Positions 1-64,000 of a stretch of 64,000 nt of DNA are shown here, in pieces. How positions within the stretch are numbered: the first letter of the stretch is position 1; each line of letters opens with the position of its first letter. The notes beneath the pieces were generated by a model. It saw only the letters and a list, made by a program, of their open reading frames with translations. It did no database searches and had not been told where the DNA came from. The stretch is from Pseudoalteromonas sp. R3. Lineage in GTDB: Bacteria > Pseudomonadota > Gammaproteobacteria > Enterobacterales > Alteromonadaceae. The translations under genes and the position numbers were made by a program. Location: contig NZ_CP034835.1 in NCBI RefSeq assembly GCF_004014715.1, positions 1,116,001 to 1,180,000 of the forward strand, read 5' to 3'.

Positions 1-51
1 CAACAGCCCCGCGGGTTAAAGGTTTAACTTAAACAATGCTGAACATCGGCA

Positions 52-1296
52 TTATGTATCCGTTGGTTGAGGTACCGCTGAATACAAATACTTAAGACTA
101 TTAATGGTATCTTTTGCTTTAACATAGGCATCCTCACCCTGCTTTGCTGTCACAATGCAAAAGGCAGAACGTTCAAAGCTACTGCTAAGGTGTGAGACAA
201 TATCGCCCTCAGTTTTCATAATGACAAAGTGTGTTACAGCATCGTCATTTTTCAGGCTGGCTGTATTTTCGACTTTTTCGACTTTAAATTGGCCAGTAAA
301 AGAAGGGGCTAGAAATGCAATTGCTGCACTTCGTACGGGCGTGACCGACGCTGGGAGCTGAGATGCAATTTTTTGTCCCAGAGATTGTTGGATGGTGAGT
401 GTGAGCAAGTCAATTTCTGTGGCCTGCTTAACCAGCTCGAATATCCTGTCTCCCCCCAGCCGGGTGTGCGTTTCTATGAATCTGGGACCTTGTTCAGTCA
501 GGATGATTTCTGTGTGTGAAGGGCCATTTTGGATCCCAACTACTTCAATGATTTTGCTAACAAACTGGTGTATTTGCGCCTGCTGTGTTTCGCTAATGGG
601 GGCTGGCACCATATGTCCCAGTTCAACAAAGCTGTCCGGATGCTTGTATTTTTTGGTCACCGCGACAATATAAGGCAGGCCATCTTCCGAAATGGCTTCC
701 ACGCTGAACTCTTCACCAACCAGGAATTCTTCAAGTAGGAAGGGGTATGTAAGGTGTTCAAGTGCGCAGTCCAGCGCTTGTTGATCATAAATTTTTTTGA
801 CATCCAGGCTGCCGGTTGCAGCTAAAGGTTTAATAATGACAGGGAAGCCATGTGTGGCGACGAAATCTTCCACTGTGCTGAGGCCCTCAGCCACATGATA
901 GGCTGTTTTATCTATATTGTGCTCGGCCAGCAGAGCGCGAGTTAAATGCTTATTGTGGACCTGCTTGATGGTTTGTTCAGATACTGGGAAAGGGAGCGCT
1001 AATGCCTGGCTGATCTTGAGTGCATGCAATTGCAAGTCATCGTTGTAGGTACATACTGCATCAAATGGGGTGTGTTGGTGAAGTAACACCGCATGCTCCA
1101 GGAAATCGTCTTCTGTTGCGTTATCAGCAAAGCAGAATACGCCCTGATAGCCAAATTTAACATCTGCTTCGAGCGCCGCGCTGAGCTTTATGAACAGTAC
1201 TATGTCATGGCCCATGGCTTTCAGTACTTTATGTGCAGGCCTGACGGTTCCCAGTAGCAGCACTCTCATTTTTTTACTGACATTGTCCTTACTCAT
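52..1296 (-). CDS. ATP-grasp carboxylate-amine ligase (fourth of four)
   Basis: This 414-residue protein has the layout of ATP-grasp amino-acid or dipeptide ligases of the BacD/carbamoyl-phosphate-synthase-like type: an N-terminal pre-ATP-grasp Rossmann part (about 1-115), the ATP-grasp fold (about 120-310) and a C-terminal subdomain. Visible ATP and Mg contacts are FPVIIKP (K156), LEEFLVGEE (E189-E190), GPSHTE (E263) and RFIETHTRLGGD (E275). Such enzymes activate a carboxylate as acyl phosphate and couple it to an amine. The start overlaps the stop of the upstream ligase gene (ATGA), with AGGAA about 8 nt before it, so translation is probably coupled. It is the last operon gene that can be seen; the cluster may continue past the left edge. 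The substrate cannot be read from the sequence. Confidence 0.85.
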   Translation of the reverse strand: MSKDNVSKKMRVLLLGTVRPAHKVLKAMGHDIVLFIKLSAALEADVKFGYQGVFCFADNATEDDFLEHAVLLHQHTPFDAVCTYNDDLQLHALKISQALALPFPVSEQTIKQVHNKHLTRALLAEHNIDKTAYHVAEGLSTVEDFVATHGFPVIIKPLAATGSLDVKKIYDQQALDCALEHLTYPFLLEEFLVGEEFSVEAISEDGLPYIVAVTKKYKHPDSFVELGHMVPAPISETQQAQIHQFVSKIIEVVGIQNGPSHTEIILTEQGPRFIETHTRLGGDRIFELVKQATEIDLLTLTIQQSLGQKIASQLPASVTPVRSAAIAFLAPSFTGQFKVEKVENTASLKNDDAVTHFVIMKTEGDIVSHLSSSFERSAFCIVTAKQGEDAYVKAKDTINSLKYLYSAVPQPTDT

Positions 1297-2525
1297 TCGG
1301 CTAATTCCTGTTCGGTTGATGATGGCTTAATGGTTTTTATGTTCAACTTACGCTGTACATCAGTCAGTGTTGTTGTGACACATTGAGGCTTTTCCCCCGC
1401 GATGAGCACGAACCCAGAGCGGCTGGAAGAGCAGGTCGCTTGCTCAACACGGTCCCCTTTATTCAATGTAATATTTAGTTTGATGACGCCAGGTGTGGCA
1501 CTGGCTTCGTGATGGCCTTCAATTGCAGAGAAAATGCCAGGCTCTGGTGTGAAGAATCTTACCGCTGCATGGTTAAACTCAGGGGGGTGCCTGGGCGATG
1601 GCAGGTTTAACAGGCTAGCCACCGTTTCCATAAACAAATCGACGCCCCGGGTGAGCCTTACCATTTCCCAAATACTATCACCGCCGGGCCTGGGTTGTGT
1701 TTCTATGATGTAGACTTCGCTATTGAACACTTTTACTTCAGTATGAGAGGGACCGGTCTTCATGCCAATTTGGTCCAGTAACCCTGTCACTGCTGATGAA
1801 ATTTTTCGTGCCACTTTTGCAGACAGGTGAGCGGGTTGATTGTGCCCTAATTCAACAAAGTGAGGGGCACCCGTGGTGAGCTTCTCGGTGATGGCGAGTA
1901 TTTCGTGCTTACCCTGCTTGCTAAAACTCTCGATGCTATATTCATCGCCACCAATAAATTTCTCTACAATCAATGTTCCTGATGTACATTGCTGACAATA
2001 GATGAGAGCACTGTTTAGCGATGCGGGAGAGTCGACCTTACAAACACCAATGCTGCCCACACCCTCTTCAGGTTTTATGATAACCGGATACCCCAGGTCA
2101 GTGCAGGCATTGCTCAGCTCGTTTAGATCAGTGATCGAATGGTAAGGGACGAGTGCACTGGTATTATGTGGCGCGTTGGCAATGGCGGCCCTCATCAGGC
2201 TTTTGTTTTTCGCCAGCTCTACTGTTAGCGTATTACAATTTCCCGGGATATTGAGCCACTCAGAGACTCGGGCTGCGCCAGGCAGGCCCCGTTCAGTAAA
2301 TGAACAAACAAGATGTAATTGATGATCTGTATGTATTCGGGTGACTTCGTGTTTCAGGTCAGTAAGCTGTTCATAATCGAGCTCAGTACTAAACAGACAC
2401 AGCCTCTTTTGTGATGCATCCAGTAACCCGGGTTTTTGGATAAAAAAGAGCGTCAGTCCGAGCGACGCTATGGACTCTAAGTGATAAACACTCCCGCCAA
2501 TTATCAAAACATTCTTGCTGTTCAT
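1293..2525 (-). CDS. ATP-grasp carboxylate-amine ligase (third of four)
   Basis: This 410-residue protein has an ATP-grasp fold with YPVIIKPEEGVGS (K151), LIVEKFIGGDE (E188), GPSHTE (E263) and YIIETQPRPGGD (E275). These are the nucleotide and Mg ligands expected of L-amino-acid ligase-type enzymes. It is similar in length and motif spacing to its downstream neighbour (GPSHTE and an IET box at the same residue numbers), so the two may be tandem duplicates that have diverged in specificity. It starts 8 nt after the stop of the class IV aminotransferase gene and overlaps the next ligase gene by 4 nt, so it sits inside one transcription unit. The reaction type is known for the family; the partners joined are unknown. 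Confidence 0.85.
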   Translation of the reverse strand: MNSKNVLIIGGSVYHLESIASLGLTLFFIQKPGLLDASQKRLCLFSTELDYEQLTDLKHEVTRIHTDHQLHLVCSFTERGLPGAARVSEWLNIPGNCNTLTVELAKNKSLMRAAIANAPHNTSALVPYHSITDLNELSNACTDLGYPVIIKPEEGVGSIGVCKVDSPASLNSALIYCQQCTSGTLIVEKFIGGDEYSIESFSKQGKHEILAITEKLTTGAPHFVELGHNQPAHLSAKVARKISSAVTGLLDQIGMKTGPSHTEVKVFNSEVYIIETQPRPGGDSIWEMVRLTRGVDLFMETVASLLNLPSPRHPPEFNHAAVRFFTPEPGIFSAIEGHHEASATPGVIKLNITLNKGDRVEQATCSSSRSGFVLIAGEKPQCVTTTLTDVQRKLNIKTIKPSSTEQELAE

Positions 2526-2533
2526 GGCATCTC

Positions 2534-3376
2534 TTAGGCAGTGGTTAAGTTAGCAATATAGGCTTCGTATTGCTTTGAAAGAAACTCAAAACACGCGCAG
2601 TTGGTGTAATGTCTTCCATTCAGAGATGCCGCGCGAACCACGCCAGCCGCGGTACCCGTCAAAAGAATTTCATCTGCTGTTTTTAAGTCATAGGTATTGA
2701 TTGAGCGTTCAACCAGGTCATAGTGGCTGCGTTTGAGTAATTCAATACAGATGTTCTTGGTGATCCCGTCCAGTGCACCGTCTTTAAGTGGTGGATAGGA
2801 AACCTGATTGCCAGATACGATGAACAAGTTTTCGGTGGTGCATTCAGATACATTGCCTTCGCCATTTAACATTACGGCTTCTTCCGCCCCTAATGCAGTC
2901 GCTTCCATTTTGGCCAGAATATTATTGAGATAGTTAAGTGACTTGATCCTGGGGTCCAGAGCGGAGGCTCTGTTACGGGTGACTGAACTGATGATCAGTT
3001 TAATGCCCGCATCATTATCGTACAGCTTGATTGGGCTTGCGATAAGGATCACGGTTGGTTGTTGGCAGCTTCTTGGGTCGATGCCCAGTTTTCCTTCTCC
3101 TCGGGTGACAATCAATCTGATGTAACCATCACCTTGATGGCTTTTCGCCACGTCATTGAGAATGTGCAGCATGTCGGTTTTGCTGTATTGGATAGAAAGA
3201 TCAATGGCTTTTGCAGATTGATACAGCCTGTCTACATGCTCCTCGGCGAATAGCACTGCGTCACCAAAAAAACGAAACCCTTCAAAAATCCCATCTCCAT
3301 ATAAAAGCCCATGATCCAGCACACTGACCACTGCATCCTGTTTTTCTACAAACTGCCCATCTTTCCAAAATATCAT
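2534..3376 (-). CDS. Class IV PLP aminotransferase (BCAT/DAAT-like)
   Basis: This 280-residue protein is of typical length for fold-type IV PLP enzymes. YGDGIFEG (about 26-33) is the usual N-terminal motif. RIKSLNYLNN carries the likely Schiff-base lysine K145, and GNVSECTTENLF supplies E178 for the pyridine nitrogen. LLTGTAAGV near the C terminus resembles the phosphate-binding turn. The KSLNYLNN string looks more like branched-chain aminotransferases than aminodeoxychorismate lyase, but D-amino-acid aminotransferase activity cannot be excluded. The ATG follows immediately after the stop of the LanC-like gene, so the genes are co-translated. In this cluster it probably supplies or consumes an amino acid or 2-keto acid, possibly paired with the dehydrogenase-like first gene. 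Confidence 0.85.
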   Translation of the reverse strand: MIFWKDGQFVEKQDAVVSVLDHGLLYGDGIFEGFRFFGDAVLFAEEHVDRLYQSAKAIDLSIQYSKTDMLHILNDVAKSHQGDGYIRLIVTRGEGKLGIDPRSCQQPTVILIASPIKLYDNDAGIKLIISSVTRNRASALDPRIKSLNYLNNILAKMEATALGAEEAVMLNGEGNVSECTTENLFIVSGNQVSYPPLKDGALDGITKNICIELLKRSHYDLVERSINTYDLKTADEILLTGTAAGVVRAASLNGRHYTNCACFEFLSKQYEAYIANLTTA

Positions 3377-4615
3377 CTAGTTCACCTTATCCAATGTAAG
3401 AATACCTGTGTTTTTTAGTGCACAATCAGCCGCAAAGACGGCGGTGCCGATATCTCCGACCCAATATCTGTGTTTAAACTGGCCGACCTTCTCATGGGTT
3501 TTCAGACTACTGGCAATCGCGGAGTCACAAAACTGTTGTGCTTTGTCTAACCACATCGCATCGCCTGTTCTGCGGTACATAAACAGAAAGGCGTAACCAT
3601 TGCCGGCGGTTCCGTGGCATATCCCGCCAACTGATTTGCTTAATGGCCCTGCTTGCCAGGTCATATTGGCAGCTTGCTCCAACATCCGTTCAAACGCAGG
3701 GTCGTGGCTCTGATAGCCTGCCAGGGAGGTCACTATGCCGGGCGCGCCATGACACCATTGCACCAGCTTTGCTGTCCGATGCGGTCTGGGTGTGCCAATA
3801 CTTTGCGCCCAGTTGCAGCACGTATCACTATTGAGGCGGGTGTGAGCTAAAACGTCTACGGTATTGGCAAAAAATTCATCGCGCGCAGGAAAGTCTGGTA
3901 AGAGTGACTGTGAAGCCAGTATGGCGTGCGCATTGCCCGCATAACCGTGTGCAGCACCAAGGTGATAGACGGAGACGCCATCTAAAAATTGTTTCCAAAT
4001 TTTGTGCTGACCGTCAGGTGCGGGTTCCAGTTTGTAAATCATGGAGGCACAGATCTCTTGATATAAGTCTAACCAGCGAGCTTCTTGCGACAAGCGGTGC
4101 ATATGCAGACAGCACAGTGCACAGGCGGATTCTCCCCAAAACAACTCGTTTGATATCAGGCGTGCATGTTGCAGAGTAAGCTGAAATATCTGATCAGCGA
4201 TTCTGTTGCTTGGGTTGATCAAATATCGAAATAACAGAATACCTGACAGACCAAAAAACAATCCTGTTTCATAGTTGGGTGTGCTGTTACTGAGAAAGCC
4301 CTGCTCCAATTCGGCGCACTGTTTCTCAAGATCGATCTTTGGTTGTACGCCGAGCTGTTTGCAGAGGTAGTGGTAGCCCCACAGAGCACCCAGTTCGCCA
4401 TTGTAGAGTGTATAACTCCAGGATAGCGGTTCGTGAACTGCGTCGTATAGCTCGGTCAATTCCGCCGGGACTTCATGTGCGATGGGATGATTGTCCGCAG
4501 TCGCCGAACGCTGGTTCCTCAAGTATTCATATTCTTCTATCACCCGGCGTACATAGCTTAGAGGGTCTGCCTGGTTTGCTGTCAGCGCCGTGTGTCTGTG
4601 GGATTCCCAAATCAT
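3377..4615 (-). CDS. LanC/LanCL-like zinc protein
   Basis: This 412-residue protein has the repeated Gly-rich helices of the LanC toroid. Residues matching the catalytic set of LanC cyclases are present: GAAHGYAGN (H223), QWCHGAPG (C288, H289) and GICHGTAGN (C333, H334). C288, C333 and H334 would bind zinc, as their counterparts do in nisin cyclase NisC. The WCHGAPG and CHGTAGN wording is closer to the stand-alone LanCL family than to many lantibiotic cyclases. LanC enzymes add Cys thiols to dehydroamino acids, and LanCL proteins add glutathione to dehydrated residues. No LanB or LanM dehydratase and no obvious precursor peptide occurs nearby; its neighbours are four ATP-grasp ligases. The substrate may therefore be a small ligase-made peptide. 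The family call is strong, the reaction is inference. Confidence 0.85.
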   Translation of the reverse strand: MIWESHRHTALTANQADPLSYVRRVIEEYEYLRNQRSATADNHPIAHEVPAELTELYDAVHEPLSWSYTLYNGELGALWGYHYLCKQLGVQPKIDLEKQCAELEQGFLSNSTPNYETGLFFGLSGILLFRYLINPSNRIADQIFQLTLQHARLISNELFWGESACALCCLHMHRLSQEARWLDLYQEICASMIYKLEPAPDGQHKIWKQFLDGVSVYHLGAAHGYAGNAHAILASQSLLPDFPARDEFFANTVDVLAHTRLNSDTCCNWAQSIGTPRPHRTAKLVQWCHGAPGIVTSLAGYQSHDPAFERMLEQAANMTWQAGPLSKSVGGICHGTAGNGYAFLFMYRRTGDAMWLDKAQQFCDSAIASSLKTHEKVGQFKHRYWVGDIGTAVFAADCALKNTGILTLDKVN

Positions 4616-4628
4616 ATACTAATCCAGT

Positions 4629-5843
4629 TTAGTGTCTTGGTTCGAAAGAAAAAGTATTTTTGTACCAGGTGTTTACATTCTGAATACAAGCATCAAGCTG
4701 AGCAGGAGTATTGGCTGCTAACAGACAGCAAAATAGGTGACTCACTGAATTGCTGCCGCCGTTATAATGCTGGCCATGTATAAAGTTGGCGTGGTATTCA
4801 ATAATCCCCAGATCTTGTGGCACCGCATAGTTTTTGACTATCAAGGTACCTGTTAGTGGTGGAAACAACAGGTAGGCGGTGTACTCTGCCGGAGTAGGTG
4901 AAAAGTCGTTGCGATGAAAGGTTTTTCCCATCTGTAGCTGAATAAAAATGTGATTGATATCGATATTGAATGCTCTGGCAATAGACTGAGGTATCAAGGC
5001 TCCGGCGGGCCGTGACGCAATTTCACACAACAGAGGGTTGTTACCGGGTTGGTAAAAGATCTCACAGTGAAACACGTAATTTTCTGTGTCGGGCATAGCC
5101 TCAATGACACGCTTCGCAAACGTTTTAAGAATGCCGGCATCATCACTGTGCTGTGACAGTAAAATACTGCCATGTGTTTGACCATCCAGAAAGGACAGGT
5201 TCGGCGAAATATATTTGTGAACGCAACTAAAGACTACCTCTCCTTGACTGACAATACCATCAACATGATAAACGTCATAAGATACAAACTGCTCAAGCAT
5301 CAGGCTCTGATACTTTTCAAGTTGTGGGTAATCACCGACTGAGGATTCGTCCTCCAGAATGAAGGTATCCCGGCTGCCTGAACTATCCAATGGTTTGATA
5401 ACCATTGGGAAGTCATTCTGTGTGCTCAACTGGGCAGTCAGGTTAACAGGACTGACTTTCGTAAAACCAGGAACGTCAATGTGCTGGGCGGCACACAGAG
5501 ATTTCATTACGTATTTATCTCTAAATGCGTTGGCGGAAGTCAGGCTTTGACCTGCGATACCGAACTGTGCTCGTAACTGTGCACTTAAAATTGTATCTGC
5601 TTCGACATGGAACAAAACCAGGTCAATGTGTCGGTTATTAATAAACGACAGTACTTCTTCTAAGACAAAGGGAGCCGTCTGTGCATAACACACTTCATCT
5701 GTGGTTGTTTCATCCACCAACTCAGCCGGGCAAGATGTCATCAGTAGCAGGTGGCAGTTTTCAAAGGTCTCTTTGGCCCACTGTGATAACTTGAATGAGC
5801 ATTCACCCAGGAAGTTTTTGTGCTGCAGAGCCAGAATATTCAT
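4629..5843 (-). CDS. ATP-grasp carboxylate-amine ligase (second of four, divergent)
   Basis: I start this 404-residue protein at 5843 because that ATG overlaps the stop of the upstream ligase gene (ATGA) and has GAGGGAGA just before it; an in-frame start lies 18 nt further up. ATP-grasp motifs are FPMVIKPLDSSGS (K150), LMLEQFVSYD (E184), FHCEIF (E261) and LLCEIASRPAGA (E274). The GPSHTE box shared by the other three ligases is replaced by YVFHCE, so this is the most divergent of the four and probably uses a different acceptor or donor. It is followed 13 nt later by the LanC-like gene. Confidence 0.82.
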   Translation of the reverse strand: MNILALQHKNFLGECSFKLSQWAKETFENCHLLLMTSCPAELVDETTTDEVCYAQTAPFVLEEVLSFINNRHIDLVLFHVEADTILSAQLRAQFGIAGQSLTSANAFRDKYVMKSLCAAQHIDVPGFTKVSPVNLTAQLSTQNDFPMVIKPLDSSGSRDTFILEDESSVGDYPQLEKYQSLMLEQFVSYDVYHVDGIVSQGEVVFSCVHKYISPNLSFLDGQTHGSILLSQHSDDAGILKTFAKRVIEAMPDTENYVFHCEIFYQPGNNPLLCEIASRPAGALIPQSIARAFNIDINHIFIQLQMGKTFHRNDFSPTPAEYTAYLLFPPLTGTLIVKNYAVPQDLGIIEYHANFIHGQHYNGGSNSVSHLFCCLLAANTPAQLDACIQNVNTWYKNTFSFEPRH

Positions 5844-7093
5844 TGTTCTCCCTCTTGCCACTCAATATATAAGTTATCTTTAACCTGTTGATGAAAGTGG
5901 TGCATGTCCTGAAATGTATGATGCTCAGAAATGATGAAGCCGGGATAAGATGTACAAAGTGGGTAGCCCGGAACATAGTCTCCCTGTTTGTAATTGGTGA
6001 CGACTCGCTGTGTTTGCGCCACTGAATTAACCCATTCCAACCCCTGATAACCGGTAAAAAAGCCACCTGTGCCTAATGGGATCACGTAATTACCCGCATA
6101 TTTTGACTTTTTACTTTGAAAGGTGGCTGGGTCAAGTGCACAGCCTGTGGCAAGTTTAAAGCAGGCCTCAAATAGCTCGATCCCAGAGGACAGTCTGATC
6201 AACTCAGCAGGTACCCCAGAACCTCCCACACGGGCACCCACTTCAATGATGTACGGAATACCGTTACAAACACGCAATTCGGTGTGGGATGGACCATTGC
6301 GCAAGCCCACCGCTGTCAATGCACGCTCCACGGTGGTGACTATGCGTGCTTTTAGGGTTGCATCCAGTTGTGCAGGTACCTGATAAATAGATTTTTCAAA
6401 ATAGGGTCCCTGACAGTCTCCCTTATTGCCTATCGAGATAAACTCCAGCTTTCCGTCAACGGAAAATGTGTCACAAACCAGTTCCTCACCCTGTACATAC
6501 TCTTCAACAATAATGCCGCCCTTATCGACATAAAGAGATTCTTTGTCCAGTGAACGTGAGTTTGACGTTTGGGTGAGTTCAATAGCCGCTTTAAGTTCTT
6601 GCTCGTTATTGGCCTTAATCACTCCAATACTGCCAGCGCCTGCTGAGGGCTTTACGACAACGGGGAAGCGAATTTGAGTCATGTCTTCAATATGCCTGCC
6701 ATCGACAAAAAAAGGCTGGGGTATGCCTGCTTCTGTCAGTCGAGTTCGCATAATTAGCTTGTCACGACACGCTATGGCACATTCCAAACCGTTATGTTTG
6801 AGCGATGATTTCACACAGGCTTGCTCGACCCAGGGGATCAGCTGCTCACGCATGGTAAAGATGCCATTTAAGTTATGTTGGCTAAAAAAAGTTGCAAATT
6901 GCTCGTAACTTGATTGAGGCGCACCAAACAAGTCCAGTTCAATGATGTCTTTGCAAACGGGAGAATCCGTAAAGCAGGTTTCACCTTGACACACGACTTG
7001 ATAAATCTCGTACCCGAGCCGTTCAGCCGCTTCAAATATAAAGGTAAGCCCGGCAGATTTGTGACCAATTAAGGCAATTCTATTTTTGATCAT
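5840..7093 (-). CDS. ATP-grasp carboxylate-amine ligase (first of four)
   Basis: This 417-residue ATP-grasp enzyme has FPVVVKPSAGAGSIG (K148 and a Gly-rich loop), IIVEEYVQGEE (E197-E198), GPSHTE (E272) and YIIEVGARVGGSG (E284). The last string is very close to the Mg and substrate site of L-amino-acid ligases and related peptide-bond-forming ATP-grasp proteins. Its N-terminal 115 residues form the expected pre-ATP-grasp Rossmann unit. AAGGATT precedes the ATG, and only 3 nt separate it from the upstream cyclotransferase-like gene. That placement suggests, but does not prove, that this ligase adds the glutamyl group that the neighbour could remove. Confidence 0.85.
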   Translation of the reverse strand: MIKNRIALIGHKSAGLTFIFEAAERLGYEIYQVVCQGETCFTDSPVCKDIIELDLFGAPQSSYEQFATFFSQHNLNGIFTMREQLIPWVEQACVKSSLKHNGLECAIACRDKLIMRTRLTEAGIPQPFFVDGRHIEDMTQIRFPVVVKPSAGAGSIGVIKANNEQELKAAIELTQTSNSRSLDKESLYVDKGGIIVEEYVQGEELVCDTFSVDGKLEFISIGNKGDCQGPYFEKSIYQVPAQLDATLKARIVTTVERALTAVGLRNGPSHTELRVCNGIPYIIEVGARVGGSGVPAELIRLSSGIELFEACFKLATGCALDPATFQSKKSKYAGNYVIPLGTGGFFTGYQGLEWVNSVAQTQRVVTNYKQGDYVPGYPLCTSYPGFIISEHHTFQDMHHFHQQVKDNLYIEWQEGEQ

Positions 7094-7096
7094 TTG

Positions 7097-7576
7097 CTAA
7101 TCCTTAATTCGTGATGTTAAAGCAAATATCTTGTCTTCAATTTTTTGTCGATAATGGTCTGGGAGTTGGCAATCTTTGAGCCCTTGCTTGACCAGTGCTG
7201 CATATCTGCTTCCAGGGTTGCCTTCTTCCGGTGTTGTATAGTTAGCAATATATGTCAGAGCCCGGATTTCTTTGCCATCTTCGCGAATGAGTTGCACCTC
7301 TTTTTCGGCATAACGATTTTTGAAGAAAGCTTCGCGAACTCTGATTTGATTGAGTTGCGAGTCGTTAATCTTGAAAACCCCACCCCAAACCTGCGCGGTA
7401 TGATTGGCTTCAATGTTAAGAAAGCAATCCAGGCCATTTGTCGATGGGTAGTTAAACAAAAGATCGTACTTTGGCAGCATAAAAGCACCGGCAAAAATCC
7501 CTGCGGCATTCTCTTGGATGGTCTCAGACAGAGATTTGAAGTTCATACAGGAACCATAAGCAAAATAGTTAAACAT
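7097..7576 (-). CDS. Gamma-glutamylcyclotransferase-like (AIG2/GGCT fold)
   Basis: This 159-residue protein opens with YFAYGSCMN, the YGS substrate loop of the GGCT/AIG2 fold. VREAFFKNRY provides a glutamate (E82) seven residues before a tyrosine, the spacing of the catalytic Glu in this family. Family enzymes release a gamma-glutamyl group as 5-oxoproline from a free amine. BtrG in butirosin biosynthesis is a known case where such an enzyme removes a gamma-glutamyl protecting group put on by the ATP-grasp ligase BtrJ. The start codon overlaps the restored reading frame of the PLP enzyme by 8 nt, so translation is probably coupled. A deprotection role is an inference from the ATP-grasp neighbours. 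Confidence 0.78.
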   Translation of the reverse strand: MFNYFAYGSCMNFKSLSETIQENAAGIFAGAFMLPKYDLLFNYPSTNGLDCFLNIEANHTAQVWGGVFKINDSQLNQIRVREAFFKNRYAEKEVQLIREDGKEIRALTYIANYTTPEEGNPGSRYAALVKQGLKDCQLPDHYRQKIEDKIFALTSRIKD

Positions 7577-8680
7577 CAGAACTTTCCATAGCCTCTTTAA
7601 TTAAAGATAGGAGTTGTTGCTCAAACAATGCGTTGTTGTCGGGGTCCAAGCCTACGCTGACTCTGAATACCAGGCCCTGCGGTTGAGCTAGTCGTCGGCT
7701 TTGCATATCTGTATAAACCAATACCGGCTTACTTCCCCCCAGCTGTAGCCAATTTTGAGGTGAGCAAGTTGTTCAAAAATACGCCGTTCGTTCACTGCGT
7801 TCCGTGGCAATAGGAACGAGAAAAGTGAACCAGGCAAACCTGTGTTGTAGCCGTTTTGGTCAGTAAAATTGGTATCAAATTCGGGATAAATCAGCGCCAG
7901 CTCTGGACATTGTTGTCGCAGAGATTGAATCATTTGTAGGCATTGGCTGTTCTGTTCTTTGTACCTTACCTTGAGAGATTCCACACGTTGGCACAATGCA
8001 TATATCGGATTCTGATCCACATAATTGCCCATAATGGTGGAGTATTGGGCCAGAGGTGCTTGGTTGTGCTGTTTACAGGTGACTGAACCCATAAATATGT
8101 CAGAGCCGCCAGACATAAATTTGGTACACGAGTGAATACAGTAATCAGCTCCCAGTTGCAGAGGTTTGCAACTTAGGCCTGCTGACCAGGTATTGTCTAC
8201 CAGGCTAGTTGCATCGTGCATCTGGCACTGACTGAGGATATAACGAAGGTCGCATACATCTAACGTCATTGAGCCGACAGGCTCCAGATATACAATTTGA
8301 TACTGCCTGAAATCCAGCGATTTAACGACATCGTTATTATAAATCGCTTTATAAACAACCCGTATATTCAGCTTTTTTGATAAATAATTTAGGAAGGATT
8401 TAGTAGGCTCGTATATGTTGTCAGATGCTAATATTGTATCCCCACTTGAGGTGATGGCAGATAAGCAAGTTGTGATAGCCTGAAGTCCACTCGAATAGAG
8501 TTCAGTATAATCTCCACCTTCTAACTCAGAGATAAATTGACATAGGTGCTCTTTGACAATATTTCCATGACGCCCGTAAGTATATTTTTTCTTTGTTTGG
8601 TCTTTGAATTCTTCTAAATTCTCAAAATAAACAGTTGAAGAATAAGTGATAGGGGGATTCGCAAACTCTTTGAAATTCAT
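7569..8680 (-). CDS. Cys/Met-metabolism PLP enzyme, frameshifted near the C terminus
   Basis: The first frame encodes 330 residues of the cystathionine beta-lyase/gamma-synthase family: YTYGRHGN (Y35), SSGLQAI, VDNTW (D162) and the Schiff-base lysine in HSCTKFMSGG (K187). The frame stops at 7688 just after GYSWG, where the family normally reads SWGG followed by a C-terminal strand. Reading on in the adjacent frame from a six-G run (7735-7740) gives GSKPVLV and then GLVFRVSVGLDP, the expected end, with a stop at 7569 that overlaps the next start. One missing G explains the break. It may be a sequencing error, slippage or real inactivation. The upstream site AAGGGGG is a strong RBS. The enzyme would make or break C-S or C-beta bonds, which fits a partnership with the LanC-like protein. 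Confidence 0.78.
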
Positions 8681-8708
8681 TTTTATATCCCCCTTAGGTG
8701 TTTTTTAA

Positions 8709-9848
8709 TTAAGCTTCAGCGAGCTTGCGCATCGCTTTAACCGTATGGGTACCATTTTCTGAGGCAATATTAAGCACCTCTTTGGTTAGTTTACCCACGG
8801 TCATCTGAGCATATTCGTGTGCATACTCTTTGTTAAAGTCACGAATGCCGTTAACACGACTGAACCACTCAAGGCGTGAAGTCAATGCACCGCCTAAGGT
8901 GATCAACTGCCCTGGAAGGAATGCAATGTTTTTCTCTTTAAGCAGCTCACAAATGACGTCGCCGTAGCGTCCCTCTGGTAGGCATAAGTTATGGGCCAGC
9001 GTTAGATAGGTGTCTCTGGGTAAGACTTCGATAGGAGAGTTTTCGAGCTCTTTGCCCCAGGTCGCTGCTACGATCAATCCGCCGCGAGACAAACACTCAG
9101 CGGTAAATTCACCGTACACTGACTCAAATACGGTGACGCCCTCAGGAGGCTGTACTGTGCCAGCGTCATACTCTAAATCGCAAACTGCAATATCTTTGAA
9201 GTTTCTGTTGATAAAGTATTTTGTCAGGTCCGTGCCCATAGCGCCTGCTGAGCCAATGATTGTGACAGGAATAGAAGTGTCGCTAACGAATCCAGCCTCT
9301 TCCATTGCGCCAATAATGCCAGAGGTAGAGTAGCTAGATTTACCGCCACAGCCGCCAATGTCGCAGCTAACACCCAGTACATGGCTGGTATGTTTGTACA
9401 GGTAATCTGAACAGTCTGCGAATTTTCCAAAATCCGGAGTAAGCTTTAGTACACCCTCTAATTCTTCAAGCTTGGCACCAACTTTTTCAAACACTTCATC
9501 TATCGTGGCTTGAAATTTAGGGTCGGAAGGATTAGACAAGACTTGATAAATGTCGTTATTCTTAGGTCTGATAAGGCAACGTCCACCACCCACTTTACTC
9601 TCCAAGAGACCTTCAGGTAACTTGCTGTCTTGTGGTGAAATGGTTAACGCGAAATTAATCAGAGTGTTCTTTAGCTCGCTTTCGCTGACGATCAAACGTA
9701 CCAGATCATCATGAACTTCTTCATCTGCCTTTTCTGGCTTTACCAGGCGAGAACCACCGTAATAGTAATCCATGCCGGCTTTTTGCTGATATCCAATCCA
9801 AACATCCGCGTTATCTGTAGGAATTTTAAACACCATTTGGTCAATCAT
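8709..9848 (-). CDS. Glu/Leu/Phe/Val dehydrogenase-like protein with altered catalytic lysine
   Basis: This 379-residue protein matches the order of leucine-dehydrogenase-type amino-acid dehydrogenases: a substrate domain with GGGR (87-90) and TPDFG (137-141), a hinge HVLGVS, then a GG-rich segment and a Rossmann motif IIGSAGAMG (about 198-205) ending in an acidic CDLE. In active leucine dehydrogenases the GGGK lysine is catalytic; here it is arginine. The substrate pocket may have changed, or the protein may do a different redox or binding job. AGGGAAG precedes the ATG. It is the first gene of the operon, behind a plausible sigma70 promoter at 9960-9989. It probably sets the supply of the special building block. 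Confidence 0.7.
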   Translation of the reverse strand: MIDQMVFKIPTDNADVWIGYQQKAGMDYYYGGSRLVKPEKADEEVHDDLVRLIVSESELKNTLINFALTISPQDSKLPEGLLESKVGGGRCLIRPKNNDIYQVLSNPSDPKFQATIDEVFEKVGAKLEELEGVLKLTPDFGKFADCSDYLYKHTSHVLGVSCDIGGCGGKSSYSTSGIIGAMEEAGFVSDTSIPVTIIGSAGAMGTDLTKYFINRNFKDIAVCDLEYDAGTVQPPEGVTVFESVYGEFTAECLSRGGLIVAATWGKELENSPIEVLPRDTYLTLAHNLCLPEGRYGDVICELLKEKNIAFLPGQLITLGGALTSRLEWFSRVNGIRDFNKEYAHEYAQMTVGKLTKEVLNIASENGTHTVKAMRKLAEA

Positions 9849-10432
9849 ATTTCTTCCCTAATTGAAGAGTTATTGAAAATTCGTGTTTTTTGGTGACAAA
9901 GGGATTTTTGTTATGAATGAAGTTCATGTGTTTATTTTGCTTTGTCAAAAAGTGAAAAAAATGTACCCAAAGTCAATTTAACTTGTCAAGCGACTCCTCT
10001 GCGGGGTTTTCTTATATAGGTACATTGTTGGGTTTTTAATCCTTAAAAGCCAAATAAAGTTTCATGAGTTGAGCCGGGGGATCTGAGTTGTACTGACAAC
10101 GTAGTGACTTGTTTATTGTTTTTCTTAAATCGATGGTTTTCGTCAAAGTCACTCAAAATTAAAGGTTTATTTCGTTTTTTTTGTTGAGTTATTTTGTATT
10201 GTTTTTCTCAGATTTTTAGTGAGGACTTGTCTTTTCTTTTTTTAAAAAGAGTTTTGTATTTTGGGATTATTTATTTAACTTGAAATTTAATCAAGTTACT
10301 TTTCGTTTTCTAGCTTGTAAGGCTGGGTTTTTCTGCTTCTTTTTTCTCGGATTAAATTTCTTGTTGCAGATGGGTATATTTTGATTCAGTATAATTTCTC
10401 GGATTGCCTGAACAGGATTTTGAGAGGGTGTT
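9849..10432. other. AT-rich divergent intergenic region
   Basis: About 580 bp separate the minus-strand operon from the plus-strand MFS gene. The stretch is clearly more AT-rich than its surroundings, with many T runs around 10120-10280. It holds the candidate operon promoter at 9960-9989. I see no convincing gene: short frames such as 9913-9981 (22 codons) lack support. Its size and base bias suggest a regulated, possibly H-NS-bound or horizontally acquired control region. Confidence 0.5.
9960..9989 (-). promoter_or_regulatory. Candidate sigma70 promoter of the ATP-grasp/LanC operon
   Basis: On the minus strand TTGACA (9984-9989) is followed after 18 bp by TACATT (9960-9965). Transcription would start near 9953 and leave a leader of about 105 nt before the dehydrogenase-like ATG at 9848. 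It is a sequence match only, but it is in the right place and on the right strand. Confidence 0.45.
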
Positions 10433-11647
10433 TTGAGTATAAATTCAAGAATAATACTTTTGATGCTTGGGGAGTTTGCAATTAACACCGGTAGAGGAGC
10501 ATTAACTCTGATACTCGGCGCAATTCTTTACCAAGAAACTGGTGGGCTCTGGGCATTTGCTCTGGCGTTTTTGAGCGATTTTATCGTTGCGCTATTTATA
10601 CAGGGTATCGCTGGCGCCGCAGTTGACCGATTTGGGCCCGGGAAAGTACTGAACTTGTCCCTCGGTATCAGTTCTTTGCTGTTATTCGCTTGCTGGGTTT
10701 TGATATCTCAGTTGAGCTCCACCGCGTTATTTATTTTTTCTCTGGCTGTATTACTTAATATTTTTCGCCCATTTATACGAACAGCGGTGTTCGCTTTGCT
10801 ACCGGCGCTATTCAGCCAATCTGAACTCGAAAAAGCAAACGGTGCTGTGTCACTTGCATTTCAGGTAGGTCAGTTTGCAGGTATGGCGCTTGCAGCACTT
10901 AGTCTTGAATTGGGCACGCATGGCACAGCTATTTTTACTGTGTTAATGGCCTTTGTTGTCAGTACTGCCTGCTATTTGATGATTAGCGCCAAATACCTAA
11001 ATCTTAGAGTGCGTTCAGATGTGAAATCTAAAATTATTTCCTGGCGTGCCTTCACTGAAGTGTTGGCGCACGCAACCATACTAAGAGGGTGTATGATCGG
11101 CTCAGTGGACTATGCCCTGATTGCTGTTTTTAATCTATTACTGGCGCCTGTTGTTGCGCATAATTTTGATAATCTCAGTCGCTGGCTGGGTATACTGGAT
11201 GGTGCGTTTGCCCTTGGTGCTATTCTGGCAGGTGTGTTTGTTATAAAGCAAAGTAAGGATATAGGGCTTAAGTATCGATACTCTTTACTGGCGCATGTCA
11301 GTGCAGCACTCTTATTTTTGGGGTATGCACTACAATGGCATGCATATCTGATTTTGTTGTTGGTACTACTATTTGGCTTATCCACGACTGTATCTGTTGT
11401 AATGTGGAACACAGCATTACAGAAGAGTTCTCCCGAAGCGATGCATGGCCGTGTTGCCAGCGTAAAATATATCTTTAACACGCTTGCGGTTACATTGGCG
11501 ATTGCCTGTGTATCTTTTGCTAATGAACAGTCATTTCTCGTTGCTACCTACGCGGCGGTGACAACCGCAGCTGTCTGCTTTGTACTCGCTTTTGTGCTGA
11601 TGCGATATAGAAGTTCTCACTCGCTGAGTTTATCGAGAGAAAGTTGA
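10433..11647 (+). CDS. MFS transporter, probable exporter of the cluster product
   Basis: This 404-residue, very hydrophobic protein has about 10-12 membrane segments. It resembles the MFS_3/EntS-like type, with the A-motif-like VDRFGPGKVLNL in the loop after helix 2 and a second motif HGRVASVKYIF in the matching loop of the C-terminal half. The start is TTG at 10433 with GAGAGGG about 5 nt before it; an ATG nine codons on is the alternative. It is divergent from the ATP-grasp operon and is the only transporter next to it, so export of the product or self-resistance is the simplest role. The hairpin at 11657-11684 closes the unit. Confidence 0.8.
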   Translation: MSINSRIILLMLGEFAINTGRGALTLILGAILYQETGGLWAFALAFLSDFIVALFIQGIAGAAVDRFGPGKVLNLSLGISSLLLFACWVLISQLSSTALFIFSLAVLLNIFRPFIRTAVFALLPALFSQSELEKANGAVSLAFQVGQFAGMALAALSLELGTHGTAIFTVLMAFVVSTACYLMISAKYLNLRVRSDVKSKIISWRAFTEVLAHATILRGCMIGSVDYALIAVFNLLLAPVVAHNFDNLSRWLGILDGAFALGAILAGVFVIKQSKDIGLKYRYSLLAHVSAALLFLGYALQWHAYLILLLVLLFGLSTTVSVVMWNTALQKSSPEAMHGRVASVKYIFNTLAVTLAIACVSFANEQSFLVATYAAVTTAAVCFVLAFVLMRYRSSHSLSLSRES

Positions 11648-11656
11648 CGCTCACAG

Positions 11657-11684
11657 AGCAACCGTCAGGCTCTTTGGTTGCTCA
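11657..11684 (+). terminator. Hairpin after the MFS gene
   Basis: GAGCAACC (11657-11664) and GGTTGCTC (11677-11684) form a perfect 8-bp stem just after the MFS stop. A clear U-tract is missing, so it may be a weak terminator or an mRNA-end stabiliser. Confidence 0.4.
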
Positions 11685-11800
11685 TCGATATGCCGTTAGT
11701 TGCTTATTTCTAAGTTAGCGTATGGGCTTTGCGTGTTTCCTAAAACCCACTTGAAAGATCGCTAAGCGCTGGTTACTCTTGCTAAAACAAGGAACTAACA

Positions 11801-14800
11801 TTGAGCCGCTGCGTGCCGGAATTTCTCCCTCTTAAGAACTATCGTAAGGCTATCAGCATTGCTTTGCTGGTGCCTATGCTACTGGCGGTGGTACTCTGTT
11901 TTCATCTATATCAGATCAAACTTGAACGCCAGTATCAGGTGTATCAGGCCCAGTTTTATGTACTTGCAGGGCAAGTCGAGCAGGAAACGCTGGCCGCACA
12001 AACAGTGATTACCAGTATTCGCCATAGTCTGGCGGAGCCTATTCGCTACCAGTTGGATGAAAATTGGCAACAAAATATTCGCCAGCAAAGCGGGTACTTT
12101 TACCGGCAGCTTCCCGATAACGGAGGGGAAGTGGTCGGGCTGGGCAGATTTGTTCCCACAGCTGCACTGGTTGAACAGTGGCAGCAAATTATGGCTTTGG
12201 GTCCAAGTTTTGATACTGCTTTGGCCCTGATTGATGAGCTCGAAGCCGTGGTATTTATTCAGGATAATGGTTTTGCCTTTGTTAAACGGCGCGATACCAG
12301 CCAGAGCAACTTATTGACGGCTATAGTGGAGTCGCGCTTTACACCGCAATTCAGCCAGGGGATCACCGCCACAAGTATGCCAACACGGGTATTTGGCAAG
12401 CATTATTTTGCGCTCGGACAGCGCCTGACCAGTGGCTCGCTTGCACAGATACTGCTTATCTACGATGTCGATAAACTGGCTGGACGATTACAACAGATGA
12501 CCTTTGGTGGTGGGGAACTGGCGTTGAAGGGCACTCAGCCCGGCGTAACCTTGGCTACCAGCAAAGGGTTTCGAGAGCCAGAAGCGAATCCTTCGCACAA
12601 TGATAAGCTTCCCTGGGAAGGTGGTGTGCGTTTTAGTTACCAGCCCCCAGCTCAGCCTTTTACACTTCGTTTTGTTCAGAGTGAAGCAAGCTTTTCTGCA
12701 CCTGCGAGGTATGAAGCATTACTCGAACTAGGTTTTCTGATCTTGTTTATTGTGTCTACCTTTGCAGCTTATGTATGGCTCAACGCCCAGGTATTTATTC
12801 GCCCCCTTAAGCATTTTGTAAAGTACCTAACCTATCAGGAAAATACCCCTGAAACGACGATGAATTATGCGGTTCCTAGAGACTGGCAGCCATGGTTTAT
12901 TGAAATCAAACGGGTTGTTACACAAAAGCGCAATGCCTTACAGCAGTTGCAGGAGAACAACTTAAGGCTTGATGAACAGGTTCAGCAGCAGAAGAAAGCA
13001 CTCTCACGAAGCCTTGAAGCCAAAGAGCGCCAGGCCGCCTTACTTAAAACTGTACTAAATTCAGTGCCTGATCTGGTTTACTATAAGAACATCGATGGAT
13101 CTTTTATTGGCTGCAATGAGGCGTTTGAGCGGTTTATTGGAGTAGAACAGGTTGACTTGGTTGCGCACGAGCATCACGAAGTCACCGAACGACATCTGGC
13201 CCTGCTTGACCTGGAGCTGGCAATGAATCGCCAGGAGCAAAGCCTGACAGATACTCTGTTATTGGAAGGGCGCAGCTATCTCATCACGGTTTCTCCGTTA
13301 TATAACGACCTGCGAAAGCGTATTGGCACTTTGGGGGTTGCCCGGGACATTAGTGAACAACAACAGGCGCTGACCGCACTCAGGGCATCGGAGCAAAATT
13401 TTAAAGCGGCAATTGAGTACGCGCCAAATGGCGTGATCTTATTGTCTATCGACCGGCTTGTGTTGGAGCTCAATCGGACGGCGCGTAAGTTATTCGACCG
13501 AGTAGATATTGGCAGTAGTCTGTACAGTGTGTTTGAAGATGCAGATGTCGAAGCCTTAAATGATGTACTGGATCATTGTTTACACGAGCGACAGGGAGCC
13601 AGTGAACTGAGTCTGGCCCAGCAAGACCCAAAACGCTGGTTGCATCTGAGTGTTTCTTTGGTCTGGGACAAACAGAAAAATCCAAAGTACTTCGTAATCC
13701 ACGTGCAAAATGTCACGGCGCTCATTCGCGCCCGGCTTGATGCCGAACGGGCCAATCACGCCAAAAGCCGTTTTATTGCCAATATCAGTCATGAGATCCG
13801 TACACCTATTAATGCCATTCTGGGCCTGGTGAGTATTCTAAAACCTGCTTTGGATGAACGGAAGGAGCAACATAAGCTGGAGCAGATTGAAAGCGCTGCT
13901 CAACAATTATTGGCGATGCTAAACGATATTCTCAATTTTGCCCGGCTTGAAAGCGGACAGGGAAAATCTAACAACCAGCCGTTTTGCATTGTTGATCTGA
14001 TAGCTAACTTGAGTAGCTTAATTACGCCTTTAAGCAGTGCCAAACAGTTGGAATTTGAAATTGAGGTTGAGCCCTTTATCTGGCCCAGGTTGATTGGCGA
14101 TGAGGCGCGTATAAAGCTTGTGTTGATGAACTTGCTGGGGAACGCGGTGAAGTTTACTGAGCATGGCCGGGTAGGATTGACCTTGTCCCTGCAGCAGGAT
14201 AACCATGGTCCGGAGCAGGCCATAAGATTCTGTGTTTGGGACACCGGCCCGGGCATTAGTGAAGAGGATCAGGCGCGCTTATTTGATGCGTTTACTCAGG
14301 GGAATGAAAGTAGCTCACGTCCACATGAGGGCATTGGACTCGGCCTGGCGATAGTGAAACAGGTTATTCAATTACTTGGGGGAGAAGTCACGCTTTCGAG
14401 TAAACCCCAGGTAGGCAGCCGGTTTGAGTTTACTCTACGCTTAGAGCGCGCGGCATTGGCAGAAGATGACAGCCGTAAATCTCTGTTTCTTATTTTGGAG
14501 CAACAAGGGCCTCTGCCTTATCTTGCCCATCAGGGTATACGCCAGGGAAGTGAGACGGAATTGAACACACTCAATACAACCAGCTCTGTTTCCTATCTGG
14601 CCTGTGACAACGCAGAGCGTGTTCGTAGATTAAGTCAGACTGAGTTTGGACGAAAAATACACTGGCTGGTGCCTGATACAGACTCTTTCACCGACGCACT
14701 GCCTGCAGAGTCTGATGCCATCAGGTTGTCAGCACCGGTGTTTTACCAGAGCTTGAGTGTGTGTTCACTGGAAAGGTCGGTCACAGATTCACCAGGCACC

Positions 14801-15508
14801 CATACCTTAACGCCTTTGTTGTGTATCGTGGTGGATGATAATCCGGTAAACCTGGATATCAGCAGAACTGTACTGGAGCAGCGCGGGGCAACCGTGATTG
14901 CGCTTAGCAATGCAGAGAATATAGTCACCATTTGTCAGAAGCTGCGCCCGGATGTGGTATTGATGGACCTTTATATGCCGAATATTGATGGTTACGAGGC
15001 CAGTCGACAACTGCGACGACAATTCGACGGTCAGGCACTTCCTATCGTAGCGCTGACTGCGAATGCTCATGAACAGGAAAAGCAGCAAGCGCTGGCGACC
15101 GGACTCAATGGGTTTTTAGTAAAGCCGATCACACCCGCTGATTTGTGCCTGGCACTGCTGGAGTATGTGCCAGCTGGTGAGGTTGTGTTTGATTATTCGT
15201 TCGCACTGACACAAATGATGAATAAAGAGGCGTTGCTACGCACTATGCTCGAAAAGTTTGCTAAGCTTTGTGAAGAGTATATGACGAGTTTGCAGGGTGT
15301 TGAAAGTGCTACGGAACTGGCGAGCCTGGCACATACCATTAAAGGATCTGCTGCGGGTCTTGGTTTACGCCGTCTGGCAGAGCAGGCACGTCAATGCGAA
15401 GCGCAGTCAAAGCAAACTGATGAGTTAGCATCTGACCAGTTATCTGACCAACTCTATATGGCTGTAGAACAAACTTTGTGTTTTATTTCGTTGTGGCTAA
15501 AAGGATAA
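11801..15508 (+). CDS. Tripartite hybrid sensor histidine kinase
   Basis: This 1235-residue protein starts at a TTG with AAGGA before it. A first membrane helix (about 17-35) and a second (about 305-327) enclose a periplasmic sensor of about 270 residues. A coiled coil, two PAS-type regions (about 410-640), a HisKA box NISHEIRTP (His near 663) and a HATPase with NLLGNAVKF, DTGPGIS and GIGLGLAIVKQ follow. Next come a receiver domain with VLMDLYMPNIDGY (Asp near 1055) and a C-terminal Hpt with AHTIKGSAAGLG (His near 1178). The full phosphorelay is therefore in one chain, as in ArcB- or BarA-like kinases. It ends 4 nt before the response regulator gene, its likely partner. The signal sensed is unknown. 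Confidence 0.92.
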   Translation: MSRCVPEFLPLKNYRKAISIALLVPMLLAVVLCFHLYQIKLERQYQVYQAQFYVLAGQVEQETLAAQTVITSIRHSLAEPIRYQLDENWQQNIRQQSGYFYRQLPDNGGEVVGLGRFVPTAALVEQWQQIMALGPSFDTALALIDELEAVVFIQDNGFAFVKRRDTSQSNLLTAIVESRFTPQFSQGITATSMPTRVFGKHYFALGQRLTSGSLAQILLIYDVDKLAGRLQQMTFGGGELALKGTQPGVTLATSKGFREPEANPSHNDKLPWEGGVRFSYQPPAQPFTLRFVQSEASFSAPARYEALLELGFLILFIVSTFAAYVWLNAQVFIRPLKHFVKYLTYQENTPETTMNYAVPRDWQPWFIEIKRVVTQKRNALQQLQENNLRLDEQVQQQKKALSRSLEAKERQAALLKTVLNSVPDLVYYKNIDGSFIGCNEAFERFIGVEQVDLVAHEHHEVTERHLALLDLELAMNRQEQSLTDTLLLEGRSYLITVSPLYNDLRKRIGTLGVARDISEQQQALTALRASEQNFKAAIEYAPNGVILLSIDRLVLELNRTARKLFDRVDIGSSLYSVFEDADVEALNDVLDHCLHERQGASELSLAQQDPKRWLHLSVSLVWDKQKNPKYFVIHVQNVTALIRARLDAERANHAKSRFIANISHEIRTPINAILGLVSILKPALDERKEQHKLEQIESAAQQLLAMLNDILNFARLESGQGKSNNQPFCIVDLIANLSSLITPLSSAKQLEFEIEVEPFIWPRLIGDEARIKLVLMNLLGNAVKFTEHGRVGLTLSLQQDNHGPEQAIRFCVWDTGPGISEEDQARLFDAFTQGNESSSRPHEGIGLGLAIVKQVIQLLGGEVTLSSKPQVGSRFEFTLRLERAALAEDDSRKSLFLILEQQGPLPYLAHQGIRQGSETELNTLNTTSSVSYLACDNAERVRRLSQTEFGRKIHWLVPDTDSFTDALPAESDAIRLSAPVFYQSLSVCSLERSVTDSPGTHTLTPLLCIVVDDNPVNLDISRTVLEQRGATVIALSNAENIVTICQKLRPDVVLMDLYMPNIDGYEASRQLRRQFDGQALPIVALTANAHEQEKQQALATGLNGFLVKPITPADLCLALLEYVPAGEVVFDYSFALTQMMNKEALLRTMLEKFAKLCEEYMTSLQGVESATELASLAHTIKGSAAGLGLRRLAEQARQCEAQSKQTDELASDQLSDQLYMAVEQTLCFISLWLKG

Positions 15509-15512
15509 GAAA

Positions 15513-16415
15513 ATGCACAAATCGGCCCACATTCTGGTGTTAGACCCGGATCCCCTTAACCGTGTGGTACTACAAAACACCCTGGAGGAAACTTACTTCG
15601 TTACGCTGAGTTCATCTCGGGAGCAAGCTCTGGGGCTATTAAAAAGTAACGGTATCGACCTTGTCATCATGGACAATCAACAACTCGGCGGTGCAACAGA
15701 ACCTTTTCTGCAAGCGTTGAAAGCAAATGTCGACACAGCACTGTTACCTGTTATCGTGATCTCCGCCAGTGCCAGCTTTATGGATGAAGCAGACAGCCTT
15801 CAACAAGGCGCGGTCGATTACATTACCAAGCCGTTCAACCCAAATATTGTCAAAGCCAGAGTAAAAATCCATCTGAGCAACAAACAGCGAAACGACCAGC
15901 TGTCCCAGCAAGTTCTAATCGATGGCATGACGTCGCTACCCAACCGTCGTGCATTGAATGAAACTTTAACAACCTACTGGCGGCAGTGTGCGTCGGGTGT
16001 GCGGCCTTTGGCGGTATTTGTGCTGGGGGTTGACCATTTTGAAAGTTACAATCAGTTATTTGGTCACGCGAGTGGCGATGAATGTCTCTGTAAAATTGCC
16101 CAAGTGGTCTCCGGCTTGATAAACAATATGGATGGCTTTACGGCGCGACACGATGGCGGGCGTTTTGTGGCGTTGCTTCGTGATATCAGTGAGGTAGAAG
16201 TGCTTGAAGTGGCAGACGCAATCCATAAAGCGGTGGCTGCGTTAGCTATCCCGCATCCAGCGTCGCCGACTTGCGCGCATGTGACCGTAAGTGTGGGTAT
16301 TTGCTATACCAAAGCTGATTTTTCCAGGGACCACTGCGAGCCGTTAGATCAGGCTGCCATGGCGCTTAATGATGCACGTGAACGCCAGCAAAAAGCGGTA
16401 TTGAATGTAGTGTAA
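15513..16415 (+). CDS. Response regulator with degenerate GGDEF domain
   Basis: This 300-residue protein has a receiver domain at 1-125 with the phospho-acceptor D54 (VIMDN) and the conserved lysine in TKPFNP, then a diguanylate-cyclase-like domain (about 135-300). The GGDEF signature reads DGGRF (214-218), and the usual FKxxND string is altered to FESYNQ. Catalytic and Mg residues are therefore lost, although the fold landmarks MTSLPNRRALNE and GHASGDE remain. It is probably a non-cyclising output or a c-di-GMP or protein-binding domain controlled by the upstream hybrid kinase, with which it is cotranscribed. A perfect hairpin follows the stop. Confidence 0.85.
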   Translation: MHKSAHILVLDPDPLNRVVLQNTLEETYFVTLSSSREQALGLLKSNGIDLVIMDNQQLGGATEPFLQALKANVDTALLPVIVISASASFMDEADSLQQGAVDYITKPFNPNIVKARVKIHLSNKQRNDQLSQQVLIDGMTSLPNRRALNETLTTYWRQCASGVRPLAVFVLGVDHFESYNQLFGHASGDECLCKIAQVVSGLINNMDGFTARHDGGRFVALLRDISEVEVLEVADAIHKAVAALAIPHPASPTCAHVTVSVGICYTKADFSRDHCEPLDQAAMALNDARERQQKAVLNVV

Positions 16416-16445
16416 CGGGTTCAGAGTACAAGACTCTGATCCCGT
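16415..16445. terminator. Bidirectional hairpin between convergent genes
   Basis: ACGGG-tt-CAGAGT (16415-16427) pairs with ACTCTG-at-CCCGT (16433-16445) around a 5-nt loop. It lies between the stops of the plus-strand regulator and the minus-strand lipoprotein gene and could serve both. U-tracts are poor. Confidence 0.5.
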
Positions 16446-16456
16446 CAGGGCGCTGT

Positions 16457-16819
16457 CTATAGCAGGTGTGCCAGTGCAGTGTCACCAAAACCGACCAATT
16501 TATTATCTTTGAAAAGCAAAGGTGTGCACTCGTCTTTTGTAACTACACCGTCGGAGTGTTTGCTGTTGGTTGCAAAGTAAAGTATCTGATAAACCGTATC
16601 GTCTTTAGACACCATGTCTGTGTATTCAGGCGTGCCCAGCTTGCTCAGCACGCGCTGATATTCAGTACCCATTTTGAGTTGGCTGATTTTTTCACGGTTC
16701 TGTTTCTGTTCTTTCTTCCAGCCGCCGTGACCATTGTATTCGCCATCTGTGACTGCGACTACACAGCCTGTCAGTGCGGTTGAACTTAAGAGCGCAGTTG
16801 CGAGTAGTAGTTTTTTCAT
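16457..16819 (-). CDS. DUF3192-like small lipoprotein
   Basis: This 120-residue protein has a lipoprotein signal peptide with the lipobox LTGC (cysteine at about 19). The mature part KISQLKMGTEYQRVLSKLGTP and the later TPLLFKDNKLVGFG match the general pattern of DUF3192/SmpA-like small envelope lipoproteins. Its function is unknown. It stands alone, convergent with the upstream regulator gene. Confidence 0.75.
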   Translation of the reverse strand: MKKLLLATALLSSTALTGCVVAVTDGEYNGHGGWKKEQKQNREKISQLKMGTEYQRVLSKLGTPEYTDMVSKDDTVYQILYFATNSKHSDGVVTKDECTPLLFKDNKLVGFGDTALAHLL

Positions 16820-17006
16820 CTTTATATCCCAGGCTTAGCCGTCTTTATTTTCATTGATTTGAATACAGCAAAGAGTTTGCCAGTTTTTAAATTATTATAA
16901 ATCAATATCTTATGGTTTTCGATAAGGAGGTGATAATTATGAAATGCTATATTTTGAATGAATTAACCAATAGTTGGTTAAAAGCACGAACTTATCACCA
17001 TACCCC

Positions 17007-17270
17007 ATTCTCACATACACCACCAGTCACCCTGCACTTGATGTGGGAACTACTTAAAAGCGACTCATGAATGACGCCAATTGCACCTATTCTCACATAC
17101 ACTGCGCGTCATCCCGCACTTGATGTGGGAACTACTTAAAAGCGACTCATGAATGACGCCAATTGCACCTATTCTCACATACACTGCGCGTCATCCCGCA
17201 CTCGATGCGGGAACTACTTAGAAGCGATTCAGGAGTGACGCCAATTGCACCTATTTATCACATACGCCGT
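17007..17270. repeat. 82-bp tandem repeat, about 3 units
   Basis: A unit beginning ATTCTCACATACAC recurs at 17007, 17089 and 17171, with a degraded start at about 17253, giving a period of 82 bp. Each unit carries the palindrome CCCGCA-ctygatg-TGCGGG or a variant, plus GCGACTCATGAATGACGCC. The same words recur at about 26320-26460, so this is a dispersed family that has been amplified here. Between 16820 and 17281 there is otherwise no gene. Confidence 0.85.
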
Positions 17271-17281
17271 ACGCTACTGTG

Positions 17282-18241
17282 CTACACCAGCCGATTGTGT
17301 TCACGTCCTTGCAAAAAGCTATCAATATTCTCTGCTATGCCTTGGATCAGGCGGGTGATTGACTCCTGGCTGGCCCAGGCCGTGTGCGGGGTCAGTAACA
17401 AGTTATCGCCCTGATACTGCACCAGTGGGTTATCAGGCGCAGCCGGTTCCACGCTGAGTACATCCACGCCGGCACCGAGCAGCTGCTTGCTGGCCAGTGC
17501 ATCCGCCAGTGCCTGTTCATTGACAATGCCACCGCGTGCCGTATTCAGTAAGATGGCATGAGCCGGAAGCAGCGCCAGTGTATCGGCATCAAACAAGTCG
17601 CGTGTGGTATCGGTCAAAGGGCAATGAATGGAAATAATATCGGCATTGCGCAGTGCTTCGGTAAATTCAAGGCGCTCAGCGCGCACTGTCTCTTGCCCCG
17701 GGCGCTCTGCAATCACGACATCGGCCCCAAAGGCGCTTGCGACTTTAGCCACCGCCTGACCAAGGTTACCATAGCCGACTATTACAAAGCGTTTGCCCGA
17801 CAAATCGTGAATTGGGTAGTCCAGACGACAGAACAGTTCGCTGCGTTGCCAGGCACCATTAGCACAATCCTGCGCGTAGCGATGAATATTACTCATTAAA
17901 TTGCCAAGCAGGGTAAATGTATGCAAAACCACTGAAGGTGTGGAATAGCCAGCCACATTGGTCACCGCAATATTGTGGGCACGGGCAGCCTCCAGGTCGA
18001 TATTATTGGTGCCGGTGGCAGCCACGCAGATCAATCTGAGGTTCGGCAGCTGGCTCAGTGCATCAGCATTGAGCACCACCTTGTTGGTCACAATCACATC
18101 CGCGCTCTGTATTCGCGACATCAGCTGTTCAGGTGAGGTGGTATCGTATTGGGTGACTGTGCCAAACTCTCTGAGTGGGTCCAGGCTAACACCCGCCAGC
18201 GTGGCGGCATCTAAAACAACAATATTCATGTGGGCAAACAT
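17282..18241 (-). CDS. D-2-hydroxyacid dehydrogenase (glycerate/hydroxypyruvate-like)
   Basis: This 319-residue NAD-dependent enzyme has the Rossmann motif VGYGNLGQAVA, the catalytic arginine in LLNTARGGIVNE, the glutamate in VDVLSVEP and the histidine in LTPHTAWAS. Length and motifs match glycerate dehydrogenase/hydroxypyruvate reductase relatives. The first Met (MFAHM) could be replaced by the Met four codons later, which begins the conserved NIVVLD strand. It is monocistronic and transcribed away from the metal-efflux pair. The exact substrate is not decided by sequence. Confidence 0.85.
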   Translation of the reverse strand: MFAHMNIVVLDAATLAGVSLDPLREFGTVTQYDTTSPEQLMSRIQSADVIVTNKVVLNADALSQLPNLRLICVAATGTNNIDLEAARAHNIAVTNVAGYSTPSVVLHTFTLLGNLMSNIHRYAQDCANGAWQRSELFCRLDYPIHDLSGKRFVIVGYGNLGQAVAKVASAFGADVVIAERPGQETVRAERLEFTEALRNADIISIHCPLTDTTRDLFDADTLALLPAHAILLNTARGGIVNEQALADALASKQLLGAGVDVLSVEPAAPDNPLVQYQGDNLLLTPHTAWASQESITRLIQGIAENIDSFLQGREHNRLV

Positions 18242-18300
18242 TCCTTACTAACAGATGGCGCCGAGTGTATCATTTTTATTGCCAAAGTTTATCTTTGTGC

Positions 18301-18332
18301 TTGACCTTGAACTCAACTCTAAGGTTTATACT
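18301..18332 (+). promoter_or_regulatory. MerR-type promoter/operator
   Basis: TTGACC (18301-18306) and TATACT (18327-18332) are separated by 20 bp, the long spacer typical of MerR-controlled promoters. Between them lies the dyad ACCTT (18305-18309) and AAGGT (18321-18325). The site is 35 bp before the MerR gene, so autoregulation with the downstream permease is likely. Confidence 0.65.
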
Positions 18333-18366
18333 GTGATCAGATTCATAAAGGACGGTAAAACTGACT

Positions 18367-18780
18367 ATGTATAAGATTGGCCACATTGCTAAACAATTGA
18401 ATGTGTCTACCGACACACTGCGTTATTATGAGCGCCAGGGTCTGTTGCAGGCCAGTGTTCGCAGCCCGGCAGGTTATCGGTTATATGACGATAGCGCGCT
18501 TGAGCAGATGCGTTTTATTGTGCGGGCAAAGGCAGTAGGCTTCAGTCTTAAAGATATTCAGGAACTACTGACCATTAAAATTGATAAACACAATCACAGC
18601 TGTGAAGAAGTGAAATCACTGACGTTACAGAAACTGACACAAACCCGGCAAAGAATTGAAGAGTTACTGAAATTCGAGCGCTCTTTGAGCGTGCTGGCCG
18701 AGCGGTGTTGTGGCGGCGAAGAAAGTGCTGATGATTGTTCTATCTTAACCGCGTTGGAGGATGTAGATGGCTCTGCTTGA
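18367..18780 (+). CDS. MerR-family metal-responsive regulator
   Basis: This 137-residue protein has the N-terminal MerR winged helix (IGHIAKQLNVSTDTLRYYE), a dimerisation helix at about 80-115 and a C-terminal Cys-rich tail (RCCGGEESADDC). Together with the cysteine near 78 the tail could bind Zn, Cu or a similar thiophilic metal. The gene overlaps the permease gene by 14 nt and lies behind a promoter with a 20-bp spacer, the usual MerR arrangement. Which metal it senses is not certain. Confidence 0.87.
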   Translation: MYKIGHIAKQLNVSTDTLRYYERQGLLQASVRSPAGYRLYDDSALEQMRFIVRAKAVGFSLKDIQELLTIKIDKHNHSCEEVKSLTLQKLTQTRQRIEELLKFERSLSVLAERCCGGEESADDCSILTALEDVDGSA

Positions 18781-19987
18781 TAATTTTTGGCAACTCTTTT
18801 TGGTTTCAGCGCCCTGGCTGATGTTGGGCCTGTTACTTGCCGGTTTGCTTAACGTATTTATTCCTAAAGACTTCTTACAAAAGCATCTGGGAAAAGAAGG
18901 GCTCTGGACGACTATCAAAGCGGCTCTGATAGGAGCGCCTATGCCGCTATGTTCCTGTGGCGTAATCCCGGCTGCCATCGGGTTGCGTCGTGCCGGCGGG
19001 TCCAAAAGTGCCACGACTGCCTTTTTGGTATCGACACCCGAAACAGGGGTGGATTCTATTTCAGTTTCTTACGCGCTGCTTGGGCCTTTTATGGCCGTGA
19101 TCCGGCCCATCGCCGCAGTCGCAAGTGCGATCACCGCCGGTGTGCTGGTTGGTAAAGACGAAGGAAATGTAAAGCCTTCTGCTGCAAGCCCCTCAGAAAG
19201 TAGCTGCTGTGGCAGCTCAGTAAAAAAAGTGGAGCCGAAAAAAAGCAGTTGCTGTGCTAGTGAACAAGTCGCTGAACCTGCGCAGTCTGCCAGCTGTTGC
19301 GATAGCCAAATGAAGACTGAACCTGCGCCGCAAAGCAGCTGCTGTGATAGTCAGCCTGTAGAAAAGCCCGCTGAGCAGGCTGCACCCTGCTGTGCATCAG
19401 CGCAAGCCAAGCCCGGGTTATGGCAAAAGTTAACGTCCGCCGTGCAATTTAGCTGTAACAAATTGTTAGCCGATACTATGCAATGGCTACTGATTGGTCT
19501 ATTCTTTGCCGCCTTAGTACAAACCTATGTTCCCGAAGCCTTTTTGGCTCAGTGGGGCAATGGCATTTTGGCCATGATCGTGGTTATCCTGGTCAGTATT
19601 CCAATGTACATTTGTGCCACAGCCTCAACGCCCATTGCGGCCGGCTTATTGTTGGCGGGTGTGTCTCCCGGTGCGGTGCTGGTCTTTATGCTGGCGGGCC
19701 CCGCCACAAACGTTGCCACTATAGGTGTGGTCGCTAAAGAGCTGGGTCGTCGAGCGGTGTTTGCTTATCTGGGGGCGGTTATTGGTGTGGCAATTATTTT
19801 TGGATTTTTGACCGACTGGCTGGTCGCACAGTTTGGTTTTACGGTGGCGCCTATGATGGGGCACGACCATGAAGTCTTACCCTATTGGCTAACGCTGGGG
19901 TCAGGCGTGGTACTGGCTCTGCTGATGGCAAGATTAATGCTGCTGGGTATTAAGCAACGCTTTATGCCCGCTCAGGCATCGGCATAA
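18767..19987 (+). CDS. SO_0444-type Cu/Zn efflux permease with Cys-rich loop
   Basis: This 406-residue member of the permease (DUF318/ArsP-like) superfamily has two membrane halves, each with a conserved motif: GAPMPLCSCGVIP near residue 60 and PMYICATASTPIA near 280. Between them a hydrophilic loop (about 140-210) carries five CC pairs in SSCC or similar contexts, a likely metal-collecting segment. Overlap with the MerR gene shows coregulation. Heavy-metal export (Cu or Zn) is inferred from that context and the SO_0444 family name; arsenic-type substrates are less likely. Confidence 0.82.
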   Translation: MALLDNFWQLFLVSAPWLMLGLLLAGLLNVFIPKDFLQKHLGKEGLWTTIKAALIGAPMPLCSCGVIPAAIGLRRAGGSKSATTAFLVSTPETGVDSISVSYALLGPFMAVIRPIAAVASAITAGVLVGKDEGNVKPSAASPSESSCCGSSVKKVEPKKSSCCASEQVAEPAQSASCCDSQMKTEPAPQSSCCDSQPVEKPAEQAAPCCASAQAKPGLWQKLTSAVQFSCNKLLADTMQWLLIGLFFAALVQTYVPEAFLAQWGNGILAMIVVILVSIPMYICATASTPIAAGLLLAGVSPGAVLVFMLAGPATNVATIGVVAKELGRRAVFAYLGAVIGVAIIFGFLTDWLVAQFGFTVAPMMGHDHEVLPYWLTLGSGVVLALLMARLMLLGIKQRFMPAQASA

Positions 19988-19995
19988 CCTCAGGT

Positions 19996-20024
19996 GCCTG
20001 CATAATACCGTAAGTGATGCAGGC
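19996..20024 (+). terminator. Hairpin after the permease gene
   Basis: GCCTGCAT (19996-20003) and ATGCAGGC (20017-20024) form a perfect 8-bp stem shortly after the permease stop. No long U-tract follows. Confidence 0.45.
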
Positions 20025-20120
20025 GCTTCTGGTCAGACTTGATATTCTTAGCTTCCGATCAGGCTGCACGATAGAATAAGACGTTTTGATGACAACCACC
20101 CAATAATAAAGAGTAGTTTA

Positions 20121-21218
20121 GTGGATAAATACGCAGATATCAGACCTTACAATGACGATGAAGTCCCTGCAGCTTTGCAGCGTTTATTGGACGATGATCA
20201 GTTTATTGATGTGATTGCGGAGCATAACCTGCCCAAATGGTTGGCAGGATGGGATCTGATATCCCGGCCACTGGTGCGTAGCCGATTGAAGAAAAAATGG
20301 CGGTCAGTCACTAATGTTGAAGCGGTTCAGAATGAAGTAGCTGGTTATCTGTCTATGCTGATTGAGCGTACCACCAGCAAGGTAACCTATTCCGGCCTGG
20401 ATAAGCTCGAAAAGCAGGGCGCCTATCTGTTTATCTCCAACCACAGAGACATAGTGCTGGATCCGGCGCTGGTGAACTGGGGTCTGCATCAACAAAAAAT
20501 GCAAACCGTGCGCATTGCCATTGGCGATAACCTGCTTCAGGTGCCTTACATCACAGAGCTGATGCGCCTGAATAAGAGTTTTATTGTGAAGCGCTCAGCC
20601 AAAGCGCCAAAAGAAATGCTGCGTGCCTTGTCTCAGCTGTCAGCATATATTCATGACTCGCTGGATGAAGGCAACTCAATCTGGATTGCGCAAAAAGAAG
20701 GGCGTGCTAAAGATGGCGTCGACTTTACCGATCCGGCATTGCTGAAAATGCTGCAATTGAATGGGCGTAAGCTCAAACTGCCGTTTGCGGAATATGTGCG
20801 CCAGCTGAAGATTGTTCCTGTGTCGATTTCTTACCAGTACGAGCCTTGTGCTGTGTCAAAGGCCCGCGAGCTTTATCACAAGCAGCAGTTCGGTGAATAC
20901 GTGAAAGCCGAAGGTGAAGACATCAGCAGCATCATTGAAGGGTTCAGCAGCGATAAGGGCCATGTTCATGTAGCGTTTGGCTCACCCATAGACGAAGAGT
21001 TTGAAACGCCGGAGCAGCTGGCCGAAATCATCGATCGGCAGATCGTCAGCAATTATTATCTGCATTCGAGCAACTACCTGGCTGCCGGCGATGAAAGCCA
21101 GAGCAGTGAGCTTGAGAAGAATCGTTTTATGGAAGCGCTGGAGCAAGTACCAGAAGAGTTACGCCAGCTGGTGCTATCTATCTACGCGCAGCCTGCCAAG
21201 CGCAAGTTGTCGCAGTAA
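20121..21218 (+). CDS. PlsC-type 1-acylglycerol-3-phosphate acyltransferase-like protein
   Basis: This 365-residue protein has the acyltransferase motif NHRDIVLDPAL (HX4D) near 110-120 and KEGRAKDG near 190, the second glycerolipid acyltransferase block. It begins at GTG (20121). It lacks obvious N-terminal membrane helices and is longer than classic PlsC (about 240 residues), so it belongs to a longer variant with unknown acceptor. It is flanked by hairpins and followed directly by a MITE-like repeat, so it is probably monocistronic. Confidence 0.8.
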   Translation: MDKYADIRPYNDDEVPAALQRLLDDDQFIDVIAEHNLPKWLAGWDLISRPLVRSRLKKKWRSVTNVEAVQNEVAGYLSMLIERTTSKVTYSGLDKLEKQGAYLFISNHRDIVLDPALVNWGLHQQKMQTVRIAIGDNLLQVPYITELMRLNKSFIVKRSAKAPKEMLRALSQLSAYIHDSLDEGNSIWIAQKEGRAKDGVDFTDPALLKMLQLNGRKLKLPFAEYVRQLKIVPVSISYQYEPCAVSKARELYHKQQFGEYVKAEGEDISSIIEGFSSDKGHVHVAFGSPIDEEFETPEQLAEIIDRQIVSNYYLHSSNYLAAGDESQSSELEKNRFMEALEQVPEELRQLVLSIYAQPAKRKLSQ

Positions 21219-21220
21219 TG

Positions 21221-21441
21221 ATACCAATTTCACCTAATACCTGTTCAATTTGACGGAGCAAATATGACGCTAACGGCGTTAAAAATTTCTTATTTAGAAC
21301 CTTTACCTAAGGTATGAGTTCGCAAATTTTTGCCTTGCCTACATGGACGTAGGTACCTCAGCGATAGCAGGACGCGTGAGCGGTGTTATCGAACATATTT
21401 TCTCGCCTCAAAATTGAACACTTAATTAAGCAAATTGGTAT
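21221..21441. mobile_element. MITE-like element with 10-bp terminal inverted repeats
   Basis: ATACCAATTT (21221-21230) and AAATTGGTAT (21432-21441) are perfect inverted ends of a 221-bp non-coding segment. Such AAATTGGTAT-ended elements are often dispersed in Pseudoalteromonas and Shewanella genomes. No transposase is inside, so it would be non-autonomous. Confidence 0.65.
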
Positions 21442-21446
21442 AATCT

Positions 21447-21471
21447 AAAGCGCCTTTCGGGGCGTTTTTTT
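21447..21471 (+). terminator. Rho-independent terminator
   Basis: AAAGCGCC (21447-21454) pairs with GGCGTTTT (21461-21468, one G-U pair) and runs into seven Ts. It probably ended the acyltransferase transcript before the MITE-like element inserted between them. Confidence 0.7.
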
Positions 21472-21539
21472 ATGCCTGGCTGGTTTTTAATATCTGAATG
21501 ATGGTGCTAGGTGTGGGGAAGTTTTTGCTGCAAAAAGAA

Positions 21540-21725
21540 AAGGTGTCCCCGGCAACGCGGATGCAGATGTCAGTCCTTGAACCCTAAGGTTCAAGGCGGA
21601 AAGCAACAGCCTACCGTAGGCTTCTCGGTACCTGCCGAGCCTGCGCAATAGTAAGCAAACTGCGTTCCTAAGAAAAAGTTATCGGCTCAGGGACATCATC
21701 CACTGTCCAACGTGCTAGGGAACGA
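21540..21725 (-). ncRNA. ssrS: 6S RNA
   Basis: Read on the minus strand, the segment has the hallmarks of gammaproteobacterial 6S RNA: TCCCTGAGCCGATA near the 5' side, GCTCGG and ACCGAGAAGCC across the central bubble, and the hairpin CCTTGAACC-TTA-GGGTTCAAGG near the 3' side. The length of about 186 nt agrees with the roughly 184 nt of E. coli. A -10 box TATACT (21730-21735) lies upstream and a T-rich stretch follows the 3' end. 6S RNA mimics an open promoter and sequesters sigma70 RNA polymerase in stationary phase. The ends are approximate. Confidence 0.9.
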
Positions 21726-21944
21726 TTTCAGTATATAAGACCAAACCGCATCTAGAAACCTTTATTGGCAAATATCCGTAAAAAGTCGTCCGACTGGCGG
21801 TGATTTATGCACTTTTTGTATGGCATCTGAACAACCCCAAAAAGTGCGTAGATTAATTATACACAAACCGACAAGTCGTTGCTGTTGCTATACTTCGGGT
21901 GGTAGCATTAACTAAGCAGAACAAAGCAAACGAGAACATTATCC

Positions 21945-22502
21945 ATGAGTGAATTAAGAGATTATCAGCAAGCACAGCTACTGCTGGAACAACACGATAT
22001 CTACATTGCCCCGGCTGAAGTGCACGGTACCATCAGCGGACTACTGGCATGTGGCCTGAATATCGAAGAGCAGGAGTACCTGGGGCTGCTGAGCGATGTC
22101 TTTAACGATGGTCAGAAGTTTGCTGCGCCACTGAAAGAGTTTTTTGCCGAGTTATATAAACTGGTCGTTGCGCATTTTAATGATCCAGAGCACCTGTTTG
22201 AGCTGTATTTACCGATGGAAGAAAGCCTGAGCGATCAGGCCAATGCCTTGGTGGCCTGGGTGTCTGGGTTTTTACTGGGCTTTGGCCTCAAGCAAAAAGA
22301 CTATGGTAAGTTTTCGGCCGATGTAAAGGAAGTGATTGGTGACTTTAGCGAAATCACTAAACTAGATACCCATTTCGACGAAAGTGAAGAAGACAAACAG
22401 GCACTGCACGAGGTGATCGAATACATCCGCGTGTCGGCCCTGTTGTGTTTTGCTGAGTTAGGCAAAGACGCTGCTTCACCGACCTCTAAAACAGTGCATT
22501 AA
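21945..22502 (+). CDS. ygfB: UPF0149 family protein YgfB
   Basis: This 185-residue, acidic, mostly helical protein has EVHGTISGLLACGL near the N terminus and VAWVSGFLLGFGL in the middle, both typical of UPF0149/YgfB. It is first in the series ygfB-pepP-ubiH-ubiI, the conserved gammaproteobacterial order. The next start is 2 nt after its stop. YgfB has been linked to gene regulation in Pseudomonas, but its role here is unknown. In E. coli zapA is divergent to ygfB; here 6S RNA faces it directly. Confidence 0.9.
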   Translation: MSELRDYQQAQLLLEQHDIYIAPAEVHGTISGLLACGLNIEEQEYLGLLSDVFNDGQKFAAPLKEFFAELYKLVVAHFNDPEHLFELYLPMEESLSDQANALVAWVSGFLLGFGLKQKDYGKFSADVKEVIGDFSEITKLDTHFDESEEDKQALHEVIEYIRVSALLCFAELGKDAASPTSKTVH

Positions 22503-22504
22503 TT

Positions 22505-23824
22505 ATGATGATAGCTAATCAGGAATTTGTAATGCGCCGCACCGAGCTGCTGGCGCACATGGATAACAATGCGGTGGCGGTGATCCCCGCTGCCGTTGAA
22601 TTGACCCGCAGCCGTGATACTGAGTATCCGTTCCGCCAGGACAGCGACTTTTTCTATTTAACCGGGTTTAAAGAGCCCGATGCGGTGCTGGTGCTAAGTA
22701 AAGACAAAGACGGCGCAACACAACAGACGCTGTTTTGTCGTAACAAAGATAAATTAGCCGAGATCTGGCACGGCCGCCGCATGGGTCACGAGAAAGCAAA
22801 AACCACTTTAGAGCTGGACCAGACCTTTCCTTTGAGTGAACTGGATGATGAACTGCTGACCCTGGTTAACGGCCGCAAGGCACTTTACTATGGTCAGGGC
22901 ACATACGCTGGGTTTGACGATAAAATCTGGGCCTTACTTGGTACCTTGCGTGGCGCGCCGAAAAAAGGCTACCGGGCACCAGAAATCATTAAGGATGTGC
23001 GCCCGTTACTGCACGAAATGCGCCTGTTTAAGTCAGACGCTGAAATAGCGGTGATGCGCAAAGCGGGCGAGATCAGTGCAGATGCTCACAAACGTGCCAT
23101 GCAGTTTGCAAAGCCCGGTGCCACCGAGTTCCAGCTGGAAGCCGAAATTCACCATCATTACGCCATGAATGGCGCCCGTCATCCGGCCTATGGCACCATA
23201 GTTGGCTCGGGTAACAACGCCAATATTTTACACTATACCGACAACTGCGATGAATTAACCGACGGCGATTTGATCCTGATCGACTCAGGCTGTGAGCTTG
23301 AAGGGTATGCTGCCGATATTACCCGTACTTTTCCGGTAAATGGTCGTTTCAGCGCGCCGCAAAAAGCCGTGTATGAGCTGGTATTGGCCTCTCAACAGGC
23401 CGCTTTTGAACAGGTTAAGCCGGGCGGCACTTTGGTTAAGGCTAATGACGCCGCGATGCGGGTGATGACCGAAGGGTTGATAGAGCTGGGTATTTTGGCC
23501 GGCGATGTCGACGAATTGCTCGACAAGCAAGCCTGTAAAGCCTTTTATATGCATGGCCTGGGTCACTGGCTGGGGCTGGATGTGCACGATGTGGGCGAAT
23601 ACAAGCTGGATGAAGCCGACAGACCATTTGAGCCAGGCATGGTGCTGACCATAGAGCCGGGCCTGTACTTTGATGAAGATGCCGAAGTACCTGAGCAATT
23701 TAAGGGCATTGGCGTGCGCATAGAAGATGACTTGCTGATCACCGCGGATGGCTTTGAAAACCTCACCGCTGGGGTGCCTAAAACCATTGCAGAGATTGAA
23801 GCCTTAATGCGTTCAGGCGAATAA
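22505..23824 (+). CDS. pepP: Xaa-Pro aminopeptidase PepP
   Basis: This 439-residue protein has the AMP_N domain (RDTEYPFRQDSDFFYLTGF) followed by a pita-bread M24 domain. Dinuclear metal ligands are visible: LIDSGCELEGYAADITRTF (two Asp), GLGHWLGLDVHD (His), TIEPGLYF (Glu) and RIEDD (Glu). It removes N-terminal residues preceding proline in the cytoplasm. The ATG is 2 nt after ygfB, and the gene leads into ubiH after 19 nt, so one operon is likely. Confidence 0.95.
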   Translation: MMIANQEFVMRRTELLAHMDNNAVAVIPAAVELTRSRDTEYPFRQDSDFFYLTGFKEPDAVLVLSKDKDGATQQTLFCRNKDKLAEIWHGRRMGHEKAKTTLELDQTFPLSELDDELLTLVNGRKALYYGQGTYAGFDDKIWALLGTLRGAPKKGYRAPEIIKDVRPLLHEMRLFKSDAEIAVMRKAGEISADAHKRAMQFAKPGATEFQLEAEIHHHYAMNGARHPAYGTIVGSGNNANILHYTDNCDELTDGDLILIDSGCELEGYAADITRTFPVNGRFSAPQKAVYELVLASQQAAFEQVKPGGTLVKANDAAMRVMTEGLIELGILAGDVDELLDKQACKAFYMHGLGHWLGLDVHDVGEYKLDEADRPFEPGMVLTIEPGLYFDEDAEVPEQFKGIGVRIEDDLLITADGFENLTAGVPKTIAEIEALMRSGE

Positions 23825-23843
23825 ATACAAGCAGGAGCAACAC

Positions 23844-25016
23844 TTGCAACACTTTGATGTGTTAATCGTGGGGGGTGGCATGGCCGGTGCCACCGCTGCC
23901 GTCACGATCAAAAAACAGCTTCCCGACAGCCGCATCGCGGTGATTGAAGCCTTTGAGCCTAAAACGGCCCATCACCCCAGCTTTGACGACCGCAGCCTGG
24001 CACTGGCCGAGCAGTCGGTTTCTTATTTGCGCAAACTTGGGTTGTTTGACCCGCACTGGGATTTTGCAGAGCCTATCACTCAGGTGCATGTTTCAGACCG
24101 AGGCCACTTTGGTAAAACCACCATCACCTGTGATGAGTTCGCGGTTGAGGCGCTGGGTTATGTGGTTGAAGTAAACCCTTACGGTGCGTATTTGCATCAG
24201 CAACTGAGTAAGCTGGATCTCGCTCTGTATTGCCCTGCCAAAATTACCAGTTTGCATCAGCAGCAAACACAGGTCGATGTTGAGCTCGACAGCGGTGAAA
24301 CTCTTTCGGGCAAACTGCTCGTGGTGGCCGACGGCGCGCAATCGCCGACCCGTAGCAAGCTAAATATAGGCTTTGACAGTGTGGCTTATGAACAGGGCGC
24401 CCTGATAGCCAATGTGCAGATTAGCGATAAACATCAGGGTCAGGCGTTTGAACGCTTTACCGAGCATGGCCCGATGGCCCTGCTGCCGATGAGCAACAAC
24501 CGCTACTCTCTGGTGTGGTGTATGCCGCAGCAGGAATTAGATACGTTGCGACAATGCGATGAGGCGGAATTCTTGGCGCGTTTGCAAAGCGCGTTTGGCT
24601 ATCGTGCTGGGATGTTTGAACGGGTTGGCAGGCGAACCAGTTATCCGCTGGTTTTAGGCCGCGTTGAGCAGTTGGTGCATCATCGCTGTGTGCTTATTGG
24701 TAATGCCGCGCATGCTATCCACCCCATTGCCGGGCAGGGCTTTAACCTGGGATTGCGCGACATTCAGGCGTTGGCAGCGCAGCTGCAACAGACAGACCGC
24801 GAGCAGTGGGGCAGTCATGCGTTCACACAAGGCTATAAAACCGCGCGCGAGTCAGACATTAACTGTGTTATGACACTGACCGATTCTCTGGTCAGACTGT
24901 TTTCTAATGATTCCCGTATGCTGGCACTAGGGCGCAGTTGTGGCCTGCTGTCGATGAGCCTGTTCTCACAACTGAAAGCGCCACTGGCGCGACAACTCAT
25001 GGGACGAACCCTGTAA
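23844..25016 (+). CDS. ubiH: 2-octaprenyl-6-methoxyphenol hydroxylase UbiH
   Basis: This 390-residue flavin monooxygenase of the UbiH/UbiF/VisC group acts in aerobic ubiquinone synthesis. It has the FAD Rossmann motif IVGGGMAGATAA, the VVADGAQSPTR motif and the GNAAHAIHPIAGQGFNLGLRD motif 2. The start is TTG at 23844, with GGAG about 7 nt upstream. It is separated from the second hydroxylase by 9 nt. Assignment as ubiH rather than ubiI rests on order after pepP and overall likeness. Confidence 0.9.
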   Translation: MQHFDVLIVGGGMAGATAAVTIKKQLPDSRIAVIEAFEPKTAHHPSFDDRSLALAEQSVSYLRKLGLFDPHWDFAEPITQVHVSDRGHFGKTTITCDEFAVEALGYVVEVNPYGAYLHQQLSKLDLALYCPAKITSLHQQQTQVDVELDSGETLSGKLLVVADGAQSPTRSKLNIGFDSVAYEQGALIANVQISDKHQGQAFERFTEHGPMALLPMSNNRYSLVWCMPQQELDTLRQCDEAEFLARLQSAFGYRAGMFERVGRRTSYPLVLGRVEQLVHHRCVLIGNAAHAIHPIAGQGFNLGLRDIQALAAQLQQTDREQWGSHAFTQGYKTARESDINCVMTLTDSLVRLFSNDSRMLALGRSCGLLSMSLFSQLKAPLARQLMGRTL

Positions 25017-25025
25017 GGAATAATC

Positions 25026-26192
25026 ATGCAGCAAGTACAAGTGTGCATAGTCGGTGGTGGGTGTGTAGGCCTTGCTTTAGCGCTGGGTCTGGCAAAGAAC
25101 AATATCTCGGTGATGGTGCTGGATGCCGGTCCTGAGCCTCAGCCTCTGAGCGAGGCCTATGGCGCAAGGGTCAGTGCCATCAGTTTGGCCAGCCAGAGCC
25201 TGTTTGAGTCGTTAGGCGTGTGGGATGCCATTAAGGCGCAGCGGGCCACGGCCTATCGCAAGATGTCGGTGTGCGACGCCGACAGCTTTGGCCGTATTCA
25301 GTTTAACGCACAGCAGCTGGCCTTGCCTGAACTGGGCCATATTATCGAAAACGACGCTATCCGTTTTGCCCTGTATCAGGCCTTACAACAGCACAGCCAG
25401 GCGAGTTTACTGTTTGGCAGCCGTTACCAGTCTATCCACCAGACCGACAGCGACGTGTTGATCACGCTGGAGCAGGGCACACCGGTGATGGCCAAATTGC
25501 TGGTTGCGGCAGACGGTGCCAACTCAGGGGTACGCAGCCAGTTTAACTTGCCGATCAGCTTCTGGGATTACGATCACCACGCCATTGTGGCCACCATCAA
25601 AACCGAGCAACCGCACGATGCGACTGCGCGTCAGGTGTTCCTGCCGGATGGTCCGCTGGCGTTGTTGCCTTTGTCTGACCCCCACACTCAGTCAATCGTC
25701 TGGTCTACTGCACCTGAACATGCCCGTGAACTGATGGCCATGGACGAGCAAAGTTTCAATAAAGCCTTGAGCGCAGCCAGCGACCTGCAATGCGGATTAT
25801 GTAAGGTGCAGGGCGAGCGTGCGGTATTCCCGCTGACCATGCGTTACGCACAGCAGTGGCTAACCGGTAAAGTGGTGTTAATGGGCGATGCCGCACACAC
25901 CATCCACCCGCTTGCAGGGTTGGGAATGAACCTGGGCCTCAAAGATGCCGCACATCTGATCAACGCACTGAGTGAGGAGGGTGAGGAGTTCGCCTCTCAC
26001 CGTACACTGCGCGATTACGAACGCAGCCGCAAACTCGATGCACAAAAACACATTGCCATGATGCAGGGTCTGAAAGAGCTGTTCAGCGGCAGTCACCCAC
26101 TGAAAAAGCTGGTACGTGGCGTGGGTTTGAATGTGGTAGATAACCTCGGCCCGATTAAAGACTTGTTTGTACAGCAAGCCATCGGCGAATAG
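25026..26192 (+). CDS. ubiI: 2-octaprenylphenol hydroxylase UbiI (VisC-like)
   Basis: This 388-residue paralogue of the preceding gene has the FAD motif IVGGGCVGLALALGL, LVAADGANSGVRS and GDAAHTIHPLAGLGMNLGLKD. In gammaproteobacteria the gene after ubiH is usually visC/ubiI, whose product hydroxylates C5 of the ubiquinone ring precursor. It is the last gene of the ygfB operon. Repeats fill the next 270 bp. Confidence 0.88.
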   Translation: MQQVQVCIVGGGCVGLALALGLAKNNISVMVLDAGPEPQPLSEAYGARVSAISLASQSLFESLGVWDAIKAQRATAYRKMSVCDADSFGRIQFNAQQLALPELGHIIENDAIRFALYQALQQHSQASLLFGSRYQSIHQTDSDVLITLEQGTPVMAKLLVAADGANSGVRSQFNLPISFWDYDHHAIVATIKTEQPHDATARQVFLPDGPLALLPLSDPHTQSIVWSTAPEHARELMAMDEQSFNKALSAASDLQCGLCKVQGERAVFPLTMRYAQQWLTGKVVLMGDAAHTIHPLAGLGMNLGLKDAAHLINALSEEGEEFASHRTLRDYERSRKLDAQKHIAMMQGLKELFSGSHPLKKLVRGVGLNVVDNLGPIKDLFVQQAIGE

Positions 26193-26319
26193 TGGTGGCG
26201 TAAGGGCTGCTTTATGCCAAACAAGCAGCCGGCTTACACCTGCAGGGTAAGCACCAGGCGAGCAAGTCCAATACGCTTTATCATGTATTTATTCACCGTT
26301 ATCCAGCACCTACCTCCAG

Positions 26320-26460
26320 TCATCCCGCATACACTCCAGTCATCCAGTATACACTCCAGTCATCCCGCACTTGATGCGGGATCTACTAACAGGCGACTCA
26401 GGAGTGACACCAATAACACCCATTCCCACATACACAGCCTGTCATCCCGCAGGTCTCAAA
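26320..26460. repeat. Dispersed TCATCCCGC palindromic repeats
   Basis: Several partial copies of a repeat containing CTCCAGTCATCC occur, with one complete palindrome CCCGCACTTGATGCGGG near 26364-26380 followed by GCGACTCAGGAGTGACACC. The same family forms the tandem array at 17007-17270. The stretch between ubiI and the LysR gene (26193-26468) contains nothing else that I recognise. Confidence 0.7.
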
Positions 26461-26468
26461 AGCAATGT

Positions 26469-27314
26469 CTACCCCAAACGCAGTGCAATAAACTCGGCCA
26501 GCTTATTCACCGCGTGGGCAGATTCCTGAGTGTTTTTCACCAAGCTGATACCAATCTGGCCCAGTTCGGGCAGAAAGGGCGTTTGCGCCTGGTAACTGAG
26601 CGTAGCCGGCACGGTACTTTTAGCCAGCACTGTAATGCCCAGGCCTTCTTTAAGCGCGGCAGTCAGCCCCGTTAAATCGGCATTACTATACACAATGCGG
26701 TATTGCAGCCCGGCTTGTTGCAGAGCCTCAATGGCACGGCGGCGATAAATGCAGCCCTCCGGCGCTGTGACCAAAGTGACGATCTGCTGTTGCGCCAGGG
26801 ACAGGTCGCCCACCCATACTAGCTGATCCTGCATAAACACCGGGTAATTTGAGGAATTCAAATCTTCGTTCAGTGCCAGCACCAAATCGAACTGGTCCTG
26901 ACGTGACACGGAAAGTAAGTGTTTACTGAGTCGGGATTTCACTTCCAGCGCCACGTCCGGATACAAAGACACAAAGTCGCCGATGATGGCGGGCAAAATA
27001 CGTGCGGCAAACTCACTGGGAATGCCCAGACGTACCCGGCCGGTGACGCTCTCTGAGGTAAATTGCTGAATGATCCCATCGTTGAATTGCAGCATTTGCT
27101 TGGCCTGGGGTAGTAGCAACTCACCATACTGATTGAGCACCTGTCGCTGACCCTGTTTTTTAAACAGTTTACAGCCCAGCTGCTCTTCAAGGCGTTTGAT
27201 CTGCAAACTCACCGCCGGCTGAGACAGACCCAGCAGCTCGCCTGCTTTGGCAAAACCACCTACTTCAACCACAGTCACCAGGGTGCGCAGGCCATCAATC
27301 GATAAGTTTTTCAT
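26469..27314 (-). CDS. LysR-family transcriptional regulator
   Basis: This 281-residue protein has the N-terminal winged HTH (LRTLVTVVEVGGFAKAGELLGLSQPAVSLQIKRLEEQLG) followed by a periplasmic-binding-protein-like effector domain. It is divergent from the GcvT-like gene, from which 129 bp separate it, so regulation of that gene is possible. It is shorter than GcvA and I do not assign it to that orthologue. The effector is unknown. Confidence 0.88.
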   Translation of the reverse strand: MKNLSIDGLRTLVTVVEVGGFAKAGELLGLSQPAVSLQIKRLEEQLGCKLFKKQGQRQVLNQYGELLLPQAKQMLQFNDGIIQQFTSESVTGRVRLGIPSEFAARILPAIIGDFVSLYPDVALEVKSRLSKHLLSVSRQDQFDLVLALNEDLNSSNYPVFMQDQLVWVGDLSLAQQQIVTLVTAPEGCIYRRRAIEALQQAGLQYRIVYSNADLTGLTAALKEGLGITVLAKSTVPATLSYQAQTPFLPELGQIGISLVKNTQESAHAVNKLAEFIALRLG

Positions 27315-27443
27315 ATTAATAAAATCTATTTATAAAACCCAAATACATTAATATTATTTATCAAACGATAAATAAATACAATTTGTTGTTGTGCAGACGG
27401 ATCCCTATACTTTTCTCCATCTTAATTTCATCAGGATAGTCGC

Positions 27444-28034
27444 ATGATGAGCACGCCAATCATCTTCGCTAAGCACCGTTTAGGTACGGTGGCGGTGGAA
27501 AATCGCATTTTCTCGCCACAGGATCTGGTTGTACTGGATTTCAGCGGATTTGAAACCACACCTTTTCTGAATCAGGAGCTGGGGCTGAACCTCAACAAAC
27601 TGATGGCACCCGGGCTGGGTGTACAGGGTCTGCTGGCAGGTGGTCAGTCTTTTGCTGTTTATTACTTTAGCGAAACAGCCTACCGTTTTGTGCTGAGCGA
27701 AGATGCTGCACAAGCACTCTCTGCGCTGGTAAGTAAACACGACAGCGACTACGACATTGAATTAGTGCGCCGCAGCGACTTAGCCATTATGCAACTGAGC
27801 GGTCAGGCTGCACTTGAGGCGGTGCTGAGCAGCTTTTCGCTGACACCGGGTCTGCAAATTTCAGACTTGCAGGCCTGCTATGGTAAACAAAGCGGCGAGG
27901 TGTTCGTCACCACTATAGTTCAGCAGGATCAGCAGCAGTATCAGCTGATCGCACAACAAGACACATTAAGCCTGTGGCAGGCGCGACTGGCTGAGCAAGG
28001 TTTTGCTCACTCAAACGAACACGCTCCAAGTTAA
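27444..28034 (+). CDS. Truncated GcvT-like paralogue upstream of gcvT
   Basis: This 196-residue protein carries no family name I can give with certainty. However, its segment from about 70 to 130 (YFSETAYRFVL, then AIMQLSGQAALEAVL) lines up with the GcvT segment [12 protein letters not shown], then [15 protein letters not shown], in the next gene. It looks like a reduced aminomethyltransferase-fold domain, lacking most of the GcvT N terminus and the C-terminal barrel. It lies about 80 bp before gcvT in the same direction and may belong to its operon. Either of the two adjacent ATG codons can start it. A role in folate binding or regulation of glycine cleavage is speculative. Confidence 0.65.
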   Translation: MMSTPIIFAKHRLGTVAVENRIFSPQDLVVLDFSGFETTPFLNQELGLNLNKLMAPGLGVQGLLAGGQSFAVYYFSETAYRFVLSEDAAQALSALVSKHDSDYDIELVRRSDLAIMQLSGQAALEAVLSSFSLTPGLQISDLQACYGKQSGEVFVTTIVQQDQQQYQLIAQQDTLSLWQARLAEQGFAHSNEHAPS

Positions 28035-28037
28035 CCC

Positions 28038-28090
28038 CACTCACCGGTGTTGCACCGGTGAACACACATCCGGAAGAAACCGGATGAGTG
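28038..28090 (+). promoter_or_regulatory. Three-way-junction-like RNA leader before gcvT
   Basis: CACT (28038-28041) and AGTG (28087-28090) can close a junction of two hairpins: CACCGGTG/CACCGGTG (28042-28049, 28053-28060) and CATCCGG/CCGGATG (28067-28073, 28080-28086). Pairing is perfect in both. It does not match the conserved cores of the glycine riboswitch that I know. It could be a control element, a processed spacer or a terminator of the upstream gene. Confidence 0.4.
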
Positions 28091-28114
28091 ATGACAATAA
28101 AGTGAAGGAAGAGT

Positions 28115-29197
28115 ATGACTTCTAAAACAGTACTGCATGCCAAGCACCTAGAAGCTGGCGCGAAAATGGTCGATTTCCACGGTTGGGAAATGCCAATCAA
28201 CTATGGCTCGCAAATCGAAGAGCACAACGCCGTGCGTGAAGACGCAGGTATGTTTGATGTGTCTCACATGACCATAGTCGATGTAAAAGGTGCGGATGCT
28301 CAGGCATTCCTGCGCAAGCTGGTTGCCAACGATGTGGCAAAACTGAAAGTAGCAGGTAAAGCACTTTACACTGGCATGCTGAACGAGCAGGGCGGTGTGA
28401 TTGATGATTTGATCATCTACTTCTTCACAGAAACTGAGTATCGTCTGGTTGTAAACTCTGCAACGCGCGAAAAAGACTTAGCACACATGAATGCGGTTGC
28501 TGCCGACTTTGATGTGGCTATCACAGAGCGTCCTGAGTACGCGATGATTGCGGTACAGGGGCCAAATGCCAAAGCAAAAACAGCCACTATCCTGAGCGAT
28601 GCACAAAACGCCGCAGTAGAAGGTATGAAGCCATTCTTTGGCGTACAGGCTGAAGAGCTGTTCATTGCAACCACGGGCTACACAGGTGAAGACGGCTATG
28701 AAATCGTTGTACACAACGATGATGCAGCGCAACTGTGGCAAAAATTATTAGACGCGGGCGTCCGTCCGGCTGGCCTAGGTGCACGTGATACGCTACGTTT
28801 AGAAGCGGGCATGAACCTTTACGGCTCAGATATGGACGAAAGCGTTTCTCCACTGGCTGCTAACATGGCGTGGACCATTGCGTGGGAGCCGGCAGAGCGT
28901 GACTTTATCGGTCGTAAAGTGATTGAGCAGCAACGTGCTGACAAGAGCACTGACAAGCTGGTTGGCCTGGTACTTGAGAGCAAAGGCGTTCTGCGCGGTG
29001 GCTCTAAAGTTATCGTAGAAGGTGGCGAAGGTGTTATCACTTCTGGTACATTCTCGCCAACGTTAGGCTTTAGCGTAGCTTTGGCCCGTGTACCTCGCTC
29101 TACGGGTGACACAGCTCAGGTTGAAATGCGCAAAAAGCTGGTAGACGTTAAAGTGGTTAAACCTTGCTTTGTACGCAATGGTAAGTCGGTTCTGTAA
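28115..29197 (+). CDS. gcvT: Glycine cleavage system T protein (aminomethyltransferase)
   Basis: This 360-residue protein transfers the aminomethyl carbon from lipoyl-H protein to tetrahydrofolate, releasing ammonia. GEDGYEIVV and [16 protein letters not shown] are the folate and aminomethyl-site strings of GcvT, and MFDVSHM lies near the N terminus. AAGGAAGAG precedes the ATG. It is first in gcvT-gcvH-gcvP, with 62 bp to gcvH. Confidence 0.96.
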
Positions 29198-29259
29198 CGC
29201 ACAGAGCACAATAGAATAACGGGCGATGGCCCACATAAATCGACCAAAGGAACAAAAAA

Positions 29260-29649
29260 ATGAGCAACATTCCTAGCGAGTTAAAGTACGCAACGTCTCA
29301 CGAGTGGGTTCGCGCTGAAGGCGACGGCACTTACACTGTCGGCATCACTGAGCATGCGCAGGAACTTTTGGGTGACATGGTATTCGTTGACCTGCCTGAC
29401 GTAGGTGACGAAGTTGACGCTGGTGAAGACTGCGCGGTTGCTGAGTCTGTAAAAGCCGCTTCTGACATCTACGCGCCAATCGGCGGCGAGATCGTGGCTA
29501 TCAACGAAGAGCTTGAAGACTCTCCGGAATCAGTCAACAACGACCCTTACGGTGACGGCTGGTTGTTCCGTGTTAAGGCGTCTGACGAAAGCGAACTTGA
29601 AAACCTGCTTGATGCGGAAGGCTACGAAGCCAACATCGACGAAGACTAA
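29260..29649 (+). CDS. gcvH: Glycine cleavage system H protein
   Basis: This 129-residue lipoyl carrier has the modified lysine K65 in [11 protein letters not shown]. The N-terminal SHEWV and the acidic C terminus are usual for GcvH. It shuttles the aminomethyl group between GcvP and GcvT. AAAGGAAC precedes the ATG. A strong hairpin with a T-tract follows before gcvP, which may lower gcvP expression relative to gcvH. Confidence 0.96.
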
Positions 29650-29666
29650 TTCGTTGTAGATACCAT

Positions 29667-29690
29667 AAAAGCCCCCTGCGTGGGGCTTTT
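29667..29690 (+). terminator. Intra-operon terminator or attenuator between gcvH and gcvP
   Basis: AAAAGCCCC (29667-29675) pairs with GGGGCTTTT (29682-29690) over a 6-nt loop. It sits about 150 bp before gcvP, so gcvP needs read-through or its own promoter in 29691-29837. Confidence 0.7.
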
Positions 29691-29837
29691 ACAGTTGCGC
29701 CACGACGTTAAGGCGTGGCAACACCGTTAAACTCTGTGACTGTTACCAAGGTATTTTCGTCGCACTGTGCATTACTTGCTGGTCGTCGAGCAACAGTGAC
29801 ACCCCCATTTTTACTTGGATCATAGGAATCTGGACAC

Positions 29838-32735
29838 ATGTCAAACGCCAAATCTCTTGAACAACTAGAGCAAAAGCAAGACTTTATTCGTCGCCATATT
29901 GGCCCGAGCCCGGCTCAGGTGAGTGACATGCTTGCTGCGCTTGGAGTATCGAGTGTTGAAGAGCTGATCGGTCAGACAGTACCTAGCTCAATCCGTTTAG
30001 AGCAAGGCCTGCAAATTGGTGAAAGCCGTACCGAAGTAGAAACGCTGAGCTACCTGAAATCAGTAGCAAGCAAAAACAAAGTCTTCAAATCTTACATCGG
30101 TCAGGGTTATCACCCGACGCACGTGCCTAACGTTATCTTGCGTAACGTACTGGAAAACCCAGGCTGGTATACCGCATATACGCCGTATCAGCCAGAGATT
30201 GCACAAGGCCGTCTTGAGTCTTTGCTTAACTTCCAGACTATGACTATGGACATCACCGGCCTTGACCTGGCCAGTGCGTCACTGCTTGACGAATCAACCG
30301 CAGCAGCCGAAGCCATGGCGCTGGCTAAGCGTGTGTCTAAAGCGAAAAAAGCGAACCTGTTCTTTATTGCAGAAGACGTACACACACAAACCATCGACGT
30401 CGTCACAACCCGTGCTGAGCAGTTTGGTTTTGAAGTGGTAGTTGGCCCTGCAAGCGAAGCGGCAAATCACGAGATCTTCGGTGCCCTGTTCCAGTATCCA
30501 ACGACGTCAGGTGAAGTGGTCGACATCACAGACATCATCGCACAAGTACAAAGCAAAAAAGCGATTGCCTGTGTGGCCGCTGACATCATGAGCTTAATGC
30601 TACTGAAAGCACCAGGTAAACTGGGCGCAGACGTGGTACTGGGTTCTGCACAGCGCTTTGGTGTGCCTATGGGCTACGGTGGTCCACACGCTGCGTTCTT
30701 CGCAACACGCGATGCATACAAGCGTTCACTGCCAGGGCGTATCATTGGTGTATCGAAAGACCGTTTAGGCAACGACGCACTGCGTATGGCAATGCAAACA
30801 CGTGAGCAGCACATCCGCCGCGAAAAAGCCAACTCAAACATTTGTACAGCGCAGGTACTGCTGGCCAACATGGCTGCATTCTATGCGGTGTACCACGGTC
30901 CACAGGGCCTGAAAACCATTGCCGAGCGCATTAACCGCTTCGCCAGCATTCTGGCAACCGGCCTGAAAGCCAAAGGCGTGGCACTGAAGCACGACACCTG
31001 GTTTGACACTATCACAGTGGTTGCGGGCGACGCAGATAAAGACGCAGTCGTCGCGCGCGCCGTTGCAAACGAAGTCAACTTTGCCATCAACCACGCTGGC
31101 GAGTACTCAATTGCGCTGAACGAAACGACGACTCGCGGTGACATCGCAGAACTGTTCGACATCATCCTGGGCGAAGGCCATGGCTTAGATGTGGCAGCAC
31201 TGGACAGCGAAGTTGCTGCAAACAACATCACAGGTATTCCGGCAAGCCTGGTACGTGATGACGAAGTACTGACGCACGACAACTTCAACAGCTACCACAG
31301 CGAAACTGAGATGCTGCGTTATATCAAGCGTCTTGAGAACAAAGATTTGGCACTGAACCACTCAATGATCTCTTTGGGTTCTTGTACCATGAAGCTGAAC
31401 GCGACGGCTGAGATGATCCCGGTCACCTGGCCTGAGTTCGCTGAACTACACCCATTCTGCCCACTAGAGCAGGCACAGGGTTATCAGGTCATGATGACTG
31501 AGCTGCACGACTGGCTGGTGAACATCACAGGTTACGACGCAGTATCACTACAACCTAACTCAGGCGCACAGGGTGAATACGCGGGTCTTATCGCGATTCG
31601 TAAATACCACGAGTCACGCGGCGAAGGCCACCGTAACGTGTGTCTGATCCCAAGCTCTGCGCACGGTACTAACCCAGCGTCGGCGCAAATGGCCAGCATG
31701 AAAGTCGTTGTTGTTGGTTGTGATAAAGACGGCAACATCGACCTGGATGACCTGCGCGCGAAGGCAGAAGACGTATCTGAGAACCTGTCTTGTATCATGG
31801 TTACTTACCCGTCAACCCACGGTGTATACGAAGAAGCCATCCGTGAAGTGTGTGACATTGTTCACCAGCACGGCGGCCAGGTTTACATGGACGGCGCGAA
31901 CATGAACGCACAGGTTGGTGTAACCAGCCCGGGCTCAATCGGTTCTGACGTATCGCACCTGAACCTGCACAAAACATTCTGTATCCCGCACGGCGGTGGT
32001 GGCCCGGGTGTGGGTCCTATCGGTGTTAAATCACACCTTGCGCCATTTATGCCTAACCACAGCGTGATCAAAGTAGCAGGTACCAACGAAGGTAACGGCG
32101 CAGTATCTGCGGCCCCTTACGGCTCAGCAGCCATCCTGCCAATCTCATGGGCGTACATTGCCATGATGGGCAGCGAAGGCCTGAAGCAGGCCACTGAAAT
32201 GGCCATCGTGAACGCCAACTACCTGACAGAGCAACTGAGCAAGCACTACCCGGTACTTTACCGTGGCCGCAACGACCGCGTTGCCCACGAATGTATTATC
32301 GACCTGCGCCCACTGAAAGAAGCCTCTGGCATCACAGAAATGGACGTGGCTAAGCGTTTGATGGACTACGGTTTCCACGCACCGACTATGTCATTCCCGG
32401 TTGCCGGCACGCTGATGATCGAGCCAACAGAATCTGAGTCTAAGGTAGAAATCGACCGCTTCATCGAAGCCATGATCTCTATCCGCGCTGAAATCGCCAA
32501 AGTAGAAAACGGCGAATGGTCAGTAGAGAACAACCCACTGGTGTTCGCACCACACACCCAGGCAGACGTACTGGGCAACGAGTGGGATCGTGCCTACGAT
32601 CGCTTCTATGCAGCCTTCCCGGTTGCATCAGTTGCTAAAGACAAGTTCTGGCCAACGGTAACCCGTATCGACGACGTATACGGCGACCGTAACCTGATCT
32701 GTTCTTGCCCCGCTGTAGAGACTTATGCTGAGTAA
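29838..32735 (+). CDS. gcvP: Glycine dehydrogenase (decarboxylating), P protein
   Basis: This 965-residue homodimeric-type P protein combines N- and C-terminal aminotransferase-fold halves. The PLP lysine is in [18 protein letters not shown] in the C-terminal half; [13 protein letters not shown] and [10 protein letters not shown] are also diagnostic. It decarboxylates glycine and loads the aminomethyl group onto GcvH. The length is normal and no frameshift is seen. A perfect 10-bp terminator follows. Confidence 0.97.
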
Positions 32736-32777
32736 GTGATGTTTGTAAGCCTTGTAAATACAGGGCTGACAAACGAT

Positions 32778-32811
32778 AAAAACCGCTCGTTTTAGGACGA
32801 GCGGTTTTTTT
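32778..32811 (+). terminator. Rho-independent terminator of gcvP
   Basis: AACCGCTCGT (32781-32790) pairs perfectly with ACGAGCGGTT (32797-32806) around a 6-nt loop, flanked by an A-run and followed by a T-run. Confidence 0.85.
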
Positions 32812-33281
32812 GTGTCTGTGATCAGGCGATAAATTCGAGAGTAGACAGAACTGCGCGTTGTGGCTAACTCAGTGCTCTTGTGGGGTAAATATAATATTAT
32901 TGATAATTCATAATTAAATAAGTCTGTGCTTTGAACAGGGTATTGTGAGAACACTTACATCTATGTTCTGTGTACGCATCAAGTCTATTGATTGAGCTTG
33001 CCTAATCTTTTCAATCAGTTAGTTTTTTCTTCCAGCTTTGTCGCTGAACCGTTTTTGACCTCTTTACATTATACGGTTGCAATGTAACTTCGCATTGTTA
33101 GTATGTTGGCTATTAATAAATTCATGAATGTGAGGTTTGTTGAAATAAAGACTTTTATTATTAGTTAGTTAGATTTACTTGCTTGACAGGTTACGCTTGC
33201 TGATAGGTTACTTCAGTGATAATCTTTTGGTTAACATTTGTTAATTTAGCTGCGTGTCGGTCAACATTTGAAAGGATAGCT
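32812..33281. other. AT-rich gap without recognised gene
   Basis: About 470 bp between the gcvP terminator and the XRE gene. Base composition shifts to AT-rich here, marking the start of the accessory region. I see no RNA gene or repeat; promoters for the XRE unit presumably lie in its right part. Confidence 0.4.
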
Positions 33282-33584
33282 ATGAAAGTCAGAATACGGC
33301 GAGCGGGCCTCTTTGCTGCCTTGTTAAAAGAAGCTGCGAAGTCGATTAAATCAATGCGGATAGATGCTGGACTGAGTCAAAGCGCATTAGGGAAAAAATT
33401 AATGCCACCAGTTGACCAAGCCACGATCTCCAATTGGGAAACAGGTAAAACACATATTCCTTTTTTAGCATTTATGTATATTTGCTTTGTTTGTGGTGTT
33501 TGCCCTGAGCAAAAAACGAAGGAAATTCTGGACTCCCAGTCGGCTGAGGATAACACCAACAAGAAGGATGTATCTGATGTTTAG
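33282..33584 (+). CDS. XRE-family HTH regulator
   Basis: I place the start at 33282 because AAAGGA lies 8 nt before it; an upstream in-frame start would add 22 residues. The 100-residue protein has an XRE/Cro HTH (IKSMRIDAGLSQSALGKKL, then DQATISNWETGKT) and a hydrophobic cysteine-containing stretch IPFLAFMYICFVCGVC. It overlaps the downstream membrane-protein gene (ATGTTTAG), so the two are translationally coupled. It probably regulates its own small operon. Confidence 0.8.
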   Translation: MKVRIRRAGLFAALLKEAAKSIKSMRIDAGLSQSALGKKLMPPVDQATISNWETGKTHIPFLAFMYICFVCGVCPEQKTKEILDSQSAEDNTNKKDVSDV

Positions 33585-34134
33585 TTATGAAAACTTCAAG
33601 TTATTTTATGATCTCATTGAAAATATGCTATTGCCGTTATTTTTGATTGCACTGTGTATCGGATGGAAAAATATTAATGTTCGTTACCTGATGATTGTGC
33701 TTGTTGCTTTGGAAGTGCTCGACAATACGACATATGAAATTGCACTTGGATGGGGAAACCCCTATTACATCTGGTCAATGCTTATGTGTGTTTTGTTTAT
33801 CTTTCCTGTTGTTGGCAGACGCTTGTTGGCCGAAAGATTACAGAGTCGTTCAGCCTTTTTCAGGCAAGTAAACAAGCACTATTATGTGAGCAAGCAGGAA
33901 GGTGCATTTCTGTTCGTTCATTTTATATCTTTACTCATCAATTTGGTTACGTATATTGAAGTGACACTGTATACGCACTATGTAATTGATAGCTATCCTA
34001 TAAGAAACAACTTATATAGCCCGGTGCAATCATTCGTGCATATTGCTGAGGGTATATTAGTTCTGACAATCGCAAATCGATTTAGAAAGGAAAGATATGA
34101 AACAACTAACGGAGCAGCAGCAAAGAGCTGTTAG
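33577..34134 (+). CDS. Small polytopic membrane protein of the XRE operon
   Basis: This 185-residue protein starts at 33577, where AGAAGG lies 9 nt upstream and the ATG overlaps the XRE stop. About five hydrophobic segments are visible (LLPLFLIALCIGW, YLMIVLVALEVL, SMLMCVLFIFPVVG, FLFVHFISLLINLVTYIEV, and one near 155-170). I do not recognise the family. It overlaps the 40-residue peptide gene that follows, so it could process, export or give immunity to that peptide, but this is context only. Confidence 0.7.
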   Translation: MFSYENFKLFYDLIENMLLPLFLIALCIGWKNINVRYLMIVLVALEVLDNTTYEIALGWGNPYYIWSMLMCVLFIFPVVGRRLLAERLQSRSAFFRQVNKHYYVSKQEGAFLFVHFISLLINLVTYIEVTLYTHYVIDSYPIRNNLYSPVQSFVHIAEGILVLTIANRFRKERYETTNGAAAKSC

Positions 34135-34219
34135 TGGACATGGTGGCGGCACAGGGTCTCCTATTCCTGATCGCCGCAGTTATCAGAAACCGTTAAAGCC
34201 AGAGGAAAGCGGTGGTTAA
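34097..34219 (+). CDS. 40-residue Gly-rich peptide, possible bacteriocin- or signal-like product
   Basis: A short frame starting MKQLTEQQQRAVSGHGGG has a good ribosome site (GAAAGGAAAG) 3-4 nt before the ATG. Its 5' end overlaps the 3' end of the membrane-protein gene by 38 nt in another frame. The N-terminal half, a hydrophilic LxxxQxxxVSG stretch ending in glycines, resembles double-glycine leaders of class II bacteriocins and microcins. The remainder is rich in Pro, Ser, Arg and Gly and has no Cys. A stem-loop follows 25 nt after the stop. Expression and export are unproven. Confidence 0.55.
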   Translation: MKQLTEQQQRAVSGHGGGTGSPIPDRRSYQKPLKPEESGG

Positions 34220-34244
34220 TTATTAACAATTAACCTTGTACTTG

Positions 34245-34276
34245 AATGCCAACCAGGTTTATTGGCTGGCATTTAT
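34245..34276 (+). terminator. Terminator after the short peptide gene
   Basis: AATGCCA-a-CC (34245-34254) pairs with GG-c-TGGCATT (34264-34273), followed by a short T stretch. It closes the three-gene XRE unit. Confidence 0.6.
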
Positions 34277-34334
34277 GCTTAACGTCAGATGGAGTTGGCG
34301 AGTTTTACCCTGAGCTGGTGCATTTTATTGTCTG

Positions 34335-35031
34335 TTATTTGATTCGCTGTGGGAGGTGAGAAATTGGACTTATCACTCCTTGGCCTCCTTGCTGGATAAT
34401 ATGCGTGTAAATCTGAGTTGTCCGGGCGTCACTATGGCCAAGTTGAGTTTGTATTGTTCTTATATCAGCGCCATTTTGCAGCAGATGTGTCGCAAAAGAG
34501 TGCCGTAATGTATGCGGTGTTACCTGCTTAGTGATCCCAGCTAAATACGCTGCTTTTTTTACTGCTCTTTGAACCTGTTTCTCATCAATATGGTGCCGTC
34601 TGAGTTGTTTTGTTTCTGGGTCAACACTTAGCTTGTGAGAAGGAAATACATACTGCCACATCAACCGCTTCTCGTGACCATTGTATTTGTGTCTTAGTCT
34701 GTGGGGTAGCCATACGCCACAGTACTGAGGGTTTTTCAGGTCAAGTTGCAGATAATTTTCTACTTGGAGGATTTGGCTTTTTAAGTATCTCTTTATACAA
34801 AAAACATAAGGCGTTTAATGCCTGCGCTTGTGTGCCTTGAGCAACATTTTGTTCATTTACTAGGTGGTTAAGAAATTGCTCAACTTCTTTATCCCCCATA
34901 GTTGTAGGGTGTCGCATATTGTTAAAGCGAATAAATGCAGCAGTCCATTTTAGGTACGCTTCAATGGTACGTTTAGCATAACGTCGTAGGTACATCTGCT
35001 CTTGCAGCATGAGTAGAAAAGGTGATTTCAT
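34335..35031 (-). pseudogene. intI: Integron integrase remnant (internal deletion)
   Basis: The N-terminal frame (34741-35031) has the core-binding SAM-like domain YAKRTIEAYLKWTAAFIRF typical of IntI and other tyrosine recombinases. The C-terminal frame (34335-34664) keeps the catalytic [21 protein letters not shown] and the tyrosine in TTQIYTH. The [14 protein letters not shown] string and the preceding [12 protein letters not shown], readable upstream of its first Met, are IntI-specific. About 120 residues between the two parts, including the first catalytic arginine region, are missing and the frames are not joined, so the recombinase is inactive. Transcription would be away from the cassettes, as in normal integrons. 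Confidence 0.85.
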
Positions 35032-35078
35032 GAACGTTTCATTTGGTAAGGTTGATACTGGATATATAGACAGTGCTT

Positions 35079-35262
35079 GGGCTGTTGTCCAATAACATTA
35101 TTACATGCCGTTTTGTCCAATTTTCACACAAATGCGTTTTAGCAGGTTGCAACCGATTGTTTACTTTGAGTTTGTTCCGTGGGACTATGAGGGCATGTAA
35201 TACAGCCCGTTTTGTCGGCTTATGTTCCGACATTTTGGGGTAGAATAAATTGTTAACTGCCT
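35079..35262. repeat. attI-like segment, copy A of a long inverted repeat
   Basis: The segment lies between intI and the first cassette, where attI belongs. It begins GGGCTGTTGTCCAATAACA and ends TAGAATAAATTGTTAACT, the GTTA being a likely crossover point. A diverged copy in opposite orientation is at 51426-51608, with best agreement at both ends and an altered middle. The match was made by eye. Confidence 0.7.
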
Positions 35263-35655
35263 ATGAAATTGAGCACCGATTTTGACAAACTAGGATTTCA
35301 TGACGCTTCAATTGAAAAGATAGAGCGTCAATCTGAATCCGTGATTTTAGAGATAAAAGGTGCTTTTATTTCTAAAAAGCACCCAGATTCTGAAGGTCAA
35401 GACTGGAGAGTTGAAGAAGCAATACTAGAAATTCTCGGAGTAACCGAAGAAAGAGCTACGTATTGGGATGATGACAAGGCGGCAAAGGAGCATCCAGAGC
35501 CAGAGTTCCCATTGGATGAAATTATGCATGCACATTTCGTAGACGGTGTGTTCTCATTCGATGGTTTCAAACAAACAGTCCCATGGTACGAGTGGTTCAT
35601 AACCGCAAACTCGTTTAATTTCGAGGTTAAGAGTGCATCTAAGTTCAGCAGTTAA
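35263..35655 (+). CDS. First integron cassette protein, unknown function
   Basis: This 130-residue acidic protein begins LSTDFDKLGFHDASIEKIE and shows no membrane helix or signal. FHDASI-type starts are common among cassette-encoded small proteins, but I cannot name a family. The gene starts just after the attI-like segment and ends within 2 nt of the attC start, so it fills its cassette entirely, which is typical. Expression would depend on the integron promoter. Confidence 0.75.
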   Translation: MKLSTDFDKLGFHDASIEKIERQSESVILEIKGAFISKKHPDSEGQDWRVEEAILEILGVTEERATYWDDDKAAKEHPEPEFPLDEIMHAHFVDGVFSFDGFKQTVPWYEWFITANSFNFEVKSASKFSS

Positions 35656-35760
35656 CAAAGCTATCAAATTGACGGCTTTTCCGTCGCTTGTCTTGTGGTT
35701 TAACGCTACGCTACCACAAAACAATCAACTCCAAAGCCGCAATTTATAGCGGCGTTAGGT
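35651..35760 (+). repeat. attC recombination site of cassette 1
   Basis: The site starts TTAACAAAGCTAT and ends GGCGTTAGGT, with GTTAGGT as R box. The two arms are imperfect inverted repeats along nearly the whole length: AAATTGACGGCTTT on the left faces AAAGCCGCAATTT on the right, and TTGTGG faces CCACAA around the centre. Its length of about 108 nt and this folding are those of chromosomal-integron attC sites. Confidence 0.8.
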
Positions 35761-35764
35761 ACAC

Positions 35765-36193
35765 ATGAAAATTTTGGCTTTATTATCTACCATTTTAGTT
35801 TTGTCCGGTTGTGCAGGAACATCAGAAGTACAAAACTCTAATGGTTGTGACGTGTATACATATTTTGATAAAGCTCAAAATAATTTCTCAGGGCTGGTGT
35901 ATTTAGATACGGACTTTGAACGAGCATTGACTTCTCAAATACCTGACTTTAACGAAAGTAATGCATACTGTTGGTACTCTAAGAAAAATAGTTTGGTTGG
36001 TAAATTATTGGTAGCTGATTATAAGCCTTCAATCGCATATGTATTTGAGCACAAATCCAGAGGCTGGACGTTAGTTGAAATTAACGAGGTAATTAATTTG
36101 CCTGCACATCAGTGGTATAGATTGCAAAGACACCCAGCCAAATTTATCGATATTTTTTGGTATGCAGGCAGGCCTCGGGATCGGTGTCTTTGA
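35765..36193 (+). CDS. Cassette-borne lipoprotein, unknown function
   Basis: This 142-residue protein has a lipoprotein signal ending LSGC (Cys at 16). The mature part has aromatic-rich strings such as NAYCWYSKKN and WTLVEINEVINLP and no recognised domain. It starts 5 nt after the attC of cassette 1. Its C-terminal GRPRDRCL runs into a half attC, so the 3' end may have been replaced by recombination. Confidence 0.72.
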   Translation: MKILALLSTILVLSGCAGTSEVQNSNGCDVYTYFDKAQNNFSGLVYLDTDFERALTSQIPDFNESNAYCWYSKKNSLVGKLLVADYKPSIAYVFEHKSRGWTLVEINEVINLPAHQWYRLQRHPAKFIDIFWYAGRPRDRCL

Positions 36194-36204
36194 ATTGCTC
36201 GCAC

Positions 36205-36249
36205 AAGCTTTAGCTAGCTATTGTCAGCCGTTTAATTTCGGCGTTAGGC
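36205..36249 (+). repeat. Partial attC (right half only)
   Basis: CGGCGTTAGGC at the right end is a normal attC R' box, and ATTGTCAGCCGTTTAATTTCG resembles the right arm. No matching left arm is present before it, so the site is truncated or was fused during cassette loss. Confidence 0.5.
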
Positions 36250-36271
36250 CAAGAGTATTTTAGAGTTGAGT

Positions 36272-36754
36272 ATGGCGATAGAAATAATTAGGGAAGCTGC
36301 GTGGTCTGAAATACTAAAACTTCAGGCAGAGGTCTATCTGTTTGTTGAGCCTGAAAGTCTTGAGGTGTTAAAGGACAAATGGAATCGAACGCCCAGCTGT
36401 TGCTTTACCTATCGCGACAGTGACAAATTAAAGGGTTATTTGTTAGCGCACTCTTGGAATAGCGAGCAGCCTCCGAAGTTGTTTAACGCCTTACCGAATG
36501 ATACGGAAGGTAACATCTTGTTTCTCCATGATCTGGCAATTGCAAGCTCCTCATTTGGACAAGGCATTGGGTCAAAATTGATGAAGCACCTGGTAGAGGT
36601 AGCAACTAATTTGGGCTTCAAAGAGATTAGGCTGGTTGCTGTCCAGAACTCAAAGTTGTTTTGGCAAAGGCAAGGTTTTAAGCCGTTGTCAGATAATGTG
36701 TGCAAAAGTTATGGCACTGATGCGCAATTGATGTGGCGAAAGCTCCAAGCCTGA
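36272..36754 (+). CDS. GNAT-family N-acetyltransferase (cassette)
   Basis: This 160-residue protein shows the GNAT core: NILFLHDLAI (beta4), then FGQGIGSKLMKHLVEVA (acetyl-CoA loop Q/RxxGxG/A), then EIRLVAVQNSKLFWQRQGF (beta5 to beta6). GNAT enzymes acetylate amines such as drugs, polyamines or protein N termini; the substrate is not readable. The start at 36272 (ATG) is preferred over a TTG two codons earlier. It follows a half attC, so it was probably acquired as a cassette, but no attC follows it. Confidence 0.85.
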   Translation: MAIEIIREAAWSEILKLQAEVYLFVEPESLEVLKDKWNRTPSCCFTYRDSDKLKGYLLAHSWNSEQPPKLFNALPNDTEGNILFLHDLAIASSSFGQGIGSKLMKHLVEVATNLGFKEIRLVAVQNSKLFWQRQGFKPLSDNVCKSYGTDAQLMWRKLQA

Positions 36755-36776
36755 CAATTACAAATCACGAAAATTT

Positions 36777-36987
36777 CAATTTTGGAAGACATCAATTTTG
36801 GAAGACATCCACCATTGTCCGTACCTTTTTTAGCGGAGATCACATCAGAAATCATTTCTCTACATAGCATTTAGAAGTTTACCAGCAAGATAAAAGCATC
36901 CAGCATCCAGCATCCAGCATCCAGCATCCAGCATCCAGCATCCAGCATCCAGCATCCAGCATCCAGCATCCAGCATCCAGCATCCAG
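36777..36987. repeat. 16-bp duplication and 13 copies of a 7-bp repeat
   Basis: TCAATTTTGGAAGACA is repeated twice near 36777-36808. From 36896 to 36987 the heptamer GCATCCA is repeated about 13 times without visible interruption. The rest of the gap 36755-37205 holds no gene that I see. The array lies about 220 bp upstream of the lectin gene, and such arrays change length easily by slippage. Confidence 0.9.
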
Positions 36988-37205
36988 GAGCAGCAATCTC
37001 GCCCAAAAAAGTAGGGTGATAATCGAGCACTTTTCTATTGTCCTTCCTAAAAAAGATGAGTCACAAAAATGACACATAATTCACACTTGTAATACAGTGT
37101 AATAGATGAGCTTAGTTTATTGATGTAATTTACGAAACGAATTGAAGGCCAGTATTCATGCTTTTTAGCGTCGTGTAATTAAACAATAGAAATTTGGAGT
37201 AAATT

Positions 37206-39011
37206 ATGGGTTCACGAAAAGGGATCGTAAATTCAGCAATGGTCGCTTCCGTGGTGGCCGGCTCTATGGCCATGACTAGCCAAGTAAATGCTTTTGGCTG
37301 GGGTAGTATAGGTGACTTCTTTACAGACCCGATTGGAACTGTTGGCGGTGCCGTTACACAGGTAGCACAAGTGGTTAGGCATGTTACTAGCCCAGTGACA
37401 AATGTTGCAATTGATACACTTAGACATGGTGCAAACGTTGTGAATGATGCAACTAACTTGGTTGGTGTTGACTCCACAGCTATTACTGATAAAGCTATAT
37501 CACTCGCTCAACAAATGGCCACTTTAGACAACATTGGAACATTTGTCGCTGATCAACAAGAAAAGCTTGCTGCACTTGAGCACTTTGCGACTGTTGCTGT
37601 GACTAACGCACACCACTTGAGTCAATTAGAAGCATTGGTCGATGGCGTCAATGAAAACAACGTAGAACTTGCAAAAAACATCGTGCACAGCCTGATAAAA
37701 GACATTGACTACGATACGTTAAAGCTCGTCGTAGATCAGGTCAAAACATATGACGGTGCGCAGTCTTTGATGTTTATGGTGAATAAAGGTAATTTAGGAG
37801 TAGGGGTGGCTGTTGACGTTCATGAACTGGAGCGTATTAAGTATGGCCATCATTCTAACCGCCACGAACCAATCATGAGCTTTTTTGTTCAGGCTGTGAA
37901 CCCAGCAACGCCGAATAACCAACTAAAATTTTCTGTTGGCTACCATAAAAACCCTCCTTTGCAGGTATCAGGAAATAGTGTAAGCCTATCAAGTACGGTT
38001 AAGAAGATGAAAGTCAGCCTTGCATTTGCATCGTTGAATAGCAGTGACTTCCTTGCTCTGGTTGATGTACAAGCTTTGCGAAACCAACATAAAATGACTG
38101 CTGTCGGCGTCAGTGCAAATCCTGTTAGCTTGCAAGCAGGAAGCACATCAAGACAAGTTGTATTCAAAGAATGTCAAAACGGTAGATTACAAGCGAATGG
38201 AGTAGATTGTAATCAACAAGGTTTGTCTATTAGTGAACTGACCGGTGTCTACGCCATGGACCAACACACAGCGCTTGGTGGTGTGTCATTTACATTTAAG
38301 TCATCTGGTATAGTGGATGGCATGTACTGCGTACAAACAGTCGAACCCGCAGATCCACATACCTGGCAAGACAACTACTTCTGCTCATCAGAAGACATTG
38401 GCATGAAATGGTCTTTTGCTGGCCCAATCGATGGCATGCGCTGTACGCAGATCATTGAGTTGGCAGACCCGCATACATGGCAAGACAACTATCTATGTTT
38501 ACCTAATGACTCAGACTATTTATTCTCTTGGAATAGTGCTGGTAAAGGTAATATGAAAAATACGGTAAGATGGCTTGAAGCCGCAGATCCACATACTTGG
38601 AATGACAACTACCTGGGCATTGAAAAATACGTAGAGTTGAAAATATTCGATAAGTGTTTAGATATTAATGGGTACCATCCAAGCAATGGTCAAGACATCA
38701 TACTGTACGATTGTCACGCTGGTGCAAACCAGAAATGGTTATTCACTGCCGATGGTAAAGTGAGAAGTAAAATGAACTATAACAAGTGCCTTGATTATAG
38801 AAACTCAGCGACGAGCAATGGCGAAAAACTGATGATTTGGGACTGTAACACCAGCCCGACACAACAGTTTGAATATATCAATGGCCAATTAAAAACTGTA
38901 TTACAACCATCTCGCTGTGTAGATTCTCCACAGCCACATAACTTCACAAGAACACACTTGTGGGATTGCCCGGTGTTAACAGGGCACAACCATGTAGTTG
39001 TTTCAAACTAA
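37206..39011 (+). CDS. Secreted protein with ricin-type lectin domain
   Basis: This 601-residue protein has a Sec signal (about 1-29, ending QVNA). Residues 30-230 are helical and hydrophobic-patterned, with no known family. At about 375-475 three copies of ADPHTWxDNY occur at regular distances, each preceded by a Trp or Cys strand; I do not recognise this repeat. The C-terminal 120 residues form a ricin-B beta-trefoil: KCLDINGYHPSNGQ, NQKWLF, KCLDYRNS, MIWDCNTSPTQQFEY and CVDSPQ. The lectin part should bind galactose-like glycans, while the front may be a toxin, enzyme or adhesin part. GGAG lies 7 nt before the ATG. Confidence 0.8.
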   Translation: MGSRKGIVNSAMVASVVAGSMAMTSQVNAFGWGSIGDFFTDPIGTVGGAVTQVAQVVRHVTSPVTNVAIDTLRHGANVVNDATNLVGVDSTAITDKAISLAQQMATLDNIGTFVADQQEKLAALEHFATVAVTNAHHLSQLEALVDGVNENNVELAKNIVHSLIKDIDYDTLKLVVDQVKTYDGAQSLMFMVNKGNLGVGVAVDVHELERIKYGHHSNRHEPIMSFFVQAVNPATPNNQLKFSVGYHKNPPLQVSGNSVSLSSTVKKMKVSLAFASLNSSDFLALVDVQALRNQHKMTAVGVSANPVSLQAGSTSRQVVFKECQNGRLQANGVDCNQQGLSISELTGVYAMDQHTALGGVSFTFKSSGIVDGMYCVQTVEPADPHTWQDNYFCSSEDIGMKWSFAGPIDGMRCTQIIELADPHTWQDNYLCLPNDSDYLFSWNSAGKGNMKNTVRWLEAADPHTWNDNYLGIEKYVELKIFDKCLDINGYHPSNGQDIILYDCHAGANQKWLFTADGKVRSKMNYNKCLDYRNSATSNGEKLMIWDCNTSPTQQFEYINGQLKTVLQPSRCVDSPQPHNFTRTHLWDCPVLTGHNHVVVSN

Positions 39012-39114
39012 TAAATAGACGCTCTGCTGGGAAGTGACGCGATGCACTTTCCAGCAGATTTTTTAATTGGGTGGGGTGAATGAGTGCTTAGTTCGATCTA
39101 AATCAGATTAATCA

Positions 39115-39245
39115 CTTTAACCATTAACAACCATTAACAAGGACAACCATCTAAAACGGGCAGAGCAGGTTGTAACAAATTAACAAGGACAACCATCTAA
39201 AACCATAATCAACAAGGACGGCTATGTTCTAAATTGAAAGTGCCT
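39115..39245. repeat. Short direct repeats left of the transposase
   Basis: TTAACAAGGACAACCATCTA appears at 39134 and again at 39180, and a third degenerate form (ACAAGGACGGCTATGTTC) follows at about 39211. The last runs into CTATGTTCTAAATTGAAAG, which recurs inverted near 41966-41990. These may be ends of a REP-like or IS-related element. The rest of 39012-39446 shows no gene. Confidence 0.6.
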
Positions 39246-39446
39246 GTGACGGAATTCACAATCGCTGACACTCACCCGATACCAGTACCTTCTTAAAGTG
39301 ATCATGCTTTAAATTAAATAGGAATTATTAAAGAGTGGCTTTGATGAGTACGGTCTCAGCTATAACGTAGCTAATTTCATGCTAAATGGCGTGATTAACC
39401 CCTGCAGTCGCTACAGTGTTAATCCGAAAGTCAGGTATGAGCCTTT

Positions 39447-40418
39447 TTATCCCAGCAAGCGCTCGCAGTTGGCCAGGTTGGTACGTCGCCTTTTTTGCAG
39501 ATGCGTACAGTATTCAGTCATAGCGTGACGTCTGCCAGCTGCACCATGGAATACTTTGGTAAATCGGGTGGTGAGCTTTAGCCAATTATCGGGCTCGATT
39601 TGTAGTCGGGCAAGGATAGGTTGGGCATCGCAGATGTGACCGCGTTTGTCTGCACGAACGCATCGACCTGTTAGCTCAACCAGTTCAATGTAGTATTTAA
39701 GCTCAAATGGCAACCCTTTAGGCATACTTTGCCCTGGATTCCCAACAAATCGCAGAAGGTGCTTTGGTTGTTTGCCATCATGGGCATGTTCAGTGCGCTT
39801 TTTGATGCTGGTGTAGTCAGAAGTTTCTGGTGTTTCAGCTACTTTGGCTCGAATTGGATTCAGGTCAACATAAGCCATACAGGCCGCCAATGCTGCTTCA
39901 TCAAGTAAAGCCTGCGACTTAAATCGACCTTCCCAGAATCGACCTGTGCAGCCATCTTCTTTGTTTGCCCGGCGAGCAATATCTTCGTTCAGCACACGCA
40001 TAAACCAACTGATACTTGCGAGCCTTTCTCTGTATTGCTCAATGATACTGTTGAGCATGATGAGCTCAGAATAATTGAGCTCACATCCCTCAATGAATTT
40101 GTGTGTCAGCCAGTTTCCCTTAAATAACTTATGCCATCGGATGACAATAGCCTTGTCAGACAATCGTTTGGCCTTTATATCATCCACATATAAAACGATA
40201 TGGGTATGATTGCTCATAACAGCGTAAGCGCAGATATCTATGCAAAAAACAGCGGCCAGTGTAAGTAGCTTGTCTTCAACCCACTCGCGACGATGTTCAT
40301 AAGACTTGCCTGTGAATTTATCTTTGCCGCACAGAAAGGCTCGTCTAACACAGCGAGAGATGCAATGATAGTATTTAGTATCCACTAAACTGACTTGGTT
40401 TTTTCGTGCTGTTGGCAT
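39447..40418 (-). CDS. Y1 (HUH) transposase, REP-associated type
   Basis: This 323-residue protein has the HUH motif SNHTHIVLYVDD and a C-terminal catalytic tyrosine region, placing it in the IS200-related TnpA_REP/RAYT family. The ARRAFLC and NPIRAKVAETPE strings, seen in many stand-alone Y1 transposases of marine bacteria, agree. RAYTs nick single-stranded DNA near REP palindromes. No orfB/TnpB partner is present. Related REP-like fragments (GGTGGATGTC and variants) are frequent in the surrounding 14 kb. Confidence 0.85.
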   Translation of the reverse strand: MPTARKNQVSLVDTKYYHCISRCVRRAFLCGKDKFTGKSYEHRREWVEDKLLTLAAVFCIDICAYAVMSNHTHIVLYVDDIKAKRLSDKAIVIRWHKLFKGNWLTHKFIEGCELNYSELIMLNSIIEQYRERLASISWFMRVLNEDIARRANKEDGCTGRFWEGRFKSQALLDEAALAACMAYVDLNPIRAKVAETPETSDYTSIKKRTEHAHDGKQPKHLLRFVGNPGQSMPKGLPFELKYYIELVELTGRCVRADKRGHICDAQPILARLQIEPDNWLKLTTRFTKVFHGAAGRRHAMTEYCTHLQKRRRTNLANCERLLG

Positions 40419-40658
40419 AATGGTCGTCCTAATCCTTGGAGTCGCCTACAAGCGTAGTCGGTGCGAGCAAAGCACACAAGTTTTGAGGTGGATGTCTACG
40501 GAAAGGGAAAGCAATCACTTATGACTTTGTTATCAGGTTGATTGTTGATGAACTGAATTGGATAGAGCAACGCTGTGCATTTTCATTATATTGATTTCAA
40601 ATAAGTATTTTTTGGATCCCAGAACGAGCGTTATATAAAAAACGATAGCTGTAGCCAT

Positions 40659-41252
40659 ATGAAATATTTTAGAAAAATGATTGAACAGTATATTCCGGTC
40701 AATGATGACGAGTGGAACTCTGCTTGTAGCATGTTTGAGAGAAAACATATCAAAAAAGGAACAATTGTACATCGCGCCGGCGATGTGTTTAGTGAGATAT
40801 GGTTTATCAAAAGCGGGTTAGCCAGATCATATTTCAGTGATATGAATGGCAAAGAGCATACCTGGCAACTCTATTTTCGCGGTAAAAGTAGGCATGGTTT
40901 AAACCACTTTATGGATGATAGTGTCAGCTTTTACGAAAAAACAGGATCAATGCTTAACTTTGAAATTCTTGAAGATTCAGTTTTTTACGTAACGTCTCTG
41001 GAAAAGCTTGATAAGTTTGTAGCACAAGACAAAAAGTGGGGAATTTTGGCTCGTATATGGTTACACAACACCTATTATTCGGCCACGTACAAACGCGTCC
41101 TTTCTCTCATGTCAGAGACTGCTGCCCAAAGGTACGAGCGTTTACTGGACGAATATCCTTTTATATTTAAGCAAGTTAAGTCATACCATATCGCTTCTTA
41201 TCTCGGTGTCGCGCCCCAGACTTTGAGTAAACTAAAATATGAATCTAGGTGA
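40659..41252 (+). CDS. Crp/Fnr-type cyclic-nucleotide-binding-fold regulator
   Basis: This 197-residue protein has the cNMP-binding beta-barrel (GTIVHRAGDVFSEIWFIKSGLARSYF) and a C-terminal helix pair with the HTH IASYLGVAPQTLSKLKYE. It lacks the Fnr cysteines. Family members of this length are often transcriptional regulators close to Crp_2/YeiL types; the ligand is unknown. It lies upstream of the HabA-like membrane-protein unit, its possible target. Confidence 0.8.
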   Translation: MKYFRKMIEQYIPVNDDEWNSACSMFERKHIKKGTIVHRAGDVFSEIWFIKSGLARSYFSDMNGKEHTWQLYFRGKSRHGLNHFMDDSVSFYEKTGSMLNFEILEDSVFYVTSLEKLDKFVAQDKKWGILARIWLHNTYYSATYKRVLSLMSETAAQRYERLLDEYPFIFKQVKSYHIASYLGVAPQTLSKLKYESR

Positions 41253-41305
41253 ATGAACTCACATATTTCGTTGTTTACCATGTGTTTTTTCACTGGAGAT
41301 TAACA

Positions 41306-41422
41306 ATGAATATTTTTCAAAAGTTCAAAAGTCAATTTAAGCAAAGTGCCCCGTTAAACATTGCCTGGCACGTCTGTAGCACCACACAGTCTGGCACCGT
41401 GCAAACACAAGGGGCTCAATGA
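41306..41422 (+). CDS. 38-residue hypothetical peptide upstream of the HabA-like gene
   Basis: A 38-codon frame starts MNIFQKFKSQFKQSAP. CTGGAGA lies about 7 nt before its ATG, and its stop TGA overlaps the next start as ATGA. This coupling suggests a real gene or a leader peptide. The N terminus is amphipathic and basic. No family is recognised. Confidence 0.5.
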   Translation: MNIFQKFKSQFKQSAPLNIAWHVCSTTQSGTVQTQGAQ

Positions 41423-41850
41423 TGGAACTAACACAAACAGGTGCACACCTCATATTTATCGGCACTGCTTTTTTTCTTGTTGGCCTGGTACAAGGCGCGT
41501 TGATACCCGCTGTAAAAAACTCCCGGATGGCGCTTTCTGGTCACTTGACGGCTGTTCAATGTGGCATGGCTGTGGCGCTCTTCGGTGTTGTCTGGTCGCT
41601 GGTTGAACTGCCTTTATTTTCGGCACTTTTTGCTGCTTATGGTTCTGCATTCGGATTCATACTTATTTGGATGGGAATAACCCTTGCGTCAGTGACTGGT
41701 GCAAGTAAAGCGCTGCCAATCGCCGGTGCTGGGTTTTCGGCAAACATCACAACCGAAGTCATTGTAATGCTTCTGGTACGTATTGGGTCACTATTATCAC
41801 TAATCGCCTGTTCCATATTGATTTTTGGGTTGCTGCCGATACTTGGGTAG
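41419..41850 (+). CDS. HabA (hydroxylaminobenzene mutase)-like membrane protein
   Basis: This 143-residue protein has four hydrophobic helices. FLVGLVQGALIPAVKNSRMALSGHL resembles the opening of hydroxylaminobenzene mutase HabA from Pseudomonas (a GLxxGxxxP segment followed by NPRMGLSAHL). Most bacterial homologues are uncharacterised, so this is a fold-level call. The final 50 bp are duplicated in the 80-bp tandem just downstream. It is coupled to the short upstream peptide and lies behind a Crp-family gene. Confidence 0.65.
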   Translation: MMELTQTGAHLIFIGTAFFLVGLVQGALIPAVKNSRMALSGHLTAVQCGMAVALFGVVWSLVELPLFSALFAAYGSAFGFILIWMGITLASVTGASKALPIAGAGFSANITTEVIVMLLVRIGSLLSLIACSILIFGLLPILG

Positions 41851-41990
41851 GCGTTTTTGGGTGACACCCACTTCAATTTCTAATCGCCTGTTCCATATTG
41901 ATTTTTGGATTGCTGCCGATACTTAGGTAGGTGCATTTTTGGGTCATTTTTGGCTGACACCCACTTCAATTTAGAACATAGCACGGCCTT
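41801..41990. repeat. Tandem duplication of a gene 3' end with REP-like tails
   Basis: TAATCGCCTGTTCCATATTG begins at 41801 and again at 41881, giving an 80-bp tandem duplication of the end of the HabA-like gene. Both copies finish with GACACCCACTTCAATTT, the REP-like word of this region. The remainder of 41851-42247 holds no gene I recognise. Confidence 0.8.
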
Positions 41991-42247
41991 TAGTAATAAT
42001 TGAGCCCTTGCCCGAAAGGCGGCAATAAGTCAGTACCTTAGAATGTTAAGCGCTAGGTATAGTGACTACACGCTTAAGGAGGTAACGTATAACCCCCGTC
42101 ACTTACCTGTTGTGATAAATGGTGAGATTAGCGTCAAGCTAAAGAGGCAGCTTGCGTGTCTGAATTGGTGTGAAGGCATCCATGCCTTGTTTACGTTCTA
42201 ACTTCCTGGAACTTAGTGAGAATAGAAATCAAAGATGAAAAGGGAGA

Positions 42248-45100
42248 TCAAAACTCTTTGAACCACGATAAAGTGTAGTAGCGACCTCTTGGGTTTGGCC
42301 CGCGATCATAGCCTCGTGCGACATCCAAAAATGGTGGCTTTTCACCAAATGGATTTTGTACAGTGAGATTAAATCGACCATATTGCTGTGCGTCATAGCC
42401 AACCGTTAGCGTTTTCAAGTCGTAAGACGGCGACCAGTCCAGGGCAAAGTCTCTGGCTGTTCTGTATTTGTCTTTTTCTGGCACGTTTGTTAAATCAAGA
42501 ATATCGTCTTCATCTGAATTAAATGCCTTACTACCGTACGCCATGGTGAAAGAAGAATTCCAGTTTCCTTTATTCCAAAATATGCCAAATGATTGCTTGG
42601 TCTCTAAATTATTATATCGACCAATATAGGGAGTCCATTTGTCATCACCTAAGTACTGGTTATCACCTTGAGTGATTTCAGCTAATGAGTAGGTTATTTG
42701 AAAGCGGCCTATTTGTGTATCAGGAAAAGTGTAGTTTAAATCTAGATCATAGCCTTGGGATCTCGTTTTACCGATGTTAATGACGATGCTCTTATAGTGT
42801 TCAAGTACATGAGTTGTTGGGTTTCGTTGAATTAGATCGGCAAATAACTCTCCATTGGTGCGTGCATTTTCACGCAGCATTACTCTGGTTAAACGCTCTG
42901 GCGCATTTTCAATGTCTACTTCCCAAAAATCTAATGTGGCAGTAAAACCTTTAAGGTATTCAGGGGTCCATACAAAGCCTAAGTTACGTGATGTAGACGT
43001 TTCCGGGCTAAGGTTCTCATTGCCGCCCATTTCAAATGACCACTGGTAGGGCTCTGCTTCAGCCACTTTTGCACCAAAGCTTTTACACAATGCCAGTTGC
43101 TCCCAGCCTGTGTTACTACATGGATCGGAAGAGTTGGAATACCAACGATCAGTGAATACTTCTTTGCCACGATATAAATCAAATAAAGTCGGTGCCCGAA
43201 AACCTTCAGAGTAATTAGCTCGAACCATGAGTTGCTCTATTGGCTTCCAGTAAACATTAATAGAGGGCGTACTTGATGAACCCGAATCACTATAATTGGA
43301 GTAGCGAACCGCAAGCTCAACACTTAAATGTTTCGCCAAATAAGCATCTTCAGCGATTGGAATGCTGGTTTCGATGTATGCTTCTTTGATTTTACGTTTT
43401 GGTGGAACATTGCTGTCTTCCTGACTCAGGTTACCGACTAATTTATATTTTCCTCTTACATCATCGAATTGATTGCTGGCTTCTTCTGTGCGGTATTCGA
43501 CTCCTACTGCCATTTGAATAGTCCCTGCAGGTAAGTTGAAAACGTCTCCTACCGCACTTAGATTGAAGGTGTTCGTTGTGGCCTTGTGCTTACTCCAAAT
43601 ACCATCAACCATAATTGCATCTAGCAAATCGCTGTTAAGTTGCTCAAGGTCGACAAAAGGGTTCAGTGGTGAGCAATTATTTTCAGCAAGGCAAACCTCA
43701 GGGCCGCTTAGGCTGTCTTGTAACAAAGTTCTATTCAGTGCTTCAGGATAAGTTGTTTTTGCTTCATAACGGCTATGTACAAGATCTGTGGACCAGGTCC
43801 AATTTTCAGATAGTTCGCCATTGAGTCCAAGGCGCACATGAAAAGGCGTGGTAACTGTTGTTGTGTTTCGTTTATTGAGGTTGGTCAAGCGACGGTTCAA
43901 GCGTACATCGCGGCCGAACGGATTATATTCATTATCTTTACTTACGAACAGGCCAGAGACTACCGCAGCAGCCTCTTGTGCGTAGTTTTCTTTGTCGGCG
44001 TAAAGTAATTGAGCGGTACCTTCAAGTGTATCTGTAAAATTGTAATATGTGTTTAACAGTATGCTGTATTCGGTTCTTTCGGATGCGTCTAGCGTTTCAC
44101 TTTGAAAGTTATAGCCATGGGCTTCTTTATATTTCTTCTCGGCTTCTTCCTGCGCTATTTCTTCTAATTCCCAGCAGGCTTGCCCGACTTGCCCACGATA
44201 AGTTGCAGAGAACGGAGAAAAGTCATCTAAGCTGCTGCCATTTGTGCCATTATTTCTGTGCATCATGTGGTAGGTTGCTGTGGCGGTGTCTGCATCGCAA
44301 TCTGCATAAGTCGCATTGCCATCGGGCCCATAAATACTCAGCCAGTTGGTACCTTCAAAAATACCATCAACTTTGTGTGAGCTTCTATCGGGGTAGTAGA
44401 AACTTCGCGAGCCTCTGTTGTATGTTCCTATTTTCTTAGCTTCAATTCCTAATGTAACTCCACCTTCGTTAAAGCTGGTGCCGCCGACAAAGCTAATAGT
44501 GTGAGTTGGGGCATCATTGTATTCACTGATCCCTGTCGAGACATTCAGCTTGACACCCTCAAAGTCTTTAAGTAACTGGTAGTTAACCACCCCCGCAATG
44601 GCATCCGAGCCATAAATTGCAGATGCTGACCCTTTTTTAATATCCACCCGTTTTAGCATGGTTGTGGGGATGATTGAAATGTCCACCGAACCATCGGTAT
44701 CAGCCGCCATTCTGACGCCATCAAGCAAGTTTAAGGTTCGAGCATACCCTAAACCGCGTAATTGAATTTTTTGTCGACCATCATTATTTCTTGCATCGGC
44801 TCCAAAGTTTTCATCAATAGAAACCTGATGGCCATTCATGGCTGGTAAACGTGTGAAAATATCGGTAATGGAAGTTAATCCGCTTAGCGCGATGTCTTCG
44901 CTTGTCACTGTTGTGATTGGTAAAGAAGAAGTGAGTTCGGGCCGGATCAACCGAGAACCTGTTACCGCAACAATCTCAATCTCATTGTCTTCATTTTTGT
45001 TATCTAATTCATTTATCTTTTCAGCAGAGAAACCAGGGTTTGGCATCAAAACTAGGGCTGTCGTGATGGCGATATGCACAGGCGATAAAGTGTAAGTCAT
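42248..45100 (-). CDS. TonB-dependent outer-membrane receptor
   Basis: I choose the ATG at 45100 with AAGGGA before it, giving about 950 residues; 21 more codons upstream are open but less likely. A signal peptide (ending GFSA), a plug domain with IQLRGLGYARTLNLLDGVR and AIYGSDAIAGVVNY, and a long beta-barrel with FRAPTLFDLYRG and a terminal aromatic residue (WFKEF) are clear. The acidic segment before VTVTG-like EIVAVTGSRL is TonB-box-like. Substrates could be siderophores, peptides or sugars. No Fur-like site or partner gene was found next to it. Confidence 0.92.
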   Translation of the reverse strand: MTYTLSPVHIAITTALVLMPNPGFSAEKINELDNKNEDNEIEIVAVTGSRLIRPELTSSLPITTVTSEDIALSGLTSITDIFTRLPAMNGHQVSIDENFGADARNNDGRQKIQLRGLGYARTLNLLDGVRMAADTDGSVDISIIPTTMLKRVDIKKGSASAIYGSDAIAGVVNYQLLKDFEGVKLNVSTGISEYNDAPTHTISFVGGTSFNEGGVTLGIEAKKIGTYNRGSRSFYYPDRSSHKVDGIFEGTNWLSIYGPDGNATYADCDADTATATYHMMHRNNGTNGSSLDDFSPFSATYRGQVGQACWELEEIAQEEAEKKYKEAHGYNFQSETLDASERTEYSILLNTYYNFTDTLEGTAQLLYADKENYAQEAAAVVSGLFVSKDNEYNPFGRDVRLNRRLTNLNKRNTTTVTTPFHVRLGLNGELSENWTWSTDLVHSRYEAKTTYPEALNRTLLQDSLSGPEVCLAENNCSPLNPFVDLEQLNSDLLDAIMVDGIWSKHKATTNTFNLSAVGDVFNLPAGTIQMAVGVEYRTEEASNQFDDVRGKYKLVGNLSQEDSNVPPKRKIKEAYIETSIPIAEDAYLAKHLSVELAVRYSNYSDSGSSSTPSINVYWKPIEQLMVRANYSEGFRAPTLFDLYRGKEVFTDRWYSNSSDPCSNTGWEQLALCKSFGAKVAEAEPYQWSFEMGGNENLSPETSTSRNLGFVWTPEYLKGFTATLDFWEVDIENAPERLTRVMLRENARTNGELFADLIQRNPTTHVLEHYKSIVINIGKTRSQGYDLDLNYTFPDTQIGRFQITYSLAEITQGDNQYLGDDKWTPYIGRYNNLETKQSFGIFWNKGNWNSSFTMAYGSKAFNSDEDDILDLTNVPEKDKYRTARDFALDWSPSYDLKTLTVGYDAQQYGRFNLTVQNPFGEKPPFLDVARGYDRGPNPRGRYYTLSWFKEF

Positions 45101-45882
45101 AAGGGTCCCTTGATGGTTTATTGTTATTATTAACTGGGCAAGTGAATAACCGAAGTACATCAATAAGTTATATAAGTCACTCTACAGAGCAGTGTAACGA
45201 GAGCAATAAGGCGGGCAATTGAAAAAATATCAACTTGTCAAAGATTGTTTTGGAATATGGTATTCTTGTTTTGTTTTTGGGTGGTTTGATTGATCTTTAA
45301 ATAGAATGATTTAGCCGCCTTTTATTAATCACTTCATTGTGTTAGGTGTTTTATTTTTATTTCTGCTGTTTGTGCAAATATGTCTTAAAGTTGCATTAAT
45401 TACATCTTTAGTTTGTTTGAAATAAACAATCTGGTTAATGTTGTGTTTATTTGGTTTGTTTTTTGTGTTAATGGTGTTGCGGCTTTGGTGTGGTGATTTG
45501 AATCCATGTAAGTTAAAAAGTTTAACATCAGGAAGTAATGTATGGTCATATTCAACAAGCCTACAGTGTTATAAAGGTTTTGAAAAAGACCGATCTTGAA
45601 GACGATTTTGAAAGAGATTTTGAAAGACATCCAGCTTTAACTGTTTCAAATTTGGGTTTTTTTCGTCACTTCGAAATGGGTTTGAAAAAAGGGATTTGAA
45701 AGACACCCAGTCTTAATTGTTCCCCATTTGGGTTCTTTGGTTTACCACTGAATTATGGTCAGCATGAAAAACTGACTTAGTTGCGCTTATTGAGTTAGAC
45801 AGCAGAAATATCGCATAGTGCTTGTTACTGGTACGATGAGTTGTTACCCTCAAAGCAAATAATCATAATTCAAGGCTACATC
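45101..45882. other. AT-rich gap with REP-like words
   Basis: About 780 bp contain no convincing gene. A repeated pair, TTGAAAGACATCCAGC (about 45629) and TTGAAAGACACCCAGT (about 45697), followed by TTAA and a GTTTCAAATTTGGG-like tail, marks a duplicated REP-like unit of about 70 bp. The receptor promoter presumably lies near 45101-45250 on the minus strand. Confidence 0.5.
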
Positions 45883-46320
45883 ATGCAGGAATTTTTCGAG
45901 AAATTTGCAATTAATACCAAAATAAACGTGGTGTGGGGTGAAATGGATGCTTTGGGGCACGTCAATAATGTGTCTTACTTTCGTTACTTCGAAACCGCGC
46001 GAATTGATTTTTTGAAACAAACAGGGTTACTTTCTGTCTTATCAGAACCCACCCACAGCCCGGTACTGCGTGATACTTATGCGCAATATAAGCGACCCGT
46101 GACTTTTCCAGATACTTTGTATATTGGCTCATATATCACTGATATCAAAGAAGACCGCTTCACCATGCGTTACGAGGCGTTTAGTGAGTCCCAGCAGGCA
46201 ATATGCACAACAGGGTATGCGAATGTGGTGATGTTTAATATGAAAACAGGGCAAAAATCGCCCATTCCAGAGAGCATGTTGGCCGTATTAAAGCAATACG
46301 AGATGGACAGTGAGCAATAG
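45883..46320 (+). CDS. Acyl-CoA thioesterase, 4HBT hotdog fold
   Basis: This 145-residue protein starts at the ATG at 45883; a TTG 14 codons earlier is less likely. The hotdog signature VVWGEMDALGHVNNVSYFRYFETAR carries the catalytic aspartate and the N-terminal end of the central helix, as in YbgC/FadM-type thioesterases. It hydrolyses acyl-CoA or acyl-ACP thioesters. The desaturase gene follows in the same direction after 150 bp, which may mean a shared role in fatty-acid tailoring. Confidence 0.87.
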   Translation: MQEFFEKFAINTKINVVWGEMDALGHVNNVSYFRYFETARIDFLKQTGLLSVLSEPTHSPVLRDTYAQYKRPVTFPDTLYIGSYITDIKEDRFTMRYEAFSESQQAICTTGYANVVMFNMKTGQKSPIPESMLAVLKQYEMDSEQ

Positions 46321-46470
46321 AGCGAGTTTCTGTTTGCTATAAATGCACAGGTAGCCTGCGCTCGTTGTTTCTGACATGAGTGACAGTCAGGCGGACCTTG
46401 TGTACGGATGTCCCCAAAGTTCGCTGTCTGAGGTATGATTTTGGTATCAGCAAGTTAGCAAAAACGGTCT

Positions 46471-47463
46471 ATGTCAAAGTTAACCGCAAAACAAAACATA
46501 ACAGCGATAGTGACGGCGATTAAAGCAGAAGAGAAATCGCTCAGAGCGCGTTATCCTATACTTGAAAAGCAAAATGGCATAGCTATGGTTATTTTGCTGT
46601 TGTCATTATGTTCATTCACTGGGGCTGCTACGCTTTATTATTTTGCCGCTATTCCCGCGTGGTTGTGCATTCTTTTGGTAGCCTTTATTACTTCCATTAC
46701 ACATGAACTTGAGCATGACCTGATCCACAAGCTGTATTTTAGTAAACGTCCGCTTATACATAACTTTATGATGTTAGTCGTGTGGCTAATGCGACCAAAC
46801 ACTGTGAACCCCTGGTATCGCAGAAAAATTCATTTGCACCATCACAAAGTGTCTGGCACCCCACAAGACCTGGAAGAACGCTTAGTGGGTAATGGCATTA
46901 AATCTCCTTTTTTGAGAGCGCTCGTCATCACAGATGGTCTGCTAGGCTTATTGATTAATTCAAAGTGCTTTAGCAGGGAAATTCGCGACTTCAGGTTTTT
47001 TGAGGTCTTTAATGCCGGTTTTCCCATTGCGACGGCATACTTTGCGATTTTATACGGTGTAATCGCTTTTCATGTGCTGCAATTTGTTCATCCATTTGCA
47101 CTACCTAAGTGGGGAGTCGAGCTACTGGCGGTTGCAGAGTTCCTGATGGTGGTATTGATTGTGCCAAATATTGTCCGCTCGACGTCTCTCAACTTGATCA
47201 CATCTTCAATGCATTATTATGGTGGAGTGAGCAATGTGCTAGAGCAAACGCACGTGATCACCAGTCGCTGGTTCGTACCATTTCAACTCTTTTGTTTTGA
47301 TTTTGGCCGTACACACACAATTCATCACTTTGTGCCGAATCAGCCCTTTTATATTCGGCAATTAATAAGCAAAAAAATACGGCCCATTATGGCGCTACAT
47401 GGAGTACGTTTTGACGACTTACAAAGCTTGAAACGTGCAAATCATTACCCAACACCTGAATAG
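46471..47463 (+). CDS. Membrane fatty-acid desaturase/hydroxylase-like protein
   Basis: This 330-residue protein has three histidine boxes of the membrane di-iron superfamily: HELEHDLIH, HLHHHK and HTIHHFVP. Four membrane helices are placed around them. Such enzymes introduce double bonds or hydroxyls in acyl chains at the inner membrane. The exact position or substrate is not visible. Confidence 0.85.
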   Translation: MSKLTAKQNITAIVTAIKAEEKSLRARYPILEKQNGIAMVILLLSLCSFTGAATLYYFAAIPAWLCILLVAFITSITHELEHDLIHKLYFSKRPLIHNFMMLVVWLMRPNTVNPWYRRKIHLHHHKVSGTPQDLEERLVGNGIKSPFLRALVITDGLLGLLINSKCFSREIRDFRFFEVFNAGFPIATAYFAILYGVIAFHVLQFVHPFALPKWGVELLAVAEFLMVVLIVPNIVRSTSLNLITSSMHYYGGVSNVLEQTHVITSRWFVPFQLFCFDFGRTHTIHHFVPNQPFYIRQLISKKIRPIMALHGVRFDDLQSLKRANHYPTPE

Positions 47464-47585
47464 TTAAATTAAACCAGAGACACCCAGTCGAACGGTGCTT
47501 ATACAAGGCTGTGTCAAACTGAAAGGCTTACAAACATGGTGGAGATATGCCTGGTCACAATGTTGGGGGAAACAAGGAAACTTCA

Positions 47586-48194
47586 ATGCAAAAAGTTATA
47601 GCATTAGTAATCATTACTCTAATTTCAGCTTTTGCTAAAAGCTCAAGTAGAGATCTATCACCGGAAGAAATAGCTTATCTAGATATTAAACAGTTGGCTG
47701 AAGCCGTTGAGCTTTACCATCGTGAATTCGGTAGTTATCCAACTAATGAACAAGGATTAGGTGTGTTGGCTCAGGAAGTACTTATCAGTAAAAGTTGCCC
47801 TTGTAAAAAAGAAAAGATTATCAATGACCTACCTGAAGACCCCTGGGGTAGGGATTATTTATACCTATCACCAGGTAAAAACAACCCGGAAGGATTTGAT
47901 ATATGGACATATGGTAAAGATGGACTGCCTGGCGGTACTGGTGCTAACAGAGGATGCGGGAACTGGGGTGAGCTTGAATGCGGGCTAAAAGAACAACATG
48001 GTTTCCAGGCGCTTTTTATTTTGCTGATATTAACAGGCTTCGGAGTAGGCCTTCCACCTTACATTGCCGGTGTATTTCTGGCTTACAGAAAAGGAAATTC
48101 AATCGAAAAATCATTGGTTGGCTACCACCTGGGAGTGCTTTGCTACTTTGTTCTGTTGGTATTTTTGCTCGCAGTTGCTTCTGTTATCCTTTAG
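47586..48194 (+). CDS. GspG-like pseudopilin domain fused to membrane helices
   Basis: This 202-residue protein starts at 47586 with AAGGAAAC before it. The middle part matches the C-terminal half of type II secretion major pseudopilin GspG: AVELYHREFGSYPTNEQGLGVL, LPEDPWGRDYLYLSPG and GFDIWTYGKDG. The typical prepilin cleavage motif (GFTLIE) is absent and the N terminus looks like a plain signal peptide. Two hydrophobic segments (about 145-165 and 180-200) have been added at the C terminus. It is therefore not a normal pseudopilin, and no other gsp gene is nearby. Confidence 0.75.
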   Translation: MQKVIALVIITLISAFAKSSSRDLSPEEIAYLDIKQLAEAVELYHREFGSYPTNEQGLGVLAQEVLISKSCPCKKEKIINDLPEDPWGRDYLYLSPGKNNPEGFDIWTYGKDGLPGGTGANRGCGNWGELECGLKEQHGFQALFILLILTGFGVGLPPYIAGVFLAYRKGNSIEKSLVGYHLGVLCYFVLLVFLLAVASVIL

Positions 48195-48654
48195 ATACAG
48201 TGGTGTAAGTGGAATAAAGACACCCAATTGAACCGTGTTTTTCGAATGGCAGCTAGTTTCAAGTTGAAAGACCTTCAAGCTTGGTAATTGGATATCCGAG
48301 CAAAGTTGCACCCAGCGTAATCAGTTCTTTTCCCATTGAGGTTGCAGCCAACCTCAAGTGACTGAGATTGGACGATCAAGCTTTGAAGTGGATGCCCAAA
48401 CAAATCCTTTTGGACGAAGAATGGTTAACGGTAGAAAGTCATCAGAATTATTTGAGTTTCATTCAGGATAACGGCGTACTGGATAAGCTGAGCGCATTTC
48501 TTTGCGTACTGCCAGTAATCAAGTATTTTGATAAGGTCGAGATTTAAGTATTGTCGCAAATACGAATGTGGCACGTTACACAGTGCTGCACTCGATAAAT
48601 TTACCCAGCGTGCTCTATTTATCGGTGAGCGCGCACTAAATGCAAGGAGAGAGT
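48195..48654. repeat. Non-coding gap with REP-like words
   Basis: Contains GACACCCAATTGAACCGTG near 48219 and GAAGTGGATGCCCAAACAAA near 48384, both versions of the local repeat family. I see no gene. Confidence 0.5.
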
Positions 48655-49038
48655 ATGAGGTTAATCCTAATAACCCTGATTGCAATGATGTTTGCTAATC
48701 ATTGCATAGCGAGTGAAGAGAGCGAGTTACGCGATAAAGGCGTTGAAGCCGCATCAAAAGGGAACTTTAACTCTGCAGCAAAATACCTGGGAAAAAGTGC
48801 AAGGCTCGGTTTTTATACCGCTCAAGTAGAGTTTGCCTATCTATTGGAATCAAGCCCTGAACCAATTCAAAATAAAGTTGAGTCTTATGCTTGGTATGGC
48901 GTTGTTTTATCCAGAAATGGCACCGATACTGACTTTGCAAAAGAAAGGTTAGCTAGCTTAACTAAAGCAATGAAAAAGGCAGAGTTAGCTCAAGCAAAAG
49001 AAATCGCTGCAAAGTATATTAAGCTGTATACAAAGTAG
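48655..49038 (+). CDS. Secreted Sel1-like repeat protein
   Basis: This 127-residue protein starts at 48655 with AAGGAGAG before it. A signal peptide ends near HCIAS. The mature part has one to two Sel1/TPR-like helix pairs: GVEAASKGNFNSAAKYLGKSA, GFYTAQVEFAYLLE and KVESYAWYGV. Such proteins mediate protein contacts in the periplasm. Function is unknown. Confidence 0.7.
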   Translation: MRLILITLIAMMFANHCIASEESELRDKGVEAASKGNFNSAAKYLGKSARLGFYTAQVEFAYLLESSPEPIQNKVESYAWYGVVLSRNGTDTDFAKERLASLTKAMKKAELAQAKEIAAKYIKLYTK

Positions 49039-49146
49039 AGATTTAACAAGCTTCGTTGCTACAATGGGCAAATACAGAGGCAACGACTCCTGATGTTGCT
49101 ACGCTTTGAAGTTGGCGCACTATATTAACCAAAGGTGTTTCGGTGT

Positions 49147-49548
49147 ATGAAACTGGTATCAGTCGTATTAGCTGTGTTGATATTGTATGTTTTTATTGAA
49201 TCACAACAGTGTGATTCAACCTGTCAAGCTAGCAGGGCGACCAGTTCGTTTTTAGGTAAAAGCCAATCTAGTCAGCAGGTTATTGATTTCTTAAACGAAT
49301 ATAAGGGTGAAGCGCCGGGAGCTGCTATCTATGGTGAGTTCGTAAACTGGGGTATCAGAAACTCCAACAAATTTGTAGAGATCACAAATCATCCGAATAC
49401 CACTAAAAGAAATTTGGAGCTTATAGCTTATGCCATTGCTGACTATGGTAATCATGCAAAGTGGTGTGAAATATATAGTGATTTGACAGTAAAAGAAAAT
49501 GATCAGTATATTCGATCACGGTTACTTGGCTGTAATTATAAGTTGTAA
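49147..49548 (+). CDS. Hypothetical secreted or membrane-anchored protein
   Basis: A 133-residue protein starting at 49147, with an N-terminal hydrophobic segment VVLAVLILYVF and cysteine residues at the front and back of the mature part. No domain is recognised. The RBS AAAGGTG is not ideal. It follows the Sel1-like gene on the same strand. Confidence 0.6.
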   Translation: MKLVSVVLAVLILYVFIESQQCDSTCQASRATSSFLGKSQSSQQVIDFLNEYKGEAPGAAIYGEFVNWGIRNSNKFVEITNHPNTTKRNLELIAYAIADYGNHAKWCEIYSDLTVKENDQYIRSRLLGCNYKL

Positions 49549-49602
49549 ATCAACCAAAAATTACCAGTCAAAGTGTTGTTGCGCTAAAAAAGCGGAGGGG
49601 TG

Positions 49603-49902
49603 TTGCTTTATCTTTTATTAGCTTTTCTATCAATAATATCAGTAGCGATAGGTTTCTACTTAGAAATTCTGGACGGCAATCTTACACACTTAAAGTGTGA
49701 TCGAGAGCCTGTTGCTGGTGTGGCTATAATGCCAACATTTCCAGTTGTGCCTGCAATACACTTCGGCACGGCATATGGCTTAAACCTGCTGTATATTAAT
49801 GCAGGCTGGTACGTGATTTTTGCTTACTTGATTGGCTCGATTCTTTGTAGGTCTTTGTCAATTCGTAAGCTCAAAAGGGAATTTTCACGACTAAACAAGT
49901 AA
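49603..49902 (+). CDS. Small hypothetical membrane protein
   Basis: About 99 residues with two or three hydrophobic helices (YLLLAFLSIISVAIGFYL, and INAGWYVIFAYLIGSIL). The strong GGAGG favours TTG at 49603 over GTG at 49600. Its C-terminal 36 codons plus the following non-coding DNA are duplicated at 50167. Unknown function. Confidence 0.6.
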   Translation: MLYLLLAFLSIISVAIGFYLEILDGNLTHLKCDREPVAGVAIMPTFPVVPAIHFGTAYGLNLLYINAGWYVIFAYLIGSILCRSLSIRKLKREFSRLNK

Positions 49903-50437
49903 CCAGCCAACGTTTAAAAAACACTCAAACTGAAAGGCCAATACAGAGGCACCCGCTGATTCCGTTCCTTTCTCATTGACGTTACTGTCAATCTGAATCC
50001 GTCTAGTTTGGATAAATAAGCTTTGAAGTGGTAAGTTTGTTGGAATGGGTGTCCGAACAAAGCCCCACTGAGATTGGACGATCAATCTTTGAAGTGGATG
50101 TCCAAACAAAGCTAGCAGCCGTTCTGCTCCGCAACAATTTAGGGTGGGTGTCCTTGGTTCCTGTTTTTAATGCAGGCTGGTACGTGATTTTTGCTTACTT
50201 GATGGGCTCGATTCTTTATAGGTCTTTGTCAATTCGTAAGCTCAAAAGGGAATTTTCACGACTAAACAAGTAACCAGCCAACGTTTAAAAAACACTCAAA
50301 CTGAAAGGCCAATACAGAGGCACCCAGCTAATTCCGCTCCTCTCTCATCGACGTAACAGCCAATCTGAATCTGCCCAATTTGGGTTAATAAGCTTTGAAG
50401 TGGCAAGTTTGTTGGAATGGGTGTCCGAACAAAGCCT
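49796..50437. repeat. Direct duplication of about 270 bp
   Basis: The segment 49796-50065 recurs at 50167-50437 with about 371-372 bp offset and only scattered differences. It covers the gene 3' end, AACCAGCCAACG, CCAATACAGAGGCACCC and a final GGTGTCCGAACAAAGCC. Confidence 0.85.
50160..50273 (+). pseudogene. Duplicated 3' fragment of the small membrane-protein gene
   Basis: The fragment encodes NAGWYVIFAYLMGSILYRS and the same KREFSRLNK end as the gene at 49603-49902, without its N-terminal part. The longer open frame that reaches back to 50028 consists of repeat DNA in its first half and probably is not a gene. Confidence 0.65.
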
Positions 50438-50458
50438 TTAGCTTTTAACTGAACAGTT

Positions 50459-51145
50459 TTATGAACCGAAAAATGTATTTAATATTATTTTTTCTTGTGG
50501 GTCAAAATACATAATGATGCAAGTGTCAACATCAATTGAGTACCACTTATCATCTCCATCCTGTATGAATAAGTCACATATATCGATTTTACCGATATAT
50601 TTAAAAGGTCGACCATCTTCAGTAAGAGGTATTGATATGTTATCTAAACCTTGAGTAGTGGGAAAAGTGTCAAAAATGTCCTCATAGGGAGTGTGAAAAT
50701 ATTCAAAAACTCGCTCTTCATTAACAAGTTTTCTATGCTCTTTCATTTTGCGGTATTGAAGCTTTAATTTTTGAAACTCTTCTTCTAAGTCATTTGATAG
50801 ATTATTTAAATAACTTTCCACGCCACCAAAAGTTTCTTTGTAGTCACTATGTGTATTGATGTATTTTTTTTGGAAAAAATTAAAATCAGTTAAGAGAGAC
50901 AGCTTATTATCTATTAACTTGTAAGCTATCCAGTTAGTTCTGCAATAATAATTGTGGAATTTTTTTGTTTCTAAACCCAAACAATCAAATGGCTCCAAAG
51001 GCAAAACAAAGTGTAACTTGCCTTGTTCACCTTTTAAAAAGTCTTCCACATCTACAGAGAGTAAAGGTAGTAAGAATTCGGCATGCTCTTCAACTTTTTC
51101 ATAGAAGACATCTTCAACATTTGGAAAAAATGAATTTTTACTCAT
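50459..51145 (-). CDS. Hypothetical protein, cassette-like
   Basis: A 228-residue acidic soluble protein starting at 51145 behind AGGATAG. A helical, charged middle part (YLNNLSNDLEEEFQKLKL) may be a coiled coil. The end contains YSIDVDTCIIMYFDPQE. I do not recognise a family. It is AT-rich and lies on the minus strand, downstream of the small acidic gene near the copy-B attI-like segment, so it may be a cassette in a second inverted array. Confidence 0.6.
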   Translation of the reverse strand: MSKNSFFPNVEDVFYEKVEEHAEFLLPLLSVDVEDFLKGEQGKLHFVLPLEPFDCLGLETKKFHNYYCRTNWIAYKLIDNKLSLLTDFNFFQKKYINTHSDYKETFGGVESYLNNLSNDLEEEFQKLKLQYRKMKEHRKLVNEERVFEYFHTPYEDIFDTFPTTQGLDNISIPLTEDGRPFKYIGKIDICDLFIQDGDDKWYSIDVDTCIIMYFDPQEKIILNTFFGS

Positions 51146-51197
51146 ATCTATCCTAGAAAGCCAACTGTTTTTTGTCCGCACTTTTTAATTTGCCTTG

Positions 51198-51407
51198 TTA
51201 TGTGTACTTTAGCTCTATAATTTCCAGAGCTTCAACTTTAAGGCTAACAGTTTTATTTTTTGCATCTGTAACTTGAGCACAACATTCAGGATCATCAGAG
51301 TCAAACCATTCGAGGTGAGTCATAACCTCCATTGCGTTAGCTAACACAACATTTTCGGTTTCGTCCTCATAAACGATGCAAATAGGATATTCTGGAGAGT
51401 TTTCCAA
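51198..51407 (-). CDS. Small acidic hypothetical protein
   Basis: A 69-residue acidic protein (VMTHLEWFDSDDPECC), probably starting at TTG 51407. Small acidic proteins like this often are immunity or antitoxin-like, but no evidence beyond size and charge exists. It begins about 20 nt from copy B of the attI-like segment, just as the 130-residue cassette gene does next to copy A. Confidence 0.5.
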   Translation of the reverse strand: MENSPEYPICIVYEDETENVVLANAMEVMTHLEWFDSDDPECCAQVTDAKNKTVSLKVEALEIIELKYT

Positions 51408-51425
51408 TGCTCAATTGTCCTTGTA

Positions 51426-51608
51426 CACATAACAATTTATTCTACCCCAACATGTCGGAACGTAAACCGACAAAACGGGCTGTATTACATAACCTTATGA
51501 TCCCACGGAATAAACTCAAAGTAAACAATCTGTTGCAACTGTCAAAGTCACATCTGTGTCGCATTTGGATAAATTGGGGCGTAATAATGTTATTGGACAA
51601 CAGCCCTA
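51426..51608. repeat. attI-like segment, copy B (inverted)
   Basis: The reverse complement begins GGGCTGTTGTCCAATAACA and ends TAGAATAAATTGTTATGTG, matching copy A at 35079-35262. Shared parts include TTGTTTACTTTGAGTTT and CAGCCCGTTTTGTCGG; the middle stretch differs. The remainder of the gap 51609-51892 shows no gene; GGGCGTTATAA near 51857 may be a lone attC-type end. Confidence 0.75.
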
Positions 51609-51892
51609 AAAATGTTTAGGCATCCGGTATCGAACTTACCGGATAAAGCACTTATAAAAACCGCAGGTACCCAACTGGAACCTGTTAATAACCGCAGACC
51701 AACCGAAAATAGTGCTGGTTCAATTCAGAAATGAAGGTTTACTAAAGGGTAGTTTTGGAGAAGAAAAAGCTCAGCTCTGACATGGTTAATTCAAGTAATA
51801 GTGCGTGTCTACTAAACATACTAAACACAGATTTGTCTACCAAACACACCTTAACTGGGCGTTATAAATAAAAAGATAAGTTCAAGAGGGTA

Positions 51893-51921
51893 AAGCCACC
51901 TGTCACACCGGTGGCTTTTTT
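51893..51921. terminator. Terminator hairpin after the ABC permease gene
   Basis: AAGCCACC (51893-51900) pairs with GGTGGCTT (51910-51917). On the plus strand it runs into six Ts; on the minus strand it lies just past the permease stop with only a short T run, so it may serve both sides. Confidence 0.6.
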
Positions 51922-51925
51922 GTGG

Positions 51926-54364
51926 TTAGTCGCTGCCGCGTAGTGAATAGATCACTCGGTTGCGGATCAGCGGGCTGCTTGCATAGATAGCAGACAACAC
52001 AGATGTGCTTACAATCACCAGCAATGACAGCAGTACGCTGACTATATCCAGCTCTACAAAGTAAGTGCTGTGGTTGCTCAGGTAATAGTAAATCCCAACC
52101 AGGCCAAGCAGTGCTATCACGATACCGCTCAGCAGAGGTGTCATCGCATCTTTCAACAGGAGTGAGATGATACGATTTGGCGCGGCACCAATGGCCATGC
52201 GCACGCCTAGCTCAAACTTACGCAGTGTCACACTGTAGCTGAACATACCGTACAGACCAATGGCTGCGAGCAGGATAGACAAGACACCCAGCGAAGCTGA
52301 GATCCAGGCAAAGATGCGATCCAGTGCCAGTTTCTGGTCATGGATGCTGGTCATGTCATAGGCGTCGTACAGATATACCTGAGAGTGTACCTGCTCTGCC
52401 AGCTGGTTGTATTCCAGGACACTGACACGGTTGTTTGGCTTATACTTCACCATAAAGCTGGCCGCCGAGATGCTTGGAATATAAAAGCGCGGGCTGTTTT
52501 CCTGTGCAGGTACCTGCATATCTTCAACGATACCCACGATAATGTAAGGGTCTTTTTGACGAGGTAAATACACAGGGCGGTCAAGCACGTTACCACTTGG
52601 GTCAATTTGCTCGGCCATAGTGCGGTTGATGATCGCAACCTTCTGGCGATTGGCGACATCTTCTGCGGTAAAGTTACGGCCCTGATGCATTGGCAAACCA
52701 ATTAAAGGTACGTATTGCTCATCAATGAGTGCCACTCCCGGGCTGATGCGGTCACCACCGCCTTGCTCCGTGGTTACCGCTATGGTCCATTCCATGTTTT
52801 TAGTGCGAGCCATAGGTGCATTTGATCCTATGCTGACTTCAGCAACCGACGGATGTGTGGCAATTTTGTCTTTCAGATCCTGTACCAGGCTCATCCATTG
52901 CTCACGGGTTTGCAGGTCGACTCCACCTAGTTCCATAGACACATAGGCAACCTGTTCAGATTCAAATCCAAGTGGGCGCTGGATATTGTCTAACGCTTTG
53001 CTCAGCACATAGGCATTACAGGTTACCAGCAGGGCGCTGAGGGCTACCTGGCTGGCCATCAGGGTCGTGCGCAGGCTTCTTGAAATTTGCAGGCCGCTGC
53101 CTTTACCACTGGTTTGAATGGCACCCGCCAGAGCACGGTACTTGATCTGTTGTGTGGTAATGGTGGCAAACGCAAACGCCAGTAACCAGGCAACCGCAAA
53201 TGAGAAGACCACAGTTGCCACATTCAGGTGTAGCTCTGCGACGCGCGGAATATGGTTTTGTGCAAAGCTGACCAGCAGATTGTTTGCAATCAAAGTGATC
53301 ACGACAGAGAAAACCGCCGCGGCTGTCATTACCAGGCCAATTTCAGCCAGAATCGCAGAGAAAATATGACGCTTGTTGGCGCCCAGAGCGGCCTGAATAC
53401 TGAATTTACGATGGTTATTGGCTGCACGGGCAAGTACCAGGTTGGTCACGTTAACCGCCGCAATCAACAGCAGGATGATCATACCCGCCAGCATCAGTAA
53501 GGTTTGAGAGCGGGTATCACCCAAAATGACCGTTTCAAACTTTTCTAAAGTAACGTCAATTTTGCGCGATTCAAAGTAAGCCACACCTGCGTTCTCAGCG
53601 CGGAACTTGGCATTAATGGCGTTGCTCAGTACCAGTTCAGCCTGTTTAGGTGACTGATCTGCCTGCAACTTAGCGACCATAAAGATATCGATGAAGAACA
53701 GTCCCCAGTCGGTATCGTCTTTTTCACTGACCGGGTTGAAGTCCCATGGCATCCACACCTGTGTTTTATTGTCGACCGACATTAACTGCGGCTCAACGAA
53801 TTGAGGGCTGGTCACACCAATTACCGAGAACTTAGTGCCTTGAATTTCCAGAGTCTGGCCCAGTACATCCTGGCTGCCGGCATAAAAGTCCTGCCAGAAA
53901 TCATAGCTGATCACGGCAACCGGGTTGTGGCTGTCTTTACGTTCAGTGTCCTGAAAGCCACGACCCAGCGCATATTCAGCCGCCAGCAATTGCATGAACT
54001 CCGGGCCTGTGTATGCCGCTTTGAGTTTGCTTTTGCTCGGGTCGTTTTGCAGTATTTCTTCACCATATTTGATAAAGGTGTGCTGCTCAAAGAGCTCTGC
54101 GGAGTTGGCCATTTCGCGCAACCCCGGGTAGTTCTGGGCATTGGCGAATTTAAGCTTGCCATCGTCGGTATGACGCCAGTTACTGATCACCAGTCGTGAT
54201 TGATCCGGATAGGGCAAAGGTTCGAAGCTCAACAGGTAGTTGAGGTTAAAGATGGACGACAGGGCACCTAAGGTGATCCCTAAGGTCAGCACTATGGTGA
54301 TAAAATAACCTGGTGCACGCAGCAGGTTATTCAGCGCGTTGCGCAGATTCTTTTTGAATAACAT
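51926..54364 (-). CDS. ABC transporter permease, MacB/FtsX-like
   Basis: An 812-residue permease starting at 54364 (GGAGG 9 nt upstream, 1 nt after the ATPase stop); an upstream in-frame start overlapping the ATPase gene is unlikely. Eight membrane segments fall in two halves, each with a MacB-type periplasmic domain and an FtsX repeat (GMIILLLIAAVNVTNLVLAR; ELGVRMAIGAAPNRI). The architecture is that of the YknZ/MacB-type permeases of tripartite exporters. It works with the ATPase and adaptor and may export the NRPS product. Confidence 0.88.
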   Translation of the reverse strand: MLFKKNLRNALNNLLRAPGYFITIVLTLGITLGALSSIFNLNYLLSFEPLPYPDQSRLVISNWRHTDDGKLKFANAQNYPGLREMANSAELFEQHTFIKYGEEILQNDPSKSKLKAAYTGPEFMQLLAAEYALGRGFQDTERKDSHNPVAVISYDFWQDFYAGSQDVLGQTLEIQGTKFSVIGVTSPQFVEPQLMSVDNKTQVWMPWDFNPVSEKDDTDWGLFFIDIFMVAKLQADQSPKQAELVLSNAINAKFRAENAGVAYFESRKIDVTLEKFETVILGDTRSQTLLMLAGMIILLLIAAVNVTNLVLARAANNHRKFSIQAALGANKRHIFSAILAEIGLVMTAAAVFSVVITLIANNLLVSFAQNHIPRVAELHLNVATVVFSFAVAWLLAFAFATITTQQIKYRALAGAIQTSGKGSGLQISRSLRTTLMASQVALSALLVTCNAYVLSKALDNIQRPLGFESEQVAYVSMELGGVDLQTREQWMSLVQDLKDKIATHPSVAEVSIGSNAPMARTKNMEWTIAVTTEQGGGDRISPGVALIDEQYVPLIGLPMHQGRNFTAEDVANRQKVAIINRTMAEQIDPSGNVLDRPVYLPRQKDPYIIVGIVEDMQVPAQENSPRFYIPSISAASFMVKYKPNNRVSVLEYNQLAEQVHSQVYLYDAYDMTSIHDQKLALDRIFAWISASLGVLSILLAAIGLYGMFSYSVTLRKFELGVRMAIGAAPNRIISLLLKDAMTPLLSGIVIALLGLVGIYYYLSNHSTYFVELDIVSVLLSLLVIVSTSVLSAIYASSPLIRNRVIYSLRGSD

Positions 54365-54365
54365 A

Positions 54366-55073
54366 TCACACAGCCTCCGCAACCTGCTCAATGTGCTGCT
54401 CAATGAGGCCTTCACTTAAGCGGAATTGCTTGTTGGCGTGATCGGCATACCGAGGGTCGTGCGTAACCAGACAAATTGTCGTGCCATTGTCGTTGAGTGA
54501 TTTCAGCATCGCCATTACCGCATCACCATTTTTGGAATCCAGGTTACCGGTGGCCTCATCAACCAGTAGCAGAGCTGGTTCACATACCAGTGCCCGGGCA
54601 ATCGCCACACGCTGTTGTTGACCGCCCGAAAGCTGGTTTGGCTTGTGACCAGCGCGGTTCAGCATATCAACTGTCGCCAGACATTTTTCAACCCGGGTGC
54701 GGATCTCTTCGTCGCTATATTGGGTGTTTGCATAATCCAGTGGTAATGCCACATTGTCGTATACACTCAGCTCATCAATCAGGTTAAATGACTGGAAGAT
54801 AAAGCCGATTTTCTGGTTGCGAATGGCTGCCGCTTCTTTAATCGAAAGGCTGCTGACGTCCATGCCATCGAGCATATAGGTGCCCTCTGAAGGAATGTCC
54901 AGCAGACCCAGGATAGACAGCAAGGTTGATTTACCGCAGCCAGAAGGGCCACAGATTGAAACAAACTCACCTTCTTTGATTTCTAAATTCACGCCACGCA
55001 GTGCATGGGTTTCCATTTCTTCCGTCGCGTAGACTTTTTTGATCCCGTTAAGGGTGATAATTGACTTGGACAT
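54366..55073 (-). CDS. ABC transporter ATPase (MacB/LolD type)
   Basis: This 235-residue subunit has Walker A GPSGCGKST, signature LSGGQQQRVAIARAL, Walker B LLLVDEAT and the H-loop VTHDPR. The Q-loop FIFQSFNLIDELSVYDNVALPL is typical of the MacB/LolD family. It lies between the adaptor and permease genes, with 19 nt and 1 nt gaps, as a single tripartite export operon. Confidence 0.93.
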   Translation of the reverse strand: MSKSIITLNGIKKVYATEEMETHALRGVNLEIKEGEFVSICGPSGCGKSTLLSILGLLDIPSEGTYMLDGMDVSSLSIKEAAAIRNQKIGFIFQSFNLIDELSVYDNVALPLDYANTQYSDEEIRTRVEKCLATVDMLNRAGHKPNQLSGGQQQRVAIARALVCEPALLLVDEATGNLDSKNGDAVMAMLKSLNDNGTTICLVTHDPRYADHANKQFRLSEGLIEQHIEQVAEAV

Positions 55074-55092
55074 AAAATGCTTCTCCCGGCTC

Positions 55093-56343
55093 CTAGTTGA
55101 TGATGCCTATTGTTTTTGATTCTTTAAAACTGGCCATATCCGATAAAATAAAGATGTCGCCCAGTTTGGCTCCTGAGGTAATTTGTAAATAGCGTCCGGC
55201 GTCTTCGCCAAACGTGACCTGCGCCCGATAGGCCGCATCGCCACTGTCATCCAGTTTGAACAAGGTTTGTGTCGACTGGGTTCTGACGTTGACCGGACGT
55301 TCGATATAAAGGGTATTTTCTAGTGCTTTAGTGAAGATTTTTGCATCGACGCTGAGTTCAGGCCGCGCCGAGCTGGATAGCTCTGCAACAAATGCAACTT
55401 CAACCTCAACCATGCCATCCTGTACTTCTGGGGTAATGCGCTGTACTTTCGCAGCAACCTGATCGTTACGAATTTTGACAGTCGCTGCCTGACCAATCTG
55501 AACACGTTCAGCCTGCGACTGTGACACTTTGATCAGACCAACCAGGTCATCCTCACTGCCTACCAGCGCCAACTCCTGGCCTGCGATAACACTTTGACCC
55601 AGCTCAACCGGTGAGCGCTGCAAAATACCGCTCATGCCCGCTCTGACGGTTAGCCTGTTGACCCGATCCTGGATAGCCTGATGCTGGGCTTTTTGCTGTT
55701 CCATCTGACCTTCCTGAATAGCGTAGGCCTGTTCGTGAACCAGTTTGAGCTGCGCCATCCGATTCTCCTGAATATCGATGGACTCTTGTAACTGCTCATA
55801 TTCAAGTACCGTGGTGTTGTAGCTTAGTCGCGATACTATCCCTTTCTCTACCAGCTCAGTTTCGGCGGTTTTTTTCAGTGCCAGCTTTTTATACTCGGCA
55901 CGCAGTTCGCTCAGCTTAGAGGATTCGGTGAGTAACTCTCGTTTATTGTCCAGTGCCAGGCGTTTGAGATTGGCTTCTTCTTTTGATAGTGCCATCAAAG
56001 AGCGTTCTAACTCTTGCTCCATTTCCGGGTTACTCATCCGTAAGATAACCGAATCCGGGGTGACCCGGGCGCCAGGCTTAAGTACCACTTCGTCAATGGT
56101 GGCAGGGTAGCGGGCAGTGATCAGCTTTTGGCTGTTTGATCTCAGTACACCAAAGCCGGTGATTTCAGCTTGCAGCGTGCCCCGTTGCACTTGTGCTGTC
56201 ACTATGTCGTTGCGTTGGATCTTGCGCTCGCCATCGGGTTTTAAGGCAACCCAGCCCAGGATCGAAACACACAGTAACGCGGCACCTGTCATCAGATACT
56301 TTTTATTCGATTGCTTTTTAGCTTTGTGTTTGACTACATCCAT
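55093..56343 (-). CDS. HlyD/MFP periplasmic adaptor subunit
   Basis: This 416-residue protein has a membrane anchor near 16-32, a barrel-sandwich (lipoyl-like) half, a long coiled-coil hairpin (about 105-220) and a second half with GMSGILQRSPVELGQSV and the beta-barrel region. It bridges the ABC permease to a TolC-like outer channel that is not encoded here. Order and spacing tie it to the ABC pair. A GC-rich palindrome lies before it. Confidence 0.88.
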   Translation of the reverse strand: MDVVKHKAKKQSNKKYLMTGAALLCVSILGWVALKPDGERKIQRNDIVTAQVQRGTLQAEITGFGVLRSNSQKLITARYPATIDEVVLKPGARVTPDSVILRMSNPEMEQELERSLMALSKEEANLKRLALDNKRELLTESSKLSELRAEYKKLALKKTAETELVEKGIVSRLSYNTTVLEYEQLQESIDIQENRMAQLKLVHEQAYAIQEGQMEQQKAQHQAIQDRVNRLTVRAGMSGILQRSPVELGQSVIAGQELALVGSEDDLVGLIKVSQSQAERVQIGQAATVKIRNDQVAAKVQRITPEVQDGMVEVEVAFVAELSSSARPELSVDAKIFTKALENTLYIERPVNVRTQSTQTLFKLDDSGDAAYRAQVTFGEDAGRYLQITSGAKLGDIFILSDMASFKESKTIGIIN

Positions 56344-56365
56344 CTCTATTCCTTAAATGACGTTC

Positions 56366-56385
56366 CCGGGCCCTGTCGGGCCCGG
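56366..56385. promoter_or_regulatory. GC-rich palindrome between MFS and adaptor genes
   Basis: CCGGGCCC (56366-56373) pairs perfectly with GGGCCCGG (56378-56385) over a 4-nt loop between the MFS stop and the adaptor start. There is no T-tract, so it is more an attenuator or mRNA-processing hairpin than a strong terminator. Confidence 0.4.
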
Positions 56386-56392
56386 CATTACG

Positions 56393-57748
56393 TTATGCGG
56401 TTTGCGCTTTAGTATCGTCAGCTTCCTGGTCCGGGCTGGCATCATCGTCATCATTGGCTTCGTCAATGTTGCGAATGTGCTTGTTCATAAAGCCCAGCAC
56501 AGCAAATAGTACTGGCAGCGCCGCGAGCAGGATGAGCATTAAGCCAATACCACGACCCGGGCCGGTGCCAATGATTGGTCCGAAGAAGTTTGATACCGCA
56601 TTCTCACTACGCATAACCGGCTCAAACACATAGTCGGCCAGAGGTCCGGCGAGGAAATCACCCAGCGGAATGGTAAATTGTGCAAACATCCTTCTCAGAG
56701 CAAACACACGTCCTTGCATTTTTGGTGGGATACGTGTTTGCCAGATAACCTGGCTACTGCCGTTAATGGTAGGAACACAAAACTGGAACAGGAACAGGCC
56801 TATCATAACGACCCAGATCATATTGCTCATACCCATGATGAACAGACAAATGCCCATGGCCAGACCGCCGAACAGAATACCGTTGATCTTGCGTTGCGGA
56901 CCGCCACTCCATGCCAGGTAGCTGGCACCAACCAGCGAGCCGATACCGCCAACGGATAACACCAGACCTGTCTGCCAGTTTTCGGCAGTGAAGTTCACCA
57001 TAGGAACAATGGAAATTGTGCCCATACTTACTACGAAGTTAACAAGGCAGAAAAATAATAGCAAATAGACGAGATCTTTTTGCTGGAACAGGTAGTTCCA
57101 GGCCACTTTGATCTCCTGCCACATGTTAGATTCTTCTTCTGCGCCCTCATAAGGTTCAGGTTTAGGGATTTTCACCAGTAGCAGGGTGCACAGGGCAAAT
57201 ACAAAGGTCACTAAATCAATGATGAAGATAGTGAACAGATCCACAAAGGCTAGCAGAGCACCCGCTAATAACGGGCCTGCAATCAGTGAGATAGAACCAA
57301 TCATCTGCATCAGGCCCGATACCCGGCCATAATCCTTACGCTCAATCAGGGTAGTAATGGCTGCGATATTCGCCGGCCCCTGGAAGGCTGTGGCGATGGC
57401 AGAGATACCCACACCGATAAAGATGATCCACATGTTCAGCATGTCGAAGTAGAAACACGCAGCTAAGCCAAGCGTGACCAATGCGCTGAGGGTGTCAGCA
57501 AAAATCAAAATCAGCTTACGGTCGTAGCGGTCAACCAGCGCACCGATAATGGGAGAAAAAATAATGGCCGGCAGACCGGTTATCACGGCAACCATAGTAA
57601 AGCTGGTTACTGAGTCGGTTTCGCCCAGTAGCCAGATACCGACGGCAAAGCTGGTGATCCCTGAGCCCAGTACAGATACCATCTGTCCCAGCCACATAAG
57701 GTAGTAGGTTTTCATCCCACTACTGGAGTTTTTGATTGTCTCAAACAT
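56393..57748 (-). CDS. MFS exporter (EntS/MFS_3-like) of the NRPS locus
   Basis: A 451-residue protein of about 12 membrane helices. GALVDRYDRKLILIFAD and the later PPKMQGRVFALRRMF are the MFS_3/EntS-type motifs, and the C-terminal tail is acidic (DEANDDDDASPDQEADD). EntS exports enterobactin, so siderophore or peptide export is the obvious idea. It lies 15 nt after the NRPS gene. Confidence 0.88.
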   Translation of the reverse strand: MFETIKNSSSGMKTYYLMWLGQMVSVLGSGITSFAVGIWLLGETDSVTSFTMVAVITGLPAIIFSPIIGALVDRYDRKLILIFADTLSALVTLGLAACFYFDMLNMWIIFIGVGISAIATAFQGPANIAAITTLIERKDYGRVSGLMQMIGSISLIAGPLLAGALLAFVDLFTIFIIDLVTFVFALCTLLLVKIPKPEPYEGAEEESNMWQEIKVAWNYLFQQKDLVYLLLFFCLVNFVVSMGTISIVPMVNFTAENWQTGLVLSVGGIGSLVGASYLAWSGGPQRKINGILFGGLAMGICLFIMGMSNMIWVVMIGLFLFQFCVPTINGSSQVIWQTRIPPKMQGRVFALRRMFAQFTIPLGDFLAGPLADYVFEPVMRSENAVSNFFGPIIGTGPGRGIGLMLILLAALPVLFAVLGFMNKHIRNIDEANDDDDASPDQEADDTKAQTA

Positions 57749-57763
57749 GGAAAAATCTCTTCA

Positions 57764-60700
57764 TTATAATTGGTTATAGGTTGCAAGGATCTCTTTTAAA
57801 CACGCTTCACAATGCTCAGCAAGGCGCGCTATTTTGGCTTCTTCAAACTGATTACTACTGAATTCCCAGCGCACACTCAGTTGGTTCTGCTTGATGTAAA
57901 CACCCACGGCAAGAGGACGCAGACGCTTGGTTTCTTTATCCAGCCCATAGCCGCCGAAGCCATCTTCACGTTGTAACACGCGCAGATCGGCGACATTGTC
58001 ATGGCCGAAGTAGTTAAAGAACACCTGAGGTTCAGGGACGGTATTAAAGTGGTCGATTAGCTCCTTATCTTTTGCCAGATAGCGCAGTACGCCATAGCCG
58101 ATACCGCCGTTAGGAATGGCTCTGAGTTGTTCATTGATATATTTCATGGCACCAACCGGACTGCGGTTGTCGCCATAGCTGAGAAAAGCGGGGTAAATGG
58201 TATTGAACCAGCCCACGGTGCGAGACAAGTCGACGTCATCAAACAAAGGTTCACGACCATGACCGAGCAGGTCGATCATCAGACAGTTTGAGTCACACTC
58301 ACGCATAAAGGCATAGACGATACTGGTCAGCAAAACACTGTCTATTTGTGCGCCCGTTACCTTAGTCACTTCTGTTGTCAGCAAGGTGGTTTCGGCTTCA
58401 TCGAACTGCACATAAACACTTTGTGAAGAGGCCATGCTGTTGACGCCATCCGGGAAGTCCTTTGGCAAATCGGCGGCATGTTTACGCTCTTCGAGCATCC
58501 AGTAATCACGCTGCTTGAGGGCATCTTCCGACTGGCTCCACTGGGTCAGTTTCTCCACCCACTGAGCAAAGGAAGTGCCTTTTTTGGGCAGCTCCAGAGG
58601 CTCATCGCGACTGATCTGACGGTAGCAGGTTTCAAAATCATCTATGATGGTATGCCAGCTGCCAATATCCGCCAGCATAAAGTGGCCGATCAGGAACAGC
58701 ATAGGTTTTTCACCTGGGCTTGCCGGGTACAGGATGGCGCGAAATAGCGGGCCATTGGCCAGGTCCATGGCAGTTGCCGTATCGAATATATGATAGTTAA
58801 CCTGCTGTGCCAGCGTACGTTCTTGGGTTTCTTCAAGGCTTGCCAGCGTCAGTGGCGCCCTGGCTGGTAGTTCATCACCTATCAGCTGATGCTGACCAGA
58901 CGCATCTGTGGTCAGGCGCATTCTCAACGTGTCGTGCTGTGCCATCACATGTAACAGAGACTGCTCAATTGCTGAAATATCAAAGTCTTTGTCTCTGGGT
59001 AGCAGGAATACACCCAGAGTGTGATATTCCGGATGAGTATGAGACAACTCCAGGAAGTGCTTTTGTGCCGGTGTCATGGCAACCGGGCCAACCACAGGCT
59101 CGACCTGACGCAGGATCTGCGTGGTCAATGATGCCTCGGCCAGGGCACGCACGGTTTTGTGCTGGAACACTTGCTTTGGCGTGATTTCGATATCAAACGG
59201 TTTGGCTTTGGCAACCAGGCGGATCACCAGTAGTGAGTCACCCCCCAGGCTGAAAAAGTCGTCGTCTATGCCCACTTGCGGCGTTTTAAGAATTTCGCTG
59301 TACAAGCGGCACAGCGTGGCCTGCAAGTCATTTTCCGGAGCACAGTAGGGCACTTTACTGCTCATCGCGCTCATGTCTGGTACCGGTAATGCGCGACGGT
59401 TCAGTTTACCGTTGGGCGTCAGAGGGATCTGCTTAAGGTATACAAATAAGCTGGGTACCATGTATTCGGGCAGCTTTTTCTTAAGGTGACGAACCAGCTG
59501 TTCCTGCTCCAATTCACCTGCGGCACTGCTGTAATAAGCGATGAGTTTTTTATCACTGCCAAATGTGTGCACCTGACAAACCGCTTGCTCTATGTCGTTG
59601 TGGCTGTTCAGTGTGCTTTCAATTTCGCCCAGCTCGATACGATAACCGCGCACTTTTACCTGATCATCGGCACGGCCCAGGAAGATGATTTTGCCGCTCG
59701 GGTCGTATTTGGCCAGGTCTTTGGTACGGTACAGTCGCAGAGTCTGACCTTTATAGTCATGGCTGATAAATGCCTCGTCAGTCAGGTCATCACGATTGAG
59801 ATAACCACGGGCAAGACAATCACCAGTGACGTACAGTTCGCCAGGTACGCCAGGCGGTACTGCCTGCATCTGGCTGTCGAGCAGCAACATAGTGACATTT
59901 TCAATCGGTTTACCTATGGTCACCGCACCGGTTTCTCCGTCACCACTTTCAATACGGTGGCGTGAACACCATACGGTGGCTTCGGTAGGACCATAAAGGT
60001 TCCAGAATGACGAGGATTTAAGCAGCAGGTCTTCTGCCAGCTCAGGCGGGAGTGCTTCACCGCCACAGAGGATCCGCATGTCGCGTTTACCCTGCCAGCC
60101 CAGTTCCAGCATCATACGCCAGGTCGACGGGGTGGCCTGCATTACGTCGATATCGTGGCGGTCAATCAATGCGATAAGTTGGGTTGGATCCAGCACTTGC
60201 TCTCGTTGTGCCAGTACCACAGTGGCGCCGCTGATCAGGGGCATAAAGATCTCAAGCACCGCAATGTCAAAACAAATAGTGGTGCAGGCCAGCAGCTTTT
60301 CGCCTGTGCGCATGCCGGGTGCCTGTTGCATTGCAAACAGGAAGTTACTGACACTGTGATGTGGGATCATCACCCCTTTGGGGTTACCGGTCGAGCCGGA
60401 TGTGAAAATCACATATGCCAGCAGGTCTAAATCATTGGCCACATCAAAGCTCAGCGCGATATCCGCATCCGGCTGCGGTGCAGCTGCGCTCAACAAGCCA
60501 TCGGGCGTGATCAGAGTCAGCTGACTATACTGGCTGAATTTCTCACTGAGCGAGTCATTGGTGATCACATATTGTGTCTGAGCATTGTCCAGCATATAGC
60601 TGACCCGCTCTTTCGGGTAGTCGGTATCAAGTGGAATATACGCAGCGCCGGTTTTCAAAATCGCCAGCATGGCGACTATCATAGACGCATTACGATGCGT

Positions 60701-62407
60701 AGCCATGGCCACAAAATCACCCGCACGTACACCTTGCTGATAAAGGTGGTTCGCCAGGGCATTAGCACGGTTTTCTAACGCCTGATAGCTCAGGGTGAGG
60801 TCGCCATCGATGATGGCACTGGCGTTGTGAGTACGGTTAACCTGCGCACTGACCAGCTGGTGCAGCGGCTGATGGTCAAAGGTGTGTTGTGGCCCATCCT
60901 GCCATTGCTCTGTGATGGTCTGCTGCTGCTCCTGAGAGAGCAATGAAAACTGCTCAATTTTTTGTTCAGGCGCGGCTATCACGCGCTCCAGCAATAATGC
61001 AAAGTGACCGGCAAGTCGCTCAATCGACGCCATATCAAACAGATCAGTGTTGAACTCGATAAAGCCACTCAAGGTATCTGACTGACTAAAGTAGAAGGTC
61101 AGATCCAGTTTGGACGTTTTGTTCTCCGAGCTCATGGGCGCAAACAGGGGTTGCTGCCCTGATGATGCCGGATTACCCATTGAAGAGGTGGTGTTATCGA
61201 GGATCAGCATGACCTGGAAAATAGCGGCGCGGCTTAAATCCCGGGTCGGGTTTAACTCATCCACCAGTTTTTCAAATGACACGTCCTGATTCGCATAAGC
61301 ATCAAGCAGCGTTTGCTTTTCCAGATCCAGCATCTGAGTGAAACTTAGTTCGGGCTCCACCTGGGTGCGAAACGCCAGAGTGTTGGTAAAAAAGCCCAGT
61401 GCCTGCGCCAGGGTGGGTTTTTCACGGTTGGCAATCAGGGTACCGATGGCAAAGTCGCTCTGACGCGTGTATTTGTGCAGTAAAATACGCAGTACACACA
61501 GCAACAGGTTATAGGTCGTGATACCACGTTGCTCGCAAAACGCACGCACCCGTGCAGCCAGGTTTTCTGCCAGTGGCAGTGTGCAGGCATCGCCGTTAAA
61601 AGTGCGCTCGGCCGGGCGAGGACGGTCGCAATACAGTTCAATCGGTGGAACGGCTTCGAGCTGTTTCAGCCAGTATTGAAGTTTGCTTTTCAGCGCTTCT
61701 TCTTGCTCAGGCATACGTTGCCAGCAGGCATAGTCAATATAGCTGGCCTGCGGTTTAGCAGGCTGCTCGCCTTTGCCGGACAGTGCGGCATAGGTTTGGT
61801 TGACATAGCGAATAAACAGATTGTGCGACCAGGCGTCAAATCCGATGTGGTGTACATTGACATACCAGATGTAGTGATCGCCGGCGAGCTTGAACAGGCG
61901 AGTGCGGAAGATGCCTTCGCGAGTAAGATCGAATGCGCGTTCGCAATCTTCCTCAATTTCTCTGAGCGCGTCCTGTTTGCCTTGCTCAAGAGTACGCTCT
62001 GAGAAATCGACAATGGGCAGAACCCGATATTTGTCCTGCGCTTTGAGCTCATCCATGCTCAGGATGACCTGATGTGCTTCGCCCTGGTCTTCGTCAAACC
62101 GGCAGCGCAAAATGTCGTGATCTGCCAGGGTTTGCTCAACGGCCTGAGTAAAACTGTCCAGATCCAGCGGTTGTGTGCTCTGGTATAGCTGAGGAATGCT
62201 GTATTCCGGGCTCTCTGGTTCGTAGCGAGACAAGAACCAGATCCTTTGTTGTTCATGCGAGAGTGGAAAACGTTGCTGCGCTGCTTTAGCCACGACGGGA
62301 ATGTCGTTCGCCACCGCTTTGGCTGCTTTGTTTTTTTCCGCAAGTTGTTGCAGTAACTTAGCCCGTTTTTCGGGGCTAAGTGCACTGAGTTTCTGTTGAA
62401 TATCCAT
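57764..62407 (-). CDS. Nonribosomal peptide synthetase, C-A-PCP plus degenerate E-like domain
   Basis: This 1547-residue NRPS has a condensation domain (about 45-480, HHIGFDAW with H186, H187 and D191), an adenylation domain (about 500-1020, IFTSGSTGNPKG near 670), a PCP (LGGDSLLV, serine near 1057) and a C-terminal domain (about 1110-1540) of the epimerase type. In the last, the HHxxxD motif reads GHFMLAD and EGHGRE reads LGHGRE, so catalysis is doubtful. Hand-read pocket residues are D-I-L-Q-L-G-L-V-W, a glycine-like code. No thioesterase follows. It overlaps the export genes' transcription unit and receives its upstream partner's product by docking. Confidence 0.9.
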   Translation of the reverse strand: MDIQQKLSALSPEKRAKLLQQLAEKNKAAKAVANDIPVVAKAAQQRFPLSHEQQRIWFLSRYEPESPEYSIPQLYQSTQPLDLDSFTQAVEQTLADHDILRCRFDEDQGEAHQVILSMDELKAQDKYRVLPIVDFSERTLEQGKQDALREIEEDCERAFDLTREGIFRTRLFKLAGDHYIWYVNVHHIGFDAWSHNLFIRYVNQTYAALSGKGEQPAKPQASYIDYACWQRMPEQEEALKSKLQYWLKQLEAVPPIELYCDRPRPAERTFNGDACTLPLAENLAARVRAFCEQRGITTYNLLLCVLRILLHKYTRQSDFAIGTLIANREKPTLAQALGFFTNTLAFRTQVEPELSFTQMLDLEKQTLLDAYANQDVSFEKLVDELNPTRDLSRAAIFQVMLILDNTTSSMGNPASSGQQPLFAPMSSENKTSKLDLTFYFSQSDTLSGFIEFNTDLFDMASIERLAGHFALLLERVIAAPEQKIEQFSLLSQEQQQTITEQWQDGPQHTFDHQPLHQLVSAQVNRTHNASAIIDGDLTLSYQALENRANALANHLYQQGVRAGDFVAMATHRNASMIVAMLAILKTGAAYIPLDTDYPKERVSYMLDNAQTQYVITNDSLSEKFSQYSQLTLITPDGLLSAAAPQPDADIALSFDVANDLDLLAYVIFTSGSTGNPKGVMIPHHSVSNFLFAMQQAPGMRTGEKLLACTTICFDIAVLEIFMPLISGATVVLAQREQVLDPTQLIALIDRHDIDVMQATPSTWRMMLELGWQGKRDMRILCGGEALPPELAEDLLLKSSSFWNLYGPTEATVWCSRHRIESGDGETGAVTIGKPIENVTMLLLDSQMQAVPPGVPGELYVTGDCLARGYLNRDDLTDEAFISHDYKGQTLRLYRTKDLAKYDPSGKIIFLGRADDQVKVRGYRIELGEIESTLNSHNDIEQAVCQVHTFGSDKKLIAYYSSAAGELEQEQLVRHLKKKLPEYMVPSLFVYLKQIPLTPNGKLNRRALPVPDMSAMSSKVPYCAPENDLQATLCRLYSEILKTPQVGIDDDFFSLGGDSLLVIRLVAKAKPFDIEITPKQVFQHKTVRALAEASLTTQILRQVEPVVGPVAMTPAQKHFLELSHTHPEYHTLGVFLLPRDKDFDISAIEQSLLHVMAQHDTLRMRLTTDASGQHQLIGDELPARAPLTLASLEETQERTLAQQVNYHIFDTATAMDLANGPLFRAILYPASPGEKPMLFLIGHFMLADIGSWHTIIDDFETCYRQISRDEPLELPKKGTSFAQWVEKLTQWSQSEDALKQRDYWMLEERKHAADLPKDFPDGVNSMASSQSVYVQFDEAETTLLTTEVTKVTGAQIDSVLLTSIVYAFMRECDSNCLMIDLLGHGREPLFDDVDLSRTVGWFNTIYPAFLSYGDNRSPVGAMKYINEQLRAIPNGGIGYGVLRYLAKDKELIDHFNTVPEPQVFFNYFGHDNVADLRVLQREDGFGGYGLDKETKRLRPLAVGVYIKQNQLSVRWEFSSNQFEEAKIARLAEHCEACLKEILATYNQL

Positions 62408-62419
62408 AATGCCTCATTG

Positions 62420-64000
62420 TTATTCTTGTTCTAGTTCCATCAGTAATGCAGCTAAATCGGCGTCATCCACCTGACTTAACTGTACTTGCTCAATGTGACT
62501 GCTGAGCTGGCTTACGCTCTGATAGGCCAGTACATCGGCAATCGTCAGGCTGCTCAGGCCAAATGCTTCGTTCAGTCCTGCGACCAGTTGCATGGCCAAA
62601 ATAGAGTTGCCCCCGAGTTTAAAGAAGTTGTCACTGAGCCCGACTTTGTCCTGGCCGAGAATGTTCTGCCATAAGTCACAAATGGTTCGCTCTGTTTCAC
62701 TTTGTGGTGCCTGGTAGGGCATTAACTGGGTGAGCTGATAGCGACCCAGTGCCTTTTTATCGACTTTACCGCTGGGCGTCAGTGGCAGAGTGTCCAGTGC
62801 TATCAGATGAGTCGGCACCATAAAGTGAGGGAGCTGAGCTGATAAACCGGTGACCAGCTGCGTCTCTTCCAGTGCGCTCTGGGCGACATAGAACGCCGCC
62901 AGCACAGGCTCGGTCTGGGTCTGGTTGATGACCACAGCACACTGACTGACACCGCTTTGCCGTTCAAGTACCGCTTCAATTTCCTGAAGCTCGATACGGT
63001 AGCCACGCAGCTTCACTTGATCATCCAGGCGCTGCAGGTAAGCCAGTTCACCATTGCCAAGCTGACGAACTAAATCTCCGGTCAGATAGGCATCGACAGG
63101 TTGGCCGTCAATATCCAGGGTAACGAACTTTTCGGCATTCAACTCAGGGCGGTCACGGTAACCCATGGCCACACCCTGGCCCGCGATAGCCAGTTGTCCC
63201 ATTGCACCAAAGCGTGCCAGCTGATTATGCTCATTCAGCACATACAACTGGGTATTGTGGATCGGGCAACCTATGGTCACGCGCTCACCGGGCAGGATCT
63301 GTTTGATGCTGGACCAGACGGTGGTTTCTGTCGGGCCGTACATGTTCCACAGTGCCTGATTATCCTGTACTAATTGTTGTGCCAGTGCATCGGGCAGAGC
63401 TTCACCACCAACCAGACAAGTGAGGTTAGATTTGCCTTGCCAGTTTGCGCTATACAGCAGACGCCAGGTGGCGGGCGTGCCCTGCATCAGGGTAATATCC
63501 TGCTGTGCAATCAGGGTACAAAGTTGTGCGCCATCTTTGCTTTGTACATCGTTCGCCAGTACCAAAGTGGCACCACAGTACAGTGGCAAGAAAAGCTCCA
63601 GCACAGAAATATCGAAGGAGTAGGGGGTAATGGCCAGCAGCTTGTCTGTGGCGGTGCAACCCGGTTTTTCAGCCATTGCGTACAAGAAGTTATTCATGTT
63701 GGCACGGCTGATATCAACCCCCTTGGGCAGACCCGTTGAACCCGAAGTGTAGATACAGTAGGCCTGATTTTCAGGGCGATACTCAGGTGTTGTTAATGCA
63801 CTGGTGCCCGCATCGAGCTGATTGATGTCAACAAGCTGGCAGTCTGCGCCAAGGCTAAAGCCGGACTCTGTGCTATCGCTGAGTACAAATCTGACCCCCG
63901 CATCCGTTGCAATAAAGCTCAGGCGTTCGCTGGGGTAGTCGGGGTCCAGTGGCAGATAGGCTGCACCACAATGAAAAATGGCAAGCAGGCTGATCAGTAA
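62420..64000 (-). CDS. Nonribosomal peptide synthetase, 3' part (A-PCP), truncated by the window edge
   Basis: The open frame continues through 64000, so the start is outside. Visible are the adenylation domain (IYTSGSTGLPKGVD, FDISVLELF, GEALPDAL, YGPTETTVW, YLTGDLV, GKVDKKAL) and a terminal PCP (KLGGNSILAMQ). The protein then ends, with an acidic tail that could be a docking helix; the next NRPS gene follows after 12 nt. Hand-read pocket residues are D-I-L-Q-L-G-M-V-W, close to the other module and to glycine codes. It acts before the 1547-residue NRPS. Confidence 0.88.
   Translation of the reverse strand, partial: LLISLLAIFHCGAAYLPLDPDYPSERLSFIATDAGVRFVLSDSTESGFSLGADCQLVDINQLDAGTSALTTPEYRPENQAYCIYTSGSTGLPKGVDISRANMNNFLYAMAEKPGCTATDKLLAITPYSFDISVLELFLPLYCGATLVLANDVQSKDGAQLCTLIAQQDITLMQGTPATWRLLYSANWQGKSNLTCLVGGEALPDALAQQLVQDNQALWNMYGPTETTVWSSIKQILPGERVTIGCPIHNTQLYVLNEHNQLARFGAMGQLAIAGQGVAMGYRDRPELNAEKFVTLDIDGQPVDAYLTGDLVRQLGNGELAYLQRLDDQVKLRGYRIELQEIEAVLERQSGVSQCAVVINQTQTEPVLAAFYVAQSALEETQLVTGLSAQLPHFMVPTHLIALDTLPLTPSGKVDKKALGRYQLTQLMPYQAPQSETERTICDLWQNILGQDKVGLSDNFFKLGGNSILAMQLVAGLNEAFGLSSLTIADVLAYQSVSQLSSHIEQVQLSQVDDADLAALLMELEQE

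Follow-up and report, generated by a model that had tools for sequence, protein, structure and literature searches.

An ATP-grasp ligase operon of Pseudoalteromonas sp. R3 that combines a peptide cluster backbone with a LanCL-like protein

By sequence comparison, the operon at the start of the analyzed 64,000-nucleotide stretch of Pseudoalteromonas sp. R3 (the window) is a member of an uncharacterized family of ATP-grasp peptide clusters, in which two ligases (genes H and I), an MFS exporter, and an RND pump are shared, while genes A to G are variable. What is unusual in the operon is its tailoring, a set of LanC-like (F), cyclotransferase-like (C), cystathionine-beta-lyase-like (B, frameshifted), and Leu-dehydrogenase-like (A) proteins. 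Within the searches described below, the combination of genes for a ligase-built peptide with a LanCL-like enzyme was not found elsewhere. Our preferred reading, tentative and at slightly less than an even chance, is that an exported small peptide is built by ATP-grasp ligases, that F adds a small thiol, and that C and B trim the donor.

Layout and gene content of the operon

Nine tightly packed minus-strand ORFs between positions 52 and 9848 and the divergent plus-strand MFS gene were all present where the initial annotation had placed them (Table 1), and the overlaps and small gaps it had described amount to 28, 111, 3, -22, 13, 0, 8, and -4 bases in operon order from A to I. Spacing and common strand suggest a single transcript. 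The nine genes thus stand, but base 52 is not the terminus of the operon, which according to the surrounding genome sequence extends past the window edge on the same strand with an RND permease (99-base gap after gene I), then, overlapping by 4 bases, a membrane-fusion protein, and then, after 7 bases, an M3 peptidase. The M3 family is one of oligopeptidases by substrate habit, and the operon's member is an additional copy that has diverged (31% identity to the next one). A promoter scan of the gap between A and the MFS gene returned 2 promoter-like sites versus 1.9 expected from shuffles and therefore does not support a promoter there; known RNA families were absent at gathering thresholds from positions 1 to 16500.

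Table 1. Coordinates of the operon genes and adjoining features in the window
Feature	Position	Strand	Basis and remarks
MFS exporter	10433..11647	+	MFS_1 Pfam, 79.1 bits, above cut-off; backbone gene, 34-42% identity to L135-L138 relatives
A-MFS intergenic region	9849..10432	.	Presumed divergent promoter region
Gene A, divergent Glu/Leu/Phe/Val-dehydrogenase-fold protein, 379 aa	8709..9848	-	Structure-match search
Gene B, Cys/Met-metabolism PLP enzyme	7688..8680	-	Cys_Met_Meta_PP, 189.1 bits, above cut-off
Conserved C terminus of gene B, continuing in another frame	7577..7740	-	Beside G run; inside the 111-base B-C "gap"
Gene C, gamma-glutamyl-cyclotransferase-like (AIG2/GGACT), 159 aa	7097..7576	-	AIG2_2 37.0 bits, GGACT 33.2 bits, above cut-off
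Gene D, ATP-grasp ligase 1, L-amino-acid-ligase type	5840..7093	-	Pfam, NCBIfam
Gene E, ATP-grasp ligase 2, NikS/4wd3 type	4629..5861	-	Solved-structure match
Gene F, LanC-like protein, 412 aa, bacterial LanCL-like branch	3377..4615	-	LANC_like, 115.6 bits, above cut-off
Gene G, class IV aminotransferase, branched-chain type	2534..3376	-	Aminotran_4, 184.7 bits, above cut-off
Gene H, ATP-grasp ligase 3 with LAL_C2 domain	1293..2525	-	Backbone gene, 37-42% identity to L135-L137 relatives
Gene I, ATP-grasp ligase 4	52..1296	-	Backbone gene, 35-41% identity to L135-L138 relatives

The proposed gene identities were largely upheld, since Pfam recognizes the LanC-like protein, the PLP enzymes, the cyclotransferase, the MFS exporter, and, above cut-off, three of the four ligases. 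The fourth ligase, E, scores 20.5 bits with the Pfam ATP-grasp model (cut-off, 23.2 bits) and was identified by its match to the solved L-amino-acid ligase 4wd3 (E value of 8e-21); translation of E probably begins at the second Met codon in frame, which places an ATGA overlap between D and E. The ATP and metal motifs, whose roles are known from ATP-grasp enzymes in general, are kept in all four proteins in a motif comparison, so that the LAL-type ligases, four in number, look competent. The dehydrogenase-like assignment of gene A is a weak match (8hpe, 6e-5, among solved Leu dehydrogenases), with no Pfam match at an E value of 0.001 and a predicted structure (pLDDT of 52.2) that was set aside. 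Its GGGR motif corresponds to GGGK in six aligned Leu-dehydrogenase-like relatives and replaces with Arg the Lys that is catalytic in Leu, Val, and Phe dehydrogenases.

The best NCBIfam match of gene B, a cystathionine beta-lyase, reaches 185 bits, below the cut-off of 366. In this assembly the reading frame of B shifts close to the 3' end, next to a G run in the coding strand, and the profile match stops at position 330 of 381, leaving the PLP fold incomplete in frame with the C-terminal substrate-binding part missing. Single homopolymer changes are a common assembly error; as it stands, a frameshift ahead of the conserved C terminus speaks against the preferred reading. Gene C matches its family profile and keeps a Glu aligned with the catalytic Glu of human GGCT. 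Gene G passes TIGR01122 (246.3 bits; cut-off, 245.55), and its best-scoring model, NF006185, gives 316.9 bits, below the cut-off of 363.

The LanC-like protein and its relatives

Alignment of F shows an intact active site comprising the zinc ligands C288, C333, and H334, the acid H223, H289, and K327. F is about 20 to 22% identical to human LanCL1 and LanCL2 and to plant GCR2, LanCL and GCR2 structures are top-ranked in fold searches, and with the sequence profile of F the E value of LanCL is about 30 orders of magnitude better than that of the top lanthipeptide synthetase. The predicted alpha,alpha-toroid, the zinc ligands, and the equivalents of His219 and His277, both catalytic in LanCL1 according to PMC9934072, from which the residue roles are taken, were all recognized. 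These comparisons support the placement of the F subfamily in a bacterial branch nearer to the LanCL proteins of eukaryotes than to the cyclases of lanthipeptides, and the earlier suggestion of a LanC fold outside a lanthipeptide setting was thereby borne out and sharpened. With the LanC and LanM cyclases of lanthipeptides, F shares the LANC_like Pfam family and the zinc site, but no dehydratase was recognized in the operon and no convincing precursor ORF in the gap between A and the MFS gene.

The donor site can be compared residue by residue. In the same source, Lys317, which binds the carboxylate, and Arg4 of LanCL1 touch the Gly end of glutathione, and Arg364, Asp367, and Glu374 touch the gamma-Glu end (PMC9934072). 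The former Lys aligns with K327 of F, which is invariant in 42 of 42 relatives; R7, present in 37 of the 42, is a candidate match to Arg4, judged by alignment ranges (starting at model 3/chain 0). The three gamma-Glu contacts are not kept: they align with K376, Q379, and V386, the first two positions being less certain than the third because of an alignment gap nearby. Since these residues are changed, glutathione itself is poorly supported as the donor, which counts against the preferred reading. F thus resembles LanCL1, LanCL2, and GCR2 in predicted fold, zinc ligands, and the His219, His277, and Lys317 equivalents, but differs from them in the gamma-Glu contacts and in being part of an operon, whereas they serve proteome protection. 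It also differs from its own relatives, namely in R381 to K and T386 to V, each position being shared by 40 of 42 relatives, which suggests a new substrate.

An alignment scan with F across the genomes of about 85,000 species matched 331 stretches, 174 of them relatives, of which the best 80 (loci L028 to L107) were kept; these are 28 to 39% identical over the matched stretch and have the same active-site residues. A LanC single-sequence scan of genome contigs matched 11 stretches, none of them a relative. The initial annotation had proposed a search for LanCL-like proteins next to at least three ATP-grasp genes, and this co-occurrence was not found: none of the 80 best loci (of 174) had even two ATP-grasp-like ORFs, and four had one (L085, L090, L095, and L106), although many of the 80 are truncated and only 37 reach 20 kb, so that such neighbors may have been missed. 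When the other operon genes were compared with these 80 loci by blastp, L095 gave a match to D (25%) and, like L106, RND-like matches, and nothing else was hit; no neighbors were widely common. Gene C has relatives of 29 to 36% identity in 14 of 393 other genomes of the order, and four of their neighborhoods as well as a Burkholderia megaplasmid contained neither an ATP-grasp gene nor any other operon gene. Since the examined relatives of F and C stand alone, a joint role of the two finds no backing in their surroundings, a further observation against the preferred reading.

Shared backbone and variable tailoring genes

The backbone of H and I ligases, MFS exporter, and RND pump recurs, with different tailoring genes, in three other Pseudoalteromonas genomes, and for this reason the operon is regarded as a member of a cluster family. 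It is complete in L135, L136, and L137, with adjacent H- and I-type ligases, MFS exporter, RND pump, and a small gene in the membrane-fusion position; L138, from a fourth genome, lacks H and has one ligase (I), the exporter, and the pump. The short membrane-fusion-position gene of these loci was assigned by position and has no blastp match to gene K, the operon's membrane-fusion gene. Close to the L136 cluster, but not among its consecutive ligase genes, there is also an M3 peptidase (32%). L140, of the same genus, encodes a prephenate-dehydratase-like protein, a class IV aminotransferase, and an RND pump, and is in our reading a bacilysin-like relative.

The tailoring genes behave differently, and the view of the nine genes as a conserved unit was not sustained. 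In blastp searches, F, C, B, and A had no matches in the nine related loci (L135 to L143), which sets the LanCL-like, cyclotransferase, and Cys/Met PLP genes of the operon apart from these ATP-grasp clusters, and D has only two relatives at an E value of 1e-25 (29 to 30%) among 107 other genomes of the genus. The expectation that the genes stay together is thus partly contradicted, because the tailoring genes are unmatched in loci of related species, with no close strain among them. That only a single genome showed the tailoring set also speaks against the preferred reading. At an E value of 1e-50, no other genome was among the matches listed for gene I in 394 sampled genomes of the order, with up to four candidates scored in each listed genome; a separate search of the genus gave four relatives.

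Further matches were scattered. Gene A had seven weak non-self matches (E values of 3e-6 to 6e-4) in 369 genomes of the class and none in plasmids. LanC matched three plasmid records (best, Microvirga, 32%), and tblastn found the other operon genes absent from the Microvirga locus and from four loci around other LanC matches. Plasmid matches to E and H had no LanC nearby in four annotated regions (Vibrio, Leisingera, and two of Streptomyces), and a further one lies in an unannotated Photobacterium region. Gene B matched 1195 plasmid records, which are uninformative because all are below 60% identity.

Among open-license PMC papers, no described pathway with this gene set was recognized, as the initial annotation had anticipated. 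Bacilysin, rhizocticin, and the phosphonoalamides resemble the operon in their LAL-type ligases and aminotransferases, and the bacilysin cluster, like the operon, includes an exporter. In contrast to these systems, the operon has four ligases and also encodes an RND pump, a feature of L135 to L138 as well; for the phosphonoalamides, two ligases acting in a convergent route are described in PMC11867202.

Possible pathways and their meaning

A ribosome-free ATP-grasp peptide pathway, as originally proposed, is supported by the four ligases, which look competent, by the pair of exporters, by the recurrence of ligases and exporters together, and by an operon in which neither a dehydratase nor a convincing precursor was found. 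Pfam searches of the 12 operon genes plus the MFS gene recognized no carrier-protein NRPS, and no dehydratase or lyase/kinase generating Dha or Dhb was found among them; a separate NRPS locus starts about 40 kb from the operon. The 584-base gap between A and the MFS gene contains short AT-rich ORFs, none of them a convincing precursor peptide. A lanthipeptide or other RiPP origin was consequently rejected as the leading reading, given the lack of an operon dehydratase and of a convincing precursor ORF in the gap and a profile that favors LanCL.

In the preferred reading, the L-amino-acid ligases would assemble a small peptide, probably of three to five residues, for which G, perhaps with A, would provide or adjust a branched-chain-type amino acid. 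F would catalyze the zinc-assisted thia-Michael addition of a small thiol to an electrophilic residue (dehydroamino acid or enone), intermolecularly as in human LanCL1, to give a thioether. C may then take off a gamma-glutamyl group and B may cleave the C-S bond to leave a thiol, as in glutathione-fed sulfur installation, with the MFS and RND systems exporting the product. No gene for dehydroamino-acid formation was recognized in the operon, which counts against this scheme.

The gliotoxin pathway includes a PLP C-S lyase. A glutathione-adding enzyme and a gamma-glutamyl cyclotransferase likewise occur in one pathway there, according to PMC6923255. Compared with the gliotoxin relay, the operon has a LanC fold instead of a glutathione S-transferase, no NRPS, no matching dipeptidase, and a frameshifted lyase-like gene; the missing gliotoxin-type dipeptidase, the M3 peptidase belonging to an oligopeptidase family, is another point against the preferred reading. 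A more specific version is rather doubtful: a bacterial LanCL-type enzyme would have been recruited to a ribosome-free peptide pathway, where it would add a cellular thiol, either glutathione or a relative of it that ends in a carboxylate, and the adduct would be turned into a thiol by the cyclotransferase and the PLP C-S lyase, so that the LanC fold replaces glutathione S-transferase in a gliotoxin-like relay.

Removal of a gamma-Glu protecting group is known from BtrG in butirosin biosynthesis, and C might do the same for a ligase-built peptide with a Cys and a dehydroamino acid, in which F forms an intramolecular lanthionine-like ring, with B either introducing the leaving group or eliminating it. 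Such a ring closure would fit the complete LanC active site, the up to four possible ligations, and the roles left for C and B, but the F subfamily is much nearer to the intermolecular LanCL enzymes than to cyclases, the residue at the carboxylate-binding Lys position is invariant in it, and no dehydratase was among the operon genes tested, so that we consider it unlikely. Somewhat less likely still is a role outside product assembly, in which F scavenges a reactive product or intermediate with glutathione, leaving the adduct to C and the M3 peptidase for recycling. Stand-alone relatives that share no neighborhood in the examined loci are what a general electrophile scavenger would show, and the extra M3 copy would suit recycling; against this, F lies mid-operon with zero gap to G and has diverged at positions 381 and 386.

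The frameshift in B and the loss of the catalytic Lys in A could also mean that the operon has decayed and no longer makes a product. This is improbable, as the remaining genes are open and of lengths usual for their families, the gene overlaps are intact, and the homopolymer change may be an assembly error. Highly improbable is a cryptic RiPP pathway, in which F would be a lanthipeptide cyclase and its substrate a ribosomal precursor with a gene at another site, e.g., together with the genome's own LanC, neighboring LanB-like frame, and kinase-LanC protein (the latter two labels being our reading of the translations), which by the contig's numbering lie at a distance of 3.3 Mb. Against it stand the LanCL type of F, the lack of a dehydratase in the operon, the short AT-rich gap ORFs, and the ligases, which are of the L-amino-acid-ligase type and not RimK-type ligases as in RiPP pathways.

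If the preferred reading is true, LanC chemistry would also act on ligase-built small molecules, beyond ribosomal peptides and protein protection, and the stand-alone bacterial LanCL-like proteins, of which one scan yielded 174 relatives of F, would gain a testable activity. The operon would also draw attention to a marine family of ATP-grasp peptide clusters whose core of two ligases with MFS and RND export would be a handle for new products.

Layout of the operon and its surroundings

The source genome (5.82 Mb, two contigs) carries the operon as a tight run of nine ORFs with a divergent MFS exporter. Beyond the left edge of the window three more genes lie on the same strand: an RND permease after 99 bases, an HlyD-type membrane-fusion protein overlapping it by 4 bases, and an M3 peptidase after a further 7 bases; the peptidase is a diverged extra copy, 31% identical to the next copy in the genome. 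The families that the initial annotation had assigned to the operon genes were borne out by profile and solved-structure matches. Gene A is a diverged relative of leucine dehydrogenase in which the GGGK lysine is replaced by arginine. Gene B, a Cys/Met PLP enzyme, carries a frameshift next to a G run in the coding strand, which is either an assembly error or a real lesion; its conserved C-terminus lies in another frame and reads on towards the cyclotransferase-like gene C, which explains most of the 111-base gap.

Features of the operon, other loci of the genome and a related locus
Feature	Position	Strand	Details
Nine ORFs	window 52-9848	minus	gaps 28, 111, 3, -22, 13, 0, 8, -4 bases
Gene B frameshift	window 7688-7740		
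MFS gene	window 10433-11647	plus	opposite to the nine-ORF run
Glycine cleavage system P protein	window 29838-32735		ordinary housekeeping gene
601-aa protein	window 37206-39011		C-terminal ricin-type beta-trefoil lectin domain
Separate NRPS locus	window 51926-64000	minus	condensation, AMP-binding and carrier domains; continues in the fetched locus L173
Lanthipeptide-like locus (L007, L009)	own genome, contig G000:C2, 4418670-4429303		LanC, with an ABC transporter and a LanB-like frame next to it
P. xiamenensis locus (L140)	NZ_CP099918.1, 230001-250000		

The NRPS locus also holds MFS, HlyD and MacB-type ABC export genes, and an open frame of at least 1,973 aa crosses the right window edge there. 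A kinase-LanC protein lies about 9 kb from the LanC of the lanthipeptide-like locus; the LanB-like and kinase labels are our reading of the translations.

Recurrent backbone and variable tailoring genes

The backbone of the operon recurs in the genus, whereas the tailoring does not. From 108 Pseudoalteromonas genomes, R3 included, searched with ligases E, I and D, nine loci (L135 to L143) were fetched and annotated. Three of them (L135 to L137) have adjacent H- and I-type ligases accompanied by MFS and RND permease genes, and in L138 the I, MFS and RND genes are present; sequence identity is 37-42% for H, 35-41% for I, 34-42% for MFS and 34-38% for RND. The membrane-fusion position beside RND is filled in these four loci by a short gene, which gave no blastp match to the fusion protein of the R3 operon. 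The remaining genes tested vary among the fetched loci, e.g., 2OG-Fe oxygenase, hydroxyacid dehydrogenase, FAA hydrolase, Ldh_2, TauD, class IV aminotransferase, DUF1611 and luciferase-like genes. Genes A, B, C and F (the LanC-like protein) had no match in the nine loci (blastp, E 1e-4). Ligase D had only two genus matches at E 1e-25 (29-30% identity), and a 31% match over 213 residues in L135 is to an H-type ligase. The P. xiamenensis locus, with a prephenate-dehydratase-like protein, a class IV aminotransferase, a DUF6421 protein and an RND pump, is in our reading a bacilysin-like ATP-grasp cluster.

ATP-grasp peptide clusters are a known kind, and in the open-licence papers searched we found no description of one with a LanCL-type protein, a cyclotransferase and a C-S-lyase-like enzyme. 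This tailoring set is known from one genome, in which one of its genes is frameshifted.

In an alignment with eight plasmid-borne relatives, all four ligases (D, E, H and I) contain the ATP-binding Lys-Pro motif and the H-x-E ... E-x-x-x-R-x-x-G motif. Ligase E falls below the Pfam threshold and matches the solved L-amino-acid ligase 4wd3 at 8e-21. Pairwise identities among the four are only 20-30%, so they do not stem from a recent duplication, and their substrates probably differ.

Active site of the LanC-like protein F

According to the LanCL1 study (PMC9934072), zinc is bound by Cys276, Cys322 and His323, His219 is the acid and His277 stabilizes the enolate; Arg4 and Lys317 contact the Gly end of glutathione, His274 the Cys carbonyl, and His323, Arg364, Asp367 and Glu374 the gamma-Glu end. 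The zinc ligands align with C288, C333 and H334 of F, the two catalytic histidines with H223 and H289, and Lys317 and His274 with K327 and Q286; from the aligned ranges, R7 is the suggested equivalent of Arg4. Among 42 relatives, H223, C288, C333, H334 and K327 are each kept in all 42, Q286 in 41, H289 in 40 and R7 in 37. The gamma-Glu contact positions are K376, Q379 and V386, the first two less certainly aligned owing to a nearby gap, and a plain glutathione reading is therefore disfavored. F differs from the rest of its branch at two positions as well, having K381 where 40/42 relatives have R and V386 where 40/42 have T. In our reading, the thiol-activating site of F is intact and includes an anchor for a carboxylate, and the substrate pocket has changed.

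The best 80 of 174 relatives of F (L028 to L107) form a widespread stand-alone bacterial LanCL-like branch, with records named Proteobacteria, Nannocystis, Sorangium, Actinobacteria and others. Its active site is nearly invariant, and among the neighborhoods compared none was widely shared.

Proposed pathway

The analysis directly shows only which genes are present, that the backbone recurs, and the predicted fold and key residues of F; the thiol donor, the electrophile, the order of steps and the product are inferred. At least two ligases would assemble a short peptide; the class IV aminotransferase G would provide part of the amino acids, and A possibly alters the oxidation state. F would attach a thiol at an electrophilic site. 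The genome carries a gshA family gene (PF04262), which encodes the initial enzyme of glutathione synthesis. C and B would trim the thiol donor in the order of gliotoxin, where PMC6923255 places the transferase GliG before the cyclotransferase GliK. The M3 peptidase could protect or process, and the product would be exported by MFS and RND.
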